Shown: positions 1-64,000 of the stretch, in pieces
Position numbering within the stretch: position 1 is the stretch's first letter
Layout: the number at the start of each line of letters is the position of its first letter
Assembly (NCBI RefSeq): GCF_025628895.1
Contig: NZ_JAOTJC010000002.1
Location: 124,001 to 188,000 of the forward strand
Length of the DNA: 64,000 nucleotides
Origin: Alteromonas salexigens
GTDB taxonomy: Bacteria > Pseudomonadota > Gammaproteobacteria > Enterobacterales > Alteromonadaceae
Direction of reading: 5' to 3'
Program-made: the position numbers and the translations under genes
The notes under the pieces: generated by a model
What the model was told of the DNA's origin: nothing
Database searches by the model: none
What the model saw: only the letters and a program-made list of their open reading frames with translations

Positions 1-87
1 CACCACGTTGTCATGTTGCTTAACATCACTCACCGGCATGCGAACCGATATCAGCATGCCGTCAATTTCAATTTCCTCAGCACCCAT
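1..87 (-). CDS. Partial unidentified protein (N-terminal 29 residues)
   Basis: An open frame runs off the left edge. It begins with ATG at 87-85, preceded on the minus strand by an AAGGAC Shine-Dalgarno-like stretch about 8 bases upstream. The visible protein begins MGAEEIEIDGMLI and is acidic, with no signal peptide. It lies downstream of plsY on the same strand, about 250 bases away. I do not recognise the family from 29 residues. The start is plausible because of the ribosome site, but the assignment as a gene is only moderate. Confidence 0.5.
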   Translation of the reverse strand, partial: MGAEEIEIDGMLISVRMPVSDVKQHDNVV

Positions 88-341
88 TAGTCTGTCCTTC
101 TGCTTTCTACTTTTCAGTATTACTGCGTACGCAGGCCGTCCGGTTTGGTTTAGCCGGACCACTTTCACAAAGCCGGACACCGGTGGACGTGGCGTCCTCT
201 TACTGCGGGTTACATGGGGACAGACCTTCGTCAGCCCTGGAATGCGGCAAAGCAGGGCTATTTCAGCTAGGGCGAAGCCGACAATACCGGGTGGGTGACC
301 AGCGTTGGCCAGCGACGGAATGCGTTATCAATGCCCGGACG
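88..341. other. Intergenic region with small inverted repeat
   Basis: No convincing gene in these 254 bases; the frames crossing it are low-complexity shadows. There is a 6-bp inverted repeat GTCCGG/CCGGAC at 138-143 and 154-159, and the AGCCGGAC arm occurs again about 20 bases further on. No T-run follows on either strand, so it does not look like an intrinsic terminator. No promoter stands out. Confidence 0.4.
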
Positions 342-944
342 TTATTCTTTGATCCGGCCTTTATGCCAGATTTTACTTTCCGTCCGTGAGAGCAGACGCA
401 CAATGTTGTCTTTATGGCGGGCAATAATCAGCACGGCCAGCATGGCCACAGGAAGCGTATAGTCGGGTTTTATAGACCAGGTAAACAGCGGAGCCAGTGA
501 GACCGCGACAATGGCACCGAGAGACGAATACCCAGATATAAACACCACAATAATCCAGGTAAATATTAATAAGCCAGCCAGGTCGAGGCCAATGGGTAAC
601 ATGGCGCCAAACGCGGTGGCCACAGCTTTGCCGCCTTTAAAGCCAAAGTAGAGCGGGAAAATGTGTCCCAGGCATGCCCCAATCGCAATGACGCCCAGAA
701 ACACAGGCTCTATGCCAAGAAAATAACTGCCGTAGACGGGCAGTGTGCCTTTAAGAATGTCACTGATTAGCACCAGGATGGCAGGGACTTTGCCACCGAT
801 ACGGAATACATTGGTCGCCCCCGGGTTACCCGAACCGGCGAGTCTGGGATCGGGTAAGCGAAATAATCTGCAAATGATAATAGCACTGGAAAGAGAGCCC
901 ACCAGGTAGGCCACTCCGGTCATCAGAATTATCAGTGCGATCAT
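342..944 (-). CDS. plsY: Glycerol-3-phosphate acyltransferase PlsY
   Basis: PlsY transfers the acyl group of acyl-phosphate to glycerol-3-phosphate, giving lysophosphatidate, the first step of phospholipid synthesis at the inner membrane. The 200-residue protein is very hydrophobic with about five membrane segments and carries the three family loops: GSLSSA near residue 17, GSGNPGATN near 37-45, and [17 protein letters not shown] near 93-109. Length matches the family. It is divergent from folB, as in many gammaproteobacteria. The charged C-terminus (residues 185-200) is cytoplasmic-looking. Identification is firm. Confidence 0.96.
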
Positions 945-1123
945 GTATTACTACCGGCGTTCAGGTTACACTGCTGCCACACTACTAAAATCCGCGGGTC
1001 TGCGCCATACGGGGGCAAAAAATTCCGCGCTGGTAAGACGACCGGGTATCGCCCTTGCATAAGGGGGATAACAGGAAACGCTCGGCGGCAGACTCACAAC
1101 CCTGATTTGAGACGGTACAGGTA

Positions 1124-1480
1124 ATGGAAAAGATTACGATAACGGGTTTACGCGTAGATACTCTGATTGGCGTGTATGACTGGGAACGTGAGCAACTCAC
1201 TACTCTCAAGTTGGATATTACCCTCACAGCCAGCCTTATCAGTGCAATGACCTCTGATGACGTAAACGATACCATCGACTATGCGGCGCTGGCTGAACAC
1301 GTGCAAAAAGAAGCGAAGAACTGTCAGTACGAACTGTTAGAGGCGTTTGGCCATCACATAATGAACAGCATCCTGCGCACATTCCCTAGCCAACATGTGG
1401 CGCTGGGTATCTGCAAGCCGGGGATCCTTGCTGACGCAGACTCGGTTACTGTGTGGATGGAAAGATCGGCAGCGGAATGA
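1124..1480 (+). CDS. folB: Dihydroneopterin aldolase FolB
   Basis: Folate pathway enzyme that cleaves dihydroneopterin to 6-hydroxymethyl-dihydropterin and glycolaldehyde. The 118-residue protein shows the conserved N-terminal GVYDWERE segment (residues 17-24), the DTIDYAALAE segment and the KPGILADADSVTV C-terminal strand typical of FolB. Its stop codon overlaps the start of folK in an ATGA arrangement, so the two successive steps of folate synthesis are translationally coupled. The 179 bases between plsY and this gene must hold both divergent promoters, but I see no clear hexamer pair. Confidence 0.95.
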   Translation: MEKITITGLRVDTLIGVYDWEREQLTTLKLDITLTASLISAMTSDDVNDTIDYAALAEHVQKEAKNCQYELLEAFGHHIMNSILRTFPSQHVALGICKPGILADADSVTVWMERSAAE

Positions 1481-1974
1481 AGCAGCATCGCATTTTAATC
1501 AGTGTGGGTTCTAACATTGAACGCACGTATCATACTCGCCAGTCCCGCATTGCCTTAGCGCATTACTTTGACAACCTGGTGTGTTCCCGGGTGTATGAAA
1601 GCCAGGCGGTGGGATTTGATGGTAAGCCCTTTTATAACCTGGTAGTACAGGCCGATACCAGCAAGTCCATTGAGGAAGTGTGCGCTATCCTGAAGCAAAT
1701 TGAGGTGGACAATGGCCGTGTCCATAGTCAGAAGAAATTCTGCTCACGGACGCTGGATTTGGATCTGTTAACTTACGATGACGTAGTTACCACGCAGCCT
1801 GTGGTGCTGCCCAGAGAAGAAATCCTGTATAACGCGTTTGTACTGCAGCCTTTGGCTGAACTGGTTCCTGCCGGGTTACACCCCGTCACAAACGAAAGCT
1901 ACGCCGCCCTCTGGCAAAATTTTGATAAATCATCCCAGGCACTGCATCCCATTGCCTTCGAATGGAGTTCGTAA
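1477..1974 (+). CDS. folK: 2-amino-4-hydroxy-6-hydroxymethyldihydropteridine diphosphokinase FolK
   Basis: FolK moves pyrophosphate from ATP to hydroxymethyl-dihydropterin, the step after FolB. I take the ATG at 1477, overlapping the folB stop, which gives 165 residues beginning MKQHRILISVGSNIE; an upstream in-frame ATG at 1453 lies inside folB and is unlikely. The SVGSN start and the signature SRTLDLDLLTYDD (about residues 87-99) identify the family. At 165 residues it is close to the usual length. uppP follows 6 bases after the stop, so folB-folK-uppP is probably one operon. Confidence 0.95.
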   Translation: MKQHRILISVGSNIERTYHTRQSRIALAHYFDNLVCSRVYESQAVGFDGKPFYNLVVQADTSKSIEEVCAILKQIEVDNGRVHSQKKFCSRTLDLDLLTYDDVVTTQPVVLPREEILYNAFVLQPLAELVPAGLHPVTNESYAALWQNFDKSSQALHPIAFEWSS

Positions 1975-1980
1975 ATCCCC

Positions 1981-2781
1981 ATGACACTATTTGAAATTAT
2001 TATTCTGGCCATTATTCAGGGAATTACCGAGTTTTTGCCCATCAGCAGTTCCGGGCATTTATTGTTGCCCGCCGTATTACTGGGCTGGGAAAATCAAGGG
2101 CTGGCCTTTGATGTGGCTGTGCATGTCGGCAGCCTGTTGGCCGTGATGATTTATTTTCGCAATGAAATTGCCTCGATGACGGTCGCCTGGTGTACGCAAG
2201 GTTTTTCCAGGCAACAATCCACAGACAGTAAGTTAGCCTGGTGGGTGATACTGGCAACTATACCGGCTGTGATTATTGGCTTTTTACTCAAGGACTGGAT
2301 AGAACTGAACGCCAGAACGGCGTTGGTGATTGCCTGTACTACCATACTGTTCGGCCTGTTACTCTGGTATGCGGATGCCACCGCAAAACGCAATCAGTCG
2401 TTGACGTCACTGAGCTGGAAGCAAGCATTGATGATTGGCCTGGCACAGGTACTGGCCCTTATTCCCGGCACCTCGCGTTCCGGGATCACCATGACGGCGG
2501 GACTCATGCTTGGGCTTGACCGGGAAAGTGCTGCGCGTTTTTCGTTTTTGTTATCTATCCCCGTTATTCTCGGAGCCGGCACGCTGGCTACCATTGACCT
2601 TATTGCAGAGGGGCAACAGGTTGACTGGGCAGCGCTGTTCTACGGTGCGGCATTCTCGTTCGTCAGTGCGTATTTGTGCATCTACCTGTTTCTCAGCTGG
2701 ATAGCCCGCATCGGCATGCTACCTTTTGTAATCTATCGCCTTGTATTGGGTGTAATATTACTGGGCATCGTGTTCATGTAA
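1981..2781 (+). CDS. uppP: Undecaprenyl-diphosphatase UppP (BacA)
   Basis: Integral inner-membrane phosphatase that recycles undecaprenyl pyrophosphate to the carrier lipid for peptidoglycan and polysaccharide synthesis; over-production gives bacitracin resistance. The 266-residue protein has about eight membrane segments. Both family motifs are present: [16 protein letters not shown] (residues 15-30, with the catalytic Glu) and [14 protein letters not shown] (about 162-175, with the essential Ser and Arg). Last gene of the folB-folK-uppP operon. Confidence 0.97.
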
Positions 2782-2884
2782 TTAGCCGCTATGGCATTTG
2801 GCTGAGTGATTGCCACAGCGTCGTACAGCCCCGGTGAGCGCCGCCGCAAAGGCTAATAGCATTTTATAAAAAGGACTAACATCA

Positions 2885-3253
2885 ATGTCAGACACTATTT
2901 TTACTAAAATTATTAACCGCGAAATCCCCGCGGATATTCTGTATGAAGACGATCAGGCGTTGGCGTTTAAAGATATCAATGCACAGGCGCCCATCCACTT
3001 TCTGGTCATTCCCAAAAAGCCCATTGCAACCCTTAACGATATGAGCGAGGACGACCGGGAACTGGTCGGGCACCTATCTTATATTGCCGCCAAACTGGCA
3101 GACGAGATGGGATTTGCCCATGAAGGCTATCGGACCGTGATGAACTGTAATGAATTTGGCGGGCAATCGGTTTACCACATCCATTTACATGTGCTGGCAG
3201 GTAAACTACTGGGGTGGCCGCCGTTTACCGATAAGCCGAAGACGCTGGAATAA
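2885..3253 (+). CDS. hinT: HIT-family purine nucleoside phosphoramidase (HinT-like)
   Basis: Small cytoplasmic histidine-triad hydrolase that cleaves phosphoramidates and aminoacyl adenylates. The 122-residue protein begins SDTIFTKIINREIPADILYED, a classic HinT N-terminus, and has the HIT motif YHIHLHVLAGK at residues 99-109 with three spaced histidines. Length matches the bacterial HinT family. A purine-rich AAGGACTAAC ribosome site precedes ATG 2885. It is 103 bases from uppP, so it probably has its own promoter. Confidence 0.93.
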   Translation: MSDTIFTKIINREIPADILYEDDQALAFKDINAQAPIHFLVIPKKPIATLNDMSEDDRELVGHLSYIAAKLADEMGFAHEGYRTVMNCNEFGGQSVYHIHLHVLAGKLLGWPPFTDKPKTLE

Positions 3254-3275
3254 CCGCGGGTATCGACCAATAACG

Positions 3276-3623
3276 CTAGTGGGTGGCGAGTCGCGCCGCC
3301 CAGTTGCCCTGATGTTGGCGCTCGCAGTCAACTTCGTTGTCAAACAACACGTGGCGTTCCGGATGATGCAGTGAGACGCCGGCATCACCCAGTGCCTGCT
3401 GAATACGCTTAACGATGGCGGTATATTGAGTGCTGCGTGCGTCCTGCATTGTCTGCGGTGTGGTAAATATGAGTGTCACCATCAACGAGTCGGGAAAGTG
3501 CCGATAATCCACCGTGTGGGTTAACCACTCAAAGCCAGGCAACGCTTCCAGCCATTCCTCACACGCCCGGGTCAGTGAACTGACAATCGCCCGCTCCTGT
3601 TTTTTATCCTGTTTGCGCATCAT
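3276..3623 (-). CDS. Conserved small protein of unknown function (sometimes labelled Fis-like)
   Basis: I take the tandem ATGs at 3623/3620, giving about 115 residues beginning (M)MRKQDKKQERAIVSSLTRA. The longer frame to 3776 would add a poorly conserved-looking stretch and is not favoured. It is soluble and charged, with no signal peptide. Similar proteins in Alteromonadales are, as I recall, often annotated as Fis-family regulators, but I cannot see a Fis helix-turn-helix at the C-terminus, which is rich in His, Arg and Asn. It converges with the HIT gene, with 22 bases between the stops. Function unknown. Confidence 0.7.
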   Translation of the reverse strand: MMRKQDKKQERAIVSSLTRACEEWLEALPGFEWLTHTVDYRHFPDSLMVTLIFTTPQTMQDARSTQYTAIVKRIQQALGDAGVSLHHPERHVLFDNEVDCERQHQGNWAARLATH

Positions 3624-3899
3624 ACCACCACATGAAAAGTCGGACGGGTAGCTTAGTGGTTGTGGGCAGTGCTGTAAACTGCGTGATTTTTCACTTCCGG
3701 CGTGTGGGCGTAGACGTGCATGCGCGATAACAAGGCCTTGCAGCATCAAAGAAGCCATGGCGTTGTGGTGGTCCACACCCCGTAAGATAAAAGGTAAGTG
3801 GCGCGTATATCAGAGTAGGGAGACGGTATATATGGGCGCCTTGTCGGTAAGCACAAAAAAGCCCGGTATCTCCCGGGCTCTTTTCAACAGAAGGCCAGC
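3624..3899. other. Intergenic region upstream of the small conserved gene
   Basis: These 276 bases separate two minus-strand genes. They hold the terminator of the metallopeptidase gene (described separately at 3855-3884) and presumably the promoter of the gene ending at 3276. The overlapping frames on both strands show no recognisable protein. No clear -35/-10 pair was found. Confidence 0.4.
3855..3884 (-). terminator. Intrinsic terminator of the M49 peptidase gene
   Basis: GCCCGG at 3861-3866 pairs with CCGGGC at 3873-3878. The hairpin is flanked by six A (3855-3860) on one side and CTCTTTT on the other, so it can work in both directions. It lies just past the stop of the minus-strand gene that ends at 3900, and the run of T falls on the correct side for that gene. 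Confidence 0.85.
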
Positions 3900-5582
3900 T
3901 TACAGGCCAAGCACATCCTTACCCTGTTCGAAGTGGATGTCCACAGGGATATTGGCTGCCTCAAGCTTGGCTAAATCCGACGCCAGTACGGGCTTGATAA
4001 CGCCCATTGATTCGACCAGCTCAACCACACCGTCGTAGTTGCCGTCGCCCTGAAGGGTCAGAATAAGTTCGGACAGGGCAGCCACTGCTGCGCCCATTTT
4101 TTCCATATTTACCCGATACAGTCCTTCGTCTGTTTTTTCAAACGCGCCTTCCTGAGCAAAGAAATTAAAGCGGATCATATTCGCTTTGCCGTGCGCACTG
4201 GAGGCCCCGAAGCGCACTGAACGGAAAATGCCTGCCATAAAGGTCACATAGTAATCTTCCAGTTCGCCTTCGGTGATCACGCCTTTATCTAACAGGCTCT
4301 GCACCATGTACAGGCCAAGGATATCGGCCTTGCCTTCCTCCAGTGCCGACGCGTGTTCTTTCAGTGCCGCACGCACCGTGCCTTTGCCGTCGAGAGTGTT
4401 TTTGACACCCAGACCATGGGCAACCTCATGAAACATGGTGTTGGCGAAAAACGCGTTGAAAGTGATATGGTCACGCTGCTCCGGCACAATCAGCTCATCG
4501 GCAATCGGTAACAGGATATTGTCGAACTTGGCGCGCATCGCGTTTTTCAGCTGTAAACGGCGCGTGCCTTTTTCCAGCTGCACGCGCTCATCGTTTGGCA
4601 GGTTGATAGCAATCGTTTTACTGCCGGCGTTGGAGTGGCCCGCGTAATACACCACATCGTAAGCGTTCAGGTCGGCATCAGAGCCCGGCATTTCAGCTTT
4701 GTAAGGCTCATCCACCGGCAGACCACGTTGTAACTCGGGCAAATGTTCTGCGTATTTCGCCAGCTTTTCACTCCATGCCATGTCTTTGATGAGCACATAC
4801 GATTCGAACGCTGCGCGGTAGCCAAACAGTTGGTCTTCATAGGTTTCGATAGGCCCAATCACCACCTCTACCGGGTTTGACTTCATGTCCATCCAGGCCA
4901 TATCTGACGCCAAGTAGTTGTTAGACAGGAAGGCATCGGCACGTAGGTTGAGGTAATTTGCAAACGCCTCATCTTCCGCCAGTTTTGCCGCTTCTCTCAG
5001 CAGACTGGCGGCTTTGGTTAACTCTTCGTGGTAGGCTTCTGAATAGGGGATGGTAATGAGCTGACCTGTTTTATCCCGGCGTACCAGCGAATAAAGCCCG
5101 TCCTTATTTTCCAGTGACGCGGTCATGAGCTCTTCTTTACTCATGTCATGAGGATAGAACTCAGCACCGGCTGGCTTGCCGTTATACCCCGGCAGAAACG
5201 GCTCGTCGCCGTTCAGGCGATCCCACGGCCCGTAATTGATGCGGGCGAAGTGCCGTACGTCCTCGTCCTTTATACGTGACAGAAATGTTTGCTTGTCCTC
5301 GAAAAAAGCCTGTTTCCAGAACAGGTCATCCATAATTTTTGATGCATCAATAAGAGTACTGACCATGGCTTGTTGATCGTCACTAAGGTGAGATAAGTCT
5401 GCTGTCAGTGTCACTGGGTGATAAATATCCAGACGGCTTTCGTCAACCAGCAGTTGCTCATTGGCTCCCACCGGTTGCTCGGGCTGAGGTGTTTTGGGTG
5501 TTACGGTTTCCGGCGCTTCGTTACAGCCGGTTAACAGCAACAACGAGGCCGACAGGGCGAGGCTTAACTTTGATAATGTCAT
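3900..5582 (-). CDS. Lipoprotein metallopeptidase of the dipeptidyl-peptidase III (M49) type
   Basis: About 560 residues from ATG 5582, preceded by AGAGAG. The N-terminus MTLSKLSLALSASLLLLTGC is a lipoprotein signal with lipobox LTGC, so the mature protein is probably anchored to a membrane. Around residue 395 is HEVAHGLG, and about 45 residues later EEGKADILG, giving the HExxH plus downstream Glu zinc site of an M49-like peptidase; canonical DPP III has the expanded HELLGH. This shorter-motif group is annotated as dipeptidyl-peptidase 3 family or Zn-dependent hydrolase. Monocistronic, with its own terminator. Substrate unknown. Confidence 0.85.
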   Translation of the reverse strand: MTLSKLSLALSASLLLLTGCNEAPETVTPKTPQPEQPVGANEQLLVDESRLDIYHPVTLTADLSHLSDDQQAMVSTLIDASKIMDDLFWKQAFFEDKQTFLSRIKDEDVRHFARINYGPWDRLNGDEPFLPGYNGKPAGAEFYPHDMSKEELMTASLENKDGLYSLVRRDKTGQLITIPYSEAYHEELTKAASLLREAAKLAEDEAFANYLNLRADAFLSNNYLASDMAWMDMKSNPVEVVIGPIETYEDQLFGYRAAFESYVLIKDMAWSEKLAKYAEHLPELQRGLPVDEPYKAEMPGSDADLNAYDVVYYAGHSNAGSKTIAINLPNDERVQLEKGTRRLQLKNAMRAKFDNILLPIADELIVPEQRDHITFNAFFANTMFHEVAHGLGVKNTLDGKGTVRAALKEHASALEEGKADILGLYMVQSLLDKGVITEGELEDYYVTFMAGIFRSVRFGASSAHGKANMIRFNFFAQEGAFEKTDEGLYRVNMEKMGAAVAALSELILTLQGDGNYDGVVELVESMGVIKPVLASDLAKLEAANIPVDIHFEQGKDVLGL

Positions 5583-5913
5583 ACTATGTTCTCTCTGTAA
5601 TCGACACTGCCGGTCAGGTGAACACACTCACACCTGCATATGACAGCAATACTAGACTTTTGGATAGCATAACGAAGGTGGAGACAAAGCGCTACAGCGA
5701 CTATCTTGATTACAGAGAACGCAGATGGTCGAAAAAACGATGCTTTTCAGTGCATGGTTATCGAATCATGATATATTTTTATAAAACATGCTGCTGCGAC
5801 CTGGCTTCTCATAACTGTCAGTCAAGGATTGTGATGACAGCAGGTACGCATAATCAATCCGGCATGGCTTCGCTCAATGGCCGCTATGCTGAGAACTTCA
5901 AAAAGGTAGGTAT
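5583..5913. other. Divergent intergenic region with CTGTCA/TGACAG inverted repeat
   Basis: These 331 bases lie between two divergently transcribed genes and must contain both promoters. A 6-bp inverted repeat CTGTCA (5815-5820) and TGACAG (5835-5840) sits about 75 bases before the HDOD gene and could be an operator. An AT-rich stretch (ATGATATATTTTTATAAAA) precedes it at about 5768-5786. Frames across this region show no recognisable protein. Confidence 0.45.
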
Positions 5914-6750
5914 ATGTCAACGCAAAATGCGCTTCTGACCATTCTGGTTGAAAAAATCAACAATGACACATTGGTATTGCCCACACTGCCGGCAATTGCC
6001 CTGAAAGTGAGAAAGGCGGCGGATGATCCTGACATTAACTTAAACGCGATGGGCGATGTGATTGGTCAGGATCCATCACTCACCGCGCGGATGATAAAAA
6101 TTGCCAATAGCGCCTATATGGGCCGGTCGGTAAAAGTCAATTCAATTGGCCAGGCCGTCACGCGTATTGGCTTGCGCCAGATTAAAAATATTTCCACAGC
6201 CCTGGCCATGGAGCAGCTGTTCGTTTCTAAGAACGAGGTAGTGGGTAAATATATGCAGCGTGAATGGGCTAACACAGTCAATGTGGTAGCAAACTCAATG
6301 GCTGCCCTGCAACTGTATATTACGCGCACTAAAAAGCGTGAGCTCAATATGGATACCATGACCTTAGCGGCACTGGTTCATAATATCGGTGTACTGCCCA
6401 TTTTAACCGAAGCAGAGCGTCATGAAGAAGTCTTTGCCAACCCTACATTCCTGGAAGTCGCTATTGATAAAATGGCAGGGCCAATTGGTGGTCGGATTAT
6501 GCGGGAATGGGCGTTTGGTGATGAGCTGGTAAATATCGCAGAGCACTGGCGTGACCTGGGTGTGATCCCGGACAACCTTTCTTACATTGACTTTGTAAGG
6601 GTAGGGGCGGCATTAGCCGGCAAAATGGACAGCCAAAAGGATGCCGTATTCAACCTCGCTGTTCAGCGCGGTGTCATTGAAGATGTCAGCTCGCTTACGT
6701 CTGATGAGTTTGTCGAAATGCGCGAGGCGGCAAAACAAATATTCGCCTGA
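5914..6750 (+). CDS. HDOD-domain signalling protein
   Basis: 278-residue cytoplasmic protein made almost wholly of one HDOD domain (about residues 15-215). Visible features are LPTLPAIALKVRKAADDPDINL, IGQDPSLTARMIKIANSAY and RIGLRQIKNISTALAM, which are standard HDOD signatures, followed by LAALVHNIGVLPIL where true HD phosphohydrolases have metal-binding HD pairs. HDOD proteins lack the metal site and act as regulatory scaffolds in signalling; the partner here is unknown. Ribosome site AAAGGTAGGT precedes ATG 5914. Monocistronic, convergent with rdgC. Confidence 0.9.
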   Translation: MSTQNALLTILVEKINNDTLVLPTLPAIALKVRKAADDPDINLNAMGDVIGQDPSLTARMIKIANSAYMGRSVKVNSIGQAVTRIGLRQIKNISTALAMEQLFVSKNEVVGKYMQREWANTVNVVANSMAALQLYITRTKKRELNMDTMTLAALVHNIGVLPILTEAERHEEVFANPTFLEVAIDKMAGPIGGRIMREWAFGDELVNIAEHWRDLGVIPDNLSYIDFVRVGAALAGKMDSQKDAVFNLAVQRGVIEDVSSLTSDEFVEMREAAKQIFA

Positions 6751-6761
6751 TCTGGTGTCTG

Positions 6762-6785
6762 CACGCAGCGGTAAACCGCTGCGTG
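6762..6785 (+). terminator. Hairpin between convergent HDOD gene and rdgC
   Basis: CACGCAGCGG (6762-6771) pairs with CCGCTGCGTG (6776-6785), a 10-bp perfect stem with a 4-base loop. It is followed on the plus strand by a T-rich stretch ending TTTATTCTTT. The position just after the HDOD stop fits a terminator for that gene. Confidence 0.7.
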
Positions 6786-6797
6786 TGACTATACTCT

Positions 6798-7703
6798 TTA
6801 TTCTTTGTTCAGCGTCAGGGCGTCGCGGACAAAGTCCAGGAAGGTGCTGAGTTCCGCTGACATCAGCGCGAATTCAGCATCAAGACGGGCTTCTACCTGA
6901 TCTTTAGGAATGTCGCCGGTCTCTTCTTTAATGCGGTCAGTAAACTTAATGCGCTTGAAAGAGCCATCTTCCGCAATAACCGCTGTTAACGTTTCCTGAT
7001 ACTCGAAGCTGACTTTCTGTACCAACTTGCCAGCATCCAGGTGCAGTTTAATTTCATCACTGTCCAGCGGCTGATTCTTAACGCGCACCACACTTTCTAA
7101 ATCATCAGTGGATTTTAACTCGGCTTCTTCGGTGAGGGTAATACCGTCCGGCGCACCGTCGGTCACCCAGTGCGTCAGCTCACTCTGCAGGCTGTGGCGG
7201 GCCATGGGCACCACCGGCAGCGAACCGATAGCTTTGCGCACCAATGCCAGCCAGCCTTCAGCTTTACCATCTGCAGAGGCATCCACGACCACTAATTTTT
7301 CAGGGATTGAAATGAAGCCGTGAATATAACTGTTTTTGGTAAATGCCTGAGGCAGCAAACGGGTGGTGATTTCCTGTTTTAAGTCAGACTGCTGCTTTTT
7401 ACCCACCGGAGAACCCGTTTCCACTTCAATCTGGGCAACTTTTTCAGCCAGTTCGGCGTTGATAACCGCGGCAGGTAAAATCTTTTCCTGCTTTTTCACT
7501 GTGATCCAGTAACGTTCCTGGACTTTGTGGAACATGGCGCCGTCTTTTCCGGCTTGCGAGAAAGGTGAAGCGAAGCCCATGGTAGCAGTGTCATGGCTGC
7601 CGCAGGGGCGAAAGGCATTCTCCTGCAGCATAGTCTGCAGGTCGTCATCGTCCAGGGAAAGGGGCTGGGTCAGCTGATACGCTTTTACGTTTTTAAACCA
7701 CAT
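6798..7703 (-). CDS. rdgC: Recombination-associated protein RdgC
   Basis: RdgC is a nucleoid-associated, ring-forming DNA-binding protein that restrains RecA and recombination. I choose the ATG at 7703 (MWFKNVKAYQL), which gives 301 residues, almost identical to the E. coli length; the frame continues upstream but with no family similarity. Recognisable segments include ENAFRPCGSHDTATMGF (residues 29-45), HGFISIPEKLVVVDASADGKAEGWLALVR and VTDGAPDGITLTEEAEL. A second gene in the same direction, the sensor kinase, lies 102 bases upstream. Confidence 0.96.
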   Translation of the reverse strand: MWFKNVKAYQLTQPLSLDDDDLQTMLQENAFRPCGSHDTATMGFASPFSQAGKDGAMFHKVQERYWITVKKQEKILPAAVINAELAEKVAQIEVETGSPVGKKQQSDLKQEITTRLLPQAFTKNSYIHGFISIPEKLVVVDASADGKAEGWLALVRKAIGSLPVVPMARHSLQSELTHWVTDGAPDGITLTEEAELKSTDDLESVVRVKNQPLDSDEIKLHLDAGKLVQKVSFEYQETLTAVIAEDGSFKRIKFTDRIKEETGDIPKDQVEARLDAEFALMSAELSTFLDFVRDALTLNKE

Positions 7704-7805
7704 TGGATTGCGTCTTGTTGCTAAGAAAAGGCCGGCAAGCGTACCAATCGACGCGTGCCTGCGCAATCAGGAAAAGGGATATTTTTGGTGAGCAGACAGC
7801 GGTTG

Positions 7806-9557
7806 TTATTCAGCACTACCACTGGTGGTGCGGGTGCGCTTAGGGAACCGGATAATGTACTCCAGGCCCTGACCTGGCTGGCTGTTGGCCTCTATTTTTC
7901 CACCCAGTGTCTGGGTCACCAGGTTGTACATGATATGCGTGCCTAAGCCACTGCCGCCCTGGCCCCGCTTAGTCGTGAAGAAGGCGTCGAACAATCGGGC
8001 GAGATCATCCTCATTCATACCGCGGCCATCATCTTTGTAGACCATGATAATTTCATCATCCTCTGCTTTTACCGACAGCTGAATATGCCCGCTGCGCATG
8101 TCTTCAAAGCCATGGTTCAGTGAGTTCATGATCATGTTGGTGGTGATTTGGGCAATTACACCCGGTGCGCAGCGTATTTCCAGGTCCTCCGGGCAATCAA
8201 TCGCCACTTTGTGGCGGGTCTGCTTGAAGCTGGGCTGCAGTGACTGCAACACCTCATGCAGGTAGCTGTTCAGGTTGAATTGTCGTTCAGCTTCGCTGGC
8301 TTGATCGACTGCCACCTGTTTAAAGCTGGCCACCAGGTCGGAGGCCCGGTGTAAGTTGGTCAGCAACAGTTGGGTGGTTTGGCCTGCTTCGCTAAGGAAA
8401 TTCACCATGGCTTTATGGGTCAGCGATTTATCTTCAAAGGCGCTCTTGAGCTGTTGCAGGCGTTCTTCCAGAAAACTTGCCGCCGTCACGCCCACGCCCA
8501 TCGGGGTATTTACATCGTGAGCGATGCCGGCAACAAGACCGCCCAGTGAGGCCATGCGTTCGGACTCCAGCAGCTGGTCTTTGGCCATTTTTAGGGTGTC
8601 CATGGATTTCGCCAGCTCGGCATTCCGTTTGCGCAACTCATCCTCAATGTACTGGCGATTCTCATTCTCCTGGCGCAGTTCGCGCTGGTTAGCAATGAGT
8701 TCATCTTTTTGCTGTTCAAGATCCAACATAATTTGCGACAGGGAGGCGGTCTTCTTAGCCACTTCCTGTTCCAGCAACAGGTTCTGATCATCCAGCTTTT
8801 TATTGGCAGCACTTAACTGTTCCTGGGTGCCATGCAATTTAGTCTGCGAGGCAATCAAGTCGTCAATGACCTGGTTATAAGAATCTTTTAACTGCTGGAG
8901 TTCATTATCATCGTCGAGGATAACCTGAATTTTCGACTCATTCGGTCGTTCAGGATCAAACGCGCTCATTTCGTCGGTGATCTCAGACAAAGGTTCGGAC
9001 AACATGCGCCGGAACGCTGTCATAAATAAGAATACCAAAAAGGCAGTTTTAACAATGGCGTTACCGATGAGAAAGAAAATGCCAACCTCGATGCGACTAA
9101 AAATCGTGTCGAAGTCGGAATACAGTGACACATCACCCACGTTTGATTCTCGCCCGGAGAATTTGAAGACCAGGGGAAAGCTGTAAGAAAACAAACCGCC
9201 AACATGGTCGCGCATCACACCGGCATCGACAGTCTGGCCCTGCATTGGAATAGTTTCACCATAAGCAACGATAACATCGCCATTTTCATCCCGTATTTGC
9301 ACACCTTGCACAATGGGCAGCTCCAGCAATCCCTGTCCTATCAGGCGAGCTTGTGGTGTATTAAGTTCCCAGATGGCGCGGGTCAGGCTGGTGGCAAAGG
9401 TGTTCTTGAGCGTGCGTAGCTCATCTTCGATGTGATGTTTGGTACTGAGGTACTCAGTAAAGATTTGTCCAACCGTGACAATCAGCGTCAGTACGAAGTA
9501 AACCGAAAGAACACGCGTCAGTAACTTCCTCGACAGTCCGGTCTTTACGGTTCCCAT
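7806..9557 (-). CDS. Membrane sensor histidine kinase
   Basis: About 583 residues from ATG 9557, preceded by AGGGTG; upstream in-frame codons to 9653 look non-coding. A first membrane helix (about 14-35) and a second (about 160-185, FFLIGNAIVKTAFLVFLF) flank a periplasmic sensor domain of about 125 residues. Then come a HAMP-like linker, a long coiled coil (about 240-345), a phosphoacceptor helix with GIAHDVNTPMGV, and an ATPase domain with N-box MIMNSLNHGF and G-boxes DDGRGMNEDD and GGSGLGTHIMY. No receiver domain. Related to DctB/ZraS-like kinases. No response regulator is in the same operon; phoB is divergent but has its own kinase phoR, so the partner and signal are unknown. Confidence 0.9.
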   Translation of the reverse strand: MGTVKTGLSRKLLTRVLSVYFVLTLIVTVGQIFTEYLSTKHHIEDELRTLKNTFATSLTRAIWELNTPQARLIGQGLLELPIVQGVQIRDENGDVIVAYGETIPMQGQTVDAGVMRDHVGGLFSYSFPLVFKFSGRESNVGDVSLYSDFDTIFSRIEVGIFFLIGNAIVKTAFLVFLFMTAFRRMLSEPLSEITDEMSAFDPERPNESKIQVILDDDNELQQLKDSYNQVIDDLIASQTKLHGTQEQLSAANKKLDDQNLLLEQEVAKKTASLSQIMLDLEQQKDELIANQRELRQENENRQYIEDELRKRNAELAKSMDTLKMAKDQLLESERMASLGGLVAGIAHDVNTPMGVGVTAASFLEERLQQLKSAFEDKSLTHKAMVNFLSEAGQTTQLLLTNLHRASDLVASFKQVAVDQASEAERQFNLNSYLHEVLQSLQPSFKQTRHKVAIDCPEDLEIRCAPGVIAQITTNMIMNSLNHGFEDMRSGHIQLSVKAEDDEIIMVYKDDGRGMNEDDLARLFDAFFTTKRGQGGSGLGTHIMYNLVTQTLGGKIEANSQPGQGLEYIIRFPKRTRTTSGSAE

Positions 9558-9692
9558 GTAATTAGCACCCTGTTGCAATGGTATGAACGACTCCTGAAAG
9601 CAAAGAATATGCGTAATACTGTGAATAAACAAGAAAAATGCGCTGGCTGGCAACTAGACTTTCGGACAAAACTTGACACGGGTTGGTAATAC

Positions 9693-9710
9693 ATTTAATA
9701 AAACTGTCAC
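9693..9710 (+). promoter_or_regulatory. Pho-box-like element upstream of phoB
   Basis: ATTTAATAAAACTGTCAC: the second half CTGTCAC matches the PhoB half-site CTGTCAT in 6 of 7, the first half ATTTAAT in 4 of 7, with an AAAA spacer, giving the 11-bp repeat of a Pho box. A TAATAAT sequence about 10 bases downstream (9720-9726) could be the -10. It lies about 50 bases before the phoB start. It closely resembles the element at 18682. Positive autoregulation of phoB is expected from other bacteria; that is an inference here. Confidence 0.6.
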
Positions 9711-9758
9711 ACAGCAGATTAATAATAACGGCGTTTTAATATGACCAGGAAAAAAACT

Positions 9759-10448
9759 ATGTCCCGAACGGTCTTGTTGGTAGAAGACGAAGCGCCGATC
9801 CGTGAAATGCTGAAATTTGTACTGGAGCAGTCGGGGTTCGATACTGTTGAAGCCGAAGACTACGACATTGCAATGGATAAAATTTGCGAGCCGTACCCAG
9901 ATCTCATTCTGCTTGACTGGATGTTGCCAGGCGGCAGCGGCGTACAGTTAGCGAAAAGTCTCAAACAACATGAGTTTACCCGCGATATTCCGGTCATAAT
10001 GCTTACGGCCCGGGGTGAAGAAGAAGATAAGATACGGGGACTGGACGCGGGCGCGGACGATTACATCACCAAGCCTTTCTCGCCGAAAGAGCTGGTGGCG
10101 CGGATTAAAGCGGTCATGCGCCGGGTCACACCCACCTCTAATGAGGTACCCATTGAATTTAATGGTTTAAAGCTGGAGCCCATTTCACACCGGGTTGAGG
10201 CCAATGATGAACCTATTGATATGGGGCCGACAGAGTTTAAGCTGCTGCACTTTTTTATGACGCACCCGGAGCGTGTATACAGTCGCGAACTGCTGCTGGA
10301 CAACGTGTGGGGCACCAATGTGTATGTTGAAGACCGCACCGTGGATGTGCATATCCGCCGGTTGCGCAAGGCCATTGCCAAGCATGGTCATGATGCTATG
10401 ATCCAAACAGTACGCGGCGCCGGTTATCGCTTCTCCACCAAACCCTAA
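9759..10448 (+). CDS. phoB: Phosphate regulon response regulator PhoB
   Basis: OmpR-family transcription factor that activates genes of phosphate starvation when phosphorylated by PhoR. The ATG at 9759 gives 229 residues, the same as E. coli PhoB, and has AGGA 11 bases upstream; the frame also opens at 9741, but that start has no ribosome site. Receiver domain 1-120 with acidic pair E9/D10, phosphorylation site D53 in LLDWMLPG, and K in [14 protein letters not shown]; winged-helix domain about 130-227 with [17 protein letters not shown]. Followed by phoR after 78 bases. Confidence 0.96.
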
Positions 10449-10457
10449 CATCAGGGG

Positions 10458-10494
10458 CGGCCTGAGCGAACAGCACGGACAGGCCGTTTTCTTT
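10458..10494 (+). terminator. Hairpin with T-rich tail between phoB and phoR
   Basis: CGGCCTG (10458-10464) pairs with CAGGCCG (10480-10486) across a 15-base loop and is followed by TTTTCTTT. It looks like a weak or partial intrinsic terminator and would reduce phoR and downstream transcription relative to phoB. The loop is larger than usual, so strength is uncertain. Confidence 0.55.
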
Positions 10495-10526
10495 CATAGT
10501 TACCGACGAACAGGCAATCAGGCATT

Positions 10527-11831
10527 ATGTATTATCCGTTCTCATGGTTGAGAAGCCTTCTCCACTTGGCGGTATACCTTGTCGCGTTCGCTCTGATTGG
10601 TTTGCTGGCAGACGATATGCTGGTCGCTGTGGCTCTCGGCGCTACCCTGCTGCTAATTTTCAACTACTGGCAACTCTACAAGCTCAACCGCTGGTTGTGG
10701 CATAGCAGAAAAATCTCCCCGCCTACGGTGAGCGGTGTGTGGGAGCATATCTATGAAGGGATTTATTACCTGCAAAGGCGCAACCGAAACAAACGCAAGG
10801 AACTCGGTGAGCTGGTGAAACGCTTCCGGGAGGGCTCGGAAGCGTTACCGGATGCTGCGGTGGTGGTCGACGCCAAGGCCTGTATTATATGGTGTAACCG
10901 GTTGGCGCGGTTAGAGCTGGGTTTGAAGTGGCCTGCAGATGCCGGTCGTCGTTTAGATAATCTGTTGCGCCACCCTGATTTTATTGAGTATTTTCACACC
11001 GGTGATTATCACTATCCTATTGAGATCCCATCGCCAACCAACCCTAATAAAACTTTTGAATACCGGATTATGCCTTATGGTGAGGAACACTTGCTGGTGG
11101 TGGCCCGGGACGTGACGCGGGTATCGCAGTTAGAGGAAATGCGTAAAGACTTCGTGGCCAACGTGTCCCACGAATTGCGCACTCCCCTTACCGTTATTAA
11201 CGGGTACCTGGAAATGCTGCCGGCTGCCGATGACAACCCGTTTATGCAAAAGGCGATGACCGAAATGACATCGCAAACCCAGCGTATGCAGAACCTGATT
11301 GAAGATTTGCTGATATTGTCTCGTATAGAAGCCAGCTCAGAACGTATCTACGAGAATGTGGTAAACATGCCGGCAATTCTTGCTCAGATAGAGCGTGAGG
11401 CACTGTCACTCAACAAAGATAAACATCATAAAATTGAATTTCATGTAGATCCCAGCCTGAAAGTGTATGGCGTGGAAACGGAGTTACGCAGTGCCTGCTC
11501 AAACCTGGTATTTAACGCCATTCATTACACTCCCCCCGGCGGGCATATTCAGGTGCACTGGAAACAGGACGCTCACAAGGTGAAATTTGCCGTACAGGAT
11601 AACGGCGACGGTATTGCCCCTCCACATATAAACCGGCTGACTGAGCGTTTTTATCGTGTTGATAAGGCCCGCTCCAGGAAAACCGGCGGCTCCGGGCTGG
11701 GTTTGTCTATTGTTAAGCACGTGCTGAATCATCATAACTCGCAGTTGGAGATACATAGCGTGGTAGGTGAGGGCAGTGTGTTCTCATTTACGTTGACCAA
11801 TGACATGGTTGCTGAGCGGTCTGCATCATGA
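10527..11831 (+). CDS. phoR: Phosphate regulon sensor kinase PhoR
   Basis: 434-residue inner-membrane histidine kinase. Two adjacent N-terminal membrane helices (about 9-27 and 31-47), no sizeable periplasmic domain, a PAS domain (about 100-200; GSEALPDAAVVVDAKACIIWCN), a dimerisation domain with the phosphoacceptor H215 in FVANVSHELRTPLTV, and an ATPase domain with NLVFNAIHYTPPGG, DNGDGIAPPHI and GSGLGLSIVKHVL. The architecture is that of PhoR, which senses phosphate status through the Pst transporter and PhoU. Its stop overlaps the next start (ATGA), coupling it to the PstS-like gene. Confidence 0.95.
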   Translation: MYYPFSWLRSLLHLAVYLVAFALIGLLADDMLVAVALGATLLLIFNYWQLYKLNRWLWHSRKISPPTVSGVWEHIYEGIYYLQRRNRNKRKELGELVKRFREGSEALPDAAVVVDAKACIIWCNRLARLELGLKWPADAGRRLDNLLRHPDFIEYFHTGDYHYPIEIPSPTNPNKTFEYRIMPYGEEHLLVVARDVTRVSQLEEMRKDFVANVSHELRTPLTVINGYLEMLPAADDNPFMQKAMTEMTSQTQRMQNLIEDLLILSRIEASSERIYENVVNMPAILAQIEREALSLNKDKHHKIEFHVDPSLKVYGVETELRSACSNLVFNAIHYTPPGGHIQVHWKQDAHKVKFAVQDNGDGIAPPHINRLTERFYRVDKARSRKTGGSGLGLSIVKHVLNHHNSQLEIHSVVGEGSVFSFTLTNDMVAERSAS

Positions 11832-12784
11832 TTCGACGACTACTGTGCTTGCTGATGTGGTGTGCCATCTCGATGGATGCGCTTAGCGCCACTGACGAAA
11901 TCCCCGACTATGAGCGCCAGCCAGGCGTGGCGGGCAAAATTACCTCGGTGGGGTCGGACACGCTGGCCAACCTTATGACTTTCTGGTCTCAGGAGTTCAG
12001 GGAGCTTTATCCGCAGGTTAAGTTTCAGATCCAGGCCTCCGGCTCCTCTACCGCACCCCCGGCACTAACCGAAGGCACCGCTACCATCGGCCCCATGAGC
12101 CGGGAACTGAAACCAAGTGAACGACGTGATTTTATTAATGCTCACGGCTATCCGCCGCTGGTGTTACGGGTAGCCATGGATGCCATTGCCATATTTGTTG
12201 AGCGACACAACCCGTTAACCGGACTGACCCAACAGCAGGTGGACGCCATCTTCTCAGCTACCCAGTTTTGCGGCGCCCCTGCTCCCATCACCCGCTGGTC
12301 GCAGCTGAATGTGTATGGGGACAACTTTACGGCGCCCATACGCTTATTCGGTCGGAATTCGGTATCAGGCACCTACGGCCTGTTCAAAATTGATGGCCTG
12401 TGTGACGGTGACTTTCGCAAGAACGTTAACGAACAACCCGGCTCTGCCTCTGTGGTGTTATCGGTGGGGTCGAGCCGCGGCGCGATTGGTTATGCCGCCT
12501 ATGGCTATAAAACAGCCGGCGTGCGGGCGTTGCCAATAGGCGAGACCGCAGAGACCCTGATCCCGTTAACCTCGCAAACAGTGCGTAATGAAACTTACCC
12601 TTTTGCCCGTTATCTGTACCTGGTAATTAATAAAAAGCCGGGTGAACCATTACCTACGCTTGAGCGGGAGTTCCTTCGGTTTGTGCTGTCTAAGGAAGGA
12701 CAGCGACAAGTTGAACGCGATGGCTACTTTCCTATCCGGGCAGACATTTTGCAGCGGCAGCGCCGCATTATCCAAAGTGACTAA
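11828..12784 (+). CDS. PstS-like periplasmic phosphate-binding protein
   Basis: 318 residues with a signal peptide (about 1-21, ending DALSA). The mature protein has PBP-like phosphate-binding features: SVGSDTLANLM near 39-49, QASGSSTAPPALTEG near 69-83, GPMSREL near 88-94, and RNSVSGTYGLF near 176-186, the segments that contact phosphate in PstS-like proteins. It overlaps phoR by four bases, so it is co-transcribed with phoBR. No pstC, pstA, pstB or phoU gene is in the window. It may deliver phosphate to a Pst permease encoded elsewhere, or act in signalling or with the downstream outer-membrane system. Confidence 0.85.
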   Translation: MIRRLLCLLMWCAISMDALSATDEIPDYERQPGVAGKITSVGSDTLANLMTFWSQEFRELYPQVKFQIQASGSSTAPPALTEGTATIGPMSRELKPSERRDFINAHGYPPLVLRVAMDAIAIFVERHNPLTGLTQQQVDAIFSATQFCGAPAPITRWSQLNVYGDNFTAPIRLFGRNSVSGTYGLFKIDGLCDGDFRKNVNEQPGSASVVLSVGSSRGAIGYAAYGYKTAGVRALPIGETAETLIPLTSQTVRNETYPFARYLYLVINKKPGEPLPTLEREFLRFVLSKEGQRQVERDGYFPIRADILQRQRRIIQSD

Positions 12785-12945
12785 GACAGTCACTTCATAA
12801 TCGCTGCGGCTAATGTTGCCAGACAATTGGCGAGGTGGGTGTCCTGCAAACAGCCTCTTATCACAACTCACTCGCCCGGTTGTGTGGCATCCGACCGGCA
12901 GTCAACTGAACATAGCAATGGTCGCATTCCACCGACACCTACATT

Positions 12946-12963
12946 GTGAAAGTTTTGTGACAG
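12946..12963 (-). promoter_or_regulatory. Pho-box-like element, minus strand
   Basis: Read on the minus strand this is CTGTCACAAAACTTTCAC: two direct half-sites, CTGTCAC (6 of 7 to CTGTCAT) and CTTTCAC (5 of 7), with an AAAA spacer, so an 11-bp period. It is the best Pho-box match in the window by half-site score. It lies about 90 bases before the lipoprotein start but points the other way; no minus-strand gene is immediately downstream. Confidence 0.6.
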
Positions 12964-12970
12964 GTTCACA

Positions 12971-12988
12971 GTGTAACATTTATGTCAT
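12971..12988 (+). promoter_or_regulatory. Pho-box-like element, plus strand
   Basis: GTGTAACATTTATGTCAT: half-sites GTGTAAC (4 of 7) and ATGTCAT (6 of 7 to CTGTCAT) with an ATTT spacer, 11 bp apart. It lies 63 bases before the lipoprotein ATG, a suitable place to activate it. Together with the opposed element 8 bases away it forms a cluster of four possible PhoB half-sites. Confidence 0.55.
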
Positions 12989-13050
12989 TTAACGAAGGTA
13001 AAGTGCCAGCGTTTTCAAAATCCATAAAAAATCTGCACTTGGAGAAACGA

Positions 13051-15825
13051 ATGGAACTTAAGCACTTATTTCAGGCTTCGGCGATTGCAACCGCACTCGT
13101 ACTAGCTGGTTGTGGTGGTGATATCAATATCAGCGAAGGCGATATTGATAACAGTGTGACCAATAATAACGGTGGCAATGAAACTCCCACCAACCCCCCG
13201 GCTGAAAATGATGGACGTCCGGGAGATGCCAGTGCTTTTCTTAGTGGGCAGGTTTCAGAGGCATTCGGTACTGACGTTGAAGTGCGGGTATTATCAGGCC
13301 GTCTTACCGACGCTGACGCGGATGCCAGCGGCAACATCGTACTGACTAACGACACAGTATGGGCGCTTGAAGGTCCGGTATTTATTGGTAACGATAAAGC
13401 TGACAGTGTCACGCTGGAAATTGAAGAAGGTGCTATCGTATTCGGTCGTACCGGTGCAGATTATCTGGTAATCAGCCGCGACTCTGCTATTGAAGCGACG
13501 GGTACCGCAGAAAATCCGGTCATCATGACGTCTTACAATGATGTTATCGGTGATGAAGTTGGCGCCGGCCAATGGGGAGGGTTGGTTGTATTAGGTAACG
13601 CACCATCAACCAAATGTCCTCAAGACGGCTCAGACTGTGCACTTCAGGTTGAGGGTGCTGAAGAAGGTGCCGTATTCGGCGGAACGGACGAGACCGATAG
13701 CTCAGGTATCCTGAACTACGTGGTCGTGAAATATGCAGGTTTTGAAATCGCCCCCGACAACGAGCTGAACGGCATCACTTTCGGTGGTGTGGGTTCAGGA
13801 ACAGAAGTGGATTACGTGCAAGTTCACGGCAACGCGGACGACGGCGTTGAATTCTTTGGTGGAACCGTAAACGCGAAACACTTGGTTTTGACTGCTAACC
13901 AGGACGATTCAGTAGACTGGGACAACGGTTATAAAGGCAAGCTGCAGTACGTATATGTACAGCATGCCTCTGACAACTCTGATGCCAACCGTGGTATCGA
14001 AGGTGACGGCGACGGCGGTGACGGCCTGGAGTTTTCACAACCTATGGTTGCGAACATGACGGTTGTGGGTAACAACTTCGACACCGCGGACGCTGACTCT
14101 GAAGGCCTGTTACTACGCGATCAGACAGGCGCTCATCTGATGAACTTCCTTATCACTGGCCCTGAAAGCATGGGTGAGTGTTTAGAAATGGATACGGACG
14201 ACACGGTACAGGCAAACCTGTCTGACGGCGACCTGACCATGACTTACTCTGTTATCTCTTGTAGCGAACCTTTCAACACGCCTGACGGTGCAGTTGACCT
14301 GGAGACTTGGTTCACTGGTCAGGAAGGTAACCAGCTAATCGCCTTTGAAGATCGTGCTAATCTGGGTCTGAACATCGACGGTTCACTGACATCAGAAAGC
14401 ATGTTGCTGACAGCAGGCGGCGATGCAGCGATGCTAGATACTTTCTTTGAAACTAATACCTTCGTGGGTGCGGTGGGCGAAACTGACTGGCGTCAGGGTT
14501 GGGCCTTTGGTTTTGGCGGCGGTAACATCGAGCTGGTTGAAACCACATCAGGCTGCCCGGCTGGGACTACTAACATCGCGTCAGTAGACGGTTCTACAAC
14601 AACGTGTGAAATCTCAGGCACTATCACTGCTGACCTGACACTGACTGCAGGCAACCTGTATGCCCTGTCTGGTGCGGTATTCGTAGGTGGTGACAAAACT
14701 GACAGCGCGGTTTTGACGATTGAGCCCGGTGTGACGGTTTTCGGTAACTCAGGAAATGACTACCTGGTAGTCAGCCGTGACTCGCAAATCATGGCTAACG
14801 GAACAGCTGCTGACCCAATCACATTCACTTCGCGTGACCATGTTATTGGCGGCCTGGAAGCGGGGACAGCCGGCCAGTGGGGCGGCATGATTATTCTGGG
14901 TAATGGTGAATCAACCAAATGTCCGCAGGATGGCACCGACTGTGCGTTACAGGTAGAAGGCGCAGCCGAAGGGGCGGTATTCGGCGGTACTGATAATGCC
15001 GATAATTCCGGCGTGTTGCGCTATGTTCGTGTTATGCACGGCGGCTTCGAAATAGCGCCTGATAACGAGCTCAATGGCATCACCTTTGGCGGTGTAGGTT
15101 CAGGTACCACGGTGGAATACGTGCAGGTGCACAAAAATGCCGATGACGGTGTAGAGTTCTTTGGCGGTGCAGTTAACGCAAAATACCTGACTTTCACTGG
15201 TGTTCAGGATGACTCTGTAGACTGGGATAACGGTTATAAGGGTAAATTACAGTTTGTACTGGTTAAGCATGCGGATGATAACTCGGATGCCAACCGCGCC
15301 ATCGAAGGTGACGGCGACGGCGGTGATGGACTGGCATTCTCCAACCCCACCGTGGCTAACATGACAGTGATCGGCAATAGCTTTGATACTGCGAACGCGG
15401 ATTCAGAAGGCATTCTGCTGCGAGACCAGACCAACGCACAGCTGTACAACATCCTGGTAACCGGCCCTGCTGGCATGGGTGAGTGCTTTGAAGTTGACCT
15501 GAGTGACGGTGACACCACTGCGCTGGGTAATATGGACGGCACCAATACGCCGCAAATGGTCATGCAGTCATCAGTTCTGGCCTGTGCGGAAAATATCAAA
15601 AACTCTGGCGATTTTGACCAACAAGCCTGGTTTACTGCGCAGGACAACAACAGCCTGCTGGACAACACTGCAACAGTGCTGGATGGTATCTACACAGTAG
15701 ACACCACGACAGCGACAGATGTTTCTGCTCTGGACAGCTTCTTTACGTCAGTCGATTTTATCGGCGCGGTGAAAGATGCTGATAATGACTGGACAGCAGA
15801 ATGGACTGTTGCACTGGATAACTAA
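13051..15825 (+). CDS. Large lipoprotein with two tandem beta-helix-like repeats
   Basis: 924 residues from ATG 13051 (GGAG six bases upstream), beginning MELKHLFQ and carrying a lipobox LAGC at about residue 22. A Ser/Asn/Thr/Pro-rich linker leads to two homologous copies of about 390 residues (roughly 93-485 and 520-915). Shared blocks include DYLV(I/V)SRDS, AGQWGG, STKCPQDG, EIAPDNELNGITFGGVGSGT, NADDGVEFFGG, DDSVDWDNGYKGKLQ and EGDGDGGDGL. Regular strand-turn patterns suggest a right-handed beta helix; the Asp/Gly-rich loops may bind calcium. Each copy has a CPQDGxDC cysteine pair. The next gene is a TonB-dependent receptor and the upstream region has Pho-box-like sites, so a surface ligand-capture role under phosphate limitation is plausible but unproven. 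Confidence 0.85.
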   Translation: MELKHLFQASAIATALVLAGCGGDINISEGDIDNSVTNNNGGNETPTNPPAENDGRPGDASAFLSGQVSEAFGTDVEVRVLSGRLTDADADASGNIVLTNDTVWALEGPVFIGNDKADSVTLEIEEGAIVFGRTGADYLVISRDSAIEATGTAENPVIMTSYNDVIGDEVGAGQWGGLVVLGNAPSTKCPQDGSDCALQVEGAEEGAVFGGTDETDSSGILNYVVVKYAGFEIAPDNELNGITFGGVGSGTEVDYVQVHGNADDGVEFFGGTVNAKHLVLTANQDDSVDWDNGYKGKLQYVYVQHASDNSDANRGIEGDGDGGDGLEFSQPMVANMTVVGNNFDTADADSEGLLLRDQTGAHLMNFLITGPESMGECLEMDTDDTVQANLSDGDLTMTYSVISCSEPFNTPDGAVDLETWFTGQEGNQLIAFEDRANLGLNIDGSLTSESMLLTAGGDAAMLDTFFETNTFVGAVGETDWRQGWAFGFGGGNIELVETTSGCPAGTTNIASVDGSTTTCEISGTITADLTLTAGNLYALSGAVFVGGDKTDSAVLTIEPGVTVFGNSGNDYLVVSRDSQIMANGTAADPITFTSRDHVIGGLEAGTAGQWGGMIILGNGESTKCPQDGTDCALQVEGAAEGAVFGGTDNADNSGVLRYVRVMHGGFEIAPDNELNGITFGGVGSGTTVEYVQVHKNADDGVEFFGGAVNAKYLTFTGVQDDSVDWDNGYKGKLQFVLVKHADDNSDANRAIEGDGDGGDGLAFSNPTVANMTVIGNSFDTANADSEGILLRDQTNAQLYNILVTGPAGMGECFEVDLSDGDTTALGNMDGTNTPQMVMQSSVLACAENIKNSGDFDQQAWFTAQDNNSLLDNTATVLDGIYTVDTTTATDVSALDSFFTSVDFIGAVKDADNDWTAEWTVALDN

Positions 15826-15850
15826 GCAGCCAGTAATTTTGCTGACATGG

Positions 15851-15889
15851 AAGCAAGTACGTGACATTAAGTGGCGTACTTGCTTTTTA
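15851..15889 (+). terminator. Terminator between the lipoprotein and receptor genes
   Basis: An 11-bp perfect stem AAGCAAGTACG (15851-15861) and CGTACTTGCTT (15875-15885) with a 13-base loop is followed by TTTT. It lies directly after the lipoprotein stop and before the TonB-dependent receptor. It may act as a full terminator or as a partial one that sets a lower level for the receptor. Confidence 0.75.
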
Positions 15890-15946
15890 AGTATCAAGCA
15901 CGGGTATTATTCCGTAGCATAAGAATTGCGTACAACGAGGTTAATC

Positions 15947-18595
15947 ATGAACAGACCTGCTAACAGGTTTTTTCTTAAGCCGCTCAGCCTGGCGGTAGTG
16001 GCTGGCCTGCTATCTCCCGCTTCTCCTGCCTTTGCGCAGTCTGACGAAAGTGAAGCCATTGAGGAAGTGGTGGCTACCGGTACCCGGTTGAAGGGAACGG
16101 CGACGGCGGTGATGCAGGAACGTAAAAATCAGGCGTTCGTTGCGGATATCATGGGCGCGGAGCAAATCTCACGTACCGGGGATGGTGACGCAGCGTCTGC
16201 ATTACGCCGGGTCACGGGGCTGACGCTGGTGGATGGCAAATTCATCTATGTACGGGGCCTGGGTGAGCGGTACTCATCCACGCAGCTTAACGGGGCCGTG
16301 GTGCCCAGCCCGGACCCTACCCGTAACGTTATTCCGCTGGATTTGTTTCCTTCAGACATCATTGAAAGTCTGTCAGTACAAAAGTCATTCTCACCGTCAA
16401 TGCCTGCCTCGTTTGGTGGCGGTAATGTCAACATCCGACTGAAATCCATTCCTTCTCAAAAGGTCTTTAACGTCAGTGGCAGCCTGGGCTACAACACTGA
16501 AAGCTCCGGTGACGTGCTGGATTATCCCGGCGGTGGACGGGACTGGTTCGGTGAAGATGACGGCACCCGTGCAGCTCCCGAATCAATCCGGCAGCGCTGG
16601 GAAGACCGCGAGTTTCTGGATAATCTGGAGCCAGAACTTGCCCGGGATTTACTGGGTGACGTTAACCGCGATTATGGTCCAGAGCGTACCAGCGCCGCCC
16701 CTGACATGGGCCTGAATGTAACCTTGGGTAACAGCTTCGATTATGACGAAGACTGGCGCTTTGGCTTTTTAGCCACGGCGGGATACGATGCGCAAACCCG
16801 CGCGACCGAGCAGTATGAGCTTCAGGATCCTGACCGCATTGGTGATGACGTGATCCTGGTACGTTTCTTTGATGACATTCAAGGCACCGAGCGCACGGTA
16901 CAGTGGTCTTCACTGCTGACATTGGGCATCGACTATAACCGCCAGCATCAAATTGACTACAGCATCATTGCGCTTAACGATACCCGCGATGAGATCCGCG
17001 AGAAATTCGGTAATACTGAAAACCTCAACCAGGCGGAAGGCCTGCGTATCCGCGATATCGATATTGAATATGAAGAGCGCACCTTATACACCAATCAGCT
17101 GAAAGGCATGCACACCTTTCCGGACTTGAACTTCTTAGGGTTCGACTGGCGCTGGTCAGAAGGTCGCTCCATCCGGAATGCTCCGGGTAATATGGAAGCG
17201 CGCTTTGTACTGGCTGACGAAAATCAGGATGACGTGTTCGATGTAGCCAATGAGGGCTTCCTGATTGATGCGCAAACCGCTGCGCGTTATTCGTTTCAGA
17301 ACCTGCACGACCGTTTAGAAAATTACGGCTACAACTTCTCGTTACCGTTAACGCTGGGTAAGTGGGAGACCGAATACAAATTCGGCGCCGATTTCGTGTC
17401 GAAAGTGCGTACCGCAGAATCCCGCCGTTTCGACGTCAATACACTGGGCTTTGCGAACCGTGAGTTTCTTCGTGGCAGTGTGTTTGGCGATATCTTAAGC
17501 GACGAAAACCTGGCCAGCGCGGAGCTGAGTAACCGTGCCGTACTGCGTGATACTACGGTCGCCGGCGATGACTATGTTGCCGGTCAGAAAGTGGATGCGT
17601 ATTACGTTGAGGCTGACTTTTTTTATGACAATAAGTGGCGCTTCACCGGTGGGGTACGCTGGGAGGACTTCCGTCAGGTAGTGGCGCCTTTCGACCCGCG
17701 TACCAATCAGTTTGACCTGAATGACGACGCGGATCGTGCACAGCTGGCATTCCAGGAAGATGATTTTTATCCTGCGCTGGCAGTGACGTACTTCTTAAAA
17801 GACGACATGCAGCTTCGTGCCAGTATCGGTCAGACTGTGGTTCGCCCCGACTTACGTGAAGTGTCTTCATCGACGTATATCGATCCGCTGACTGACTTCC
17901 CTATTGCGGGCACACCCGGTCTGGAAACTACCGATATCATTAACTACGACCTGCGTTGGGAATGGTATCGCGAAGCGGGTAATAACCTGTCTGTCGGTTT
18001 CTTCTACAAGGACATGGAAGCGCCCATAGAGTCTGTACAGTCACCGGCACAGGATGGTCCGCCGCTGATTCGTATTGCTAACGCCGAGACTGGAGAGGTG
18101 TACGGCGTGGAGCTGGAATTCCTGCAAGGGTTAGACTTTATCGGCAACGGCATCTGGGACAACCTGTTCACCACCGGTAACATCACGGTGAGTGACTCTG
18201 AAATTGTGTTGGATCGCCAGAATATTGTTGATCAAACCGGGGTTTCTGCTGCTATCACTAACACCACCCGGCGTATGACCGGCCACTCGGAATACGTGGT
18301 GAACTTTCAGTTTGGCTTCGATTCTGACAACGGCGAGCACTCTGCTTCGGTAGTGTATAACGTGTTTGGCGAGCGAATTCTGATCCCCGGTATCGACGGA
18401 TTTGATGACAGCTTCGAAGAGCCGTTCCACTCCCTGGATATGGTTTACAAGTACTACCCGGACTTTAATACCACTGTCACATTTAAAGTGCAGAATGTGC
18501 TTAATGAGGACAAGGAAATTGTGTTCGAGGACACCTTGCTGCGCTCTGAAACACGGGGCACCAGCTTCAGTCTGTCTTACAAATACGATTTTTAA
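15947..18595 (+). CDS. TonB-dependent outer-membrane receptor
   Basis: 882 residues from ATG 15947 (ACGAGG seven bases upstream). Signal peptide to about residue 31 (SPAFAQ). A TonB-box-like IEEVVATGTRL follows at about 38-48, then a plug domain (about 60-180) with SALRRVTGLTLVDGKFIYVRGLGERYS, and a long beta-barrel. The last residues SFSLSYKYDF end in Phe, the outer-membrane assembly signal. No N-terminal STN domain, so no sign of surface signalling to an anti-sigma factor. Its neighbours (phoBR, PstS-like protein, beta-helix lipoprotein, TonB operon) suggest a phosphorus-containing substrate; this is inference. Confidence 0.92.
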   Translation: MNRPANRFFLKPLSLAVVAGLLSPASPAFAQSDESEAIEEVVATGTRLKGTATAVMQERKNQAFVADIMGAEQISRTGDGDAASALRRVTGLTLVDGKFIYVRGLGERYSSTQLNGAVVPSPDPTRNVIPLDLFPSDIIESLSVQKSFSPSMPASFGGGNVNIRLKSIPSQKVFNVSGSLGYNTESSGDVLDYPGGGRDWFGEDDGTRAAPESIRQRWEDREFLDNLEPELARDLLGDVNRDYGPERTSAAPDMGLNVTLGNSFDYDEDWRFGFLATAGYDAQTRATEQYELQDPDRIGDDVILVRFFDDIQGTERTVQWSSLLTLGIDYNRQHQIDYSIIALNDTRDEIREKFGNTENLNQAEGLRIRDIDIEYEERTLYTNQLKGMHTFPDLNFLGFDWRWSEGRSIRNAPGNMEARFVLADENQDDVFDVANEGFLIDAQTAARYSFQNLHDRLENYGYNFSLPLTLGKWETEYKFGADFVSKVRTAESRRFDVNTLGFANREFLRGSVFGDILSDENLASAELSNRAVLRDTTVAGDDYVAGQKVDAYYVEADFFYDNKWRFTGGVRWEDFRQVVAPFDPRTNQFDLNDDADRAQLAFQEDDFYPALAVTYFLKDDMQLRASIGQTVVRPDLREVSSSTYIDPLTDFPIAGTPGLETTDIINYDLRWEWYREAGNNLSVGFFYKDMEAPIESVQSPAQDGPPLIRIANAETGEVYGVELEFLQGLDFIGNGIWDNLFTTGNITVSDSEIVLDRQNIVDQTGVSAAITNTTRRMTGHSEYVVNFQFGFDSDNGEHSASVVYNVFGERILIPGIDGFDDSFEEPFHSLDMVYKYYPDFNTTVTFKVQNVLNEDKEIVFEDTLLRSETRGTSFSLSYKYDF

Positions 18596-18612
18596 CGTAT
18601 ACAGTAAGTGTG

Positions 18613-18641
18613 AAAAGGGCCGCAAATTGCGGCCCTTTTTT
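18613..18641 (+). terminator. Terminator of the receptor gene
   Basis: GGGCCGCAA (18617-18625) pairs with TTGCGGCCC (18627-18635), flanked by AAAA and TTTTTT. A strong, bidirectional-looking intrinsic terminator 20 bases after the receptor stop. Confidence 0.9.
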
Positions 18642-18681
18642 GTTTATGCTCGCTGCGAATAGCGCCACATATATGACGATT

Positions 18682-18715
18682 GTGTAATAAAACTGTCACA
18701 GTAAACGCCTATTCT
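18682..18715 (+). promoter_or_regulatory. Pho-box promoter of the TonB operon
   Basis: GTGTAATAAAACTGTCAC (18682-18699): half-sites GTGTAAT (5 of 7 to CTGTCAT) and CTGTCAC (6 of 7), AAAA spacer, 11-bp period. Ten bases downstream is a -10-like TATTCT at 18710-18715, the spacing expected when PhoB replaces the -35 contact. It shares TAATAAAACTGTCAC with the element before phoB. It lies 61 bases before the DUF3450 start. Confidence 0.68.
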
Positions 18716-18775
18716 ACGCGCAGAATTTTCAGGGTCGGGTAATACCGATTTTTTTAAACAATAAGGTTTGAATGT

Positions 18776-19534
18776 ATGAAGCTTTTCAACTCGTTGCTGA
18801 TGGCCGGGGCGCTGCTCACCGCTCCAGCGATGGCACAAGACGATGAAGTCTTAAAACCCGTTGTCGATGAAGCTGCCAAGATTAATGAGTCTGCGGCTGA
18901 GTCACAGGAAAAAATCAATGATATTACCGACCAGATTGGCTCGAAACTGCAGCAGTTCAAAACACTGAACAAAGAGATTGAAGGACTGGAAGTGTACAAC
19001 GCCCAGTTGCAGCGCCAAATTGACAACCAGCAGCAGGAAATGGTCGACCTGAATGCTGCCATTGACGAAGTATCAGTAGTAGAACGTCAGATTACGCCGT
19101 TAATGTTGCGCATGATCACCGGTCTGGAACAGTTCGTTGAACTGGACGTGCCGTTCCTGCCAGAAGAGCGCGCAAACCGCATTGCCGACTTAAAAGCGAT
19201 GATGGACCGCGCCGATGTGGCTACCTCCGAAAAATTCCGCCGTGTAATGGAAGCTTACCAGGTTGAGATGGAATACGGTCGCACCATGGAAGCCTACAGC
19301 GGCATCCATTCCATCGACGGCCAGGAGCGCGACGTTGAATTCCTGCGCCTGGGTCGTACGGCACTTATTTATCAAACTCGCGATGCCAGTGAACAGGGTG
19401 TGTGGAACAAGCAAACCCGCCAGTGGGAAAAGCTGGATAGCAGCTACCGCACCCAAATCACCAAGGGTTTACGCATGGCCAAAAAGCAACTGGCCCCCGA
19501 TATGCTAATGCTGCCCGTAGCAATCACAGACTAA
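18776..19534 (+). CDS. DUF3450 periplasmic coiled-coil protein
   Basis: 252 residues with a signal peptide (about 1-20, PAMAQ). Residues about 25-100 are heptad-rich coiled coil (KINESAAESQEKINDITDQIG and following); the C-terminal half holds ELDVPFLPEERANRIADLK and the GRTALIYQTRD segment typical of DUF3450. In Alteromonadales and Vibrio this family is regularly the first gene of TonB2-type operons; its precise role in the motor is not established, and a periplasmic accessory function is likely. AAGG precedes the ATG. The next gene starts about 13 bases after the stop. Confidence 0.88.
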   Translation: MKLFNSLLMAGALLTAPAMAQDDEVLKPVVDEAAKINESAAESQEKINDITDQIGSKLQQFKTLNKEIEGLEVYNAQLQRQIDNQQQEMVDLNAAIDEVSVVERQITPLMLRMITGLEQFVELDVPFLPEERANRIADLKAMMDRADVATSEKFRRVMEAYQVEMEYGRTMEAYSGIHSIDGQERDVEFLRLGRTALIYQTRDASEQGVWNKQTRQWEKLDSSYRTQITKGLRMAKKQLAPDMLMLPVAITD

Positions 19535-19547
19535 GAGGTTGATGAGA

Positions 19548-20912
19548 ATGTTGAACACTGTAAAACGAATCGCTGTTGGTCTGGCTGCTCTGAGCATCAG
19601 CGTAGGCGCTATGGCGCAAGACGACCGTGCAATGGACCTGGACGCCCTGCTGAAACAGCTTGAAGAAGGCCAGTTTGCACAGTCTGAACAAAACCAGGCC
19701 CGTGAGCGGGAATTCATGCAGCAGCGCGCCGAGCAGGATCGCCTGCTGGAAGAAGCGCGACAGCGTCGCAATGCGCTACTGGCACAGTCTGAAAAACTGG
19801 AAACCCAGTTTGAAGAAAATGAATTTAAACTGGCAGATCTCAATGGCGCGTTAGACAACCGCCTGGGTTCACTGAAAGAGCTGTTTGGTGTGCTGCAGCA
19901 AGTGGCGGGTGACACCAAAAACAAATTCCACAACTCAATGATTTCGGCGCAGATCCCTGGTCGTTCGCAATTCCTTGATGAAATGGCACAGGAAATGGGT
20001 TCAAGCTCGAAACTGGCGTCTATCGAAGAAATCGAGCGTGTGTGGTTTGAAATGCAGCGTGAGATGACCGAGTCTGGCAAGGTCACCAAGTTCGATACCT
20101 CGGTCGTTGAAGCCGGCGGTGAAAAAGTGAATAAAGAAGTGGTCCGGGTTGGCCCGTTCGCACTGGTCTCTGACGGTAAGTACCTGGATTACAACGGCGC
20201 GACCGGAACGGTATCAGAACTGGTTCGCCAGCCCGCTGACCGTTACATGGACTCTGCGGAAGAGTTGCAGGAGTCTGATGGCAAACTGGTAGAGTTTGGT
20301 ATCGACCCTACTGGCGGTTCAATCCTTGGCTTGCTGGTACAGGCGCCTAATCTGAAAGAGCGTGTAGAGCAGGGCGGTGCCGTAGGTTACATTATCCTGA
20401 TTGTGGGTGCCTTTGGTTTACTGCTGGCCATTGAGCGTCTGATTTCACTGACTATCATTCGCACCAAGGTGAATAAACAGCTGAAGTCGAAGAAGATCAA
20501 GACTAACAACCCGCTTGGCCGCGTGCTTAAAGTGCGCGACAAGTATCCGGATGCTGACACCGAAGCCCTGGAACTGCACCTGACGGAAGCCATTCTGGGT
20601 GAGGTGCCGAAACTGAGCCGCAACCTGACCATCATCAAAATTATCTCGGTGGTAGCACCTCTGATGGGTCTGTTGGGTACGGTAACCGGTATGATTAATA
20701 CCTTCCAGGCGATTACCCTGTTCGGTACCGGTGACCCGAAACTAATGGCGGGTGGTATTTCCACCGCTCTGGTTACCACGGTACTGGGTCTGGTGGTTGC
20801 TATCCCAATGACGCTGCTGTACGCCATGCTGAATACGCGTAGCAAAAACATTGTTTACATCCTTCAGGAGCAGGCATCGGGCGTTATCGCTGAGCGCGCT
20901 GAACGGAGCTAA
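19548..20912 (+). CDS. TtpC-like long ExbB (MotA/TolQ/ExbB family)
   Basis: About 454 residues. Of several clustered starts (TTG 19539, ATG 19542, ATG 19548), the ATG at 19548 has the best spacing (9 bases) from AGAGG. A signal peptide (VGAMAQD) is followed by a long periplasmic region (about 25-275) with an N-terminal coiled coil, then a membrane helix (about 285-305, VGYIILIVGAFGLLLAIERL), a cytoplasmic loop, and two more helices with the MotA/TolQ/ExbB core LMGLLGTVTGMINTFQAI and ISTALVTTVLGLVVAIPMTL. This is the shape of TtpC, which is required with ExbB2, ExbD2 and TonB2 in Vibrio. Two bases separate it from exbB. Confidence 0.88.
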   Translation: MLNTVKRIAVGLAALSISVGAMAQDDRAMDLDALLKQLEEGQFAQSEQNQAREREFMQQRAEQDRLLEEARQRRNALLAQSEKLETQFEENEFKLADLNGALDNRLGSLKELFGVLQQVAGDTKNKFHNSMISAQIPGRSQFLDEMAQEMGSSSKLASIEEIERVWFEMQREMTESGKVTKFDTSVVEAGGEKVNKEVVRVGPFALVSDGKYLDYNGATGTVSELVRQPADRYMDSAEELQESDGKLVEFGIDPTGGSILGLLVQAPNLKERVEQGGAVGYIILIVGAFGLLLAIERLISLTIIRTKVNKQLKSKKIKTNNPLGRVLKVRDKYPDADTEALELHLTEAILGEVPKLSRNLTIIKIISVVAPLMGLLGTVTGMINTFQAITLFGTGDPKLMAGGISTALVTTVLGLVVAIPMTLLYAMLNTRSKNIVYILQEQASGVIAERAERS

Positions 20913-20914
20913 TC

Positions 20915-21436
20915 ATGATTATCGAGTTTCTGGAAGCAATTCGCGATTTCACAGAGTCTGGCGGTCAGGTTCTCCTGGCCATCGGAGTGCTGATATTCGT
21001 TATGTGGCTTTTGATCCTCGAGCGTGCAATGTACCTGCTTATCTGGCACAAAAAGGCCAAGAAGAGCGCTATCAAAACGTGGAAAGCCCGCGACGATCGC
21101 TCTTCCTGGTTCGCCGAACAGGTACGTCAGAAAACAATTTCACAACTCACTATGCGCCTTAATGGCAGCATTCCTATCATTCAGGCTCTGGTGGCGCTTT
21201 GTCCGCTGCTGGGGTTGATGGGAACGGTGACCGGCATGATCGAAGTCTTTGACGTGATGGCCATATCCGGTTCCGGCAATGCCCGCTCGATGGCGTCAGG
21301 GGTGTCGAAAGCGACTATTCCGACCATGGCCGGCATGGTTGGCGCGTTGTCCGGCGTGTTTGCCGCAACCTGGCTGAACCGCATGGTGAAATCTGAACGC
21401 ACGCATCTCGAGGATGCATTGATTATTCAACGTTAA
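20915..21436 (+). CDS. exbB: Biopolymer transporter ExbB (TonB2-type)
   Basis: 173-residue inner-membrane subunit of the proton-driven TonB motor. Three membrane helices: about 17-38 (VLLAIGVLIFVMWLLILERAMY), about 87-108 and about 130-150. The family core PLLGLMGTVTGMIEVFDVMA and VSKATIPTMAGMVGALSGVFA are present. It is shorter than classical ExbB (about 240 residues), as usual for TonB2-system ExbB. It works with the TtpC-like, ExbD and TonB products on either side. Confidence 0.93.
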   Translation: MIIEFLEAIRDFTESGGQVLLAIGVLIFVMWLLILERAMYLLIWHKKAKKSAIKTWKARDDRSSWFAEQVRQKTISQLTMRLNGSIPIIQALVALCPLLGLMGTVTGMIEVFDVMAISGSGNARSMASGVSKATIPTMAGMVGALSGVFAATWLNRMVKSERTHLEDALIIQR

Positions 21437-21468
21437 TGCCCTGACGGCATTAAGGTAAGGACATTATT

Positions 21469-21876
21469 ATGAAGCAGCATTTTCAAAACCTGGTTGATGA
21501 AGAAGAAGCAAACATCGACATGACGCCCATGTTGGACGTGGTGTTTATCATGCTGATCTTTTTCATTGTGACCGCGTCGTTCGTAAAAGAAGCCGGCATT
21601 GATGTAAACCGCCCGGAAGCAGCCACTGCGGTGAAAAAGGATCGCGCCAATATCCTGATTGCTATCTCTGATAAAGGCGAAATCTGGATCAATAAGCGTC
21701 AGATTGACGTGCGTGCGGTGCAGGCCAACATCGAACGTCTGCATGCAGAGAACCCGCAGGGTACGGTAGTGATTCAGGCAGATAAAAAAGCCACCACAGA
21801 AACCCTGATTAAGGTGATGGACGCGTCACGCGCCGCCGGGGTTTACGATGTCTCAATTGCAGCGCAAGAGCCATAA
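21469..21876 (+). CDS. exbD: Biopolymer transporter ExbD
   Basis: 135 residues: a short cytoplasmic N-terminus, one membrane helix (about 22-42) and a periplasmic domain. The catalytic proton-carrying aspartate is D23 in IDMTPMLDVVFIMLIFF. The C-terminal domain has VVIQADKKATTETLIKVMDASRAAG, the ExbD/TolR fold. AAGGTAAGG lies upstream. The stop is three bases before tonB. Confidence 0.95.
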   Translation: MKQHFQNLVDEEEANIDMTPMLDVVFIMLIFFIVTASFVKEAGIDVNRPEAATAVKKDRANILIAISDKGEIWINKRQIDVRAVQANIERLHAENPQGTVVIQADKKATTETLIKVMDASRAAGVYDVSIAAQEP

Positions 21877-21879
21877 GCC

Positions 21880-22488
21880 ATGCCACGTTATCTGATTGCG
21901 TTTTTAGCTTCACTTGCCATTACGCTTGGGTTGTTCTTCCTGATGTCATCACTCATCAAAATGGGTGGCAGTGCACTGACGGAACCGCCTAAGGGAAGTG
22001 TGCTGGATTTTGTCAGGGTGAAGCAGGAAGAGCAGGTCGAGAAAAAAGACCGCAAGCCGAAGAAGCCGCCCAAGCCGAAAGAGCCGCCGCCGCCCATGGA
22101 GCAGCCACAAATGGACTCTCCCACACCGAACGCGGATAGCGCCGGGATGGACTTCGCTGCCGATGTAGGTGATGACATTTCACTGGAAGGCGGACTGGCA
22201 CTGGACTCTGGGGACGGTGAATACCTGCCCATTGTGAAAGTGTCGCCGGTGTATCCTCGCCGTGCGTTACAACGCGGTATTGAGGGCTTCGTTATCGTCG
22301 AGTTTACGGTGACGAAACAAGGCGCGGTACGCGACCCTGTTGTGGTCGAGGCAGATCCCGAAGGTATCTTTGAACAGGCCGCCATTGATGCTGCCACCAA
22401 GTTCAAATACAAGCCACGGGTTGTCAATGGCGAAGCCACAGAGGTGTCCGGGGTTCAGAACCGCATCACCTTCCAGATTGACGGGTAA
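21880..22488 (+). CDS. tonB: Energy transducer TonB (TonB2-type)
   Basis: 202 residues. One N-terminal membrane anchor (about 5-26, with Ser and Phe facing the ExbBD ring), a Pro/Lys-rich spacer (about 52-75, KPKKPPKPKEPPPP), an acidic stretch, and a compact C-terminal domain (about 115-202) with SPVYPRRALQRGIEGFVIV and KFKYKPRVVNGEATEV. The spacer is much shorter than in E. coli TonB1, as in TonB2 proteins. Couples proton motive force to TonB-dependent receptors, probably including the one at 15947. Confidence 0.94.
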   Translation: MPRYLIAFLASLAITLGLFFLMSSLIKMGGSALTEPPKGSVLDFVRVKQEEQVEKKDRKPKKPPKPKEPPPPMEQPQMDSPTPNADSAGMDFAADVGDDISLEGGLALDSGDGEYLPIVKVSPVYPRRALQRGIEGFVIVEFTVTKQGAVRDPVVVEADPEGIFEQAAIDAATKFKYKPRVVNGEATEVSGVQNRITFQIDG

Positions 22489-22493
22489 GTGCT

Positions 22494-23831
22494 ATGAATA
22501 ATGCAATAGTTAAAACAATCCATAGTGCGCTGGTTTGTTCAGCTTTATTGCTGACCGCCACACCCACTATGTTCGTAGCAAATCACGCGGTGGCCCAAGC
22601 GCAGCCAGAGCAGGAGCTAAAAGCCAGCGACAAGCCAACCCGGCGCGTACCCACGCTGCGTTCAACGGTATATGAGCAGCTTTCCCGGGCGCAAACCGCG
22701 GCCGACGAAGACGGCGACGTAGAAGAAGCGCTGTCCATCCTAAAAGAGGTGGAGAGCAAAGACTATTCAATGAATAGTTATGAACGCGCCATGATGCATA
22801 ACTTCTACGGGTTCATTTACTACAACGATGAACAGTATGAAAAAGCGCTGGCGGAATTTGAACAGGTAGTTGAACAGCAGCCCATTCCCCGTAAATTCGA
22901 GATGACCACGTTGTTCTCACTGGCGCAACTGCATCTGATGCAGGGTAACTACGACAAAACCATTGAGTTTATTGAGCGTTGGGAAGCGTTGCACGAAGGG
23001 GCTATTCCGGCTAAAAACAAAGTGCTTAAAGCTCAGGCGTATTATCAGAACAAGCAATACGAGAAAGCCGCAGAATGGATTGAGCGCGCAATTGCTGCAC
23101 ATGAAGCCGAGGGCATGCTCCCGGATGAGGGCTGGCTGATTCTGCAACGGGCGGTGTATTACGAGCTTAAGCAGCCTGAAAAGGTAAAGGATGTGCTGGT
23201 GAAGCTGGTAAAGCTGTATGACGAGCCGAAGTACTGGACTCAGCTTGCCGGAATGTACGGTGAGTTAGGCGAAGAACGTACGCAGCTGGCCATTATGGAA
23301 GCCGCATATCAGCAGGGGTATGTAGAAAGTGCTGCAGATATCTTTAATCTGGCACAGCTGTATTACTACCACCGGGCGCCTTACAAGGGAGCATTGCTGA
23401 TGCAGCAGGCAATTGACGAGGGTGTACTGGAAGCCAACCTGCGCAATTTGAAATTCCTGGGGCAAAGCTGGACGCTGGCCAAAGAGCAGGACAAAGCCAT
23501 TCCGGTGATGATGCAGGCTGCAGAACTGGCCGATAACGGCGAGCTGGATGCTCAGGTTGCGCAGATCCTGCTAAACGAAGAACGGTGGGACGAGGCCATA
23601 GCCGCCGCGGACAGAGCCATCGACAAAGGCGACTTGCGTAACCCGGGACTAGCTTACCTGATTAAGGGCATGGCCCTTTATAATCAGCAGCAGTTCGCAC
23701 GGGCACTGAATGAACTGGCTAAAGCCGAAGAGCACCAGAAAAGCCGTGCCATGGCACAGCAGTGGAAGCAATTTGTGACCAACGAAAAGCAATCAGCTGA
23801 GCGCATGGCTGCAGAACTGGGTGACGGTTAA
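22494..23831 (+). CDS. Periplasmic TPR-repeat protein of the TonB operon
   Basis: 445 residues with a signal peptide (about 1-33, ending AVAQA). The mature protein is a string of helical tetratricopeptide-like repeats, for example residues about 95-130 (AMMHNFYGFIYYNDEQYEKA), 140-175, 185-215 and the C-terminal set ending at 425. TPR proteins often close TonB2-type operons in Vibrio and Alteromonadales and may assist assembly or partner selection; the exact function is not known. Five bases after tonB; a terminator follows. Confidence 0.88.
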   Translation: MNNAIVKTIHSALVCSALLLTATPTMFVANHAVAQAQPEQELKASDKPTRRVPTLRSTVYEQLSRAQTAADEDGDVEEALSILKEVESKDYSMNSYERAMMHNFYGFIYYNDEQYEKALAEFEQVVEQQPIPRKFEMTTLFSLAQLHLMQGNYDKTIEFIERWEALHEGAIPAKNKVLKAQAYYQNKQYEKAAEWIERAIAAHEAEGMLPDEGWLILQRAVYYELKQPEKVKDVLVKLVKLYDEPKYWTQLAGMYGELGEERTQLAIMEAAYQQGYVESAADIFNLAQLYYYHRAPYKGALLMQQAIDEGVLEANLRNLKFLGQSWTLAKEQDKAIPVMMQAAELADNGELDAQVAQILLNEERWDEAIAAADRAIDKGDLRNPGLAYLIKGMALYNQQQFARALNELAKAEEHQKSRAMAQQWKQFVTNEKQSAERMAAELGDG

Positions 23832-23855
23832 CCCGACCTGTTCTATCCCATGACG

Positions 23856-23881
23856 AAAACCGCGCACTGCGCGGTTTTTTT
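23856..23881 (+). terminator. Terminator of the TonB operon
   Basis: ACCGCGC (23859-23865) pairs with GCGCGGT (23869-23875) with a three-base loop, preceded by AAAA and followed by seven T. A strong intrinsic terminator 25 bases after the TPR gene. Confidence 0.92.
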
Positions 23882-23890
23882 ATGCCTGTT

Positions 23891-23984
23891 AAAAGTGGAC
23901 ACCCACACATTACTCCTATCATGGACATTCACTATCATCGTAAAAAGTGGAGACCCACACATTACTTATATCATGGACACTCAC
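23891..23984. repeat. Two tandem 42-bp degenerate repeats
   Basis: Copy 1 at 23891-23932 and copy 2 at 23943-23984, 52 bases apart, agree at 38 of 42 positions. Each starts AAAAGTGGA(C/G)ACCCACAC, in which GTGG and CCAC can pair as a small hairpin, and ends ATCATGGACA(T/C)TCAC. Frames through them are in-phase artefacts of the repeat. The motif resembles the short repeats scattered in intergenic DNA of Alteromonadales, possibly REP-like elements mobilised by a Y1-type transposase; that link is recollection and inference. Confidence 0.7.
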
Positions 23985-24019
23985 CTCCTGGCCCTAGGCG
24001 GTGCCCAAACGCACGGTGT

Positions 24020-24200
24020 AGTAACCGGACACACACTATTTTGAATAGCGTGCATAGCCACTAACGCTGTGCCTGACTGCGTTGCCTGTACTAATCACCG
24101 CGAAACTCTCAGGACGCAACCGATGCAGTAACTGGACCCACTATCTTGATAAACGTAGATAACCACGTGCGCGGTGGCTGATTACGTTGCCTGTGCTAAT
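24020..24200. repeat. Second pair of degenerate repeats (about 75 bp, period about 107)
   Basis: A copy at about 24020-24095 and another at about 24127-24200 align over their whole length with several substitutions and small indels: both start AGTAAC(C/T)GGAC, contain CACTAT(T/C)TTGA and end GTTGCCTGT(A/G)CTAAT. No protein-coding signal. Together with the tandem pair to the left this suggests decayed mobile or repetitive DNA. Confidence 0.6.
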
Positions 24201-24405
24201 TCGCAGACCATCTGTCGGCCCCGACGTAAATACCGCTGAAGGTATCCAGCGCTGCGAAAGGGAATAACGTCTCATCTGATGGCATCGGCCACAGAGTGAC
24301 GAGTGTGGGTGACCAAGTTACAAATAATCGGAATGACCTGGAAAAACTTGGCGTACAGGGTGAACGATGGCCGGGATAACCGCTTCAGTAACGTTAAGTA
24401 GCGGG
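24201..24405. other. Remainder of the non-coding gap
   Basis: These 205 bases, between the repeats and the end of the minus-strand solute-binding gene, contain no recognisable gene, terminator or promoter. Local words such as GGAATGACCTGGAAAAACTTGG look like fragments of transposon-derived sequence, but I cannot assign them. Confidence 0.35.
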
Positions 24406-25233
24406 CTAGTGAGGTAGCGAGCCTGCTTCTTGTTTGAGTTGGGTTAACCATTGCTTATGACGCAGCGCAGCATTAGGGTATTTTGAAAATATATCACGGG
24501 CCGCCTGGGTATGCCGGATTGCCATCAAACCTTCATTCAACGATGCAATAAGTTGCTTTGCGATGCGGTTGTCCGAAGCTGCCATTACGCGCACCCAGCT
24601 GGGCAATAGCGCGGGGCCTATCTGCTTCATACAGGCTTCATGGGGCGTCGCTGTGAAGTTCGCACAGTAGTAGGCGACAATGCTCTGCCCGAACAGTAAA
24701 TAGTCTAACCGGCCTTCTTCCAACATTGAGTAGAGTTGCGGACGGGCAGTAGAGGCATACACGTTTACGAAGCCTAACTCGCGTGCTATTTCATCCTGAA
24801 CTGAGTTTGCCGATACGCCGATAGTGGCGGTTGCCATGTCAATATCATCTATTCTGTCGATAGGATTGTCCGGAGTGGTAAAAATGGCGGAGCCTTCCTC
24901 ACTGAGAGGTAAACTAAACGTCCCCCACGCCTGGCGTTCGGCGGTTTGAAACGCACCAAAAATGAGATGGACACGCTGCGCCTGCAGACGGTTCATCGCT
25001 GCACTCCAGGACGTGGATTGGGGCTGTAGTGCTATGCCTTGATGGTCCGCGGCCAGCTTAATCAAGCCCCAGGCGGTACCATAGCTGCGGGATGCCTCTA
25101 TATATTTGTCATGATCTTCGAAAACCGCAATGCTTGCCGTCGCAGGCACCTGCGCAAACAGCGAAACTGGACACAACAAAAGCCATAACAACGTAAGACG
25201 CGAAATGACGGTCAGCAGACTACTCAATGCCAC
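24406..25233 (-). CDS. Periplasmic solute-binding-like protein (SBP_bac_3 type)
   Basis: 275 residues. Signal peptide to about residue 28 (CPVSLFAQ). The rest has the layout of family-3 binding proteins: a first lobe with WSAAMNRLQAQRVHLIFGAFQTAERQAWGTFSLPL (about 77-111) and a second lobe with ATIGVSANSVQDEIARELG and LEEGRLDYLLFGQSIVAYY. No permease or ATPase gene is adjacent. Such stand-alone proteins in Alteromonadales may be sensory or orphan binding proteins; ligand unknown. It stands alone between the repeat region and the acyl-CoA ligase. Confidence 0.75.
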   Translation of the reverse strand: MALSSLLTVISRLTLLWLLLCPVSLFAQVPATASIAVFEDHDKYIEASRSYGTAWGLIKLAADHQGIALQPQSTSWSAAMNRLQAQRVHLIFGAFQTAERQAWGTFSLPLSEEGSAIFTTPDNPIDRIDDIDMATATIGVSANSVQDEIARELGFVNVYASTARPQLYSMLEEGRLDYLLFGQSIVAYYCANFTATPHEACMKQIGPALLPSWVRVMAASDNRIAKQLIASLNEGLMAIRHTQAARDIFSKYPNAALRHKQWLTQLKQEAGSLPH

Positions 25234-25433
25234 CGTAGAACTCTCAGAGACTCAAAGTTTCAGAATAGCAATTACTGTGAAGGCCAACAATTCAACCATG
25301 GTCTAACGTCGTCGACTATTTGTGCAGGGCCTGCACGGAGTCTTATTTCATGCGGCGTAATGAAGTTATTAAAAAATATTCATGTAATCATTGGCTTAAT
25401 CACTGTGAGTCATCTGCCCGACTTCGCCGGGCA

Positions 25434-27008
25434 CTAATGCTGACGAAGCTCCCGGCGCAAAATTTTACCCACTGTAGATTTCGGCAGCTCGTCCAGTACC
25501 GTAATAGATTTCGGTATCTTGTAGCCGGTAAGGTGTTCTCGGCAATAAGCTTGTAATGCTTCGGTTTCAATGGGGTCACTCAAGGTAACAAAGGCACATA
25601 CCTTCTCACCGGCGTGGTCATCAGGCTCGCCGACTACTGCGGCCTCCATCACGTTTGGATGAGAGGTCAGTACTTCCTCAACTTCATTGGGATAAACATT
25701 AAATCCAGATACCAGGATCATATCCTTTAACCTATCCACAATTTTAATGCTGCCAGATTCAGTAATGACGCCGATATCACCGGTTTTAAAGAAGCCGTCT
25801 TTGGTCATGACTTTTGCTGTCTCATCGTCGCGGTGCCAGTAACCCAGCATTACCTGCGGCCCCCTTGCGGCAATCTGACCGGACTCGCCGTCGGGCACGG
25901 GATTATCATCACTATCAAGCAGACGGATTTCGGTGTCGGCCAGCGGCAGTCCAACGCTGCCAAGCTCCTCTTCGCCGGGCTGGTTAAAGCACAGCACCGG
26001 CGCCGTTTCAGACAACCCGTAGCCTTCGGTAATACTGCACCCGGTAACGGACTGCCACACAGACGCGGCGCCCTTAGTAAGCGCCGTACCGCCGGATAAG
26101 GTCAGGTGTAACTCTGAGAAATCGAGTCGGGCGAATTCCGGGTGACGCGCCAATCCCACGAATAAGGTATTGATACCGGCAAAGGTGGTAAATTTGTGGG
26201 GCTTCAGGGTCTGGATAAAGCCGTCTATATCCCGTGGGTTGGGGATGAGCAAGGTATGACAGCCTTTCGCGAAGAACGTCATCATGCACACTGTAAAGGC
26301 GTAGATATGGTAAAGCGGCAGCGGGCACACCACCACCTCTTTGCCGTCCCGGAACCGCGCCCCTAAGCGATCCAGAGTCTGCAGACTGTTGCTGAGTATA
26401 TTGTTATGACTGAGCGCTGCGCCTTTGGACACCCCTGTGGTGCCACCGGTGTATTGCAGCATACACAATGCATCCAGCTCAGTTGTCGAACGTGCCGGCA
26501 GGGGCAACGCGCTGCCTTGTTCCAGCACCTCAGAAAAGGCTACAGCGCCGTCAAGTTGTGGCGCTGTGGTTGGGTCTAGCAGCTCGGTGGCTGAGGTGGC
26601 AATCACAGTGCGGATGTGGGTGTCTTGCTTGATCGCGGAAAATTTCGGGAGCAGGTCACTTAAGATCACCAGCGCCACCGCCCCACTGTCGGAAAACTGA
26701 TGCTTCATTTCCCGCTCGGTATATAGCGGGTTGGTATTCACCACCACCAGTCCGGCACGTAACGCGCCGTACACTGCTATCGGGTTCTGCAGCAAATTGG
26801 GTAACTGAATGGCAATACGATCACCAGGCTGCAATCCCGCTTCTTCGCGCAAGTAGGCGGCGAATGCGCGGGAATAACGCTCAGTCTCTTTGAATGTGAG
26901 CGTCTGGCCCAGCGCGGTATACGCCGGATTATCAGGGAAGCGGGCAAACACCTGCTCAATGTAATCTGCCAAAGAAGAAATGTTGTCCGGATAGCGTAGT
27001 GTGGTCAT
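25434..27008 (-). CDS. Long-chain acyl-CoA ligase (FadD-like)
   Basis: 524 residues from ATG 27008, with GGGAG upstream. AMP-binding adenylate-forming enzyme: P-loop YTGGTTGVSKGAALSH (about 173-188), GYGLSETAPV (about 325), the TGDIG core motif (about 405) and the C-terminal catalytic lysine in PKSTVGKILRRELR. The YTGGTTGVSKGA sequence and LQNPIAVYGALRAGLVVVNTNPLYTERE match FadD-type fatty acyl-CoA synthetases. It activates free fatty acids with ATP and CoA for beta-oxidation or lipid synthesis. Whether it is the main FadD or a paralogue cannot be told here. Confidence 0.88.
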   Translation of the reverse strand: MTTLRYPDNISSLADYIEQVFARFPDNPAYTALGQTLTFKETERYSRAFAAYLREEAGLQPGDRIAIQLPNLLQNPIAVYGALRAGLVVVNTNPLYTEREMKHQFSDSGAVALVILSDLLPKFSAIKQDTHIRTVIATSATELLDPTTAPQLDGAVAFSEVLEQGSALPLPARSTTELDALCMLQYTGGTTGVSKGAALSHNNILSNSLQTLDRLGARFRDGKEVVVCPLPLYHIYAFTVCMMTFFAKGCHTLLIPNPRDIDGFIQTLKPHKFTTFAGINTLFVGLARHPEFARLDFSELHLTLSGGTALTKGAASVWQSVTGCSITEGYGLSETAPVLCFNQPGEEELGSVGLPLADTEIRLLDSDDNPVPDGESGQIAARGPQVMLGYWHRDDETAKVMTKDGFFKTGDIGVITESGSIKIVDRLKDMILVSGFNVYPNEVEEVLTSHPNVMEAAVVGEPDDHAGEKVCAFVTLSDPIETEALQAYCREHLTGYKIPKSITVLDELPKSTVGKILRRELRQH

Positions 27009-27102
27009 GCGGCTCCCAATCTGCAATTTCAAAAGGTTTATAGCAGACTAGCCTAGCAGAGCCGCTCCGTCATTAACATTTCCCTTACATGATAAAAACT
27101 AT

Positions 27103-27573
27103 TCAGCGTTTTGATTTAAACCGACGCGGCAGCAATTGATGAGAAATCGCAAAGGTCAGACCGCCGAGGAAGCCCGCACTACATTGCAGCAGTTTACCGC
27201 CCACCCCACGGGCACCGGCTATCAGGGTAACGTCCATGAGAGGATGCATGGCAAGTAACATCACCAGCATGCCGGTGGCGCCGGCAACGGCGCACATCAA
27301 GGAGTACAGGGCGCCACGGTGAGGCAAATGGCGTCCGAGGATCCCTGCGCTGCCCAATGCCAGGGTCAGCATTATCAGGATGGCCAGGCCATAGGTAGGC
27401 AGCAATCCGGCGAGGTCAAACATAATGGTTGCGAGTCGCTCGGTCAGTGGAATGGTCACGTCTAGCCGGGCTAACCGGGCAAGGACCGACTGAGTATGAA
27501 AAATACTGGCAAAGCCATAAGTAACAATAAACGCAGGGATCAGCATTAAGATGAATCGAATTGTCCGTTGCAC
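27103..27573 (-). CDS. Hypothetical four-helix membrane protein
   Basis: 156 residues with four predicted membrane segments (about 7-26, 58-78, 88-110 and 128-148) and basic ends (MQRTIR and RRFKSKR). No catalytic motif seen. The layout suggests an inner-membrane protein. It lies 94 bases upstream of the acyl-CoA ligase on the same strand and is divergent from the sugar dehydrogenase, so a shared promoter region of 100 bases (27574-27673) separates them. Function unknown. Confidence 0.7.
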   Translation of the reverse strand: MQRTIRFILMLIPAFIVTYGFASIFHTQSVLARLARLDVTIPLTERLATIMFDLAGLLPTYGLAILIMLTLALGSAGILGRHLPHRGALYSLMCAVAGATGMLVMLLAMHPLMDVTLIAGARGVGGKLLQCSAGFLGGLTFAISHQLLPRRFKSKR

Positions 27574-27673
27574 ACGCGCTCCTGGGGGTCATGTGAGCCA
27601 GCGTCTGAGGCTGGCGATAGCACCCGCTTATCATTCCATGGTAGGGTAGAACCCTCAAGTCACTTTTACCTCT

Positions 27674-28774
27674 ATGATGATGAAAGTAAACCTTTCTTTG
27701 CTGTTTATTCTGCTTATTGGCCAGCTCCGGGCCGCGACGGCTGATAATGGACCTAACGACTATCTCGTCACTGAAATCGCCACCTCGTTACACTCCCCCT
27801 GGGCGGCAGTGCAATTGCCGGACCAGCGCTGGCTGATCACCGAAATGGGCGGCACGGTGGTGACGGTGAAGCCGGACGGGTCAATGACACGTCAATCGTT
27901 AGCCTTGCAGGATCTCTATGTAAACGGGCAGGGAGGCTTACTGGATATCGCGCTTATGCAGGATTTCAGCATGTCGCAGCGGGTTATGCTGTCTTATGCC
28001 ACCGGCAATGACGACTGCAATGCCCTGACGGTAGCAACCGCATCCCTCAGCGAGCACGGCGAACTTGTTAATATAGCGCCACTGCTCACCACTTCGCCTT
28101 GCCGGGACACGCCGGCACATTTTGGTGGCCGGCTGGCGGTGCTCGCTGACGGCACCTGGCTGGTAACCACCGGAGACGGCTTCGATTACCGGGAGCAAGC
28201 CCAGCGGCTGGATTCCCAGTTGGGCAAAGTACTGCGCTTCAGAGAAGACGGTCAGGCACCTGCCGATAACCCGTTTCCTGACGCTCCCTACGTATATTCG
28301 CTGGGGCATCGCAACCCTCAGGGGCTGGCTAGTGATCCGCACACTGGCCGGCTCTATCAACAGGAGCACGGCCCGGCTGGCGGCGATGAAATTAACTTAC
28401 TGATAGCCGGTGAGAATTACGGCTGGCCGGTAGTGACGAAAGGCATCGATTATTCCGGGGCACGTATCAGTCCTTTTGAAGAGTATCCCGGAATGCGCGA
28501 CCCGCTGTATAACTGGACCCCCTCTATTGCCCCGTCTTCCATGACCTGGTATGCGGGTAACGCCTTTCCCGCCCTGCGCCAGCACCTGCTGGTGAGCGCC
28601 CTGAAAGCAAAAGGGCTGTTTGCCATAAATATGTCGGCCAAACCCCTCAGTAGTCGTCGAATATTTGCTACTATAGAGCAACGCATTCGGGATGTAGTGG
28701 CAGACGCTGACGGCAATATTGTCGTGCTGACAGACGGCGAGAGTGCCGCGCTATTAAAAATCGCGCCAGAATAA
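27674..28774 (+). CDS. PQQ-dependent aldose sugar dehydrogenase (GSDH family)
   Basis: 366 residues with a signal peptide (to about 22, LRAATA) and a six-bladed beta-propeller of the soluble glucose-dehydrogenase type. Diagnostic segments are LHSPWAAVQLPDQRWLITE, GGLLDIALMQDFSMSQRVMLSY, YSLGHRNPQGLASDPHTGRLYQQEHGPAGGDEINLL (the HRNPQG and EHGP metal/PQQ site) and GENYGWPVVTKG. It oxidises aldose sugars in the periplasm with PQQ. Three tandem ATGs (27674/27677/27680) leave the exact start open and no clear ribosome site is seen. Confidence 0.88.
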   Translation: MMMKVNLSLLFILLIGQLRAATADNGPNDYLVTEIATSLHSPWAAVQLPDQRWLITEMGGTVVTVKPDGSMTRQSLALQDLYVNGQGGLLDIALMQDFSMSQRVMLSYATGNDDCNALTVATASLSEHGELVNIAPLLTTSPCRDTPAHFGGRLAVLADGTWLVTTGDGFDYREQAQRLDSQLGKVLRFREDGQAPADNPFPDAPYVYSLGHRNPQGLASDPHTGRLYQQEHGPAGGDEINLLIAGENYGWPVVTKGIDYSGARISPFEEYPGMRDPLYNWTPSIAPSSMTWYAGNAFPALRQHLLVSALKAKGLFAINMSAKPLSSRRIFATIEQRIRDVVADADGNIVVLTDGESAALLKIAPE

Positions 28775-28858
28775 TCTAAGCCTGCCACCCGATAGCCCGG
28801 ACCCGGGCACAATAGCCACTCTGAATAGCCGCTATAAGCGGCCGAAAGCGTATTAAAA

Positions 28859-28887
28859 TTTAAATTTGTATCACAAGCCGTTATAAT
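28859..28887 (+). promoter_or_regulatory. Probable sigma-70 promoter of acnB
   Basis: A perfect -10 TATAAT at 28882-28887 is preceded by TTTAAA at 28859-28864 (4 of 6 to TTGACA) with a 17-base spacer. It lies about 75 bases before the acnB start. The 186 bases between the sugar dehydrogenase and acnB hold nothing else that I recognise. Confidence 0.7.
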
Positions 28888-28960
28888 CCCGGCGTTTATC
28901 TAGTCACGTCCTGCTTTAAGACCGTTTCAACCGGGCAGGATTAACCATGAGGAAGATATC

Positions 28961-31573
28961 GTGTTAGAAGAATACCGTAAACACGTTGAAGAACGTGCTG
29001 CAGAGGGTATCCCGCCGAAAGCATTGACCGCTGAACAGGTAGCTGGTCTGGTAGAATTACTGAAAAACCCGCCTGCTGGTGAAGAAGAGTATCTGTTAGA
29101 GCTGATTTCAGAGCGCGTTCCTCCTGGTGTTGACGAAGCCGCATACGTTAAAGCCGGTTTCCTGAGCGCTATTGCCAAGGGCGAAGACAGCTGTGACCTG
29201 ATCAGCCGTGAGAAAGCGGTTGAACTGCTGGGTAACATGCACGGCGGCTACAACATCGTCACGCTGGTAGACCTGCTGGACGAAGACGCACTGGCGCCAA
29301 TGGCAGCGAAAGAATTAAAGCACACCCTGCTGATGTTTGATGCCTTCCACGATGTGGAAGAAAAGCACAAAGCCGGCAATGCCTACGCCACGGAAATTAT
29401 GCAGTCGTGGGCGGACGCAGAATGGTTTACGTCACGCCCGAAACTGGCTGACAAAATTACCTACTCCGTGTTCAAAGTAACCGGTGAGACTAACACTGAC
29501 GACCTGTCTCCGGCACCTGACGCATGGTCACGTCCTGACATCCCACTGCACGCCCTGGCGGCCTATAAAATGACCCGTGACGGCCTGGAGCCGGAAGAGC
29601 ACGGCGTGAAAGGCCCCATGAAGCAAATTGAAGAAGTGAAAGCCAAGGGCTATCCCGTTGCCTTCGTAGGTGACGTGGTAGGTACGGGTTCTTCACGTAA
29701 GTCGGCCACCAACTCGGTACTGTGGTTCTTCGGCGAAGATATGCCGGGTGTTCCTAACAAACGTGGTGGCGGTGTATGTATTGGCGGAAAAGTCGCGCCA
29801 ATTTTCTTCAACACCATGGAAGATGCCGGCGCGCTGGTTTTTGAAGCCGACGTAGAAAAAATGAACATGGGCGATGTTATCGACATTTACCCATATGAAG
29901 GCAAAATCACTAACCACGAAACCGGTGAAGTGCTGTCTGAGTACAGCTACAAGTCGAAAGTGATTCTGGACGAAGTCCGTGCCGGTGGTCGTATTAACCT
30001 GATCATCGGTCGTGGGCTGACTGACAAAGCCCGTGAGTCGCTGGGCCTTGAGCCAACTGAACTGTTCCGCAAGCCTGAACAGCCAAAAGACACCGGCAAA
30101 GGTTATACACTGGCGCAGAAAATGGTGGGTAAAGCCTGTGGTGTAGACGGCGTTCGTCCTGGCACCTATTGCGAGCCGAAAATGACCACTGTGGGCTCTC
30201 AGGATACCACCGGACCGATGACTCGTGACGAGCTGAAAGATCTGGCATGTCTGGGCTTTACTGCCGACTTAACTATGCAGTCTTTCTGTCACACGGCGGC
30301 GTATCCTAAGCCGGTTGATATTGAAACACAGCACACGCTGCCTGATTTCATCATGAACCGCGGCGGTGTTTCGCTGCGTCCTGGTGACGGCATTATTCAC
30401 AGCTGGCTGAACCGCATGTTGCTACCTGATACCGTGGGTACCGGTGGCGATTCACACACCCGCTTCCCGCTGGGTATTTCGTTCCCGGCCGGTTCTGGTC
30501 TGGTGGCCTTCGCCGCTGCTACCGGCGTTATGCCGCTGGATATGCCAGAGTCTATTCTGGTGCGTTTCACCGGTAAGCGTCAGCCTGGCATCACACTGCG
30601 AGACCTGGTTCATGCCATTCCGCTGTACGGTATCAAGCAAGGTCTACTGACTGTTGAGAAGAAAGGCAAAATTAACCAGTTCTCTGGCCGCGTGCTGGAA
30701 ATTGAAGGTCTGGAAGATCTTACCGTTGAGCAAGCCTTTGAGCTGTCTGACGCGTCTGCCGAGCGTTCTGCGGCCGGGTGTACTATTAACCTGTCTGAAG
30801 AGTCTATCTCTGAATACCTGCGCTCAAACATCACCATGTTGCGCTGGATGATCAACGAAGGTTATGGCGACCCGCGTACACTTGAGCGTCGTGCTCAGAA
30901 GATGGAAGAGTGGCTGGCCAACCCAGAGCTGATGCGTGCAGACAAAGACGCTGAGTACGCCGAAGTTATCGAGATTAATCTGGATGACATCAAAGAGCCT
31001 ATCGTGTGCTGCCCGAATGACCCTGACGATGCGAAAACACTGTCTGAAGTGGCGGGTGACAACGTAGATGAAGTGTTCATTGGTTCTTGTATGACCAACA
31101 TCGGTCACTTCCGTGCTGCTGGTAAACTGCTTGAGCAGTACAACAAAACTCTGCCTACCCGTCTGTGGATTTCTCCGCCGACGAAAATGGATAAGGCACA
31201 GTTGATGGAAGAGGGTTACTACAACATTTATGGTCGGGTTGGTGTGCGCACCGAAATGCCAGGCTGTTCATTGTGTATGGGTAACCAGGCCCGGGTTGAT
31301 GCAGGTGCCACGGTACTGTCTACGTCTACACGTAACTTCCCGAACCGTCTGGGTGATGGTGCTAACGTGTATCTGACTTCTGCCGAGCTGGCAGCGGTAG
31401 GTGCCATTGTAGGTCACATTCCAACAGCGGAAGAGTACATGGAGTATGCAGGTAAAATCGACTCCATGGCTGGCGACGTATACCGTTACCTGAACTTCGA
31501 CAAGATCGAAAGCTTCAAACAAGCGGAAGACGATGCGAAGGCGAACATCATTCCAACATTGAATGTTGCCTAA
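28961..31573 (+). CDS. acnB: Aconitate hydratase B
   Basis: The main citric-acid-cycle aconitase; interconverts citrate and isocitrate, and the apo-protein can bind mRNA. 870 residues from a GTG start at 28961 with GAGGAAG upstream; beginning [19 protein letters not shown] is the usual AcnB start. It has the N-terminal HEAT-like domain, then the swivelling domain ([22 protein letters not shown]), and the catalytic domains with [15 protein letters not shown] and the Fe-S cysteines in [14 protein letters not shown] and CSLCMGNQ. It is monocistronic with its own promoter and terminator. Confidence 0.97.
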
Positions 31574-31591
31574 GTAAGCGTATAAACTAGC

Positions 31592-31625
31592 AAGCCGGGC
31601 ACCGCAAGGGCCCGGCTTTTTTTAT
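31592..31625 (+). terminator. Terminator of acnB
   Basis: AAGCCGGGC (31592-31600) pairs with GCCCGGCTT (31610-31618), with a nine-base loop and seven T at the end. Classic intrinsic terminator 18 bases after the stop. Confidence 0.92.
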
Positions 31626-31645
31626 GGCTGCTGGAGAAGAATTGC

Positions 31646-32092
31646 ATGTCGCAGGCAAAGTCGTTGTGGTTAGTTTGTTGGGCGTTGTTGCTGGGAGTTG
31701 CCACGGTTCAGGCTATTCCCGCAGAGCCTGTTAAGTTTGCCAGCGCTGCCATTCAGGTAAACGGACAGGTATATGAGGTTGAATATGCCGAAACCTATGA
31801 GCAGCGCGCGCGCGGACTCATGTACCGCAAATCGTTATGTGACGATTGCGGCATGTTGTTTAAATTCAATCCTGCAAAGCAAGCCAGCATGTGGATGAAG
31901 AACACCTTTATTCCACTCACCGTGGCATTTATCGACAGAAACGGCGTCATTACCGATATAAAAAACCTTGAGCCCCACAAGCTGGAAGCTGTGGGCGCAT
32001 CACAAAAGGTCACCTATGCGCTGGAGATGAACCAAGGGTGGTTTGCCAGACACGACATTGTGGTTGGCGATCGAATTATTGTGGATCCCTGA
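31646..32092 (+). CDS. DUF192 family secreted protein
   Basis: 148 residues with a signal peptide (about 1-24, TVQAIPA). The remainder is a single DUF192 domain: VEYAETYEQRARGLMYRKSL, GMLFKFNPAKQASMWMKNTFIPLTVAFIDRNGVI and an ending DRIIVDP. DUF192 proteins are small beta-barrel-like proteins exported to the periplasm; no biochemical role is firmly known. GGAGAAGAATTGC precedes the ATG. It lies between acnB and lysC and may share a transcript with lysC (66-base gap). Confidence 0.88.
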   Translation: MSQAKSLWLVCWALLLGVATVQAIPAEPVKFASAAIQVNGQVYEVEYAETYEQRARGLMYRKSLCDDCGMLFKFNPAKQASMWMKNTFIPLTVAFIDRNGVITDIKNLEPHKLEAVGASQKVTYALEMNQGWFARHDIVVGDRIIVDP

Positions 32093-32158
32093 TCAACTAG
32101 CGAGTAAACGGTCAGGCGCTGTGCTACCAGGGTAGCCCGGCGAAACGCGGAGATAACT

Positions 32159-33508
32159 GTGACGAATGCTTTAACCATTGCTAAGTTTGGCGGCACCAGC
32201 GTAGCCAACTACGCCGCCATGCAAAACTGTGCCCGGATTGTGGCGGGTAACACCAACACCCGCATTGTGGTAGTCAGTGCGTCAGCCGGCGTAACCAATT
32301 ATCTGGTCACACTGGCGCATACTGCCTTAACGCAAGAGCAAATAACCCAGACCTGCCAGGCTATCGCAGAGATTGAGTATGCCATTCTTGCCTGTCTGCA
32401 CGATAAGCAGCACGTAGCGGATAAACTCGATGATCTGCTCGACGAGATGCGCGGACTGGCGTTGCACGAAGAACTGCTGCACCGCAATGATTTAAAAGAT
32501 CAGTTATTGTCGATGGGGGAGCGTATGTCTTCCCTGTTGTTCAGTGCGGTGCTGGCGGAAGAGCAGGTGGTCACCATGAATTTCGATGTACGCAAAGTAC
32601 TGCGTACTGACAGCGAGTTTGGTGAAGCCACGCCAGACCTGGCAGCCATTGCCAGCCTGAGTGACAGCCTGCTGCGCCCTGAGATTGCGCAGTCAGTGGT
32701 AGTCACTCAGGGCTTCGTGGGCGCCGACGCCGAAGGCAAAACCACGACCCTGGGTCGGGGCGGCTCCGATTTTACCGCCGCGCTGCTGGCCGAAGCACTG
32801 GACGCGGATACCTGTGAAATCTGGACCGATGTGATTGGTGTGTACACCACTGATCCGCGCATCACGCCGGCGGCCAGACCGCTGCCTGAACTGAGCTTCG
32901 AAGAGGCGGCGGAAATGGCCACCTTTGGCGCTAAGGTGCTGCACCCGGCGACCATGGAGCCAGCGCTGCGCAAAGACATCAAGGTGTTTGTAGGGTCGAG
33001 TAAAGAGCCAGAGAAAGGCGGCACCTGGATCATGCGGGACTGTGAGGAAGAGCCTCCTTACCGTGCCATTACCCGCCGTAAAGAGCAGGTCATGGTGACC
33101 GTGAAAACGCCGAAAATGATGTATGCCCAAGGCTTTCTGCAACAGGTATTCGCCATCATTGCGAAACACAAATTAAGTGTGGATTTAGTGACGACCTCGG
33201 AAATTTCGGTGTCATTTACACTGGATAATCCGGCTAACTCGGTGGCGCAGCGCCTGAACAAGGAAACCATTGCTGAACTGGAAACCTTGTGTGAGGTTTC
33301 TGTAGAGCATGGTTACGACCTGGTGACGGTGGTCGGTAATCACATGCAGACTGCCAAGGGGGTATCCAGCAAAATCTTTGCTGCGGTGTCGGACTACAAT
33401 CTGCGGATGATTTGTTTTGGTGCCAACCCACACAATATGTCATTTCTGGTTAATGAAACAGACAGCGACGACATAGTGACCGGGTTGCATAAGACCCTGT
33501 TCGAATAA
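32159..33508 (+). CDS. lysC: Lysine-sensitive aspartate kinase (AKIII)
   Basis: Phosphorylates aspartate, the first step to lysine, threonine and methionine. 449 residues, the same as E. coli LysC, from a GTG start at 32159 with CGGAG upstream. The kinase domain begins IAKFGGTSVANY and contains VTQGFVGADAEGKTTTLGRGGSDFTAALLA; the C-terminal ACT domains include YAQGFLQQVFAIIAKHKLSVDLVTTSEISVSFTLD, the lysine-binding region. The mono-functional length separates it from ThrA and MetL. The 66-base leader is too short for a lysine riboswitch. Confidence 0.95.
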   Translation: MTNALTIAKFGGTSVANYAAMQNCARIVAGNTNTRIVVVSASAGVTNYLVTLAHTALTQEQITQTCQAIAEIEYAILACLHDKQHVADKLDDLLDEMRGLALHEELLHRNDLKDQLLSMGERMSSLLFSAVLAEEQVVTMNFDVRKVLRTDSEFGEATPDLAAIASLSDSLLRPEIAQSVVVTQGFVGADAEGKTTTLGRGGSDFTAALLAEALDADTCEIWTDVIGVYTTDPRITPAARPLPELSFEEAAEMATFGAKVLHPATMEPALRKDIKVFVGSSKEPEKGGTWIMRDCEEEPPYRAITRRKEQVMVTVKTPKMMYAQGFLQQVFAIIAKHKLSVDLVTTSEISVSFTLDNPANSVAQRLNKETIAELETLCEVSVEHGYDLVTVVGNHMQTAKGVSSKIFAAVSDYNLRMICFGANPHNMSFLVNETDSDDIVTGLHKTLFE

Positions 33509-33514
33509 TTTACA

Positions 33515-33532
33515 CGGGGCCAGACGGCCCCG
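33515..33532. terminator. Hairpin between convergent lysC and DUF2945-type gene
   Basis: CGGGGCC (33515-33521) pairs with GGCCCCG (33526-33532) over a four-base loop. There is no T-run (CCTTAACT follows), so it is a weak terminator candidate. It serves both genes by position, being between their stops. Confidence 0.5.
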
Positions 33533-33538
33533 CCTTAA

Positions 33539-33763
33539 CTAAGCGTTGGCTTGTTCCAGTTCAGAATGGAGCTTTAACACCTTATCCCCGTCAGCCTGCT
33601 CTATCACATAGGCGGGATTGTCATCACTGCCTTTACGGGTGACCTCTTCACCCTGCAGCGTTCTGGTAATTTTCTCGCGAAAGATTTCTCTGACGTACCC
33701 GGTGCCGTAACCGTTACCCCATTCCCACTCCACTTCTGTATTGGTTTGATACGCGTTGCTCAT
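33539..33763 (-). CDS. Small DUF2945/hypervirulence-associated TUDOR-like protein
   Basis: I choose the ATG at 33763 with AGGAAG upstream, giving 74 residues; the longer frame to 33805 has no better ribosome site. The protein has WEWGNGYGTGYVREIFREKITRTLQGEEVTRKGSDDNPAYVIEQADG and KVLKLHSEL, the signature of the DUF2945 family, a small beta-barrel protein sometimes called TUDOR-like. Function unknown. It converges with lysC. Confidence 0.8.
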   Translation of the reverse strand: MSNAYQTNTEVEWEWGNGYGTGYVREIFREKITRTLQGEEVTRKGSDDNPAYVIEQADGDKVLKLHSELEQANA

Positions 33764-33944
33764 GCCGTCTTCCTGTCCGTGATCCACCTTCTGGTACGCC
33801 AGCAAGCACAGGACGGGTCACTGAGCATCGCTTTACGACAGTCACTATGCCCATGCACGCACGTGATGGGACAATATCAATGGCACCTTAAGGAGAGCAC
33901 CCAGGGGAAGCAGACAAGCGGAAGTAGCAGTGTCAGAGGGAAGA

Positions 33945-33970
33945 TAAAAGGCAGGTCTGGCGACCTGCCT
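33945..33970 (-). terminator. Terminator of the chemoreceptor gene
   Basis: On the minus strand AGGCAGGTC (33970-33962) pairs with GACCTGCCT (33957-33949), with a four-base loop and TTTT after it (33949-33946). It begins 9 bases past the chemoreceptor stop. The remaining bases of this gap (33764-33944) hold no recognisable gene. Confidence 0.85.
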
Positions 33971-33978
33971 GAGGGTGA

Positions 33979-36003
33979 TTACACTTTGAACTGGCGGATA
34001 GACTGCTGCAACTCTTCGGCAAGCCGCGCCACTTCGTGGCTGGACTCAGAGGTTTGCTGAGCACCAGAGGTGGTTTCCTCGGCAATACCGACAATGGTCT
34101 CCAGCTTCTCACTGATTTCCTGCGACACCGTGTTTTGCTCGCGGGCAGACTGTTCGATTTGCGAACTGACATCGTGAGCCTTATGCACCGCTTCAGAAAT
34201 CACATCCAGCGCCTGGGTGGCTTTTTCGGTCTGAGCCACACACACTGCGGTTTGTTCTTTACCCTGATTCATCACATTCACGGCTTTTTCTGCACCGGCC
34301 TGCAACATTTCAATCATGGCATTAATTTCCTGGGTAGACTCCTGGGTGCGACTGGCCAGCGTTCTGACCTCATCGGCTACCACCGCAAAGCCGCGACCCT
34401 GTTCACCGGCCCGGGCTGCCTCGATAGCCGCGTTCAGAGCCAACAGGTTAGTCTGGTCAGCAACGCCGCGGATAACATCCAGGATCCCGCCTATAGAGGC
34501 ACTGTCCTGATGCAGCTTGTTAATTACTTCGGCAGCATCCTGTACTTCCCGGGCCAGCACTTCGATGGTGTCGCGGTTTTCCAGTGAAATCTTCCGTACG
34601 TTTTCTGCTTCAGCGTCCGCATGACGAATCTGGCTTAGCGTATCTTCCGCATTCTGCATGACCAGTTGCGAGGTAGAGTGCATTTCAGTGGTAGCCGTAG
34701 CTACCTGTGAAATCTGTGACTTCTGATCCTGAATACTGTGGGTGGTCTGGGCGGTTACCGTAGAGGTTTGCTCAGACGCGGCAGCCAGCTGCTCGGCACG
34801 GGTATTAATCCCCGCAATCAGCGACTTCAGGTTGCCAATCAGTTTATTACAGTTGCGCGCCAGTTGGCCAAACTCGTCCTGAGCAGAATCGTCAAGACGC
34901 TGGGTAAGGTCGCCTGATGAAGCGACATTCAGCAACTCGTTCACACGATAAAGCGGACGAGTAATCGCACGAACAGTAAAGTAACCAATGATAGCTGCAA
35001 TGGCGATGGAGGCGAGCACCACCACAATCACGATGACATTACCGGTGGAGACAGCGGTACTGACCTCGTCATCAATATTCTGGGCTTTTTCGTTGGCCAG
35101 CTTCAGCAGACGTTCAAGCTCCACGGTGGCCTGGTTGATATTTTCGTCCGAGGCATTCAACGCAACTTCTGCGGCATTACGGTATTCCAGACGGTCTACC
35201 TGCAGCTGCAATACCCCATTGCTGGCCGTGATGGCATTCAGGGCATCAGAAACCAGTGAATTAATTTCGTCCAGCGCGCCGGACGCATCGGCGCCATTGG
35301 CGGCCGCTACCATATCTGACAGCAGGCCGGCAACCCGTTCCACCACCAGTTCAACTTCATTGCCAATGGTCTGTGAACGTATCAGCGTGTCAGTTTTAAC
35401 GTACTCATAGGACACGGTAAGCAGCGACAACAGTGCCGTTTCCAGTTCGCTGCCAATGCGGGCGGCTTCCTGTAAGTCCGGATTATTACGCACCGCATCC
35501 ATGTCGGAGAAATCCAACAGGTAAGTAGACGCATCATCCGCGTTGTCTTCGGCCACACCCAGCTGATCGTCAATGTTGTTGCGCAGACTCATGTACAAAC
35601 GGTGGCTGTCATACATCGTTTGCACATTATCGACGTACTCGTCGTAAGTGGCTTTTACTGAGTTCAGTGAAGACTTAAGCTGCGGGTCGTTGCTGACGGC
35701 CTTAGCCAGCAAGGTATACTGTTCTTCAAAATTCTCTTTGCTGGCTTTAAAGCTTTCTTCCTTTTCATTCAGCCCGCTCAGACTTTCTTCAATGTAGGCT
35801 TCAAAGGTCAGCCGGCCCATATTCAAAAAGCTGGCTTTTAACGCATTACTGCCGGAAAGAGTTGGCAGGGCCACTTCATTCACTTCTTCGGTGGCAGAGC
35901 CGACGGAATTCAGGTTGAATAACGACACGGCACTTATGATGATCAGCAACAAACTGATAGCAAGAAAGCCGCCAATGACCCGCATGGCTACTGTAATTCT
36001 CAT
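33979..36003 (-). CDS. Methyl-accepting chemotaxis protein
   Basis: 674-residue chemoreceptor from ATG 36003 (AGGAG upstream). A membrane helix at about 8-28, a long helical periplasmic sensor region (about 30-315, coiled and Asn/Asp-rich, no Cache motif seen), a second helix at about 318-343, a HAMP domain ([25 protein letters not shown]), and the signalling hairpin with the conserved tip [25 protein letters not shown]. It senses an unknown ligand and signals through CheW/CheA. No C-terminal NWETF-like CheR tether is present (ends QQSIRQFKV). No che genes are nearby. Confidence 0.94.
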
Positions 36004-36231
36004 CGGAACTCCTGATGTATCATTGTTTTTGTTATAGAGATTCTACTTTGGGTGAATTTTGACAAAATTTGAGCATAAATTCACTAACCATTCCCTACTT
36101 TTGACGTATATTATTTGGCACTTAACGCGCCACTGACATTTTTATCGACAAAACAACAGGATCCTTAAGCGAATTAACTGAAATGCGGAAGGAAAACCGG
36201 GTGCTTATTCGGCGTTGACAGTATGTATTGA
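36004..36231. other. Intergenic region upstream of the chemoreceptor
   Basis: These 228 bases lie between the chemoreceptor start and the apaH stop on the same strand and must contain the chemoreceptor promoter. I looked for a sigma-28 flagellar promoter (TAAAGTTT and GCCGATAA) and found no convincing match. AT-rich stretches exist (TTTTGACAAAATTTGAGC at 36057-36074) but no clear hexamer pair. Confidence 0.4.
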
Positions 36232-37056
36232 TTATCGCGCGGGTACTGAAATCAATTGCTGTGAATTCACTTCATAGGCGGTCATCGACTGACCCCACAC
36301 GTACCCGGTATCCAAACCGATAAACTGAGGGTGTTGAGTACGGCCATTGAGCGCCGCCCAGTGGCCAAACAGCACCCGTTCATTGTCTGCTAACTGGGGA
36401 TTCGGCGGGGTAAACCAGGGGTGCAAATTCGCCGGGGCGTCCAGGGGACTGCCCTTGGCAGTAAACTCTAATGCGTTATCCTCGTTAAGAAAACGCATTC
36501 GGGTGCAGGCGTTGATAATAAACCGGGCCCGGGCATCTCCGGACAGCGACGATTTCCACAACCGCGGTGAGTCGCCATACATATTCTGCAGCACGCTGAC
36601 CCAGTCAGGGCCTAACAGCTTATTGCTTATTTCATCGCTTAACGCCAGCAAGGTGTCGGTAGACCACGCGGGGTATAACCCGGCATGGACCATGGTATGC
36701 TGAGGATCGATTCGTTTAGCCAGTGGAAACTGGCGCAGCCACTCAATAATATCCGGCAGACGGGGGCTGTTCAGCAGATTCTCCAGCTTATCGCTGGCTT
36801 TTACCTTGCGGATCCCCTGAGTGACAGCCAGCAGATGAAGGTCGTGGTTGCCCAGCACGGCGTGGAAACGATCGCCAAGGCTCATCAGCAACTCCACTGT
36901 CGCGAGCGAGTCCTCGCCACGGGCGACCAGATCACCTACGGCACAGAGTGTATCGCGCCGGGCATCGAAGCCAACTTCATCAAGTAATGCGGTAAGACCG
37001 CCGAAACAGCCCTGGATGTCCCCGATTACGAAAGTTTTTGCCTGAGCCATAGCCAT
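36232..37056 (-). CDS. apaH: Bis(5'-nucleosyl)-tetraphosphatase, symmetrical (ApaH)
   Basis: Hydrolyses Ap4A to two ADP; also removes Np4 RNA caps. 274 residues. Calcineurin-like phosphoesterase: motif I is GDIQGCFGGL (E. coli has GDVHGC; His replaced by Gln, a substitution I recall in other ApaH proteins), then GDLVARGEDSLATVE, GNHDLHLLAV, the MVHAGLYPAWS segment, and FGHWAALNG. Last gene of the lptD-surA-pdxA-rsmA-apaG-apaH operon, four bases after apaG. Confidence 0.95.
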   Translation of the reverse strand: MAMAQAKTFVIGDIQGCFGGLTALLDEVGFDARRDTLCAVGDLVARGEDSLATVELLMSLGDRFHAVLGNHDLHLLAVTQGIRKVKASDKLENLLNSPRLPDIIEWLRQFPLAKRIDPQHTMVHAGLYPAWSTDTLLALSDEISNKLLGPDWVSVLQNMYGDSPRLWKSSLSGDARARFIINACTRMRFLNEDNALEFTAKGSPLDAPANLHPWFTPPNPQLADNERVLFGHWAALNGRTQHPQFIGLDTGYVWGQSMTAYEVNSQQLISVPAR

Positions 37057-37060
37057 CCTG

Positions 37061-37438
37061 CTAGTTAATTACGTTTGGCAGGGCCAGCCGGAAAACATCA
37101 ATAGGCACCCTGAACAGGCCGCCATCGGGCCCCTGCATTTCATAGTAGCCTTGCATATTGCCCACGGGCGTGTCGAGAATGGCGCCACTGGTATACGAAA
37201 ACGTTGCCCCCGGCGCTATTTTGGGTTGCTTCCCAACCACACCACTGCCCTGAACTTCAGACGTTTTCCCGTCAGAGTCAGTGATCTGCCAGTAGCGGTT
37301 GATTAACTGCACAGGCACATCGCTGTGGTTAATAATGGTTATCTCGTAGGCAAACGCATACTGTACCGAGTCGGGTGGCAGGTGATCCGGTAAATGCCGG
37401 GTCACCACCTGAACTTCAATGGTCGGATCGTCAGCCAT
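37061..37438 (-). CDS. apaG: ApaG, Co2+/Mg2+ efflux-associated protein
   Basis: 125 residues from ATG 37438, the same length as E. coli ApaG; the frame also opens at 37453 but that start is inside rsmA and non-family. The small beta-sandwich domain has FAYEITIINHSDVPVQLINRYWQITDSDGKTSEVQGSGVVGKQP and MQGYYEMQGPDG. It is conserved next to rsmA and apaH; the function is not known, although E. coli mutants have altered cobalt resistance. The ATG overlaps the rsmA stop by one base (TAATG). Confidence 0.94.
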   Translation of the reverse strand: MADDPTIEVQVVTRHLPDHLPPDSVQYAFAYEITIINHSDVPVQLINRYWQITDSDGKTSEVQGSGVVGKQPKIAPGATFSYTSGAILDTPVGNMQGYYEMQGPDGGLFRVPIDVFRLALPNVIN

Positions 37439-38262
37439 TATTCGCCTGGCCACTCGCGGTCGGTCACGGCATTAGCAATGGCCGCAAAATCTTGCAGCGA
37501 CAACACTTCGGCCCGGGCTGTAGGGTTTAATCCCAGCGCCTTAATATCGGCTTCGGAAATGCAGTCCCGTAATGAGTTACGAATGGTTTTACGACGCTGG
37601 TTAAACGCCTGGGCAATCACCCGCTCCAGGGTGGTAACCGATTGTACCTCTACAGGCGGTTCTGCATGGGGGGTCAGTCTGACCACCGCGGAGTCCACCT
37701 TCGGGGGGGGCTTGAAAGCGCCGGGCGGTACGTTCAGTACGGGCACAACCTGACAGTAATACTGCGCCATGACGGACAAACGCCCGTAATTTTTAGAGCC
37801 CGGGCCGGCTGCCAGTCGTGTTACCACCTCTTTTTGCAGCATGAAGTGCATGTCTTTGATGTCAGTAGTGAAATCAAAGAGATGGAACATCAGCGGTGTA
37901 GAGATGTTGTACGGCAGATTACCGAACACGCGCAGTGGCTGGCCAGCATTCGGCGCGTTGGCGAGCACGCTGGAAAAATCCAGGGTCAGCGCGTCTTGTT
38001 CAATAATGGTGAGTTTATCGCCATGAAACGGATGGTGGCGCAGGCGCTTGGCCAGATCGCGGTCCAGTTCCACCACGGTAAGTTTGTCGACGCGTTCGCA
38101 AACAGGATCGGTGATGGCGCCCAATCCGGGCCCGATTTCAACGAGGTTCTCACCGTTTTGCGGATTAATGGCCGCGACAATCTTGTCTATCACGTATTCG
38201 TCGTGCAGAAAGTTCTGACCGAAGCGCTTACGTGCTGTATGACCTAAATGTGTTTTACTCAT
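37438..38262 (-). CDS. rsmA: 16S rRNA (adenine1518/1519-N6)-dimethyltransferase RsmA (KsgA)
   Basis: Dimethylates two adjacent adenines in the 3'-terminal helix of 16S rRNA late in small-subunit assembly. 274 residues. SAM-binding domain with [35 protein letters not shown], the QDALTLDF motif and catalytic [10 protein letters not shown], and a C-terminal helical domain. The start overlaps the pdxA stop (ATGA). Fourth gene of the operon from lptD. Confidence 0.97.
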
Positions 38263-39242
38263 TGTTGATGACTTGCCAGTTCGATGGCTTTTTGAATTGC
38301 TTTCTTAAAACTGCCTGGGTCAGCATTACCGGTACCGGCCAATTCCAGAGCCGTACCGTGATCTACCGACGTTCTGACGAAGGGCAGACCCAGAGTGATG
38401 TTAACCGCGGCCCCAAAGCCTTTGTATTTGAGTACCGGTAATCCCTGGTCGTGATACATCGCCAGCACCACGTCAGCTTCCGCCAGATATTTTGGCTGGA
38501 ATATGGTGTCGGCCGGCAACGGGCCAGTCAGTGCGATGCCCTCAGCACGTAGTTCGTCCAGTGCCGGTTGAATCGTGCGGATCTCTTCTGTGCCGATGTG
38601 GCCGTCTTCGCCAGCGTGAGGGTTAAGGCCACATACGTAAATCTGTGGCTGCTCAATACCGAATTTCAGCTTGAGATCAGTATTGATGATGCGGATAACC
38701 TTATGCAGCCGTTCGCGGGTAATTGCCTTGGCCACGTATTCCAGCGGAATGTGGGTGGTCGCCAGTGCCACATTCAGTCCTTCAGTGGACAGCAGCATCA
38801 CCACATCCATGGTATTCGACTGGTGCGCAAAAAATTCGGTATGGCCACTGAAGGACACGCCGGACTTATTGATAATGCCTTTGTGCACCGGACCGGTCAC
38901 CACCGCATCGAAGGTGCCGTCCATATTCGCCTGACATGCCTGACGTAACGTTTCGACCACATAGCCGCCGTTTTCGCTGTCCAGCTCGCCGGGCACGGTA
39001 GGTTTAGCGATATCGACCTGATGGATATACACGCTCCCCGGAGGAAGCACTGCGTCGCTGTCTTCAGTGAAGGGCACCAGCGTCAGCGGCAAGCCTAGCT
39101 GTTCGGCTCGCGCCTGCATCATATCTGCGTCGGCGAACACCACCAGGCGGGCGTCCCATTGCTGCTGAATCAGTGCAATGGTCAGATCCGGACCGATACC
39201 GGCCGGCTCGCCTGGAGTGATAGCTAGGGTAATGGCTGTCAT
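38259..39242 (-). CDS. pdxA: 4-hydroxythreonine-4-phosphate dehydrogenase PdxA
   Basis: Oxidises 4-phosphohydroxy-L-threonine in pyridoxal phosphate synthesis; its product condenses with deoxyxylulose phosphate by PdxJ, also encoded in this window at 48792. I take ATG 39242 ([19 protein letters not shown]), giving 327 residues near the E. coli length of 329; an in-frame TTG at 39263 overlaps the surA stop and is less likely. Metal- and substrate-binding segments include [30 protein letters not shown] and [13 protein letters not shown]. Confidence 0.96.
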
Positions 39243-39259
39243 AGTGGCGCGATTATCTC

Positions 39260-40543
39260 TCAAGAGTCCAGCACTTCAATGTAAGCAGCATCACGCATTT
39301 CACGTAACCAGGCTTCTGTTTCTTCCGCAAATTTACGGTTAAAAATGAGTTGGTGTGCCTTGTCTTCTTTACGACGCTCGGTGGCATCGTCAATACGACG
39401 GTCGTTTAACTGAATCAGATGCCAGCCGTGAGATGAGCGTACCGGATCACTGAACTCACCGGGTTCAAGTGCCGCCAGCGCATCGCGGAACGCAGGCACG
39501 TAGTTGGTAGGATCGGCCCAGCCCAGTTCACCGCCGCGCAGGGCGGAGCCCGGATCCGCGGAATGTTCTTTCGCCAGTTCGGCAAAATCAGCTTCGTCGT
39601 TCATCAGCTGTTCTTTAAATTTAATCAGCTGCTGGCGGGCTTTTTCCTCGCTCAGAATAATCGACGGCTTAATAAGAATATGACGGGCATTCACTTCTTC
39701 TACAGTGACGGTTTCAATGCCCCGGGTATCCATAATTTTCAGAATGTGAAAACCGGCGCCGCTGCGAATAGGCCCAATCAACTCACCGGCCTTTTTACCC
39801 TGTACGGCTTCGGCAAATAAGGTGGGCATAGAGTTAATGTTCAGCCAGCCCATATCACCACCTTCCAGTGCTTCTGAACCAGAGGAGGAGGCCAGTGCAA
39901 TTTTGGCAAAGTCTGAACCGCCGTTAAGCAGCTCCAGCACTTTATCCGCACGCTCCCGGGACTCGGTGACATCTTCGTCGCTGGGCTCGGGTGGGAAACC
40001 AATCAGGATATGGCCTAAACGGTATTCAGCCTGCTCGGCGCCCTGTTCTTCCATCAGGTTAACCAGCGTATCCACTTCCTGATCAGTGATGTAGATACGG
40101 CGACGCACATTCGCGCGGCGTACTTCACCCATGATCATTTCTTCGCGAATATTTTCGCGGTAGTCTTCATACGCCACGCCCTCTTCACGTAACTGAAAGC
40201 GTAAATCTTCCACGGTGGCATCCTGGTTGGCCGCAATATTAGCAATGGTTTGCTCAAGCTGCGGATCGCTAATGCGGATCCCCATGCGCTCAGCCATCTG
40301 CATTTGCAGGCTCTTCATGATCAGTCGCTCAATAGCCTGCGTGCGCAGGGCCCGGTCTGACGGCAATTGTTGATCATTCAGCGCGGCATTCTTTTTTACC
40401 TCTGAAACCAGCGCTTCAATTTCACTTTCCAAAATAACACCCTGATCAACGATCACGGCCACTTTGTCCAGCATGACTTCCTGCGCAACGGAGGAAAAAC
40501 TCAGTAGCGCACTTAAACACAATGCCCGAAATAAGAACTTCAT
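39260..40543 (-). CDS. surA: Periplasmic chaperone/peptidyl-prolyl isomerase SurA
   Basis: Escorts outer-membrane proteins to the BAM complex. ATG 40543 gives 427 residues with a signal peptide (to about 21, SSVAQE). Domains: N-terminal chaperone (about 22-165), two parvulin domains (about 170-270, [10 protein letters not shown]; and about 280-380, ARHILIKP with HGWHLIQL) and a C-terminal helix returning to the chaperone core. It lies 59 bases from lptD, whose product it helps fold. Confidence 0.96.
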
Positions 40544-40602
40544 ACACACTCTTTTTAGTTGTTAGATTCCCCTGGCCAACCCGGTGGGCCTGCGCAGGGC
40601 GG

Positions 40603-42840
40603 TTAATTTAAACTATATGGTTGCCGATAGCCAAACATGCCGTCTTCCAGCATACGTCGACTGGAGCCCGATGACCCCATTCCCTTGAAAATGAATTGCA
40701 GCGAAATACCTGATTCGTACTCGTCACTGGCCTGCATGCCCCCTGCGGCGTAGCGGTTGCTCAGAAAACGCTGAGCGACAACCTGAATGGCCCAGCAACA
40801 TGACTCGTACTGAATTCCCAGGTAGTTCTCAATGCTTCTGTCACGCTCCAGGTCGCGGTACGTGCGGCCTACCAGGTGCCAGTTTTTCGCTACCGGCCAA
40901 CTGGCCGACACGCCAGCCTGATCGATCATTTCCCCGGACAGGTCACGAACAAACCGGTGGGTAAACTGCACCAGACTTTCGTTATCACGACGATACTCCA
41001 GCGCTACGCCACTGCGCTCTACTTTGTCGGTATCGGTAGTAACCTGCATGTCGGTATGAAAATACCAGGTGTTGCTCAGGCGCCAGTCTACTTCTCCTGC
41101 CAGAGCAGAACGGTCTTCTTCTTTGGTTGCCGCAATCAGACGGTTTTTTTCAAGGTAGAATATCTGACCCAGGCTCACCACAAATTGTTCCCGGTTGGCA
41201 CTATCAATTATTCGGCTGGTGACACCCAGCGTTATCTGATTGTTGTCACTGATGCGATCCAAGCCGGTAAATTCCTGACCACGGAATAACCCGTCAACGT
41301 CGGTGAGCAGGACTGTGGAGTCGTAGGTGCCAATGCTTGCCTGGTCTTCGTATGAGGTATACAAATACTGGAGTTTCGGTTCCAGAGTCATGATGGACCC
41401 ATTGCCCAGCCATTGCGTGTCCCGCTCAAAATACAGGGCCGAGAAAAGACGAAACTGGCCCAGGGTGCGGTTCACTTCTTCTTCCAGCTCAGTTCCGGCC
41501 ACGTTGTCTTGCTGGTAATACGTATTCAAGAGGGTCGCCTCGGCAGTAATTTCACCCCATTGCCGCTGGTAAGGCAGCGCCAGAGTGGGCGCCAGATGCC
41601 AGCGCAGCGCCTCTGGGGCGGCGTCTTGTGTATTGTCGAAATAGGCCAGTTCTGAGTCGACTCGAAACTCCAGGTAGTCGCCTAACCCGGTGGTATAGTT
41701 GAGTCTGGCTTCCGGTAAGGCCCGGTAGGTATTAGGGAAATCACCAATAACCACAAAGTCTTTCAGCGCCAGGTCCATGGTCAGCGATGGGGAATAGTAG
41801 TTAAATGCCAGCGTGCGGTATAAATGCGTGTCTGCGCGATTATAAAAATTGGAGCCAAGGTCGACGATGTAGTTATCGTCACTCATGCCGTTTACATCAA
41901 CATGCATTTCCCAGTTGTCGCTGAGCAAACCGTGATGTTCCACCCGGTAAAAGTAGCGATCCATTTCATTGCTGAGATCCCGGTCACTGGGCAGATATTC
42001 CAGATTAACCTGGCCGTAACTGGCCTCGGTTAGGTACCGGAATTCGGTTTTAAGCTGAATGCCGCGTTTGCTCATGACACGGGGAGAAATCGTCATGTCA
42101 TAATTGGGCGCCATGTTCCAGTAAAAGGGCTGTTCATAGTCAACGCCAGTGTTGCTGGAGCTGGTAATTTCCGGAAACAACAGCCCGGTCTGGCGTTGAT
42201 CGCTCACCGGAAAGGCAAAGTAGGGCAGATAAAAGACCGGCACACCGCCCAAATAGAACCGGGTATGCTTGGCCTGGCCCCAGACAGTCCCTTTCTCAAT
42301 ACTAATTTCGCTGGCCCGGATAGACCAGTCTTCATCGCCGGGAGGGCAGGTGGTAAAACTGACATCACTCAGGATCAGGCCCTGATCGGTATCCAGCAAA
42401 ATATTATCTGCAGCACCGCGGCCGGCCACACCAGATAACTGATAACGGGTGTTGGTAAGCTCCAGGCGTTCTTCACTCTGATCCAGAGAAATTGCATCAG
42501 AGTTAACCCGTAGCTGCTTATCCTGATACTGCACGTCGCCTTCGGCAAACATATCCCGGCCGTTTTCGTTGACCTGTGCCTGGTTGGCGCGAATAGTGGC
42601 ACTGTCTGATGTGATATCGACGTTGCCGGAGAACAGGGCTACCTGGTTTTCAATAATTTCGGTGCGGTTGGCTTCCACTTTGACGTGCCCACGGGGCATA
42701 AGCTGTTGGCTGGAAAACCGCACGGGCTCCACGCTACACGTTTGAAGTGCAGAGTCAGTAGGTGCGGAAGTAACAGATTGCGCAGCAATGGTGTGAGTAG
42801 TCAGACCCGCCAGAACCAGCAAGGCGCAGTGTTTTTTCAT
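40603..42840 (-). CDS. lptD: LPS-assembly protein LptD
   Basis: Outer-membrane beta-barrel that inserts lipopolysaccharide into the outer leaflet together with LptE. 745 residues with a signal peptide (about 1-20). N-terminal OstA-like jellyroll (about 50-210; VALFSGNVDITSDSATIRANQAQVN) and the large barrel. Cysteines at about 35 (QTCSVEP), about 168 (TTCPPGD) and the adjacent pair in YESCCWAIQ provide the two disulphides. Head of the lptD-surA-pdxA-rsmA-apaG-apaH operon, with a good promoter at 42974-43002. Confidence 0.97.
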   Translation of the reverse strand: MKKHCALLVLAGLTTHTIAAQSVTSAPTDSALQTCSVEPVRFSSQQLMPRGHVKVEANRTEIIENQVALFSGNVDITSDSATIRANQAQVNENGRDMFAEGDVQYQDKQLRVNSDAISLDQSEERLELTNTRYQLSGVAGRGAADNILLDTDQGLILSDVSFTTCPPGDEDWSIRASEISIEKGTVWGQAKHTRFYLGGVPVFYLPYFAFPVSDQRQTGLLFPEITSSSNTGVDYEQPFYWNMAPNYDMTISPRVMSKRGIQLKTEFRYLTEASYGQVNLEYLPSDRDLSNEMDRYFYRVEHHGLLSDNWEMHVDVNGMSDDNYIVDLGSNFYNRADTHLYRTLAFNYYSPSLTMDLALKDFVVIGDFPNTYRALPEARLNYTTGLGDYLEFRVDSELAYFDNTQDAAPEALRWHLAPTLALPYQRQWGEITAEATLLNTYYQQDNVAGTELEEEVNRTLGQFRLFSALYFERDTQWLGNGSIMTLEPKLQYLYTSYEDQASIGTYDSTVLLTDVDGLFRGQEFTGLDRISDNNQITLGVTSRIIDSANREQFVVSLGQIFYLEKNRLIAATKEEDRSALAGEVDWRLSNTWYFHTDMQVTTDTDKVERSGVALEYRRDNESLVQFTHRFVRDLSGEMIDQAGVSASWPVAKNWHLVGRTYRDLERDRSIENYLGIQYESCCWAIQVVAQRFLSNRYAAGGMQASDEYESGISLQFIFKGMGSSGSSRRMLEDGMFGYRQPYSLN

Positions 42841-42973
42841 GCTCAGGTGAGTAGCCCGTATTCATTCTGACAGCCAGTGTTGTACCGGGAGTGTCCCGGA
42901 AACCTGACTGTGTGCCCTAAAAAACGTCGTCGACTGACAGACGGCCTGCAGCCCGCAGAGGATTATTGCGCCA

Positions 42974-43002
42974 ATTCTAAGTGCTTATGGCTTAATAACC
43001 AA
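42974..43002 (-). promoter_or_regulatory. Sigma-70 promoter of the lptD operon
   Basis: Read on the minus strand: TTGGTT (43002-42997), a 17-base spacer, then TAGAAT (42979-42974). Both hexamers are 4-5 of 6 to consensus at the ideal distance, about 134 bases before the lptD start. No sigma-E site (GGAACTT and TCTGA) was found in the 328-base gap to djlA. The rest of that gap (42841-43168) must hold the djlA promoter, which I cannot place with confidence. Confidence 0.65.
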
Positions 43003-43168
43003 CCTGTAGCGTAAAAAAAACATCGATCCCGGGCGGCTTCTTTTTGTCTGATGCATTGGTTATAGTGCATTTGCCCACATTTTTCAGCAGTAGCCGCTGA
43101 CAGGTTTGATGCCGCATCCGGCGGAAAGTCAGTGACATACCCTAATAAAGTAACAGGAGCGATGTGCT

Positions 43169-44023
43169 ATGGCGTTTTGGGGAAAAATCCTCGGTCTTGT
43201 GTTTGGTTTTATGTTTCTCAAAATACCCGGCGCCATAATTGGGTTGGTAGTGGGGCATCTGTTTGACAAGGCCTATAGTCAGGATTTCAGCCGCTTAGGT
43301 GGATTCGGTCGTTTTTTTGCTGATCAGGACAGTCTTAAACAACAGGCGGTATTTTTTCACAGTTTGTTTTCCTCGCTGGGGCATCTGGCAAAGTCCGACG
43401 GACAAGTCACGCAACGTGAAATTCAGATTGCCACCGCACTAATGGACGATATGCAACTTACCGGTGATGCCCGTAAAGAGGCGCAGGATGCCTTTCGCGA
43501 AGGCAAGGCGCGGGATTTTCCTCTGCAGGAAAACCTGCGGGGGTTGCATGAGGCCTGCCACGGCCGCCGGGATATCTTACAGGTCTTTTTGGAGATCCTC
43601 ATTCAGGCCGCCTTCGCGGACGGCGAATTGTCTCAGGAAGAGTACAACGTACTGGAAAAGGTTGCCCGGCTGTTAGGCTTCCGGCGCCGGGATCTGGATT
43701 ACCTGATCTCCATGTTCGAAGCGGAACTTCGTTTCCGGCAGCGGAGTGAGGCCGGTCAGCAGTCTCACCAGCGCCGCCGCCAGCATCAGCAGCGCCCCTA
43801 TTCCGACACCCAGTCACTGGCAGATGCCTACAAAATTATTGGGGTGAGTGAAACCGCTGACGAAAAAACTGTAAAGCGTGCTTATCGTAAACGGATGGCA
43901 GAACATCACCCCGACAAACTGGTCTCAAAAGGGCTGCCGCAGCAAGCCATGGAAATTGCTAAAGCCAAGGCCCAGGACATTCAGTCGGCCTATGAATTGA
44001 TTAAAGAAAAGCGTGGTTTCTGA
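43169..44023 (+). CDS. djlA: Co-chaperone DjlA
   Basis: Membrane-anchored DnaJ-like protein that stimulates DnaK. 284 residues: an N-terminal membrane helix with glycine-rich face (about 6-31, GKILGLVFGFMFLKIPGAIIG), a TerB-like helical domain (about 55-180), a Gln/Arg-rich linker (QQSHQRRRQHQQR), and a C-terminal J domain (about 215-284) with the AEHHPDK HPD motif. CAGGAG precedes the ATG. Divergent from lptD, an arrangement also found in E. coli. Two bases separate it from xerD. Confidence 0.95.
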   Translation: MAFWGKILGLVFGFMFLKIPGAIIGLVVGHLFDKAYSQDFSRLGGFGRFFADQDSLKQQAVFFHSLFSSLGHLAKSDGQVTQREIQIATALMDDMQLTGDARKEAQDAFREGKARDFPLQENLRGLHEACHGRRDILQVFLEILIQAAFADGELSQEEYNVLEKVARLLGFRRRDLDYLISMFEAELRFRQRSEAGQQSHQRRRQHQQRPYSDTQSLADAYKIIGVSETADEKTVKRAYRKRMAEHHPDKLVSKGLPQQAMEIAKAKAQDIQSAYELIKEKRGF

Positions 44024-44025
44024 CA

Positions 44026-44931
44026 ATGACCACCCTGTCTGAAGCGAACCAGCGCAGCATTGATGCCTTTATTGACATGCTCTGGCTGGAAAAAGGTCTG
44101 AGCGATCACACGCAGCAAAGCTATCGTACCGATCTGACTAAGCTGGCGCTGTATTGTCAGGCACAAGGGCTTAAAGATGTGACTCTGGCAACCACGGAAA
44201 TGGTGCAGGATTACCTGCATGATCGTCATCAACGGAAGCTGGCTGCGCGCAGTACGCAGCGAGCAATGAGTGCCATGCGCGCCTTCTATGTTTATCAGGT
44301 CGCGCAGCATCAGCGGGTAGACAATCCCATTACGCCGTTAAGAAATCCCCGGCTGCCACAGTCGTTACCTTCATCGCTCAGTGAGCGTCAGGTGGATGAT
44401 TTGCTGGACGCGCCGGATATTAGTGATCCCATTGAGTGCCGTGACCGCTGTATGCTGGAGGTGCTGTACGCAACCGGGTTACGGGTCAGCGAATTAATCG
44501 GTTTACGACATGATCAGGTCAGCATACAACAGGGCGTGGTACGGGTAACCGGCAAGGGTAACAAAGAGCGGCTGGTGCCCCTCGGAGAAGACGCGGTGGA
44601 CTGGATTGAGCGTTATACCCGGCAGGCCAGACCCGCATTGGTCAAACATAGTACGGATGTGCTGTTTGTGAGTAAGCGGGGCGTGCAGATGACCCGCCAG
44701 ACCTTCTGGCATCGTATCAAGCAGTACGCGGTGAGGGCGGGCATTGAGCAGCATTTGTCCCCTCATACTTTGCGCCACGCTTTTGCCACCCACTTGTTGA
44801 ATCATGGGGCGGATCTGCGGGTCGTACAGATGTTGCTGGGTCATGCCGATTTGTCCACGACGCAAATTTATACCCACGTGGCCACCGAACGTCTGCAGAA
44901 TTTAATTCACTCTCACCACCCCCGTGGGTAA
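44026..44931 (+). CDS. xerD: Site-specific tyrosine recombinase XerD
   Basis: With XerC resolves chromosome dimers at dif. 301 residues: SAM-like N-terminal domain (about 10-95) and the catalytic domain with RDRCMLEVLYATGLRVSELIGL (first catalytic Arg), the KGNKERLVPLG lysine, SPHTLRHAFATHLLNHGADLRVVQMLLGH (His, Arg, His) and nucleophile Tyr in STTQIYTHV. Followed by dsbC and recJ, the same order as E. coli, which confirms XerD rather than XerC. Confidence 0.96.
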   Translation: MTTLSEANQRSIDAFIDMLWLEKGLSDHTQQSYRTDLTKLALYCQAQGLKDVTLATTEMVQDYLHDRHQRKLAARSTQRAMSAMRAFYVYQVAQHQRVDNPITPLRNPRLPQSLPSSLSERQVDDLLDAPDISDPIECRDRCMLEVLYATGLRVSELIGLRHDQVSIQQGVVRVTGKGNKERLVPLGEDAVDWIERYTRQARPALVKHSTDVLFVSKRGVQMTRQTFWHRIKQYAVRAGIEQHLSPHTLRHAFATHLLNHGADLRVVQMLLGHADLSTTQIYTHVATERLQNLIHSHHPRG

Positions 44932-45061
44932 CGATGAAGCAAATACCGCAGGCGCCGAACGGGTCTGTGCAGCCGACATGGCTGTGGTAGGATGCGGGCA
45001 GAATGAAATTTTTTTGGTCCGGACAGGGTCTGGATAAATACACTATCTTCAGGAGTATTGT

Positions 45062-45775
45062 GTGAAATTATTTAAGCAAATGCTGATGCTGGCCGGGGTT
45101 GTGGTAACCACTAGCACGTTCGCAGCAGAAAATCAGGACGAAGTTACTGCAAAAATTGAAGCCCAGTTAGGGTTCGATGTGCTGTCCGTGGCGGATGCGC
45201 CGGTTGAGGGCCTGTATCAGGTGGTGACCGACAAAGGGTTGTTTTACATCAGTAAGGACGGCAAATATCTGGTTCAGGCGCGAATTTATAACCTCGAAGC
45301 CAATATGCGTAACGAAACAGAAGCAGCCTTAGGTGACATGCGTCGTGAGGGCCTGAGTGAATTCAGCGACGCCATGATTGAGTACAAAGCCGATGACGAA
45401 GAACACGTAATTACGGTGTTTACTGACATTACGTGTGGTTACTGCCGCAAACTTCATCAGGAGATTGACCAGTATAACGACATGGGCATTACGGTGCGTT
45501 ATCTGGCCTTTCCCCGTAATGGCCTGAACAGCCAGAGCTACCGCGATATGGTCTCAGTGTGGTGTGCGGAGAATCCGCAAAAAGCCCTGACCGCTGCCAA
45601 GGCTGGTGACAACGTGCTGCGCAAAAGCTGTAAAAACAGCGTTGCGGAACAGTATCAGTTTGGCCAGCAGGTGGGTGTTACCGGCACGCCGAACATTGTC
45701 ATGCCAGATGGCAGTGTGATCCCGGGTTATCAGCCGGCAAAAGCCATTGCACAGGTACTGAAAAGCAAAGGCTAG
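45062..45775 (+). CDS. dsbC: Thiol:disulphide interchange protein DsbC
   Basis: Periplasmic disulphide isomerase that reshuffles wrong disulphides; kept reduced by DsbD. 237 residues from GTG 45062 with AGGAG upstream. Signal peptide to about 21 (STFAAE), dimerisation domain about 22-80, linker, and thioredoxin domain with active site C125-G-Y-C128 and cis-Pro in VTGTPNIVMPDG. Lies between xerD and recJ, as in other gammaproteobacteria; a 111-base gap follows. Confidence 0.95.
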   Translation: MKLFKQMLMLAGVVVTTSTFAAENQDEVTAKIEAQLGFDVLSVADAPVEGLYQVVTDKGLFYISKDGKYLVQARIYNLEANMRNETEAALGDMRREGLSEFSDAMIEYKADDEEHVITVFTDITCGYCRKLHQEIDQYNDMGITVRYLAFPRNGLNSQSYRDMVSVWCAENPQKALTAAKAGDNVLRKSCKNSVAEQYQFGQQVGVTGTPNIVMPDGSVIPGYQPAKAIAQVLKSKG

Positions 45776-45886
45776 GGCGGCGCATAGCGCGCTCACTCTC
45801 TGAACGCGGCGCACTGACGTCGCGTTTACCTCAACCGCTTTGGCCGGTATCATGGCGGTATTACTGCAATAAGAATCCATGGTGTT

Positions 45887-47614
45887 ATGTCACTACCCAT
45901 TTTACGCAGGCCGCTGCACGGCGAGCCGCTGTCCGATTCGCTCCACCCGGTAATTGACCGTATCTATCGCGCTCGCGCTGTGACCTCAATGGAAGACATT
46001 GACACAGGAGCACGGGGGCTGGCGCACTACAATCAGTTAGCCGGCGTCACCGCAGCGGCGGGCATCCTGGCGGACGCGATTGCCGCGCAGCGGAAAATTA
46101 TCATAGTGGGTGATTTTGATGCTGACGGTGCCACCAGTACCACGGTGTGCCTGCTTGCGCTTAAACAAATGGGCCATACCAACACAGATTATCTGGTCCC
46201 TAACCGGTTTGATTTTGGCTATGGTTTAAGTGAACCCATCGTGGACATTGCCCACGAACAAGGCGCAGAGCTGATCATCACGGTAGACAACGGTATTTCC
46301 TGTCTGCCGGGTGTGGCCCGCGCGAAAGCACTGGGCATGCAGGTCATTGTGACCGATCACCATTTGCCAGGTAAGGAGCTACCAGACGCCGATGCGATAG
46401 TGAACCCTAACCAACCTGGCTGTACGTTTCCGTCTAAAGCACTGGCTGGCGTCGGAGTGGCATTTTATCTGATGCTGGCCTGTCGCGCCGAACTGCAGGC
46501 CCGGGAGTGGTTTACACAACAAGGACTCCCGGTACCGAACCTGGCTGATTTGCTCGATGTGGTGGCGGTAGGCACCGTAGCCGATGTGGTGGCACTGGAT
46601 AAGAATAACCGTATCCTGGTTCATCAGGGGCTACAGCGTATCCGCAGCGGAAAATGCCGGCCCGGTATCAAGGCGCTGGTGGAAGTGGCTAATCGTGAAC
46701 CCGCCTACTTAAGTGCATCCGACCTGGGGTTTGTGGTGGGACCTCGCCTGAATGCGGCGGGCCGGTTAGACGACATGGCAATGGGCATTGCCTGTTTGCT
46801 GGAAGATGACCCCATGCAGGCCCGCATGATGGCTGCAGAGCTCGACAGTCTGAATCAGCAGCGCCGTGAAATTGAAGCCGGAATGCGGGAAGAAGCCATG
46901 CAGACCGTCGCTTCCATTACCCTGTCAGAAGACGACATGCCACCGGCGCTGGTGTTATACAAAAAGGACTTCCATCAGGGCGTAATCGGTATCGTTGCGG
47001 GACGCATTAAAGAACAATATAACCGGCCGGTGATTGCGTTTGCTCACCAGGACGACACCATTATTAAAGGCTCCGCTCGTTCAATCCCCGGCGTTCACAT
47101 CAGGGATGTGCTGGAAGAAGTGAGTACGGCGAATCCCGGGTTAATTGATAAATTCGGGGGTCACGCCATGGCTGCAGGACTGAGTCTGCCACTGGCTAAT
47201 TTAACGGCGTTTGAGTCAGCATTCAGTGAAGTTGCGGGTGCTCACCTTGCCAACCGGGACGACACCGATGCCATCTGGTCAGACGGGCCGCTGTCAGCCG
47301 CCGAGCTGGGTCTGGCTTTTGCCCATCAGTTGCGACAGGCCGGCCCGTTCGGGCAGGGGTTTGAAATGCCCGTATTTGATGGGGTATTTGAGCTGGTGCA
47401 TCAGCGAATTGTGGGTCAAAAGCATCTTAAGCTGGTTCTGCGTACGCCAGAGGGCGACGAGATTGATGGCATTGCCTTTAATGTTGATACCAGTGTGTGG
47501 CCTGCCCCAGATGTACGGTTCGTCGAGGTGGCCTATCAGCTCGATGTGAATGTTTTTCGCGGGCGGGAGTCGGTGCAAATGCTTATTGAACAGCTTTCTG
47601 TTTATGAAAAGTGA
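45887..47614 (+). CDS. recJ: Single-strand-specific 5'-3' exonuclease RecJ
   Basis: Works in RecF-pathway recombination, mismatch and base-excision repair. 575 residues, the usual length. DHH domain with VGDFDADGATSTTVCLL, ITVDNGISCLPGV and VTDHHLPG metal-binding motifs; DHHA1 domain with KFGGHAMAAGLSL (about 420-433) and a C-terminal OB-fold. Overlaps the following small gene by 11 bases, which may imply translational coupling. Confidence 0.97.
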   Translation: MSLPILRRPLHGEPLSDSLHPVIDRIYRARAVTSMEDIDTGARGLAHYNQLAGVTAAAGILADAIAAQRKIIIVGDFDADGATSTTVCLLALKQMGHTNTDYLVPNRFDFGYGLSEPIVDIAHEQGAELIITVDNGISCLPGVARAKALGMQVIVTDHHLPGKELPDADAIVNPNQPGCTFPSKALAGVGVAFYLMLACRAELQAREWFTQQGLPVPNLADLLDVVAVGTVADVVALDKNNRILVHQGLQRIRSGKCRPGIKALVEVANREPAYLSASDLGFVVGPRLNAAGRLDDMAMGIACLLEDDPMQARMMAAELDSLNQQRREIEAGMREEAMQTVASITLSEDDMPPALVLYKKDFHQGVIGIVAGRIKEQYNRPVIAFAHQDDTIIKGSARSIPGVHIRDVLEEVSTANPGLIDKFGGHAMAAGLSLPLANLTAFESAFSEVAGAHLANRDDTDAIWSDGPLSAAELGLAFAHQLRQAGPFGQGFEMPVFDGVFELVHQRIVGQKHLKLVLRTPEGDEIDGIAFNVDTSVWPAPDVRFVEVAYQLDVNVFRGRESVQMLIEQLSVYEK

Positions 47615-47879
47615 CAGCAAGTCGCTGCTGAAAAAGCACGCCCAGCTTACCGAAACTGAAAATGCCCGGGTGCATAGCCATGTGCAACGGGATGAAGGTG
47701 ACTGGGTGCGACATACGCTGATGCTAACTGGTTATGACGTACCTTTCGTTTTTCGCCGCAAAGGGGTGTACCGCAGTTTACAGGGGGCCCGGGTAAATGT
47801 GACCTATTATCCTCACGCAGAGATGGTGGCCGGCATTGAGTTCGAATATATGAAAGTGGTGCGCATTAAACGCGCGTAA
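47604..47879 (+). CDS. Small conserved protein overlapping the end of recJ
   Basis: 91 residues from ATG 47604 (11 bases inside recJ); an upstream in-frame start at 47550 would lie deep within recJ. Starts MKSDSKSLLKKHAQLTE and contains HVQRDEGDWVRHTLMLTGYDVPFVFRRKGVYRSLQGARVNVTYYPHAEMVAGIEFEYMKVVRIKR. No signal peptide or known motif; the second half looks like a small alpha/beta fold. The frame is fully open, with codon use like its neighbours and a 13-base gap to recO, so I take it as real. Function unknown; the link to recJ and recO is positional only. Confidence 0.72.
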   Translation: MKSDSKSLLKKHAQLTETENARVHSHVQRDEGDWVRHTLMLTGYDVPFVFRRKGVYRSLQGARVNVTYYPHAEMVAGIEFEYMKVVRIKRA

Positions 47880-47892
47880 CTGAGTTTACACC

Positions 47893-48621
47893 ATGAAAAA
47901 TGCCGTTTGGCACCACGCCTTTGTCCTGCATCGTCGCCCTTACCGGGAAACCAGTTACCTGATTGACTTCTTTACGCTTGAACAGGGCAAGGTCAGTGCG
48001 GTGGCAAAAGGGGTGCGCAACAGTAAGGGCGATAAAAAAAGCCTGCTGCAGCCTTTTCAGCAAATACGGGTGCAGTTCAGTGGTAAAAGCGAATTAAAAA
48101 ACCTTAATCAGACCGAAGCGTTTCAGCCGGCATTGCCGCTCACCGCGCAGGCACTGTTTTGCGGCATGTACGTGAATGAAGTCATGAACCGCGTGATGCC
48201 GGTGGGACTGGCCAGCGAAACCCTGTATGAGGCGTATACCGAGGCGCTCGGCAATCTGCTTACCAGCCCGGATATCGAGTTATCACTGCGGCAGTTTGAG
48301 CTGGCTCTGCTGGAAGATATGGGGCAGCTGGGGAGCTTCACAGAAGTGGGGGATTCCGGTGCGCCGGTCAGGGAAAACGCCGGTTACGGCTGGCTATCCG
48401 AGGTGGGGATAGCCGAGGCGGCCCGTTGTCCCGGCATGCCTGCCATTCCCGGTTATGCGCTACTGGCACTGGCGCAGGGAGAGTGGACGCCGGCGGCCAA
48501 AAAAGCGGCCAAGCTGATAAACAGGGAAGCACTTAAGCCGTTGCTGGGCAGTAAGCCCCTTAAGAGCCGCGAGTTGTTTATTCGTATGCAGCCACCGTCA
48601 GGCCGCAAAGTGTCACAATGA
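47893..48621 (+). CDS. recO: DNA repair protein RecO
   Basis: Works with RecR and RecF to load RecA on SSB-coated single strands. 242 residues: N-terminal OB-fold (about 1-80; AFVLHRRPYRETSYLIDFFTLEQGKVSAVAKGVRNSKGDKK) and a helical C-terminal domain. The zinc-finger cysteines found in some RecO proteins are absent, as in E. coli. Followed by pdxJ and acpS after a 170-base gap. Confidence 0.95.
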   Translation: MKNAVWHHAFVLHRRPYRETSYLIDFFTLEQGKVSAVAKGVRNSKGDKKSLLQPFQQIRVQFSGKSELKNLNQTEAFQPALPLTAQALFCGMYVNEVMNRVMPVGLASETLYEAYTEALGNLLTSPDIELSLRQFELALLEDMGQLGSFTEVGDSGAPVRENAGYGWLSEVGIAEAARCPGMPAIPGYALLALAQGEWTPAAKKAAKLINREALKPLLGSKPLKSRELFIRMQPPSGRKVSQ

Positions 48622-48791
48622 TCCCGTGCCGGACAACGCTGGCGGATTGGTTTGCAGGGTGTACACACTGGCAGCGTGGCCATGCCTACGTGATCTACTG
48701 CGCTGATCAGTTTATCTGTCACGCAGGTATATCCCCGCAACCGTGAAAATTTTTGATAAACTCCTCCCATCATTTGCAGAGCGATAAACCT

Positions 48792-49532
48792 ATGACGAGC
48801 ATTTTCCTGGGGGTCAATATTGACCACATAGCTACCTTGCGCAACGCCAGAGGGACTCAGTACCCCGATCCGGTTCACGCCGCCGATATAGCCGAGCGTG
48901 CGGGTGCCGACGGCATCACCGTGCATTTGCGTGAGGATCGTCGCCACATTAAAGACCGCGACGTGCGGTTGTTGGCCGAAACCATTAATACACGTCTGAA
49001 TCTTGAAATGGCAGTAACCGAGGAAATGCTGGCTATTGCCGAAGAAGTGCAGCCTGCGTTTTGTTGTCTGGTGCCGGAAAAGCGCGAAGAACTGACTACC
49101 GAAGGCGGTCTCGACGTGGCCGGCAATATGTCAGCAGTTAAAGCCGCGTGTCAGCGCCTGGCCGCAGCCGGCATTCAGGTGTCGCTGTTCATTGATGCGG
49201 ATAAAGCCCAGATAGACGCGGCGCTGGAGTGTGGTGCCCCTTATATTGAAATTCATACCGGCCAGTATGCGGAAGCCACCAGTGAAGCTTCGCAAAAAGA
49301 GGAGCTGGACAAGCTGGTCGCTGGCATTGAATACGCCCACCAGACGGGACTGAAAGTCAACGCGGGTCATGGTTTGCATTACCATAATGTAAAACCTGTG
49401 GCGGCTATCCCACACCTGGTCGAGCTGAATATTGGTCACGCCATCATTGCCCGCGCCGCGTTCGACGGATTACATAACGCCGTGGCTGATATGCGCAAAT
49501 TGATGCTGGAAGCGCGAAGCGAAGGCAGGTAA
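48792..49532 (+). CDS. pdxJ: Pyridoxine 5'-phosphate synthase PdxJ
   Basis: Condenses 1-deoxyxylulose-5-phosphate with the PdxA product to give pyridoxine phosphate. I take ATG 48792, giving 246 residues beginning [21 protein letters not shown], the standard start; the earlier in-frame ATG at 48753 is non-family. TIM barrel with [26 protein letters not shown] and [10 protein letters not shown]; the RHI and HTG segments bind phosphate. Four bases separate it from acpS. The 170 bases before it have no recognisable promoter. Confidence 0.96.
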
Positions 49533-49536
49533 GAGC

Positions 49537-49920
49537 ATGGCCATTGCCGGAATTGGAACCGATATCATAGAAATAGCCCGGTTAACTGCGAACCTTGAGC
49601 GGACTCCGCGCCTGGCTGCACGTATTCTCACAGCCACAGAAAAAGCGATTTATGACAGTCAGACTGAACCCGCCCGCTACCTGGCTAAACGCTTTGCGGC
49701 CAAGGAAGCGGCGGTGAAGGCATTAGGCACTGGTATCGGCAATGGCATTAGCTGGCAGCATATTGAAATAAGTAACAATGAGCTGGGCGCCCCTAAACTG
49801 ACCTTTACCGGTGCGTTTCAGTCCCGTTGTGAGGCCCTGGGCATATGCCGCAGTTTCTTGTCTATCTCGGATGAACAGCACTACGCGGTAGCCACTGTCG
49901 TACTGGAGACGAGCGAATAA
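49537..49920 (+). CDS. acpS: Holo-[acyl-carrier-protein] synthase AcpS
   Basis: Transfers 4'-phosphopantetheine from CoA to apo-ACP. 127 residues with the family start IAGIGTDIIEIARL (Asp of the Mg site), the central AKRFAAKEAAVKALGTGI motif (Glu/Lys catalytic) and a C-terminal strand HYAVATVVLE. Usual length. Cotranscribed with pdxJ, as in E. coli; rlmD follows one base after the stop. Confidence 0.96.
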   Translation: MAIAGIGTDIIEIARLTANLERTPRLAARILTATEKAIYDSQTEPARYLAKRFAAKEAAVKALGTGIGNGISWQHIEISNNELGAPKLTFTGAFQSRCEALGICRSFLSISDEQHYAVATVVLETSE

Positions 49921-49921
49921 A

Positions 49922-51286
49922 ATGGTGAGTTTTTATAAGCCCGGTAAAAAGCGTCAGCCTGCGACTTCGCGGCCGGCGTCTCGGCGTCGTACTGATACAC
50001 CCCGCCGCTCGCCCGGTACGCCGGTGTCTGTCGACAGCTGGGACTGGCAAGGGCAGGGCGTGGTGCGAGAGTACCCTGTATTGTTTGTGGCCGGGGCGTT
50101 ACCGGGAGAGCGGTGTTCGGTAGCTGGTTACCGGGAACAAAAGCAGGTGGCATACGGCAAAGTTAAAGACGTCATTACCCCTGCTGCGGAGCGACAGACG
50201 CCGTTTTGTCCTCTGGCTGACCAATGTGGCGGCTGCCAGTTACAGCATGTCTCTGCTGACGAGGCACTGACATGGCGGCAAGAGGCGCTGGATACACTGT
50301 GGCAGAAGCAGTTCAGTGTGACACAGATTCCCTGGCAACCGGCGGTGACCGGCCCGCGACCGGCGTATCGTCGCAAGGCCCGGTTGGCGGTGGACGCCCG
50401 TGATCCGCACAACATCCGTATTGGCTACCGGCAGGCTAACGGCCATGATGTGGTTGACGTTCCGTCGTGCCCGGTACTCACGCCGACGCTGAATGCATTG
50501 CTCCCCTCGCTGCGCGAAGCGCTGTGCAGTTATCCGGGTGTCCGCCACGTGGGCCATATTGCATTGATGCAGGGTGACAACTGCGCGCGCGTTACCATCA
50601 AGGTAACCCGGACCATGGGCACTGAGTGGCTGTCTGCCCTCACCGTATGGGGACGGGAAAACCAGGTCAACGTGGTGCTGGAAGATAAGGACGGCGGGCT
50701 GAACGCGCTGCATGATCAGGGCGCGCTTATATGCGAAACAGAAGCCGGACTGAGCGTGTCACCCGGGCCCAATGACTTTATTCAGGTGAATGCTGAAGTA
50801 AACAGAAAAATGGTGGCCCAGGCCATGCAGTGGCTGAACCCGGCTGGCGGCGAACATATTGCCGACTGGTTTAGCGGATTGGGCAATTTCAGCTTATCGT
50901 TAGCGCAGCGGGGCGCCCGGGTACAAGCCGTGGAAGGCGTACCTGACATGGTGCATCAGGCCGCCGAGAATGCACAGCGACAGGGCATTACCGGTATCGA
51001 CTGGCAACACCATGATCTGCAGCAGAGCGCCGTGGTGCGAAACCTGGTGAGCGACGGACTGGATAAAGTGTTGTTAGATCCGTCGCGGGAAGGGGCCGCT
51101 ACGGTATGTGAAGTGCTGGCCGACAGCGATGTTAAGCAAATTTTGTATATTTCTTGCAATCCCAGTACGTTTACCCGGGATGCAAAAACCTTGTTGGCTG
51201 GCAATTATCAGCTTGAGAAAGTAGGGGTGCTGGAGATGTTTCCCTACACTAAACACCTGGAAGTGATGGCGCTCTTTACTCGCTAA
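49922..51286 (+). CDS. rlmD: 23S rRNA (uracil1939-C5)-methyltransferase RlmD
   Basis: SAM-dependent enzyme (RumA) methylating U1939. 454 residues. N-terminal TRAM domain (about 35-95), a 4Fe-4S cluster with CPLADQCGGCQLQH (cysteines at about 97, 103, 106) and a later Cys in DVPSCPVL, and a Rossmann-fold domain with DWFSGLGNFSLSLAQ and the catalytic Cys and Glu in ISCNPSTFTRD and LEMFPYTKHLEVMAL. A basic tail (KKRQPATSRPASRRRTDTPRR) precedes the TRAM domain. It is upstream of relA, the same order as in E. coli. Confidence 0.96.
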   Translation: MVSFYKPGKKRQPATSRPASRRRTDTPRRSPGTPVSVDSWDWQGQGVVREYPVLFVAGALPGERCSVAGYREQKQVAYGKVKDVITPAAERQTPFCPLADQCGGCQLQHVSADEALTWRQEALDTLWQKQFSVTQIPWQPAVTGPRPAYRRKARLAVDARDPHNIRIGYRQANGHDVVDVPSCPVLTPTLNALLPSLREALCSYPGVRHVGHIALMQGDNCARVTIKVTRTMGTEWLSALTVWGRENQVNVVLEDKDGGLNALHDQGALICETEAGLSVSPGPNDFIQVNAEVNRKMVAQAMQWLNPAGGEHIADWFSGLGNFSLSLAQRGARVQAVEGVPDMVHQAAENAQRQGITGIDWQHHDLQQSAVVRNLVSDGLDKVLLDPSREGAATVCEVLADSDVKQILYISCNPSTFTRDAKTLLAGNYQLEKVGVLEMFPYTKHLEVMALFTR

Positions 51287-51321
51287 GGGCGCGAAATACG
51301 ACAATAAATCGGTGCAAAGCC

Positions 51322-53499
51322 ATGGTATCTACAAGAAAAGTCCACGAGCCCGAGCGGCCGCCGTTTGAAAAGTGGCTGGACAGTTTGTCATTGTCAGAAG
51401 AAACCAAACACAAGCTCCGGGAAATTTCAGACTCCCCGGATAAACTGCTGGTGGGCCAGGAAATGGTGGAAATTCTCCATCAGCTGAATATGGATGACGC
51501 CACCCTGCAAACGGCACTGGTCTACCCGTATTGTGAGGAACATGAGCTGCCGGAGGATGCCATTGCGCAGGAATTCGGCGAAGAAGTCTGTCAGCTTGTG
51601 GTTGGCGTGCGGCGTATGGATGCTATTAAAGTTTTACATGCCCGGCCTCGCGCCAAAACGGGCGAGCCCAGCGACGAACAGCATATCGATAGCATCCGGC
51701 GAATGCTGCTGGCGATGGTGGAAGATGTGCGGGCCGTTGTCATCAAGATGGCAGAACGGATCTGTGCCTTACAGAAGGTCAAAAAAGCGGACGAAGAAAC
51801 CCGGGTGATGGTGGCACGAGAGTGTGCCGCGGTTTATGCACCGCTGGCTAACCGGCTGGGTATTGGTCAGCTAAAGTGGGAACTGGAAGACCTCGCATTC
51901 CGTTATTTGCACCCGGAGACCTATAAGCACATTGCCCGCATGCTGGATGGCAAACGCAAGGCGCGGGCAGAATACATCGATAATGTGGTAGGGGAGCTGC
52001 AACAGCTACTGGACAATGAGCACATTCAGGCCGAGGTGTACGGCCGCCCCAAACACATCTTCAGTATCTGGAAAAAGATGCAAAAGAAGCATCTGACGTT
52101 TGAGCAGTTATTTGATATCCGGGCAGTACGCATTATTGCCGAGCGCTTGCAGGATTGTTACGCCGCGCTGGGCACTGTGCATGCCCATTTTAAACATATT
52201 CCTAACGAATTTGATGATTACATAGCCACGCCGAAAGCCAATGGCTATCAGTCTATTCATACGGTCATAGTGGGGCCGGAAGGCAAGCCAGTGGAAATTC
52301 AAATCCGTACGCAGAAAATGCATCAGGATGCTGAACTTGGCGTGGCAGCGCACTGGAAGTACAAAGAAGGCTCGGCGGGTAAAAGTTCGGGTTTTGACGA
52401 CAGAATTAACTGGTTGCGGCGCATTCTGCAGTGGCAGGAAGAAGTGGCAGAGTCCGGTGATCTGGTCGAAGAATTACGCAGCCAGGTCTTTGACGACCGG
52501 GTGTATGTGTTCACCCCCAAAGGTGATGTGATTGACCTGCCTCAGGGCGCTACGCCACTGGATTTTGCCTACTATATTCACACTAATGTGGGCCATCGCT
52601 GTATCGGCGCTAAGGTCAATGGGCGGATTGTGCCGTTCACCTATCAGCTACACAGCGGGGATCAGGTGGAAATTCATACCGGCAAAGCCCTGAACCCGAG
52701 TCGCGACTGGATGCACCCCGGGCTGGGTTACGTGCATTCCTCCCGGGCCCGCGCCACCATCCATTCATTTTTCAAAAAGCAGGATCGGGACAAAAACCTG
52801 GCTGCGGGCAAAGATCTGCTGGAACGTGAGCTTACCCGCGCAAACCTGCCCCTGAAAAGTGCCAGCGATGCCTGTGAGCGTTTCAACATGCATACCCTGG
52901 ATGACCTGTTTACAGCTATCGGGGCAGGGGATGTTCGCGTTATGCAGGTAGTGCATCACCTGCATCAGCTCGCGGCACCGCCGCCGGTAGAAGATGAAAT
53001 CAGCCCTAAAGTGAAAACCCGCAAGCGGGCCAGCGCGGCAGGCAAAAGCGACGCTGTGGTAGTGCAGGGGGTGGGCCATTTGATGAGCCAGTTGGCCAAC
53101 TGCTGCAAACCGGTTCCCGGCGAGCCCATTATGGGGTACATCACCCAGGGGCGGGGAGTCAGTGTGCATAAAGAAAGCTGTGACCAGCTGCAAAATCTGC
53201 TCATCCAGCATCCTGAGCGACAGATAGAAGTGAACTGGTCAGACGAACTCAACGTGGGATTTGAGACGGCCATCGATATTTACTGCAGCGACCGGACCGG
53301 TATTCTGCGCGACATTACCACGGTACTGGCCAATGAAAGCGTGGCATTGTTGGGAGTGAACAGTGAAACCGACAAAAACCGGCAGTCAGCGGTGGTCGCC
53401 ATTGCAGTGGAAGTGCCTGATCTGAATACCCTGTCACGTGTAATGGGGCGACTGCGGCAGTTAAAAGGAGTGGTAGATGCCAAGCGGAAACAGCACTAA
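51322..53499 (+). CDS. relA: GTP pyrophosphokinase RelA
   Basis: Ribosome-associated (p)ppGpp synthetase of the stringent response. 725 residues. An N-terminal degenerate hydrolase-like domain (about 25-170, lacking a full HD pair), synthetase domain (about 225-350) with GRPKHIFSIWKKMQKK and IATPKANGYQSIHTVIVG, TGS domain (about 395-460; VYVFTPKGDVIDLPQGATPLDFAYYIHTNVGHRC), zinc-finger/helical region with ANCCKPVPGEPIMGYITQGRGVSVHKESC and an ACT domain. Single-function RelA, not SpoT. Its last 23 bases overlap mazG. Confidence 0.97.
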   Translation: MVSTRKVHEPERPPFEKWLDSLSLSEETKHKLREISDSPDKLLVGQEMVEILHQLNMDDATLQTALVYPYCEEHELPEDAIAQEFGEEVCQLVVGVRRMDAIKVLHARPRAKTGEPSDEQHIDSIRRMLLAMVEDVRAVVIKMAERICALQKVKKADEETRVMVARECAAVYAPLANRLGIGQLKWELEDLAFRYLHPETYKHIARMLDGKRKARAEYIDNVVGELQQLLDNEHIQAEVYGRPKHIFSIWKKMQKKHLTFEQLFDIRAVRIIAERLQDCYAALGTVHAHFKHIPNEFDDYIATPKANGYQSIHTVIVGPEGKPVEIQIRTQKMHQDAELGVAAHWKYKEGSAGKSSGFDDRINWLRRILQWQEEVAESGDLVEELRSQVFDDRVYVFTPKGDVIDLPQGATPLDFAYYIHTNVGHRCIGAKVNGRIVPFTYQLHSGDQVEIHTGKALNPSRDWMHPGLGYVHSSRARATIHSFFKKQDRDKNLAAGKDLLERELTRANLPLKSASDACERFNMHTLDDLFTAIGAGDVRVMQVVHHLHQLAAPPPVEDEISPKVKTRKRASAAGKSDAVVVQGVGHLMSQLANCCKPVPGEPIMGYITQGRGVSVHKESCDQLQNLLIQHPERQIEVNWSDELNVGFETAIDIYCSDRTGILRDITTVLANESVALLGVNSETDKNRQSAVVAIAVEVPDLNTLSRVMGRLRQLKGVVDAKRKQH

Positions 53500-54301
53500 A
53501 CCCCGTGATGAGATCCAGCGTCTGGTGTCAGTCATGGCCGCCCTGCGGGACCCGGAGTCAGGCTGTCCATGGGATCTTGCCCAGACCATGTCTTCGCTGA
53601 CGCGCTATACCATCGAGGAAGCGTATGAAGTGGCTGATGCTATCGCAGGTGGTGAGCCTGATGAAATCTGCGATGAGCTTGGCGATTTGCTGTTTCAGGT
53701 GGTGTTTTACGCCCGCCTTGGTGAGGAAAGCGGCGACTTTACGCTGCAGGATGTGGCCCGCGCTATATCGGATAAGCTGGAGCGACGGCACCCCCATGTT
53801 TTTGCCGGTCAACTACCCGGCGATGCCAGTGAGCTTAATGCACAGTGGGAGGCCATAAAGGCCAGTGAGCGCGCCGGCAAAGCGCGTACAGAAAATGCTT
53901 TGCTACTGGATGATATTCCCAGCGGGCTGCCCTCCCTCAAGCTTGCCCATAAAATGCAAAAGCGCTGCGCCACCGTGGGGTTCGACTGGCCCAACACGGC
54001 GCCGGTGATGGACAAGGTACGTGAAGAGCTGGATGAAATTCAACAGGAACTGGACGCACCTGAGCGTCACCAGGCTGCCCTGGAAGAAGAAATTGGCGAT
54101 GCGTTATTCGCGATGGTCAATTTAGCCCGGCATTGTGGCGTGGAGGCGGATACCGCGTTGCGTAAAGCCAGTCATAAGTTTGCGAATCGCTTCAATGGGG
54201 TAGAAGAACTGGCGAGGTCCCAGCAGCAGACGTTAACAGACATGAGCCTGGAAGAGATGGAAGCCTTCTGGCAGCAGGTGAAGCGTCAGTCCCAGGCTTA
54301 G
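53477..54301 (+). CDS. mazG: Nucleoside triphosphate pyrophosphohydrolase MazG
   Basis: Converts NTPs to NMPs; in E. coli it lowers (p)ppGpp during starvation. 274 residues: two all-alpha MazG domains (about 20-130 with LTRYTIEEAYEVADAI and DELGDLLFQVVFYARLGE; about 170-260 with EEIGDALFAMVNLARHC). The EExxE...ExxD metal-binding pattern is visible in both copies. Starts inside relA, overlapping it by 23 bases; E. coli has the mazEF toxin-antitoxin pair between them. A 340-base gap follows before rplM. Confidence 0.95.
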   Translation: MPSGNSTKPRDEIQRLVSVMAALRDPESGCPWDLAQTMSSLTRYTIEEAYEVADAIAGGEPDEICDELGDLLFQVVFYARLGEESGDFTLQDVARAISDKLERRHPHVFAGQLPGDASELNAQWEAIKASERAGKARTENALLLDDIPSGLPSLKLAHKMQKRCATVGFDWPNTAPVMDKVREELDEIQQELDAPERHQAALEEEIGDALFAMVNLARHCGVEADTALRKASHKFANRFNGVEELARSQQQTLTDMSLEEMEAFWQQVKRQSQA

Positions 54302-54477
54302 CGCTGCGCGAGGTGTGCTGTTGAAACCCGTTGGTTGACACCGTGGCGAGCTGTTTTCACGTTCTTGCCTGTTATTACCCCGCATCCTGATAAGTGATGC
54401 GCATGGGATCGTCACAAGACCATGACAGCCGGTGCGGTCAAGCCAGCGCTTTTTAAGCAAAAAGATCGCATTGGGGG

Positions 54478-54505
54478 TTCGCTTTTTACCCAAATCCTGT
54501 ATAAT
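54478..54505 (+). promoter_or_regulatory. Promoter of rplM-rpsI
   Basis: A perfect TATAAT at 54500-54505 with a poor -35 (TTCGCT at 54478-54483, 16-base spacer) and a G/C-rich stretch just after it (TCGCGCCCTG). A weak -35 plus GC-rich discriminator is the pattern of promoters inhibited by ppGpp, expected for ribosomal protein genes. The bases between mazG and this point (54302-54477) show no gene. Confidence 0.65.
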
Positions 54506-54511
54506 TCGCGC

Positions 54512-54641
54512 CCTGCCCAGTTACGCCCACCTTTGGGAAGGTGGAAGAATCAATCGGCTCGAAGGGGTCACGCAATTGATTTTTAAGGTGATTTTCTGAC
54601 GCAGAAAATCAGTAACGACGATATTATTCGGGTGAATTTTA
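54512..54641 (+). promoter_or_regulatory. Structured rplM leader, candidate L13 autoregulatory element
   Basis: The leader can fold into three hairpins: CCACCTT/AAGGTGG (54527-54533 with 54538-54544), AATCAAT/ATTGATT (54548-54554 with 54575-54581) and GATTTTCTG/CAGAAAATC (54590-54598 with 54602-54610). None has a T-run tail, so they are not terminators. The last stem lies about 30 bases before the rplM ATG. In E. coli L13 represses its own operon through the rplM leader; a similar role here is an inference. Confidence 0.5.
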
Positions 54642-55070
54642 ATGAAAACTTTTGTTGCTAAACCAGAAACGGTAACTCGCGACTGGTATGTGGTAGACGC
54701 CACAGACAAAACTCTTGGCCGTTTGGCATCTGAAATTGCTATGCGTTTGCGCGGTAAGCACAAGCCAGAGTACACTCCTCACGTTGACACCGGTGACTAC
54801 ATCATCGTAGTAAACGCTGAGAAAGTAACGGTAACTGGCCGTAAAGCGCAGAACAAGATGTACTATTCTCACACAGGTTACCCAGGTGGTCTGAAAGAGA
54901 CAAACTTCGAAAAGCTGATTGCTCACAAGCCTGAAATGGTGCTTGAGAAAGCAGTTAAAGGTATGTTGCCAAAAGGTCCACTGGGCCGTGCAATGTTCCG
55001 CAAATTGAAAGTTTATGCGGGTGCTGAGCACACGCATACTGCACAGCAACCACAAGTTTTGGACATCTAA
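54642..55070 (+). CDS. rplM: 50S ribosomal protein L13
   Basis: One of the first proteins to assemble on 23S rRNA. 142 residues, same as E. coli. Family segments: [59 protein letters not shown], and [23 protein letters not shown]. Paired with rpsI, 12 bases later. Codon use changes to the highly expressed type relative to neighbouring genes. Confidence 0.98.
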
Positions 55071-55082
55071 GGAGCAACTGAC

Positions 55083-55475
55083 ATGGCAGATACTCAATAC
55101 TACGGCACTGGCCGCCGCAAAAGTTCTACTGCTCGTGTGTTCCTGCGTCCAGGTACAGGTAACATCACAGTAAACAAACGTCCTCTTGACGAGTACTTTG
55201 GTCGTGAAACCGAGTGCATGGTGGTTCGTCAACCACTGGAACTTGTAGAAATGACTGAGAAGTTTGACGTATACATCACCGTTTCTGGTGGTGGTTCAAA
55301 CGGTCAAGCTGGTGCAGTTCGTCACGGTCTGACCCGTGCACTGATGGACTACGATGAAGCACTGCGTCCTGCCCTGCGTAAAGCAGGTTTCGTTACACGT
55401 GACGCCCGTCGCGTTGAACGTAAGAAAGTGGGTCTGCATAAAGCACGTAAGCGTCCACAGTTCTCGAAGCGTTAA
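55083..55475 (+). CDS. rpsI: 30S ribosomal protein S9
   Basis: Small-subunit protein whose C-terminal tail reaches the P site tRNA. 130 residues. Starts [21 protein letters not shown], contains [40 protein letters not shown] and ends with the typical basic [11 protein letters not shown] tail. Second gene of the L13/S9 operon; GGAG lies ahead of the ATG. A strong terminator follows. Confidence 0.98.
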
Positions 55476-55490
55476 TTATACGTTTTGGCA

Positions 55491-55518
55491 AAAACCCGGC
55501 ACTCGCCGGGTTTTTTTA
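55491..55518 (+). terminator. Terminator of rplM-rpsI
   Basis: AACCCGGC (55493-55500) pairs with GCCGGGTT (55505-55512) over a four-base loop, preceded by A's and followed by a run of T. Strong intrinsic terminator. Confidence 0.92.
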
Positions 55519-55685
55519 TGCCTGTCACAAAAGTGTGTGAAATCTCCTCCCGGATAAAATAACAAGCCATTAACTTACGTGGTGAAATTGTCATAAATTC
55601 ACCGCTACTTCGCTAACTGACGGTAACTGCAAAGAAATCTGTGCTTACTGATATAACTATTTCACCTATTAATGGCAGTAAAACC

Positions 55686-55715
55686 TTGTATATTTAAGGG
55701 GTTTTCCCTTATCAT
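55686..55715 (+). promoter_or_regulatory. Probable promoter of petABC with internal palindrome
   Basis: TTGTAT (55686-55691), an 18-base spacer and TATCAT (55710-55715). The spacer contains AAGGG(GTTTT)CCCTT at 55697-55710, an inverted repeat that could be an operator or, if transcribed from further upstream, a hairpin. It lies 160 bases before petA. The rest of the 395-base rpsI-petA gap shows nothing else clear. Confidence 0.5.
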
Positions 55716-55876
55716 TTCGGGTCGAAAATAATGACAAACTTTCGTGGGTTGTGAGGCGTACTTGAGCGTGCTGTCGAGCAATTTTCATGACAAGCCGATA
55801 TGGCAGTCTGACCCTGAACACAACAATACGTGATGCTGGTCAGTCACCATAACTATCCGAACCTGGAGAAATGTGG

Positions 55877-56509
55877 ATGAGCAATGTATCTGTAGATGCA
55901 AAAGAGTCTGCACAAACTGACAAACAGCCACAAGACAATACTCGTCGGCGCTTCCTCACGGTAGCCACGTCCGTTGTTGGTGGCGTAGGTGTTGTCGGCG
56001 CGGCAGTGCCTTTTGTTGCGTCTTGGAATCCGAGCGCAAAGGCGAAAGCGGCCGGTGCTGACGTTGAAGTAGACATCAGTGCAATAGAGCCTGGTCAGCT
56101 AATTCGTGTTATGTGGCGAAGCAAACCCGTATGGATTGTACGTCGCACGCCGGAGACCCTTGAAGCATTAAGCAAGCATGAAGATAAGCTGAAAGATCCT
56201 AATTCTGAAGCTGAACAACAGCCTGCGTTTGCTCAAAATAAATACCGTTCACTTAAAGAAGAGTACCTGGTACTGGTGGGGATCTGTACTCACCTGGGTT
56301 GCTCTCCACAGTTTCTTAAAAATGGCGCGTTTGAAGAGATCGTTGAAGGTGTACCGGAAGGGTTCTTCTGCCCGTGTCATGGCTCCAAGTTTGATATGGC
56401 AGGCCGGGTATTTCAAAACGTTCCGGCTCCACTGAACCTGGTGGTGCCTCCTTACCAGTTCGTTGATGATAATACGATTATCATCGGTTCAGAAGCGGAG
56501 GTTGCGTAA
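55877..56509 (+). CDS. petA: Ubiquinol-cytochrome c reductase, Rieske iron-sulphur subunit
   Basis: Carries the 2Fe-2S cluster that takes the first electron from ubiquinol in the cytochrome bc1 complex. 210 residues from ATG 55877; the ATG at 55871 is only two bases from GGAG and less suitable. A Tat signal with twin arginine (NTRRRFLTVATS, about 22-33) forms the membrane anchor, followed by the Rieske domain with cluster motifs CTHLGCSP and CPCHGSKFD. One base separates its stop from petB. Confidence 0.96.
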   Translation: MSNVSVDAKESAQTDKQPQDNTRRRFLTVATSVVGGVGVVGAAVPFVASWNPSAKAKAAGADVEVDISAIEPGQLIRVMWRSKPVWIVRRTPETLEALSKHEDKLKDPNSEAEQQPAFAQNKYRSLKEEYLVLVGICTHLGCSPQFLKNGAFEEIVEGVPEGFFCPCHGSKFDMAGRVFQNVPAPLNLVVPPYQFVDDNTIIIGSEAEVA

Positions 56510-56510
56510 C

Positions 56511-57776
56511 ATGTCTGGTTTCCTAGCCTGGATTGAAGAACGTATTCCTATGATGCGCGTGGCAAACATGCACGCCATCCAATATCCTGCCCCTCGCAAC
56601 ATGAACTTCTGGTATGTGTTTGGCTTTCTGGCCACCATCGTACTGGTAAACCAAATTGTAACCGGTATCTGGCTGACCATGAGTTTTGAGCCTTCGGCTG
56701 AGCGCGCGTTCGCGTCAGTTGAATACATCATGCGTGAAGTCGACTACGGCTGGATCATCCGCTACATGCATAGCACCGGCGCCTCGGCGTTCTTTATTGT
56801 GGTGTACATGCACATGTTCCGTGGCATGATTTACGGTTCCTACCAGAAGCCCCGCGAGTTATTGTGGGTGTTTGGTATGTTTATTTATCTGGCACTGATG
56901 GCCGAAGCCTTTATGGGTTACGTGCTGCCTTGGGGCCAGATGTCTTACTGGGGTGCACAGGTAATTGTCTCCCTGTTTGGTGCTATTCCGGTGATTGGCC
57001 CAGATCTGGTTATCTGGATCCAGGGCGACTACGTAATATCCGGCGCCACCCTAAACCGGTTCTTTGCGCTGCATGTCATTGCACTGCCGCTGGTCATTGT
57101 CATTCTGGTGTTCCTGCACATCATTGCGCTTCACGAGGTTGGCTCGAACAACCCCGATGGTGTGGCTATTAAGCATAAAAAAGGCTCATTACCAGAATCT
57201 GAGAAGACCCCTTATAAGATCCACGAGTACTACACTGACAAATACGATATTGCCGATGACGTGGTGCCGTTCTTCCCGCACATCGTGCTGAAAGACCTGG
57301 TGGCATTCTGTATCTTCCTGGCGGGCTTTACGTATGTACTGTTCTTTGCGCCGGAAATGGGCGGTAAGTTCCTTGAGCATCCAAACTTTGAGATTGCCAA
57401 CCCGCTGAAGACGCCTGAGCACATCTTCCCGGTCTGGTACTTCACACCGTTCTACGCAATTCTGAAAGCGGTCCCTGATAAGTTACTGGGTGTACTGACC
57501 ATGTTTGGTGCCATTGCAGCATTGTTTGCTCTGCCTTGGCTGGACCGTGGGCGGGTAAGATCATGGCGCTATCGCAGTGGTCTGCACAAAGTTAACCTGA
57601 TCCTGTTCGCTATTGTATTTGTCTTCCTGGGTTACCTGGGCGGAACTCCGCAGGAGAACTGGAAAATCATCGCTTCACAAGTAGCTACCGTGCTTTATTT
57701 TGGCTTCTTTGTGGCGCTGTTCCTGTACAGCAAAAACGAGAATACTAAACCTGTACCAGAGAGGATCCCGAAATGA
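56511..57776 (+). CDS. petB: Cytochrome b subunit of the bc1 complex
   Basis: Holds the quinone sites and two haems b. 421 residues from ATG 56511 (GGAGG upstream). Eight membrane helices; haem-ligating histidines in RYMHSTGASAFFIVVYMHMFRG and the paired HVIALPLVIVILVFLHIIALHEVG segments; Q-o site motif PEWY is here PVWY (HIFPVWYFTPFYAIL). It overlaps petC by four bases. All three pet genes form one operon. Confidence 0.97.
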   Translation: MSGFLAWIEERIPMMRVANMHAIQYPAPRNMNFWYVFGFLATIVLVNQIVTGIWLTMSFEPSAERAFASVEYIMREVDYGWIIRYMHSTGASAFFIVVYMHMFRGMIYGSYQKPRELLWVFGMFIYLALMAEAFMGYVLPWGQMSYWGAQVIVSLFGAIPVIGPDLVIWIQGDYVISGATLNRFFALHVIALPLVIVILVFLHIIALHEVGSNNPDGVAIKHKKGSLPESEKTPYKIHEYYTDKYDIADDVVPFFPHIVLKDLVAFCIFLAGFTYVLFFAPEMGGKFLEHPNFEIANPLKTPEHIFPVWYFTPFYAILKAVPDKLLGVLTMFGAIAALFALPWLDRGRVRSWRYRSGLHKVNLILFAIVFVFLGYLGGTPQENWKIIASQVATVLYFGFFVALFLYSKNENTKPVPERIPK

Positions 57777-58507
57777 AAAAACTGATGTGCTTTCTGGCGT
57801 GCTTCCTTCCTGGTGTAGCGTTTGCTGCCGGTGGGAACGTACCCCTGGATGAGGCGCCCATAGACCTTACCGATAAGGCGTCGCTGCAGCGTGGTGCCAA
57901 GTTGTTTATGAACTACTGTCTGGGTTGTCACTCAATGCAGTATCAGCGTTATCAGCGCACGTTCAACGATTTGGGTATTCCAGATGAGCTGGGTGAAAAA
58001 TACCTGCAGTTCACTGGCGAGAAAGTGACTGATTACATTACCCGTGCCATGCCCGCCGAATCAGCCTCTGGCTGGTTTGGTGCCGCACCACCAGATTTAA
58101 CACTGGTATCACGGGTACGGGGTCCAGACTGGATTTACACTTATTTACGCACCTTTTATGCTGACGAAAGTCGTCCGTTTGGCGTGAATAATAAGGTGTT
58201 TCCTGAAGTAGGTATGCCGCATGTGCTGGAACCGCTGCAGGGAACTCCCCGTGAAACGTATGAAGAAGTGATGGTAGACGGCGAGATGGTTGAGCGTTAC
58301 GTCGGCATCAAGTCTGACGGCACTGGCGCGATGTCACCTGACGAATACGATCAGGCAGTTGGCGATATCGTTAACTTCCTGGAATATACCGGCGAGCCAT
58401 CAAAGCTTGATTCTTACCGCATTGGTAAGTGGGTACTGGTGTTTATCGCAGTGCTGTTTGTGTTTGTCTACTTGCTTAAGAAAGATTACTGGCGAGAAGT
58501 ACACTAA
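57773..58507 (+). CDS. petC: Cytochrome c1
   Basis: Membrane-anchored haem c subunit passing electrons to soluble cytochromes. 244 residues: signal peptide (about 1-19, GVAFAAG), haem motif CLGCH in FMNYCLGCHSMQYQRY (about 43-58), Met ligand region, and a C-terminal anchor (about 221-238, KWVLVFIAVLFVFVYLLKK). Start is ATGA overlapping the petB stop. A terminator follows. Confidence 0.97.
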   Translation: MKKLMCFLACFLPGVAFAAGGNVPLDEAPIDLTDKASLQRGAKLFMNYCLGCHSMQYQRYQRTFNDLGIPDELGEKYLQFTGEKVTDYITRAMPAESASGWFGAAPPDLTLVSRVRGPDWIYTYLRTFYADESRPFGVNNKVFPEVGMPHVLEPLQGTPRETYEEVMVDGEMVERYVGIKSDGTGAMSPDEYDQAVGDIVNFLEYTGEPSKLDSYRIGKWVLVFIAVLFVFVYLLKKDYWREVH

Positions 58508-58533
58508 ACATACCTGTTTTATGTATAATAGGT

Positions 58534-58559
58534 AAGGGGGCGTCTCGCCCCCTTTTTCG
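58534..58559 (+). terminator. Terminator of petABC
   Basis: AAGGGGGCG (58534-58542) pairs with CGCCCCCTT (58546-58554) over a three-base loop with T's following. Strong intrinsic terminator between petC and sspA. Confidence 0.9.
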
Positions 58560-58621
58560 CTTTTGTTAGTTTGCCCGGCCAGCCTTGTCCGGCGCAATGA
58601 TTTCTCGACGGAGGAAACTTA

Positions 58622-59254
58622 ATGGCCGTAGCCGCGAATAAACGTTCTATCATGACGTTGTTCTCAGACACGATTGATATTTATAGTCATCAGGTACGAA
58701 TTGTCCTGGCAGAGAAAGGTGTAGGCGTAGAAATAAGCTATACCGATCCTACCAACCTGCCCGAGGACCTGATTGATTTGAACCCTTACGGTACGGTGCC
58801 CACCCTGGTTGACCGCGAGTTGGTGCTTTACCATTCGCATATCATCATGGAATACCTGGATGAGCGTTTCCCGCATCCACCCCTGATGCCAGTCTACCCG
58901 GTTTCACGCGGTCAAAGCCGTTTGATGATGCACCGTATTGAACAAGACTGGTATTCTCTGGCTGAGAAAATCTTCCGTGGCGAAGGCGATGTCGATGCGG
59001 CGCGCAACGAGTTGCGTGAAGCCCTGTTGGCCCTGGCTCCGGTGTTTGCAGAAATGCCTTACTTCATGAATGAAGAATTCAGTCTGGTCGACTGCTACCT
59101 GGCTCCGCTGTTGTGGCGTTTGCCACTGATGGGCATTGAACTGAATGGCGCGGGTGCGAAAGAAGTCCATGCATACATGAACCGTATTTTTGCACGTAGC
59201 TCATTTAAAGCTTCACTGACGGACCAGGAACGCGAGATCCATAACCCGTTATGA
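58622..59254 (+). CDS. sspA: Stringent starvation protein A
   Basis: RNA-polymerase-associated regulator for starvation and stress. 210 residues in the glutathione-transferase fold: N-terminal thioredoxin-like domain (about 12-85; FSDTIDIYSHQVRIVLAEKGV, NPYGTVPTLVDRELVLYHSHIIMEYLDERFP) and a helical C-terminal domain. Lacks an obvious catalytic Cys/Ser, as expected of SspA. GACGGAGGAAAC precedes the start. Overlaps sspB by four bases. Its position after petABC is typical of gammaproteobacteria. Confidence 0.95.
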   Translation: MAVAANKRSIMTLFSDTIDIYSHQVRIVLAEKGVGVEISYTDPTNLPEDLIDLNPYGTVPTLVDRELVLYHSHIIMEYLDERFPHPPLMPVYPVSRGQSRLMMHRIEQDWYSLAEKIFRGEGDVDAARNELREALLALAPVFAEMPYFMNEEFSLVDCYLAPLLWRLPLMGIELNGAGAKEVHAYMNRIFARSSFKASLTDQEREIHNPL

Positions 59255-59706
59255 GTGCCATGACCTCAAACCAACCTTACTTACTTCGCGCGTTTTACGA
59301 CTGGATTGTCGATAACGACATGACGCCCTATATAGTGGTGGACGCTCGTAATGAAGCCGTGGAAGTACCGCAGGAATTCGTTAAAGACGGACAGATAGTG
59401 CTGAATGTCTCGCCATCAGCGTGCGTGAATTTCTATCTGGACACGGATGGTTTGTCGTTTCAGGCGCGCTTTGGTGGCCAGCCCCGACAGTTAAGCATGC
59501 CCTGTCAGGCTGTAATGGCTATCTACGCACGTGAAAACGGCGCAGGTACAGTCTTCGCTACAGAGGACGAAATGTCCCCAGAGGCGCCGTCTGAGCCCGT
59601 TACAGAAGCACCGTCCCCGAAACCGGCGGACGAACATAATGACAAGCAGGCAGATGCGCCGGTGCCCCCGAAGAAAGGTAAACCGTCACTGAAAGTGATC
59701 AAATAA
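59251..59706 (+). CDS. sspB: ClpXP adaptor SspB
   Basis: Delivers ssrA-tagged proteins to ClpXP. 151 residues: a compact SspB domain (about 1-110; NQPYLLRAFYDWIVDNDMTPYIVVDA and PSACVNFYLDTDGLSFQARFGGQPRQLSMP) then a Pro/Glu-rich flexible linker (about 110-138) and a basic C-terminal tail KKGKPSLKVIK, the ClpX-docking peptide. ATGA overlap with sspA. Confidence 0.96.
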   Translation: MSAMTSNQPYLLRAFYDWIVDNDMTPYIVVDARNEAVEVPQEFVKDGQIVLNVSPSACVNFYLDTDGLSFQARFGGQPRQLSMPCQAVMAIYARENGAGTVFATEDEMSPEAPSEPVTEAPSPKPADEHNDKQADAPVPPKKGKPSLKVIK

Positions 59707-59710
59707 CAGA

Positions 59711-59735
59711 GTCCGGCCACTGCGCCGGACTTTTT
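59711..59735 (+). terminator. Terminator of sspAB
   Basis: GTCCGGC (59711-59717) pairs with GCCGGAC (59724-59730) over six bases and is followed by five T. Intrinsic terminator just after sspB, in the convergent gap with mgtE. Confidence 0.88.
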
Positions 59736-59840
59736 ATATCTGCCCCGGCAAACCGTAAGTATTTCCCGCGCCACGTTATCGACTCCTTCTATTCATCACC
59801 AGGCTAGCCTTGTGTTTCACCCCTTCTTTGTAACGTCGGC

Positions 59841-61220
59841 CTACAGCAGGAAGAGTGTTGCGGTGCCCAAAAAGGCGAAAATGCCCACCACGTCGGTGAT
59901 GGTAGTGAGAATAACACTGCCGGCGAGGGCCGGGTCTATCTTCAGCTTTTTCATGATGATGGGGAGCGTCGCCCCGGACAGGGCGGCGGCAATCATGTTA
60001 ACCAGCATCGCAAAGGCAATAATGACACCCAGCATGGCGTCTTGCTTCCAAAGCGCAATAACAGTGGCAATCAGTACTGCCCAGATAACTCCGTTCAAAA
60101 AGCCTATCGCCAGCTCTTTACTGATTAGCCAGCGGGAATTGCTTTCATTTACATGGCCCAGGGCCATGCCGCGTATAACCAGTGTCAGGGTTTGATTGCC
60201 TGCGACTCCGCCCATGCTGGGCACAATGGTGTTCAGGATTGCCAGCACAGCCAGCTGGCTGAGGGTGGCTTCAAATAAATCGCTGACCGCCGCGGCCATC
60301 AAGGCCGTAAGCAAATTGACTCCCAGCCACACTGAGCGCCGCTGGGTACTTTGTAATACCGGTGCAAAGGTGTCTTCTTCATCATCCAGACCGGCCATAC
60401 TCATCATAGAGTGCTCGGCGTCTTCGCGGATAATGTCTACCACATCATCAATGGTAATGCGGCCTACCAGGCGATTACGTTCATCTACCACCGGGGCAGA
60501 TAACAGGTTATAGCGTTCAAACAAGCTGGCCACTTCATCATCGGGCATGTTGACCGGCACGGCTTCCGCCTCATCGTCCATGACATCATGCACTTTTTCT
60601 TCAGGATCGGCGGTCAGTAAACGGGCTACCGGTACCGAGCCGACCAGGTTGTCGGTGCGGTTAACCACGTAAAATGTATCGGTGTTCTCGGGGAGATCCC
60701 CTTTCAGACGAATATAGCGCAGTACCACATCTACCGTTACGTCAGGACGTAAGGTGATGGTGTCAGTGTTCATGATGAAACCGGCGGTTTCTTCCCCGTA
60801 CGACAACGCCTGCTCGGCCCGCAGGCGGTCCTGTGCGTCCATGGACGCCAATATGTCCTGCAGTACTTCGTCAGGCAGGCTGCTTAACGTTTCGGCGAGG
60901 TCATCGGTATCCATCTCTTCCAGCGCGTCTACCACGCTGGCAGGCATCATACCGGTGATAATGCCGTTACGGACTTCCTCAGACAGCTCTTCTAAAATGT
61001 CGCCGTGAATATCACCGTCTATCAGCCCCCAGAGCTCCGTACGGGTACGTTTAGGGCTGGACTCGAGGATAAGGGCCACATCACTGGGGGGAAGCTCATG
61101 AAGGAGTTTGCGGACCGACACGAAGCGGCCGCTGTTCAGTGCCGCATTTAACTGCGTAAGCTGGCTTTGGGCAAACTTGCTCTCAAATGCTTCTGCCACG
61201 GCTTCTTCCTCGTAAGGCAC
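59841..61220 (-). CDS. mgtE: Magnesium transporter MgtE
   Basis: 459-residue inner-membrane Mg2+ channel. N-terminal MgtE_N superhelical domain (about 10-130), two CBS domains (about 140-260; DTFYVVNRTDNLVGSVPVARLL and LLSAPVVDERNRLVGRITIDDVVDII), and five membrane helices (about 290-459) with NTIVPSMGGVAGNQTLTLVIRGMALG, the pore motif. The start is a GTG at 61220 with no strong ribosome site; no close alternative start. Mg2+ binding to the cytoplasmic domains shuts the pore. The npr gene lies 184 bases upstream, with no clear terminator or M-box between. Confidence 0.93.
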   Translation of the reverse strand: MPYEEEAVAEAFESKFAQSQLTQLNAALNSGRFVSVRKLLHELPPSDVALILESSPKRTRTELWGLIDGDIHGDILEELSEEVRNGIITGMMPASVVDALEEMDTDDLAETLSSLPDEVLQDILASMDAQDRLRAEQALSYGEETAGFIMNTDTITLRPDVTVDVVLRYIRLKGDLPENTDTFYVVNRTDNLVGSVPVARLLTADPEEKVHDVMDDEAEAVPVNMPDDEVASLFERYNLLSAPVVDERNRLVGRITIDDVVDIIREDAEHSMMSMAGLDDEEDTFAPVLQSTQRRSVWLGVNLLTALMAAAVSDLFEATLSQLAVLAILNTIVPSMGGVAGNQTLTLVIRGMALGHVNESNSRWLISKELAIGFLNGVIWAVLIATVIALWKQDAMLGVIIAFAMLVNMIAAALSGATLPIIMKKLKIDPALAGSVILTTITDVVGIFAFLGTATLFLL

Positions 61221-61404
61221 TGAAATTCAATGATGTTAAGAATACCGCACTCACCCTGCAACTGTCATGATAAATCCCGGCGTGAGAAGGGTTTTCTTAG
61301 TTGTTGGTTGAAACCTCAGTGCGCGTAGTCTGGGGGGGCGGTAGAGTAGGAGGAGTGATCACCAGGCAAGCTCGACGTTTGAGGCGTGAAAAACTTGGAC
61401 GGGG

Positions 61405-61677
61405 CTAACTTTCTTCGTGAAATTTATCGGCAATCAGGGCAGCAATAGCTTCCAGCGCGCCTTCGGCATCAGGGCCTTCACTTATCACGGTAACCTGCTC
61501 GCCCTTATGGCTTTCCAGCATCATCAGACCAAGTACGCTGTCAGCGTTGGCTTCTTTGTCGCCTTTTTGCAGCGTCACGGTGGCATCAAACTGGTTTGCC
61601 AGCTGCACCAGCTGGGTTGCAGCACGGGCGTGCAGCCCGAGTTTGTTTTCTATGGTGACGGTTTGTGACACGCGCAT
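61405..61677 (-). CDS. npr: Nitrogen-PTS phosphocarrier NPr
   Basis: HPr-like protein that passes phosphate from EI-Ntr to PtsN. 90 residues with the active-site histidine H16 in NKLGLHARAAT and the C-terminal GLMMLESHKGEQVTVISEG. It overlaps the rapZ stop by one base. Last gene of the rpoN-hpf-ptsN-rapZ-npr run, the same order as in E. coli. Confidence 0.95.
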   Translation of the reverse strand: MRVSQTVTIENKLGLHARAATQLVQLANQFDATVTLQKGDKEANADSVLGLMMLESHKGEQVTVISEGPDAEGALEAIAALIADKFHEES

Positions 61678-62522
61678 TACCGGCTTAGCTCCCGGTGGCG
61701 TATCTGCACATCAGGATGCACATCGCTGAAGGTTTTCGCTAACGCCTCTGCCACATAGACGGAGCGATGCTGGCCGCCGGTACAGCCTATGGCAATAGTG
61801 ACATAGCTGCGGTTATTGCGCTCCAGATGGGGCAGCCAGGTAGTAATGAGGTTCTGGATTTGCCAGATAAACTTCGTCACCAGCGGCTGGGAGCCAAGAA
61901 AGTTCTCCACCGGCGTGTCCAGTCCGGTCAAATGCTTTAAATCCGGCTCCCAGTGGGGGTTAGGCAAAAAGCGCCCGTCAAATACGTAATCGGCGTCTTT
62001 GGGAATACCGTGCTTAAAGCCGAAAGATTCGAACACCAGCACCAGTCTGGACGACTTCTTGCCGAGGATCCGCTCTCTGATCAGCTCGGCTAACTGGTGG
62101 ATAGACAGCTTATCGGTGTCGATATACAAGTCGGCCCGCTCGGCTATGGGAGCCAGTAACTCTGACTCGGCGCGGATAGCTTCAGAGAGCGACTTGTTCA
62201 ATTTCGCCAGCGGGTGCAGGCGTCGTGTTTCGCTGAATCGCTTCACCAGAATGTCGTCACTGGCATCAATGTACACAATGGTCATTGACCACGACGAGGG
62301 CAGATAGTCGAGTATTTCAACCAAATCAGTGGGATTTTTTGGCAGGTTACGAACATCGATACTCACTGCTACCTGTTCGTATTCGTCGACAACGGTATGG
62401 GTGAGCGTGGGGAGCAGGTTAACCGGGATGTTGTCTACGCAGTAATAGCCCAGATCTTCCAGCGCGCGCAGTGCCACCGATTTGCCCGAACCTGAACGGC
62501 CACTGATTATGATTAACTTCAA
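61677..62522 (-). CDS. rapZ: RNase adaptor RapZ
   Basis: P-loop protein that directs RNase E to the GlmZ small RNA and so links amino-sugar synthesis to glmS. 281 residues. Walker A GRSGSGKS (residues 8-15), [22 protein letters not shown], and the C-terminal RNA-binding domain with [19 protein letters not shown]. Separated from ptsN by 23 bases. Confidence 0.95.
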
Positions 62523-62545
62523 CGCGCTTCTCCCGTTAACGCTAC

Positions 62546-62989
62546 TTATTCCAGGGCGGTGATAATATCGTCACTGCTACTGGCTTTACGGATGGCTTTC
62601 ACCGTCTCTTTGTCGCTCAGTTTACTGGCAACGGTGGCTAATGTCTGTAAGTGACCTTCGGTCTGTTCTTCGGGAACCAGTAATGCGAAGAAAATATCTA
62701 CGGGTTTATTGTCCAACGCATCAAAATCGATGGGCGGATTACTGGTGATGACGATCGCCTGAACATTCGTTAAGCCCGGCAGCCGGCCGTGGGGCAGGGC
62801 AATACCATTTCCTATACCGGTGCTGCCCATTCGTTCACGGCTCAGCAGGCTATTCAGCACGGTCGCCTCATCGATAGCCGGGTTGCTCTTTGCCGCAACC
62901 TGACTAATGATTTCGAGAATTTTTTTCTTACTATTGCACTGAACCGCACACTCGGTGCGGTCCAGGCTTACAAGGGCGTGAATATCCAT
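62546..62989 (-). CDS. ptsN: Nitrogen regulatory IIA protein PtsN
   Basis: EIIA-Ntr, which controls potassium and nitrogen responses through its phosphorylation state. ATG 62989 gives 147 residues; a TTG three bases earlier is in frame but less likely. The active-site histidine is about residue 67 in [15 protein letters not shown]. Fructose/mannitol-type EIIA fold. Lies 3 bases after hpf. Confidence 0.95.
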
Positions 62990-62992
62990 CAA

Positions 62993-63280
62993 TTAATGTT
63001 TCTTCAGTTTTTCCTTGTGCTTAATCACTTGCCTATCGAGCTTATCAACCATGCTGTCGATCGCCGCATACATATCCATGTCTTCTGCCGAGGCAAATAC
63101 TTCAGCACCGCTGAGATGCATTTTCGCTTCGGCTTTCTGGTTTAGCTTTTCCACATTAAGAATGACATGAACATTCGAAATATGATCGAAGTGTCTTTCC
63201 AGTTTGCTAAATTTAGTATCGACATAATTACGCAAAGAGTCGGTGATTTCGACATGATGACCGGTAAGGTTGATTTGCAT
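62993..63280 (-). CDS. hpf: Ribosome hibernation-promoting factor HPF
   Basis: Binds the decoding region of 30S subunits to form inactive 100S dimers in stationary phase. 95 residues, the short HPF form, lacking the C-terminal dimerisation domain of long HPFs. Typical start MQINLTGHHVEITDSLRNYVDTKFSKLERHFDHI and the DMDMYAAIDSMVDKLDRQVIKHKEK helix. Twenty-eight bases downstream of rpoN, as in E. coli. Confidence 0.94.
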   Translation of the reverse strand: MQINLTGHHVEITDSLRNYVDTKFSKLERHFDHISNVHVILNVEKLNQKAEAKMHLSGAEVFASAEDMDMYAAIDSMVDKLDRQVIKHKEKLKKH

Positions 63281-63308
63281 ATTTCGTCTTCCTTATATTT
63301 TTAGCCCG

Positions 63309-64000
63309 CTAAATGAGGCTCTTGCGTTGGTTAGACGGCGGGATCGAAAGAGACTCCCGGTACTTTGCTATTGTTCGCCGGGCAACCTTAATGCCTTGCT
63401 CGGCCAGCAATTGAGCAATCTTGCTGTCACTAAGCGGCTTGCTGGGCGTTTCAGCCGCAACCAGCTTCTTGATTAGTGCACGAATTGCGGTAGAAGAGCA
63501 TTCTCCCCCGGACTCCGTGGCGACATGGCTGGAAAAGAAATATTTCAGTTCGTATATGCCCCGGGGGGTGTGCATGTATTTCTGCGTGGTCACGCGGGAA
63601 ATTGTCGACTCATGCATATCCACCATTTCTGCGACATCATTCAGCACCATTGGTTTCATCATTTCCGGGCCGTGCTCGAAAAAGCCCATCTGCTGCTGCA
63701 CAATACAATTCGCCACTTTCATCAGCGTTTCATTGCGTGACTCCAGACTTTTAATAAACCACTTGGCTTCCTGCATGTGCGAACGGATAAACTGTGAGTC
63801 GCTGCTGTTACGGGCTTTACGGCTCATGGCCGCATACTGTTGATTCACGCTCAGTTTTGGCAGACTGTCCGGGTTTAACTCGACTGTCCAGCGGCCGTTT
63901 TTCTTGGCCACCGACACATCGGGTATGACGTATTCCGGCTCTTTGGTAATCAGCGCGCTTCCCGGCCGCGGATTCAGGGTTTGCAGCAGACGCATGGCCT
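63309..64000 (-). CDS. rpoN: RNA polymerase sigma-54 factor RpoN (C-terminal part)
   Basis: The right edge cuts the gene; about 230 C-terminal residues are seen. They hold the core-binding and DNA-binding domains: [42 protein letters not shown] (the helix-turn-helix), [13 protein letters not shown]-like segment with [10 protein letters not shown], and the RpoN box [12 protein letters not shown] near the end (ending [10 protein letters not shown]). The N-terminal enhancer-response region lies outside the window. Confidence 0.95.

Follow-up and report, generated by a model that had tools for sequence, protein, structure and literature searches.

ElpS (CC0170) of Caulobacter crescentus is a lipoprotein of about 50 kDa that is encoded with the TonB-dependent receptor CC0171 beside a type II secretion system (PMC2996285), in the gene order cc0170-cc0171-gspC. 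In Flavobacterium johnsoniae, PUSIII and PUSIV have the lipoproteins FI and FII together with TonB-dependent transporters, FII lying in a phoBR cluster, and the ElpS-related lipoproteins are strongly induced when phosphate is depleted (PMC8115612). The TonB2 and TonB3 systems of Vibrio are encoded in the order TtpB-TtpC-ExbB-ExbD-TonB-TtpD, where TtpB2 is a DUF3450 protein and ttpD2 comes last; TonB3 begins with a receptor gene, and transport of iron compounds was not found for it, and the TonB2 system of V. vulnificus has a Fur site (PMC6957404).

In the window (the whole 64-kb stretch of DNA that was analysed), the genes phoB, phoR and pstS, one gene for a lipoprotein with two repeats, one for a TonB-dependent receptor and six for a TonB2-type motor stand in one row from 9741 to 23831. 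The original prediction had given this gene order, and profile matches and open reading frames agree with it:

9741..10448, plus strand: phoB, phosphate response regulator (TIGR02154, 363 bits, cut-off 296)
10527..11831, plus strand: phoR, phosphate sensor kinase (TIGR02966, 456 bits, cut-off 334; PF11808)
11828..12784, plus strand: PstS (TIGR02136 above cut-off, the single TIGR02136 match in the genome)
13051..15825, plus strand: ElpS-like lipoprotein, 924 aa (lipobox LAGC, two predicted beta-helix repeats, pI 4.05)
15947..18595, plus strand: TonB-dependent receptor, 882 aa (PF00593, PF07715)
18776..19534, plus strand: DUF3450 protein, TtpB-type, first motor gene (PF11932, 314 bits)
19539..20912, plus strand: TtpC-type MotA/TolQ/ExbB protein (PF01618)
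20915..21436, plus strand: ExbB (PF01618)
21469..21876, plus strand: ExbD (PF02472)
21880..22488, plus strand: TonB (PF03544)
22494..23831, plus strand: TPR protein in the TtpD position, final gene of the operon (TPR families)

For the lipoprotein gene, the start at 12982 in the list of open reading frames is unlikely and 13051 was taken. The pstS gene lies away from pstCAB-phoU of the same genome. The motor operon, ttpB(DUF3450)-ttpC-exbB-exbD-tonB-ttpD, has the same six genes in the same order as Vibrio TonB2 and TonB3, with DUF3450 first, and is thus of the TonB2 (Ttp) type.

We asked how the lipoprotein relates to known families. Its lipobox LAGC is at residues 18-21, its two repeats are 59% identical to each other, and related loci encode one to three fused repeats. 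The sequence matches no Pfam family of any kind, that of SusD included, and has no match in NCBIfam or the PDB (a Bflower_3 match in L084 was below cut-off and was rejected). The predicted structure of a repeat matches, over most of its length, the right-handed parallel beta-helix (pectin-lyase-like) fold. TbpA/TbpB and SusCD/PusCD work as a surface lipoprotein with a TonB-dependent receptor, which the pair of the window would resemble, and TbpA-TbpB is among the structural matches of the receptor; on the other hand, TbpB and SusD do not have a parallel beta-helix fold, unlike the one predicted for the lipoprotein of the window.

Homology to lipoproteins of elpS-type loci, together with gene order, places the lipoprotein with ElpS, the phosphate-starvation lipoprotein of Caulobacter. 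In 5 of 22 tested genomes (G308, G343, G174, G267 and G272), homologues that are 33-38% identical (tblastn E values from 6e-52 to 4e-132) precede a receptor and type II secretion genes, so that homologues of our pair occur in the lipoprotein-receptor-gspC-gspD order. Together with the LAGC lipobox, the adjoining receptor and the link to phosphate, this is the likeness to ElpS/CC0171. The differences are that the lipoprotein of the window consists of fused repeats, that a dedicated TonB motor is present, and that no type II secretion genes adjoin the pair: gspD over cut-off is on contig C11 and the pair on C14. The same separation of gspD from the lipoprotein is seen in 10 of the 15 genomes with gspD over cut-off. 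With PUSIII/PUSIV our locus shares an ElpS-related lipoprotein and a receptor adjoining phoBR, FI and FII being compared by their description. The receptors there are of Bacteroidota, and the available text mentions neither a dedicated TonB motor nor cassette exchange, nor a type II secretion system for FI and FII. Among the literature matches listed, subscription papers aside, we found no account of this locus, of a TonB motor with a Pho box, or of an exchange of the cassette.

The Pho box has the consensus CTGTCATAWAWCTGTMAY, and in a promoter of the PhoB regulon it lies 10 bp upstream of the -10 hexamer. We scored all 18-mers on both strands of the whole 64-kb window against this consensus:

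9693..9710, plus strand: Pho-box-like element of phoB, ATTTAATAAAACTGTCAC, 15/18, followed after 10 bp by the -10 hexamer AATAAT at 9721
12946..12963, minus strand: inverted second Pho-box-like element of the lipoprotein promoter, CTGTCACAAAACTTTCAC, 16/18 on the minus strand in the 18-mer scan
12971..12988, plus strand: proximal Pho-box-like element of the lipoprotein, GTGTAACATTTATGTCAT, 13/18, followed after 10 bp by the -10 hexamer TAAAGT at 12999
18682..18699, plus strand: Pho-box-like element of the motor operon, GTGTAATAAAACTGTCAC, 16/18, followed after 10 bp by the -10 hexamer TATTCT at 18710

These are the four elements that had been proposed from the sequence alone; those at 12946, 18682 and 9693 are the top three 18-mers of the window, and the one at 12971 reaches just 13/18. 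The proposed -10 hexamer at 18710 is correctly spaced, as are those at 9721 and 12999, so the elements at 9693, 12971 and 18682 have the layout of PhoB-regulon promoters. Since two other 14/18 matches occur in the window, at 18463 (within the receptor gene) and at 49641, an isolated match of this quality is no evidence. The core 15-mer TAATAAAACTGTCAC has exactly two copies in the 3.55-Mb genome, both in the window, before phoB and before the motor. Near the genome's own pstCAB-phoU we found no box of at least 15/18. A genome-wide scan with the E. coli consensus and three mismatches was uninformative (348 matches versus 274 for a reversed control) and was therefore replaced by a comparison across genomes.

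Within the genus, boxes are kept before phoB in 36/36 cases (threshold at least 14/18), before the lipoprotein in 33/33 and before the motor in 32/32, where such counts over related genomes do not represent independent events. No boxes were found before the same-genus receptor (0/34), phoR (0/36), pstS (0/34) or the general TonB2 copy (0/20). For the general copy, 20 of the 35 genomes of the genus in which it occurs were scored, and in two genomes (G000 and G012) it was confirmed to head a full six-gene operon. The spacing is kept as well: AATAAT follows 10 bp past the best phoB box in 32 of 36 genomes, all 33 lipoprotein promoters have a proximal element of at least 13/18 with a 10-bp spacer and TANNNT, and the hexamer 10 bp past the motor box is TATCCT in 30, TATTCT in one and TAAACT in one of 32 promoters. 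The counterpart of the inverted element at 12946 (at least 13/18) depends on the cassette type, assigned as A, B or C by similarity of receptor and lipoprotein: it is present in 14/14 loci of type A, 7/9 of type B, 0/9 of type C and 1/1 in G011. In this last genome (locus L103) the receptor cassette is elsewhere in the genome with both of its boxes retained, and the motor that stayed beside phoBR still has its box. In several type C loci, boxes of 15-17/18 lie some 250 bp ahead of the lipoprotein and were rejected as regulatory; in L094 the box is inside the end of an oxygenase gene. Some promoter counts leave out L082 (cut lipoprotein, no phoB) and L097 (short contig), and the genus promoter counts leave out L083 and L084.

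In a wider set of 79 loci from named genomes, among the best 80 matches, we recorded boxes of at least 14/18 within 220 bp upstream. More often than by chance, boxes precede phoB in 41/41 cases (1.0 expected from shuffles), the lipoprotein in 68/76 (2.4 expected) and DUF3450 in 33/40 (1.4 expected), versus 0/39 for ttpC, 0/37 for exbD, 0/33 for tonB and 3/78 for the receptor. Without the 11 loci that belong to the genus or stand nearest to it (nine titled Alteromonas, L136 and L169), the values among these best 80 matches are 31/31, 58/66 and 23/30, and 0/29, 0/27, 0/23 and 3/67, respectively. Conservation of the elements in relatives, which the original prediction had asked for, is thus seen throughout the genus for the boxes placed 10 bp from a -10 hexamer, where no half-sites were lost while the genes remained (box, spacer and hexamer intact in 33/33 lipoprotein and 32/32 motor promoters). 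It is not complete outside: a minority of loci among the 79 have no 14/18 box before the lipoprotein (8/76) or before DUF3450 (7/40). The phosphate-starvation regulon that had been proposed is supported by these putative PhoB sites and by the reported induction of related lipoproteins in Caulobacter and Flavobacterium. The rest of the original prediction, that the receptor takes up a phosphorus source too big for porins and that phosphate stress alone induces the motor, would go beyond this support.

The genes also stay together. Of the 36 genomes of the genus, 34 have the lipoprotein, the receptor and the motor gene DUF3450 together; the other two, G012 and G015, have none of the three and keep phoB and phoR. 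In the 79 named loci (best 80 matches), the receptor follows the lipoprotein within 4 kb in 78. The lipoprotein has phoB upstream of it in the same orientation in 24 loci and in divergent orientation in 17; motor genes are downstream in 37 and upstream in 4, and 16 loci have neither phoB nor motor within the stretch of sequence examined. From these placements, the links to phoB and to the motor recur in differing arrangements.

In our judgement the locus is probably a PhoB-controlled machine for capture and uptake at the outer membrane, with an exchangeable lipoprotein-receptor pair. When phosphate is exhausted, PhoR and PhoB, whose own promoter has a Pho box, would switch on two more promoters. 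The first would give the ElpS-type surface lipoprotein with one to three beta-helix repeats and its TonB-dependent receptor, and the second a six-gene TonB2-type motor distinct from the general TonB2 copy of the cell. Exposed at the cell surface, the lipoprotein would capture a polymer or complex that contains phosphorus, and the receptor would carry this cargo across the outer membrane with energy from the dedicated motor. The phosphate part of this reading is supported because the lipoprotein is related to those of elpS-type loci and because its Flavobacterium relatives beside phoBR are reported to be strongly induced by phosphate depletion. Unlike V. vulnificus TonB2 with its Fur site, this motor operon has a conserved Pho-box promoter. 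The cassette contains no phosphatase, nuclease or phytase gene, and its gene content therefore does not name the cargo; neither did we recognise a recurring tell-tale enzyme in the neighbourhood of the pair in seven other genera (11 loci; open reading frames by eye, Pfam for L177). With 146 D+E versus 31 K+R, the lipoprotein is very acidic and a poor fit to a polyanion as a direct ligand, except by way of bridging cations. Phosphate is often very scarce where marine heterotrophs live, and the locus bears on how they import phosphorus sources that do not fit through porins. Conservation of the promoters in several genera would tie a widespread pair of the ElpS/FI/FII kind to PhoB; the pair is exchanged as one unit and has a motor of its own besides the general one. 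A clean comparison between strains that are almost identical apart from the cassette, and with the two genus members that have neither pair nor motor, makes the cargo testable.

This exchange is new: judged by sequence comparison, lipoprotein and receptor form a cassette that is replaced as a whole pair with its own Pho box. Among 29 genomes, there are 52 pairs in which phoR and TtpC each reach 90% identity or more (L071, L082, L092, L097 and L103 not counted); 26 of them differ in cassette type, with receptors just 46-49% identical, and 26 share it. The type changes 9 times on the flank tree versus 2 times on the receptor tree (quick trees with no bootstrap, the flank tree without L071, L082 and L097). 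In the two pairs mapped, the junctions are approximately 50 bp or less from the end of pstS and from the Pho box of the motor. Between type A and the other types the receptor plug is 85-86% and the barrel 42% identical; the exchange would keep the plug, which contacts the motor, while barrel and lipoprotein differ. A phage collection gave 3 distant matches. We give about even odds to a plug-in system, in which relatives swap cassettes of differing cargo, each with its Pho box, by recombination in the flanks between a fixed PhoB-PhoR-PstS side and a fixed dedicated TonB2 motor; if so, the use of a phosphorus source, or sensitivity to phages, may be swapped in one step with regulation and energy supply untouched.

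On the other hand, there is a somewhat less than even chance that the exchange is driven by phages or bacteriocins using the receptor and not by different phosphorus substrates. This bears only on why cassettes are exchanged and does not conflict with our main reading. Whole pairs are replaced with a conserved plug and a divergent barrel, and near-identical flanks carry different and same types equally often, a pattern known from exposed receptors under attack; we know of no phage or bacteriocin that uses the receptor of this locus. Specialisation on substrates predicts the identical pattern, however, and on the flank tree the types cluster more than they do when the labels are shuffled (as few changes in 2 of 200 shuffles), so the exchange is not free.

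A capture and uptake function has itself to be weighed against the possibility, which we consider unlikely, that the lipoprotein, as has been suggested for ElpS, is released and helps phosphatases, and that the receptor imports nothing that bears phosphorus, co-regulation merely coordinating the surface program of starvation. ElpS is reported to be cleaved and released and its overproduction raises alkaline phosphatase activity (PMC2996285), FI is the most abundant exoprotein of Flavobacterium under phosphate depletion (PMC8115612), and cc0171, in contrast to elpS, is reportedly expressed in rich as well as in poor media, with internal phosphate unchanged, which counts against uptake. A released helper requires neither a receptor nor a dedicated motor, however, and so the near-constancy of the receptor behind the lipoprotein in the named loci and, within the genus, of a motor accompanying the pair count against it, as does the position of our lipoprotein away from the type II secretion genes.

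It is similarly improbable that the receptor imports not phosphorus but a metal, free or in a complex (iron, calcium or zinc for phosphatases), needed more when phosphate is scarce: the predicted structure of the receptor (pLDDT 83.2) has its best Foldseek matches in the PDB mostly among iron and haem receptors, with PhuR first (E 7.5e-43) and haem, siderophore, ferric citrate, transferrin and copper receptors among the first solved structures, but this tells little because most solved TonB-dependent receptors are of the iron, haem or metal kind. The acidic lipoprotein would also suit a metal, as would a 2OG-Fe(II) oxygenase gene in 8/9 type C, 6/9 type B and 1/14 type A loci (the locus of the window not counted). 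Against this, several genera have these genes in a Pho context; the Rheinheimera locus L177 has the pair between phoBR and porin-phoU-pstB-pstA-pstC.

The window, part of a genome of 3.55 Mb, carries the row of phosphate-related and uptake genes that the original prediction had read from it, together with the Pho-box-like elements described there, and the support found for both exceeds what could be known at that point. The main features are as follows.

9693-23831: phoB, phoR, pstS, lipoprotein, TonB-dependent receptor and six motor genes, in one run
13051-15825: ElpS-like lipoprotein, 924 aa, lipobox LAGC
15947-18595: TonB-dependent receptor, 882 aa

Gene content and order of the motor genes match the Vibrio TonB2 operon, in which the DUF3450 gene is named ttpB2 and the final gene ttpD2 (PMC6957404). 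A sensor-kinase-like gene (7806-9653) is the divergent neighbour of phoB in most loci of the genus.

To assess the promoters, we scored 18-mers against the Pho-box consensus. Three of the four predicted elements (9693, 12946, 12971 and 18682) are the top three 18-mers of the whole window, and only the orientation of the element at 12946 had to be corrected: its best reading is on the minus strand, which makes it a reversed box lying 25 bp before the proximal one at 12971. A -10 hexamer lies 10 bp after each of 9693, 12971 and 18682. Within the genus, boxes of at least 14/18 occur upstream of phoB (36/36), the lipoprotein (33/33) and the DUF3450 gene (32/32), and are absent upstream of the receptor (0/34), phoR (0/36) and pstS (0/34). 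The arrangement of box, 10-bp spacer and TANNNT is found in 33 of 33 lipoprotein promoters; all 32 motor promoters have the box followed after 10 bp by TATCCT (30), TATTCT (1) or TAAACT (1), and in 32 of 36 phoB promoters AATAAT lies 10 bp past the best-scoring box. In the remaining four (L086, L087, L090 and L091) a proximal box also precedes AATAAT; scores and alignment indicate that the scan had picked another box there, some 20 bp farther upstream. The strongest control comes from the DUF3450 gene of the cell's other, general TonB2 motor, which heads a complete six-gene operon in the window's own genome and in genome G012; no box was found in any of the 20 copies examined, out of 35 genomes of the genus that have one. 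Elsewhere in the window's genome, a 17/18 site (G000:C9:121010-121027) overlaps the start of an opposite-strand gene that by eye looks like a short-chain dehydrogenase, and is probably due to chance.

The pattern extends to other genera. In 79 loci of named genomes, taken from the best 80 matches (closest named relative of the lipoprotein repeat: Alteromonas antoniana, 94% identity), a box precedes the lipoprotein in 68/76, DUF3450 in 33/40 and phoB in 41/41 cases, against shuffle expectations of 2.4, 1.4 and 1.0; receptor, ttpC, exbD and tonB have 0 to 3 boxes. Without the 11 loci of Alteromonas or its nearest relatives, the counts are 58/66, 23/30 and 31/31. On the other hand, the lipoprotein has no box in 8 of the 76 named loci. 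These include L149 and L168 of Pseudoalteromonas, where the motor lies upstream and DUF3450 has a box of 15/18. In the window's own genome, the sole TIGR02136 match is the PstS beside phoR, and the same contig has, at a distance of about 96 kb, a pstC, pstA, pstB, phoU cluster without pstS (G000:C14:226000-238440; family matches support pstC and the ATPase, the others being named from order and sequence). A further point against is that this stretch has no box of at least 15/18. As far as sequence can tell, the predicted regulation by PhoB appears to be right. In Rheinheimera (L177, 5152-18632) the lipoprotein-receptor pair lies between divergent phoBR and a porin, phoU, pstB, pstA and pstC, and two Pseudoalteromonas loci (L157, 16396-19361; L165, 14462-18183) encode, near the pair, a lipoprotein containing a GHDHD stretch and a further large protein that is either secreted or in the outer membrane.

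Next, we searched 60 genomes with each query. The lipoprotein occurs in 36 of them and the receptor in the identical 36; within the genus, own genome counted, 34 of 36 have both. G012 and G015 lack lipoprotein, receptor and dedicated DUF3450, and retain phoB, phoR and the general copy. Across the genus, identity to the window's DUF3450 is 80-94% for dedicated and 34-45% for general copies; two genomes of other families (G040, G050) have the pair and only a general-type DUF3450 (36-37%). The row from phoB to the TPR gene is intact in 30 of the 34 cassette genomes of the genus, counting L092 (G026), where the matches to pstS, receptor, exbB and the adjacent kinase are each split in two, as though the locus had several broken genes or the assembly contained errors. 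Of the exceptions, G001 has the motor displaced by about 12 kb, contig ends interrupt G005 and G017, and in G011 the site is empty, with the motor directly after pstS and a divergent pair elsewhere. This stray pair retains both boxes, an indication that they go with the pair itself and are not just a property of the neighbourhood. In G040 (L084, 8926-18739) the receptor gene and the next gene, a weak SdiA-regulated match below the cut-off, are duplicated, the second receptor without a plug region.

Receptor sequences within the genus form three types, with 45-62% identity between types, while phoR and TtpC are up to 98-99% identical between genomes of different type. Requiring at least 90% identity in both flank proteins leaves 52 pairs among 29 genomes, in which the type differs in 26 and agrees in 26. 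The type changes 9 times on the flank-protein tree (31 genomes) and twice, the minimum possible, on the receptor tree; shuffled labels average 14.0 changes on the flank tree and are as low as observed in 2/200, so exchange was repeated but not free. Between G024 and G027, nucleotide identity falls close to the end of pstS (about 50 bp at most) and is back at 98-100% from the 5' edge of the Pho box of the motor; G002 and G023 have breakpoints near the same two places. The inverted box (12946-12963) goes with type A promoters and with most of type B, and is absent from all 9 of type C, so the same job is done by two promoter designs. A 2OG-Fe(II) oxygenase gene is found in 8/9 type C loci (the ninth is cut short), 6/9 of type B and 1/14 of type A, and not in the window locus.

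The analysis shows the gene content, the conservation of the promoters, the co-occurrence of the genes, their relatedness and the replacement of the pair. PhoB activates promoters carrying Pho boxes, and TonB motors power receptors. Starvation would then switch on lipoprotein, receptor and motor jointly, and the three may import a phosphorus-bearing compound. It is possible that the cargo of the receptor is a metal instead, or that the lipoprotein is a released phosphatase helper and the receptor is unrelated. When type A is compared with the others, identity is 85-86% in the plug region and 42% in the barrel: the part that contacts TonB is conserved and the outward-facing part varies. Two possible drivers of the exchange are substrate choice and phage attack.

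Finally, plasmid pBGP9 of Alteromonas macleodii bears a full copy of the locus including the regulator, and is possibly a vehicle for it. Here (L287, NZ_OX359244.1, 5363-36107) rdgC, the sensor-kinase gene (annotated as HAMP sensor kinase), phoB, phoR, pstS, oxygenase, lipoprotein (a gene of 4071 bp), receptor and motor form one row, close to a Tn3-family transposase.
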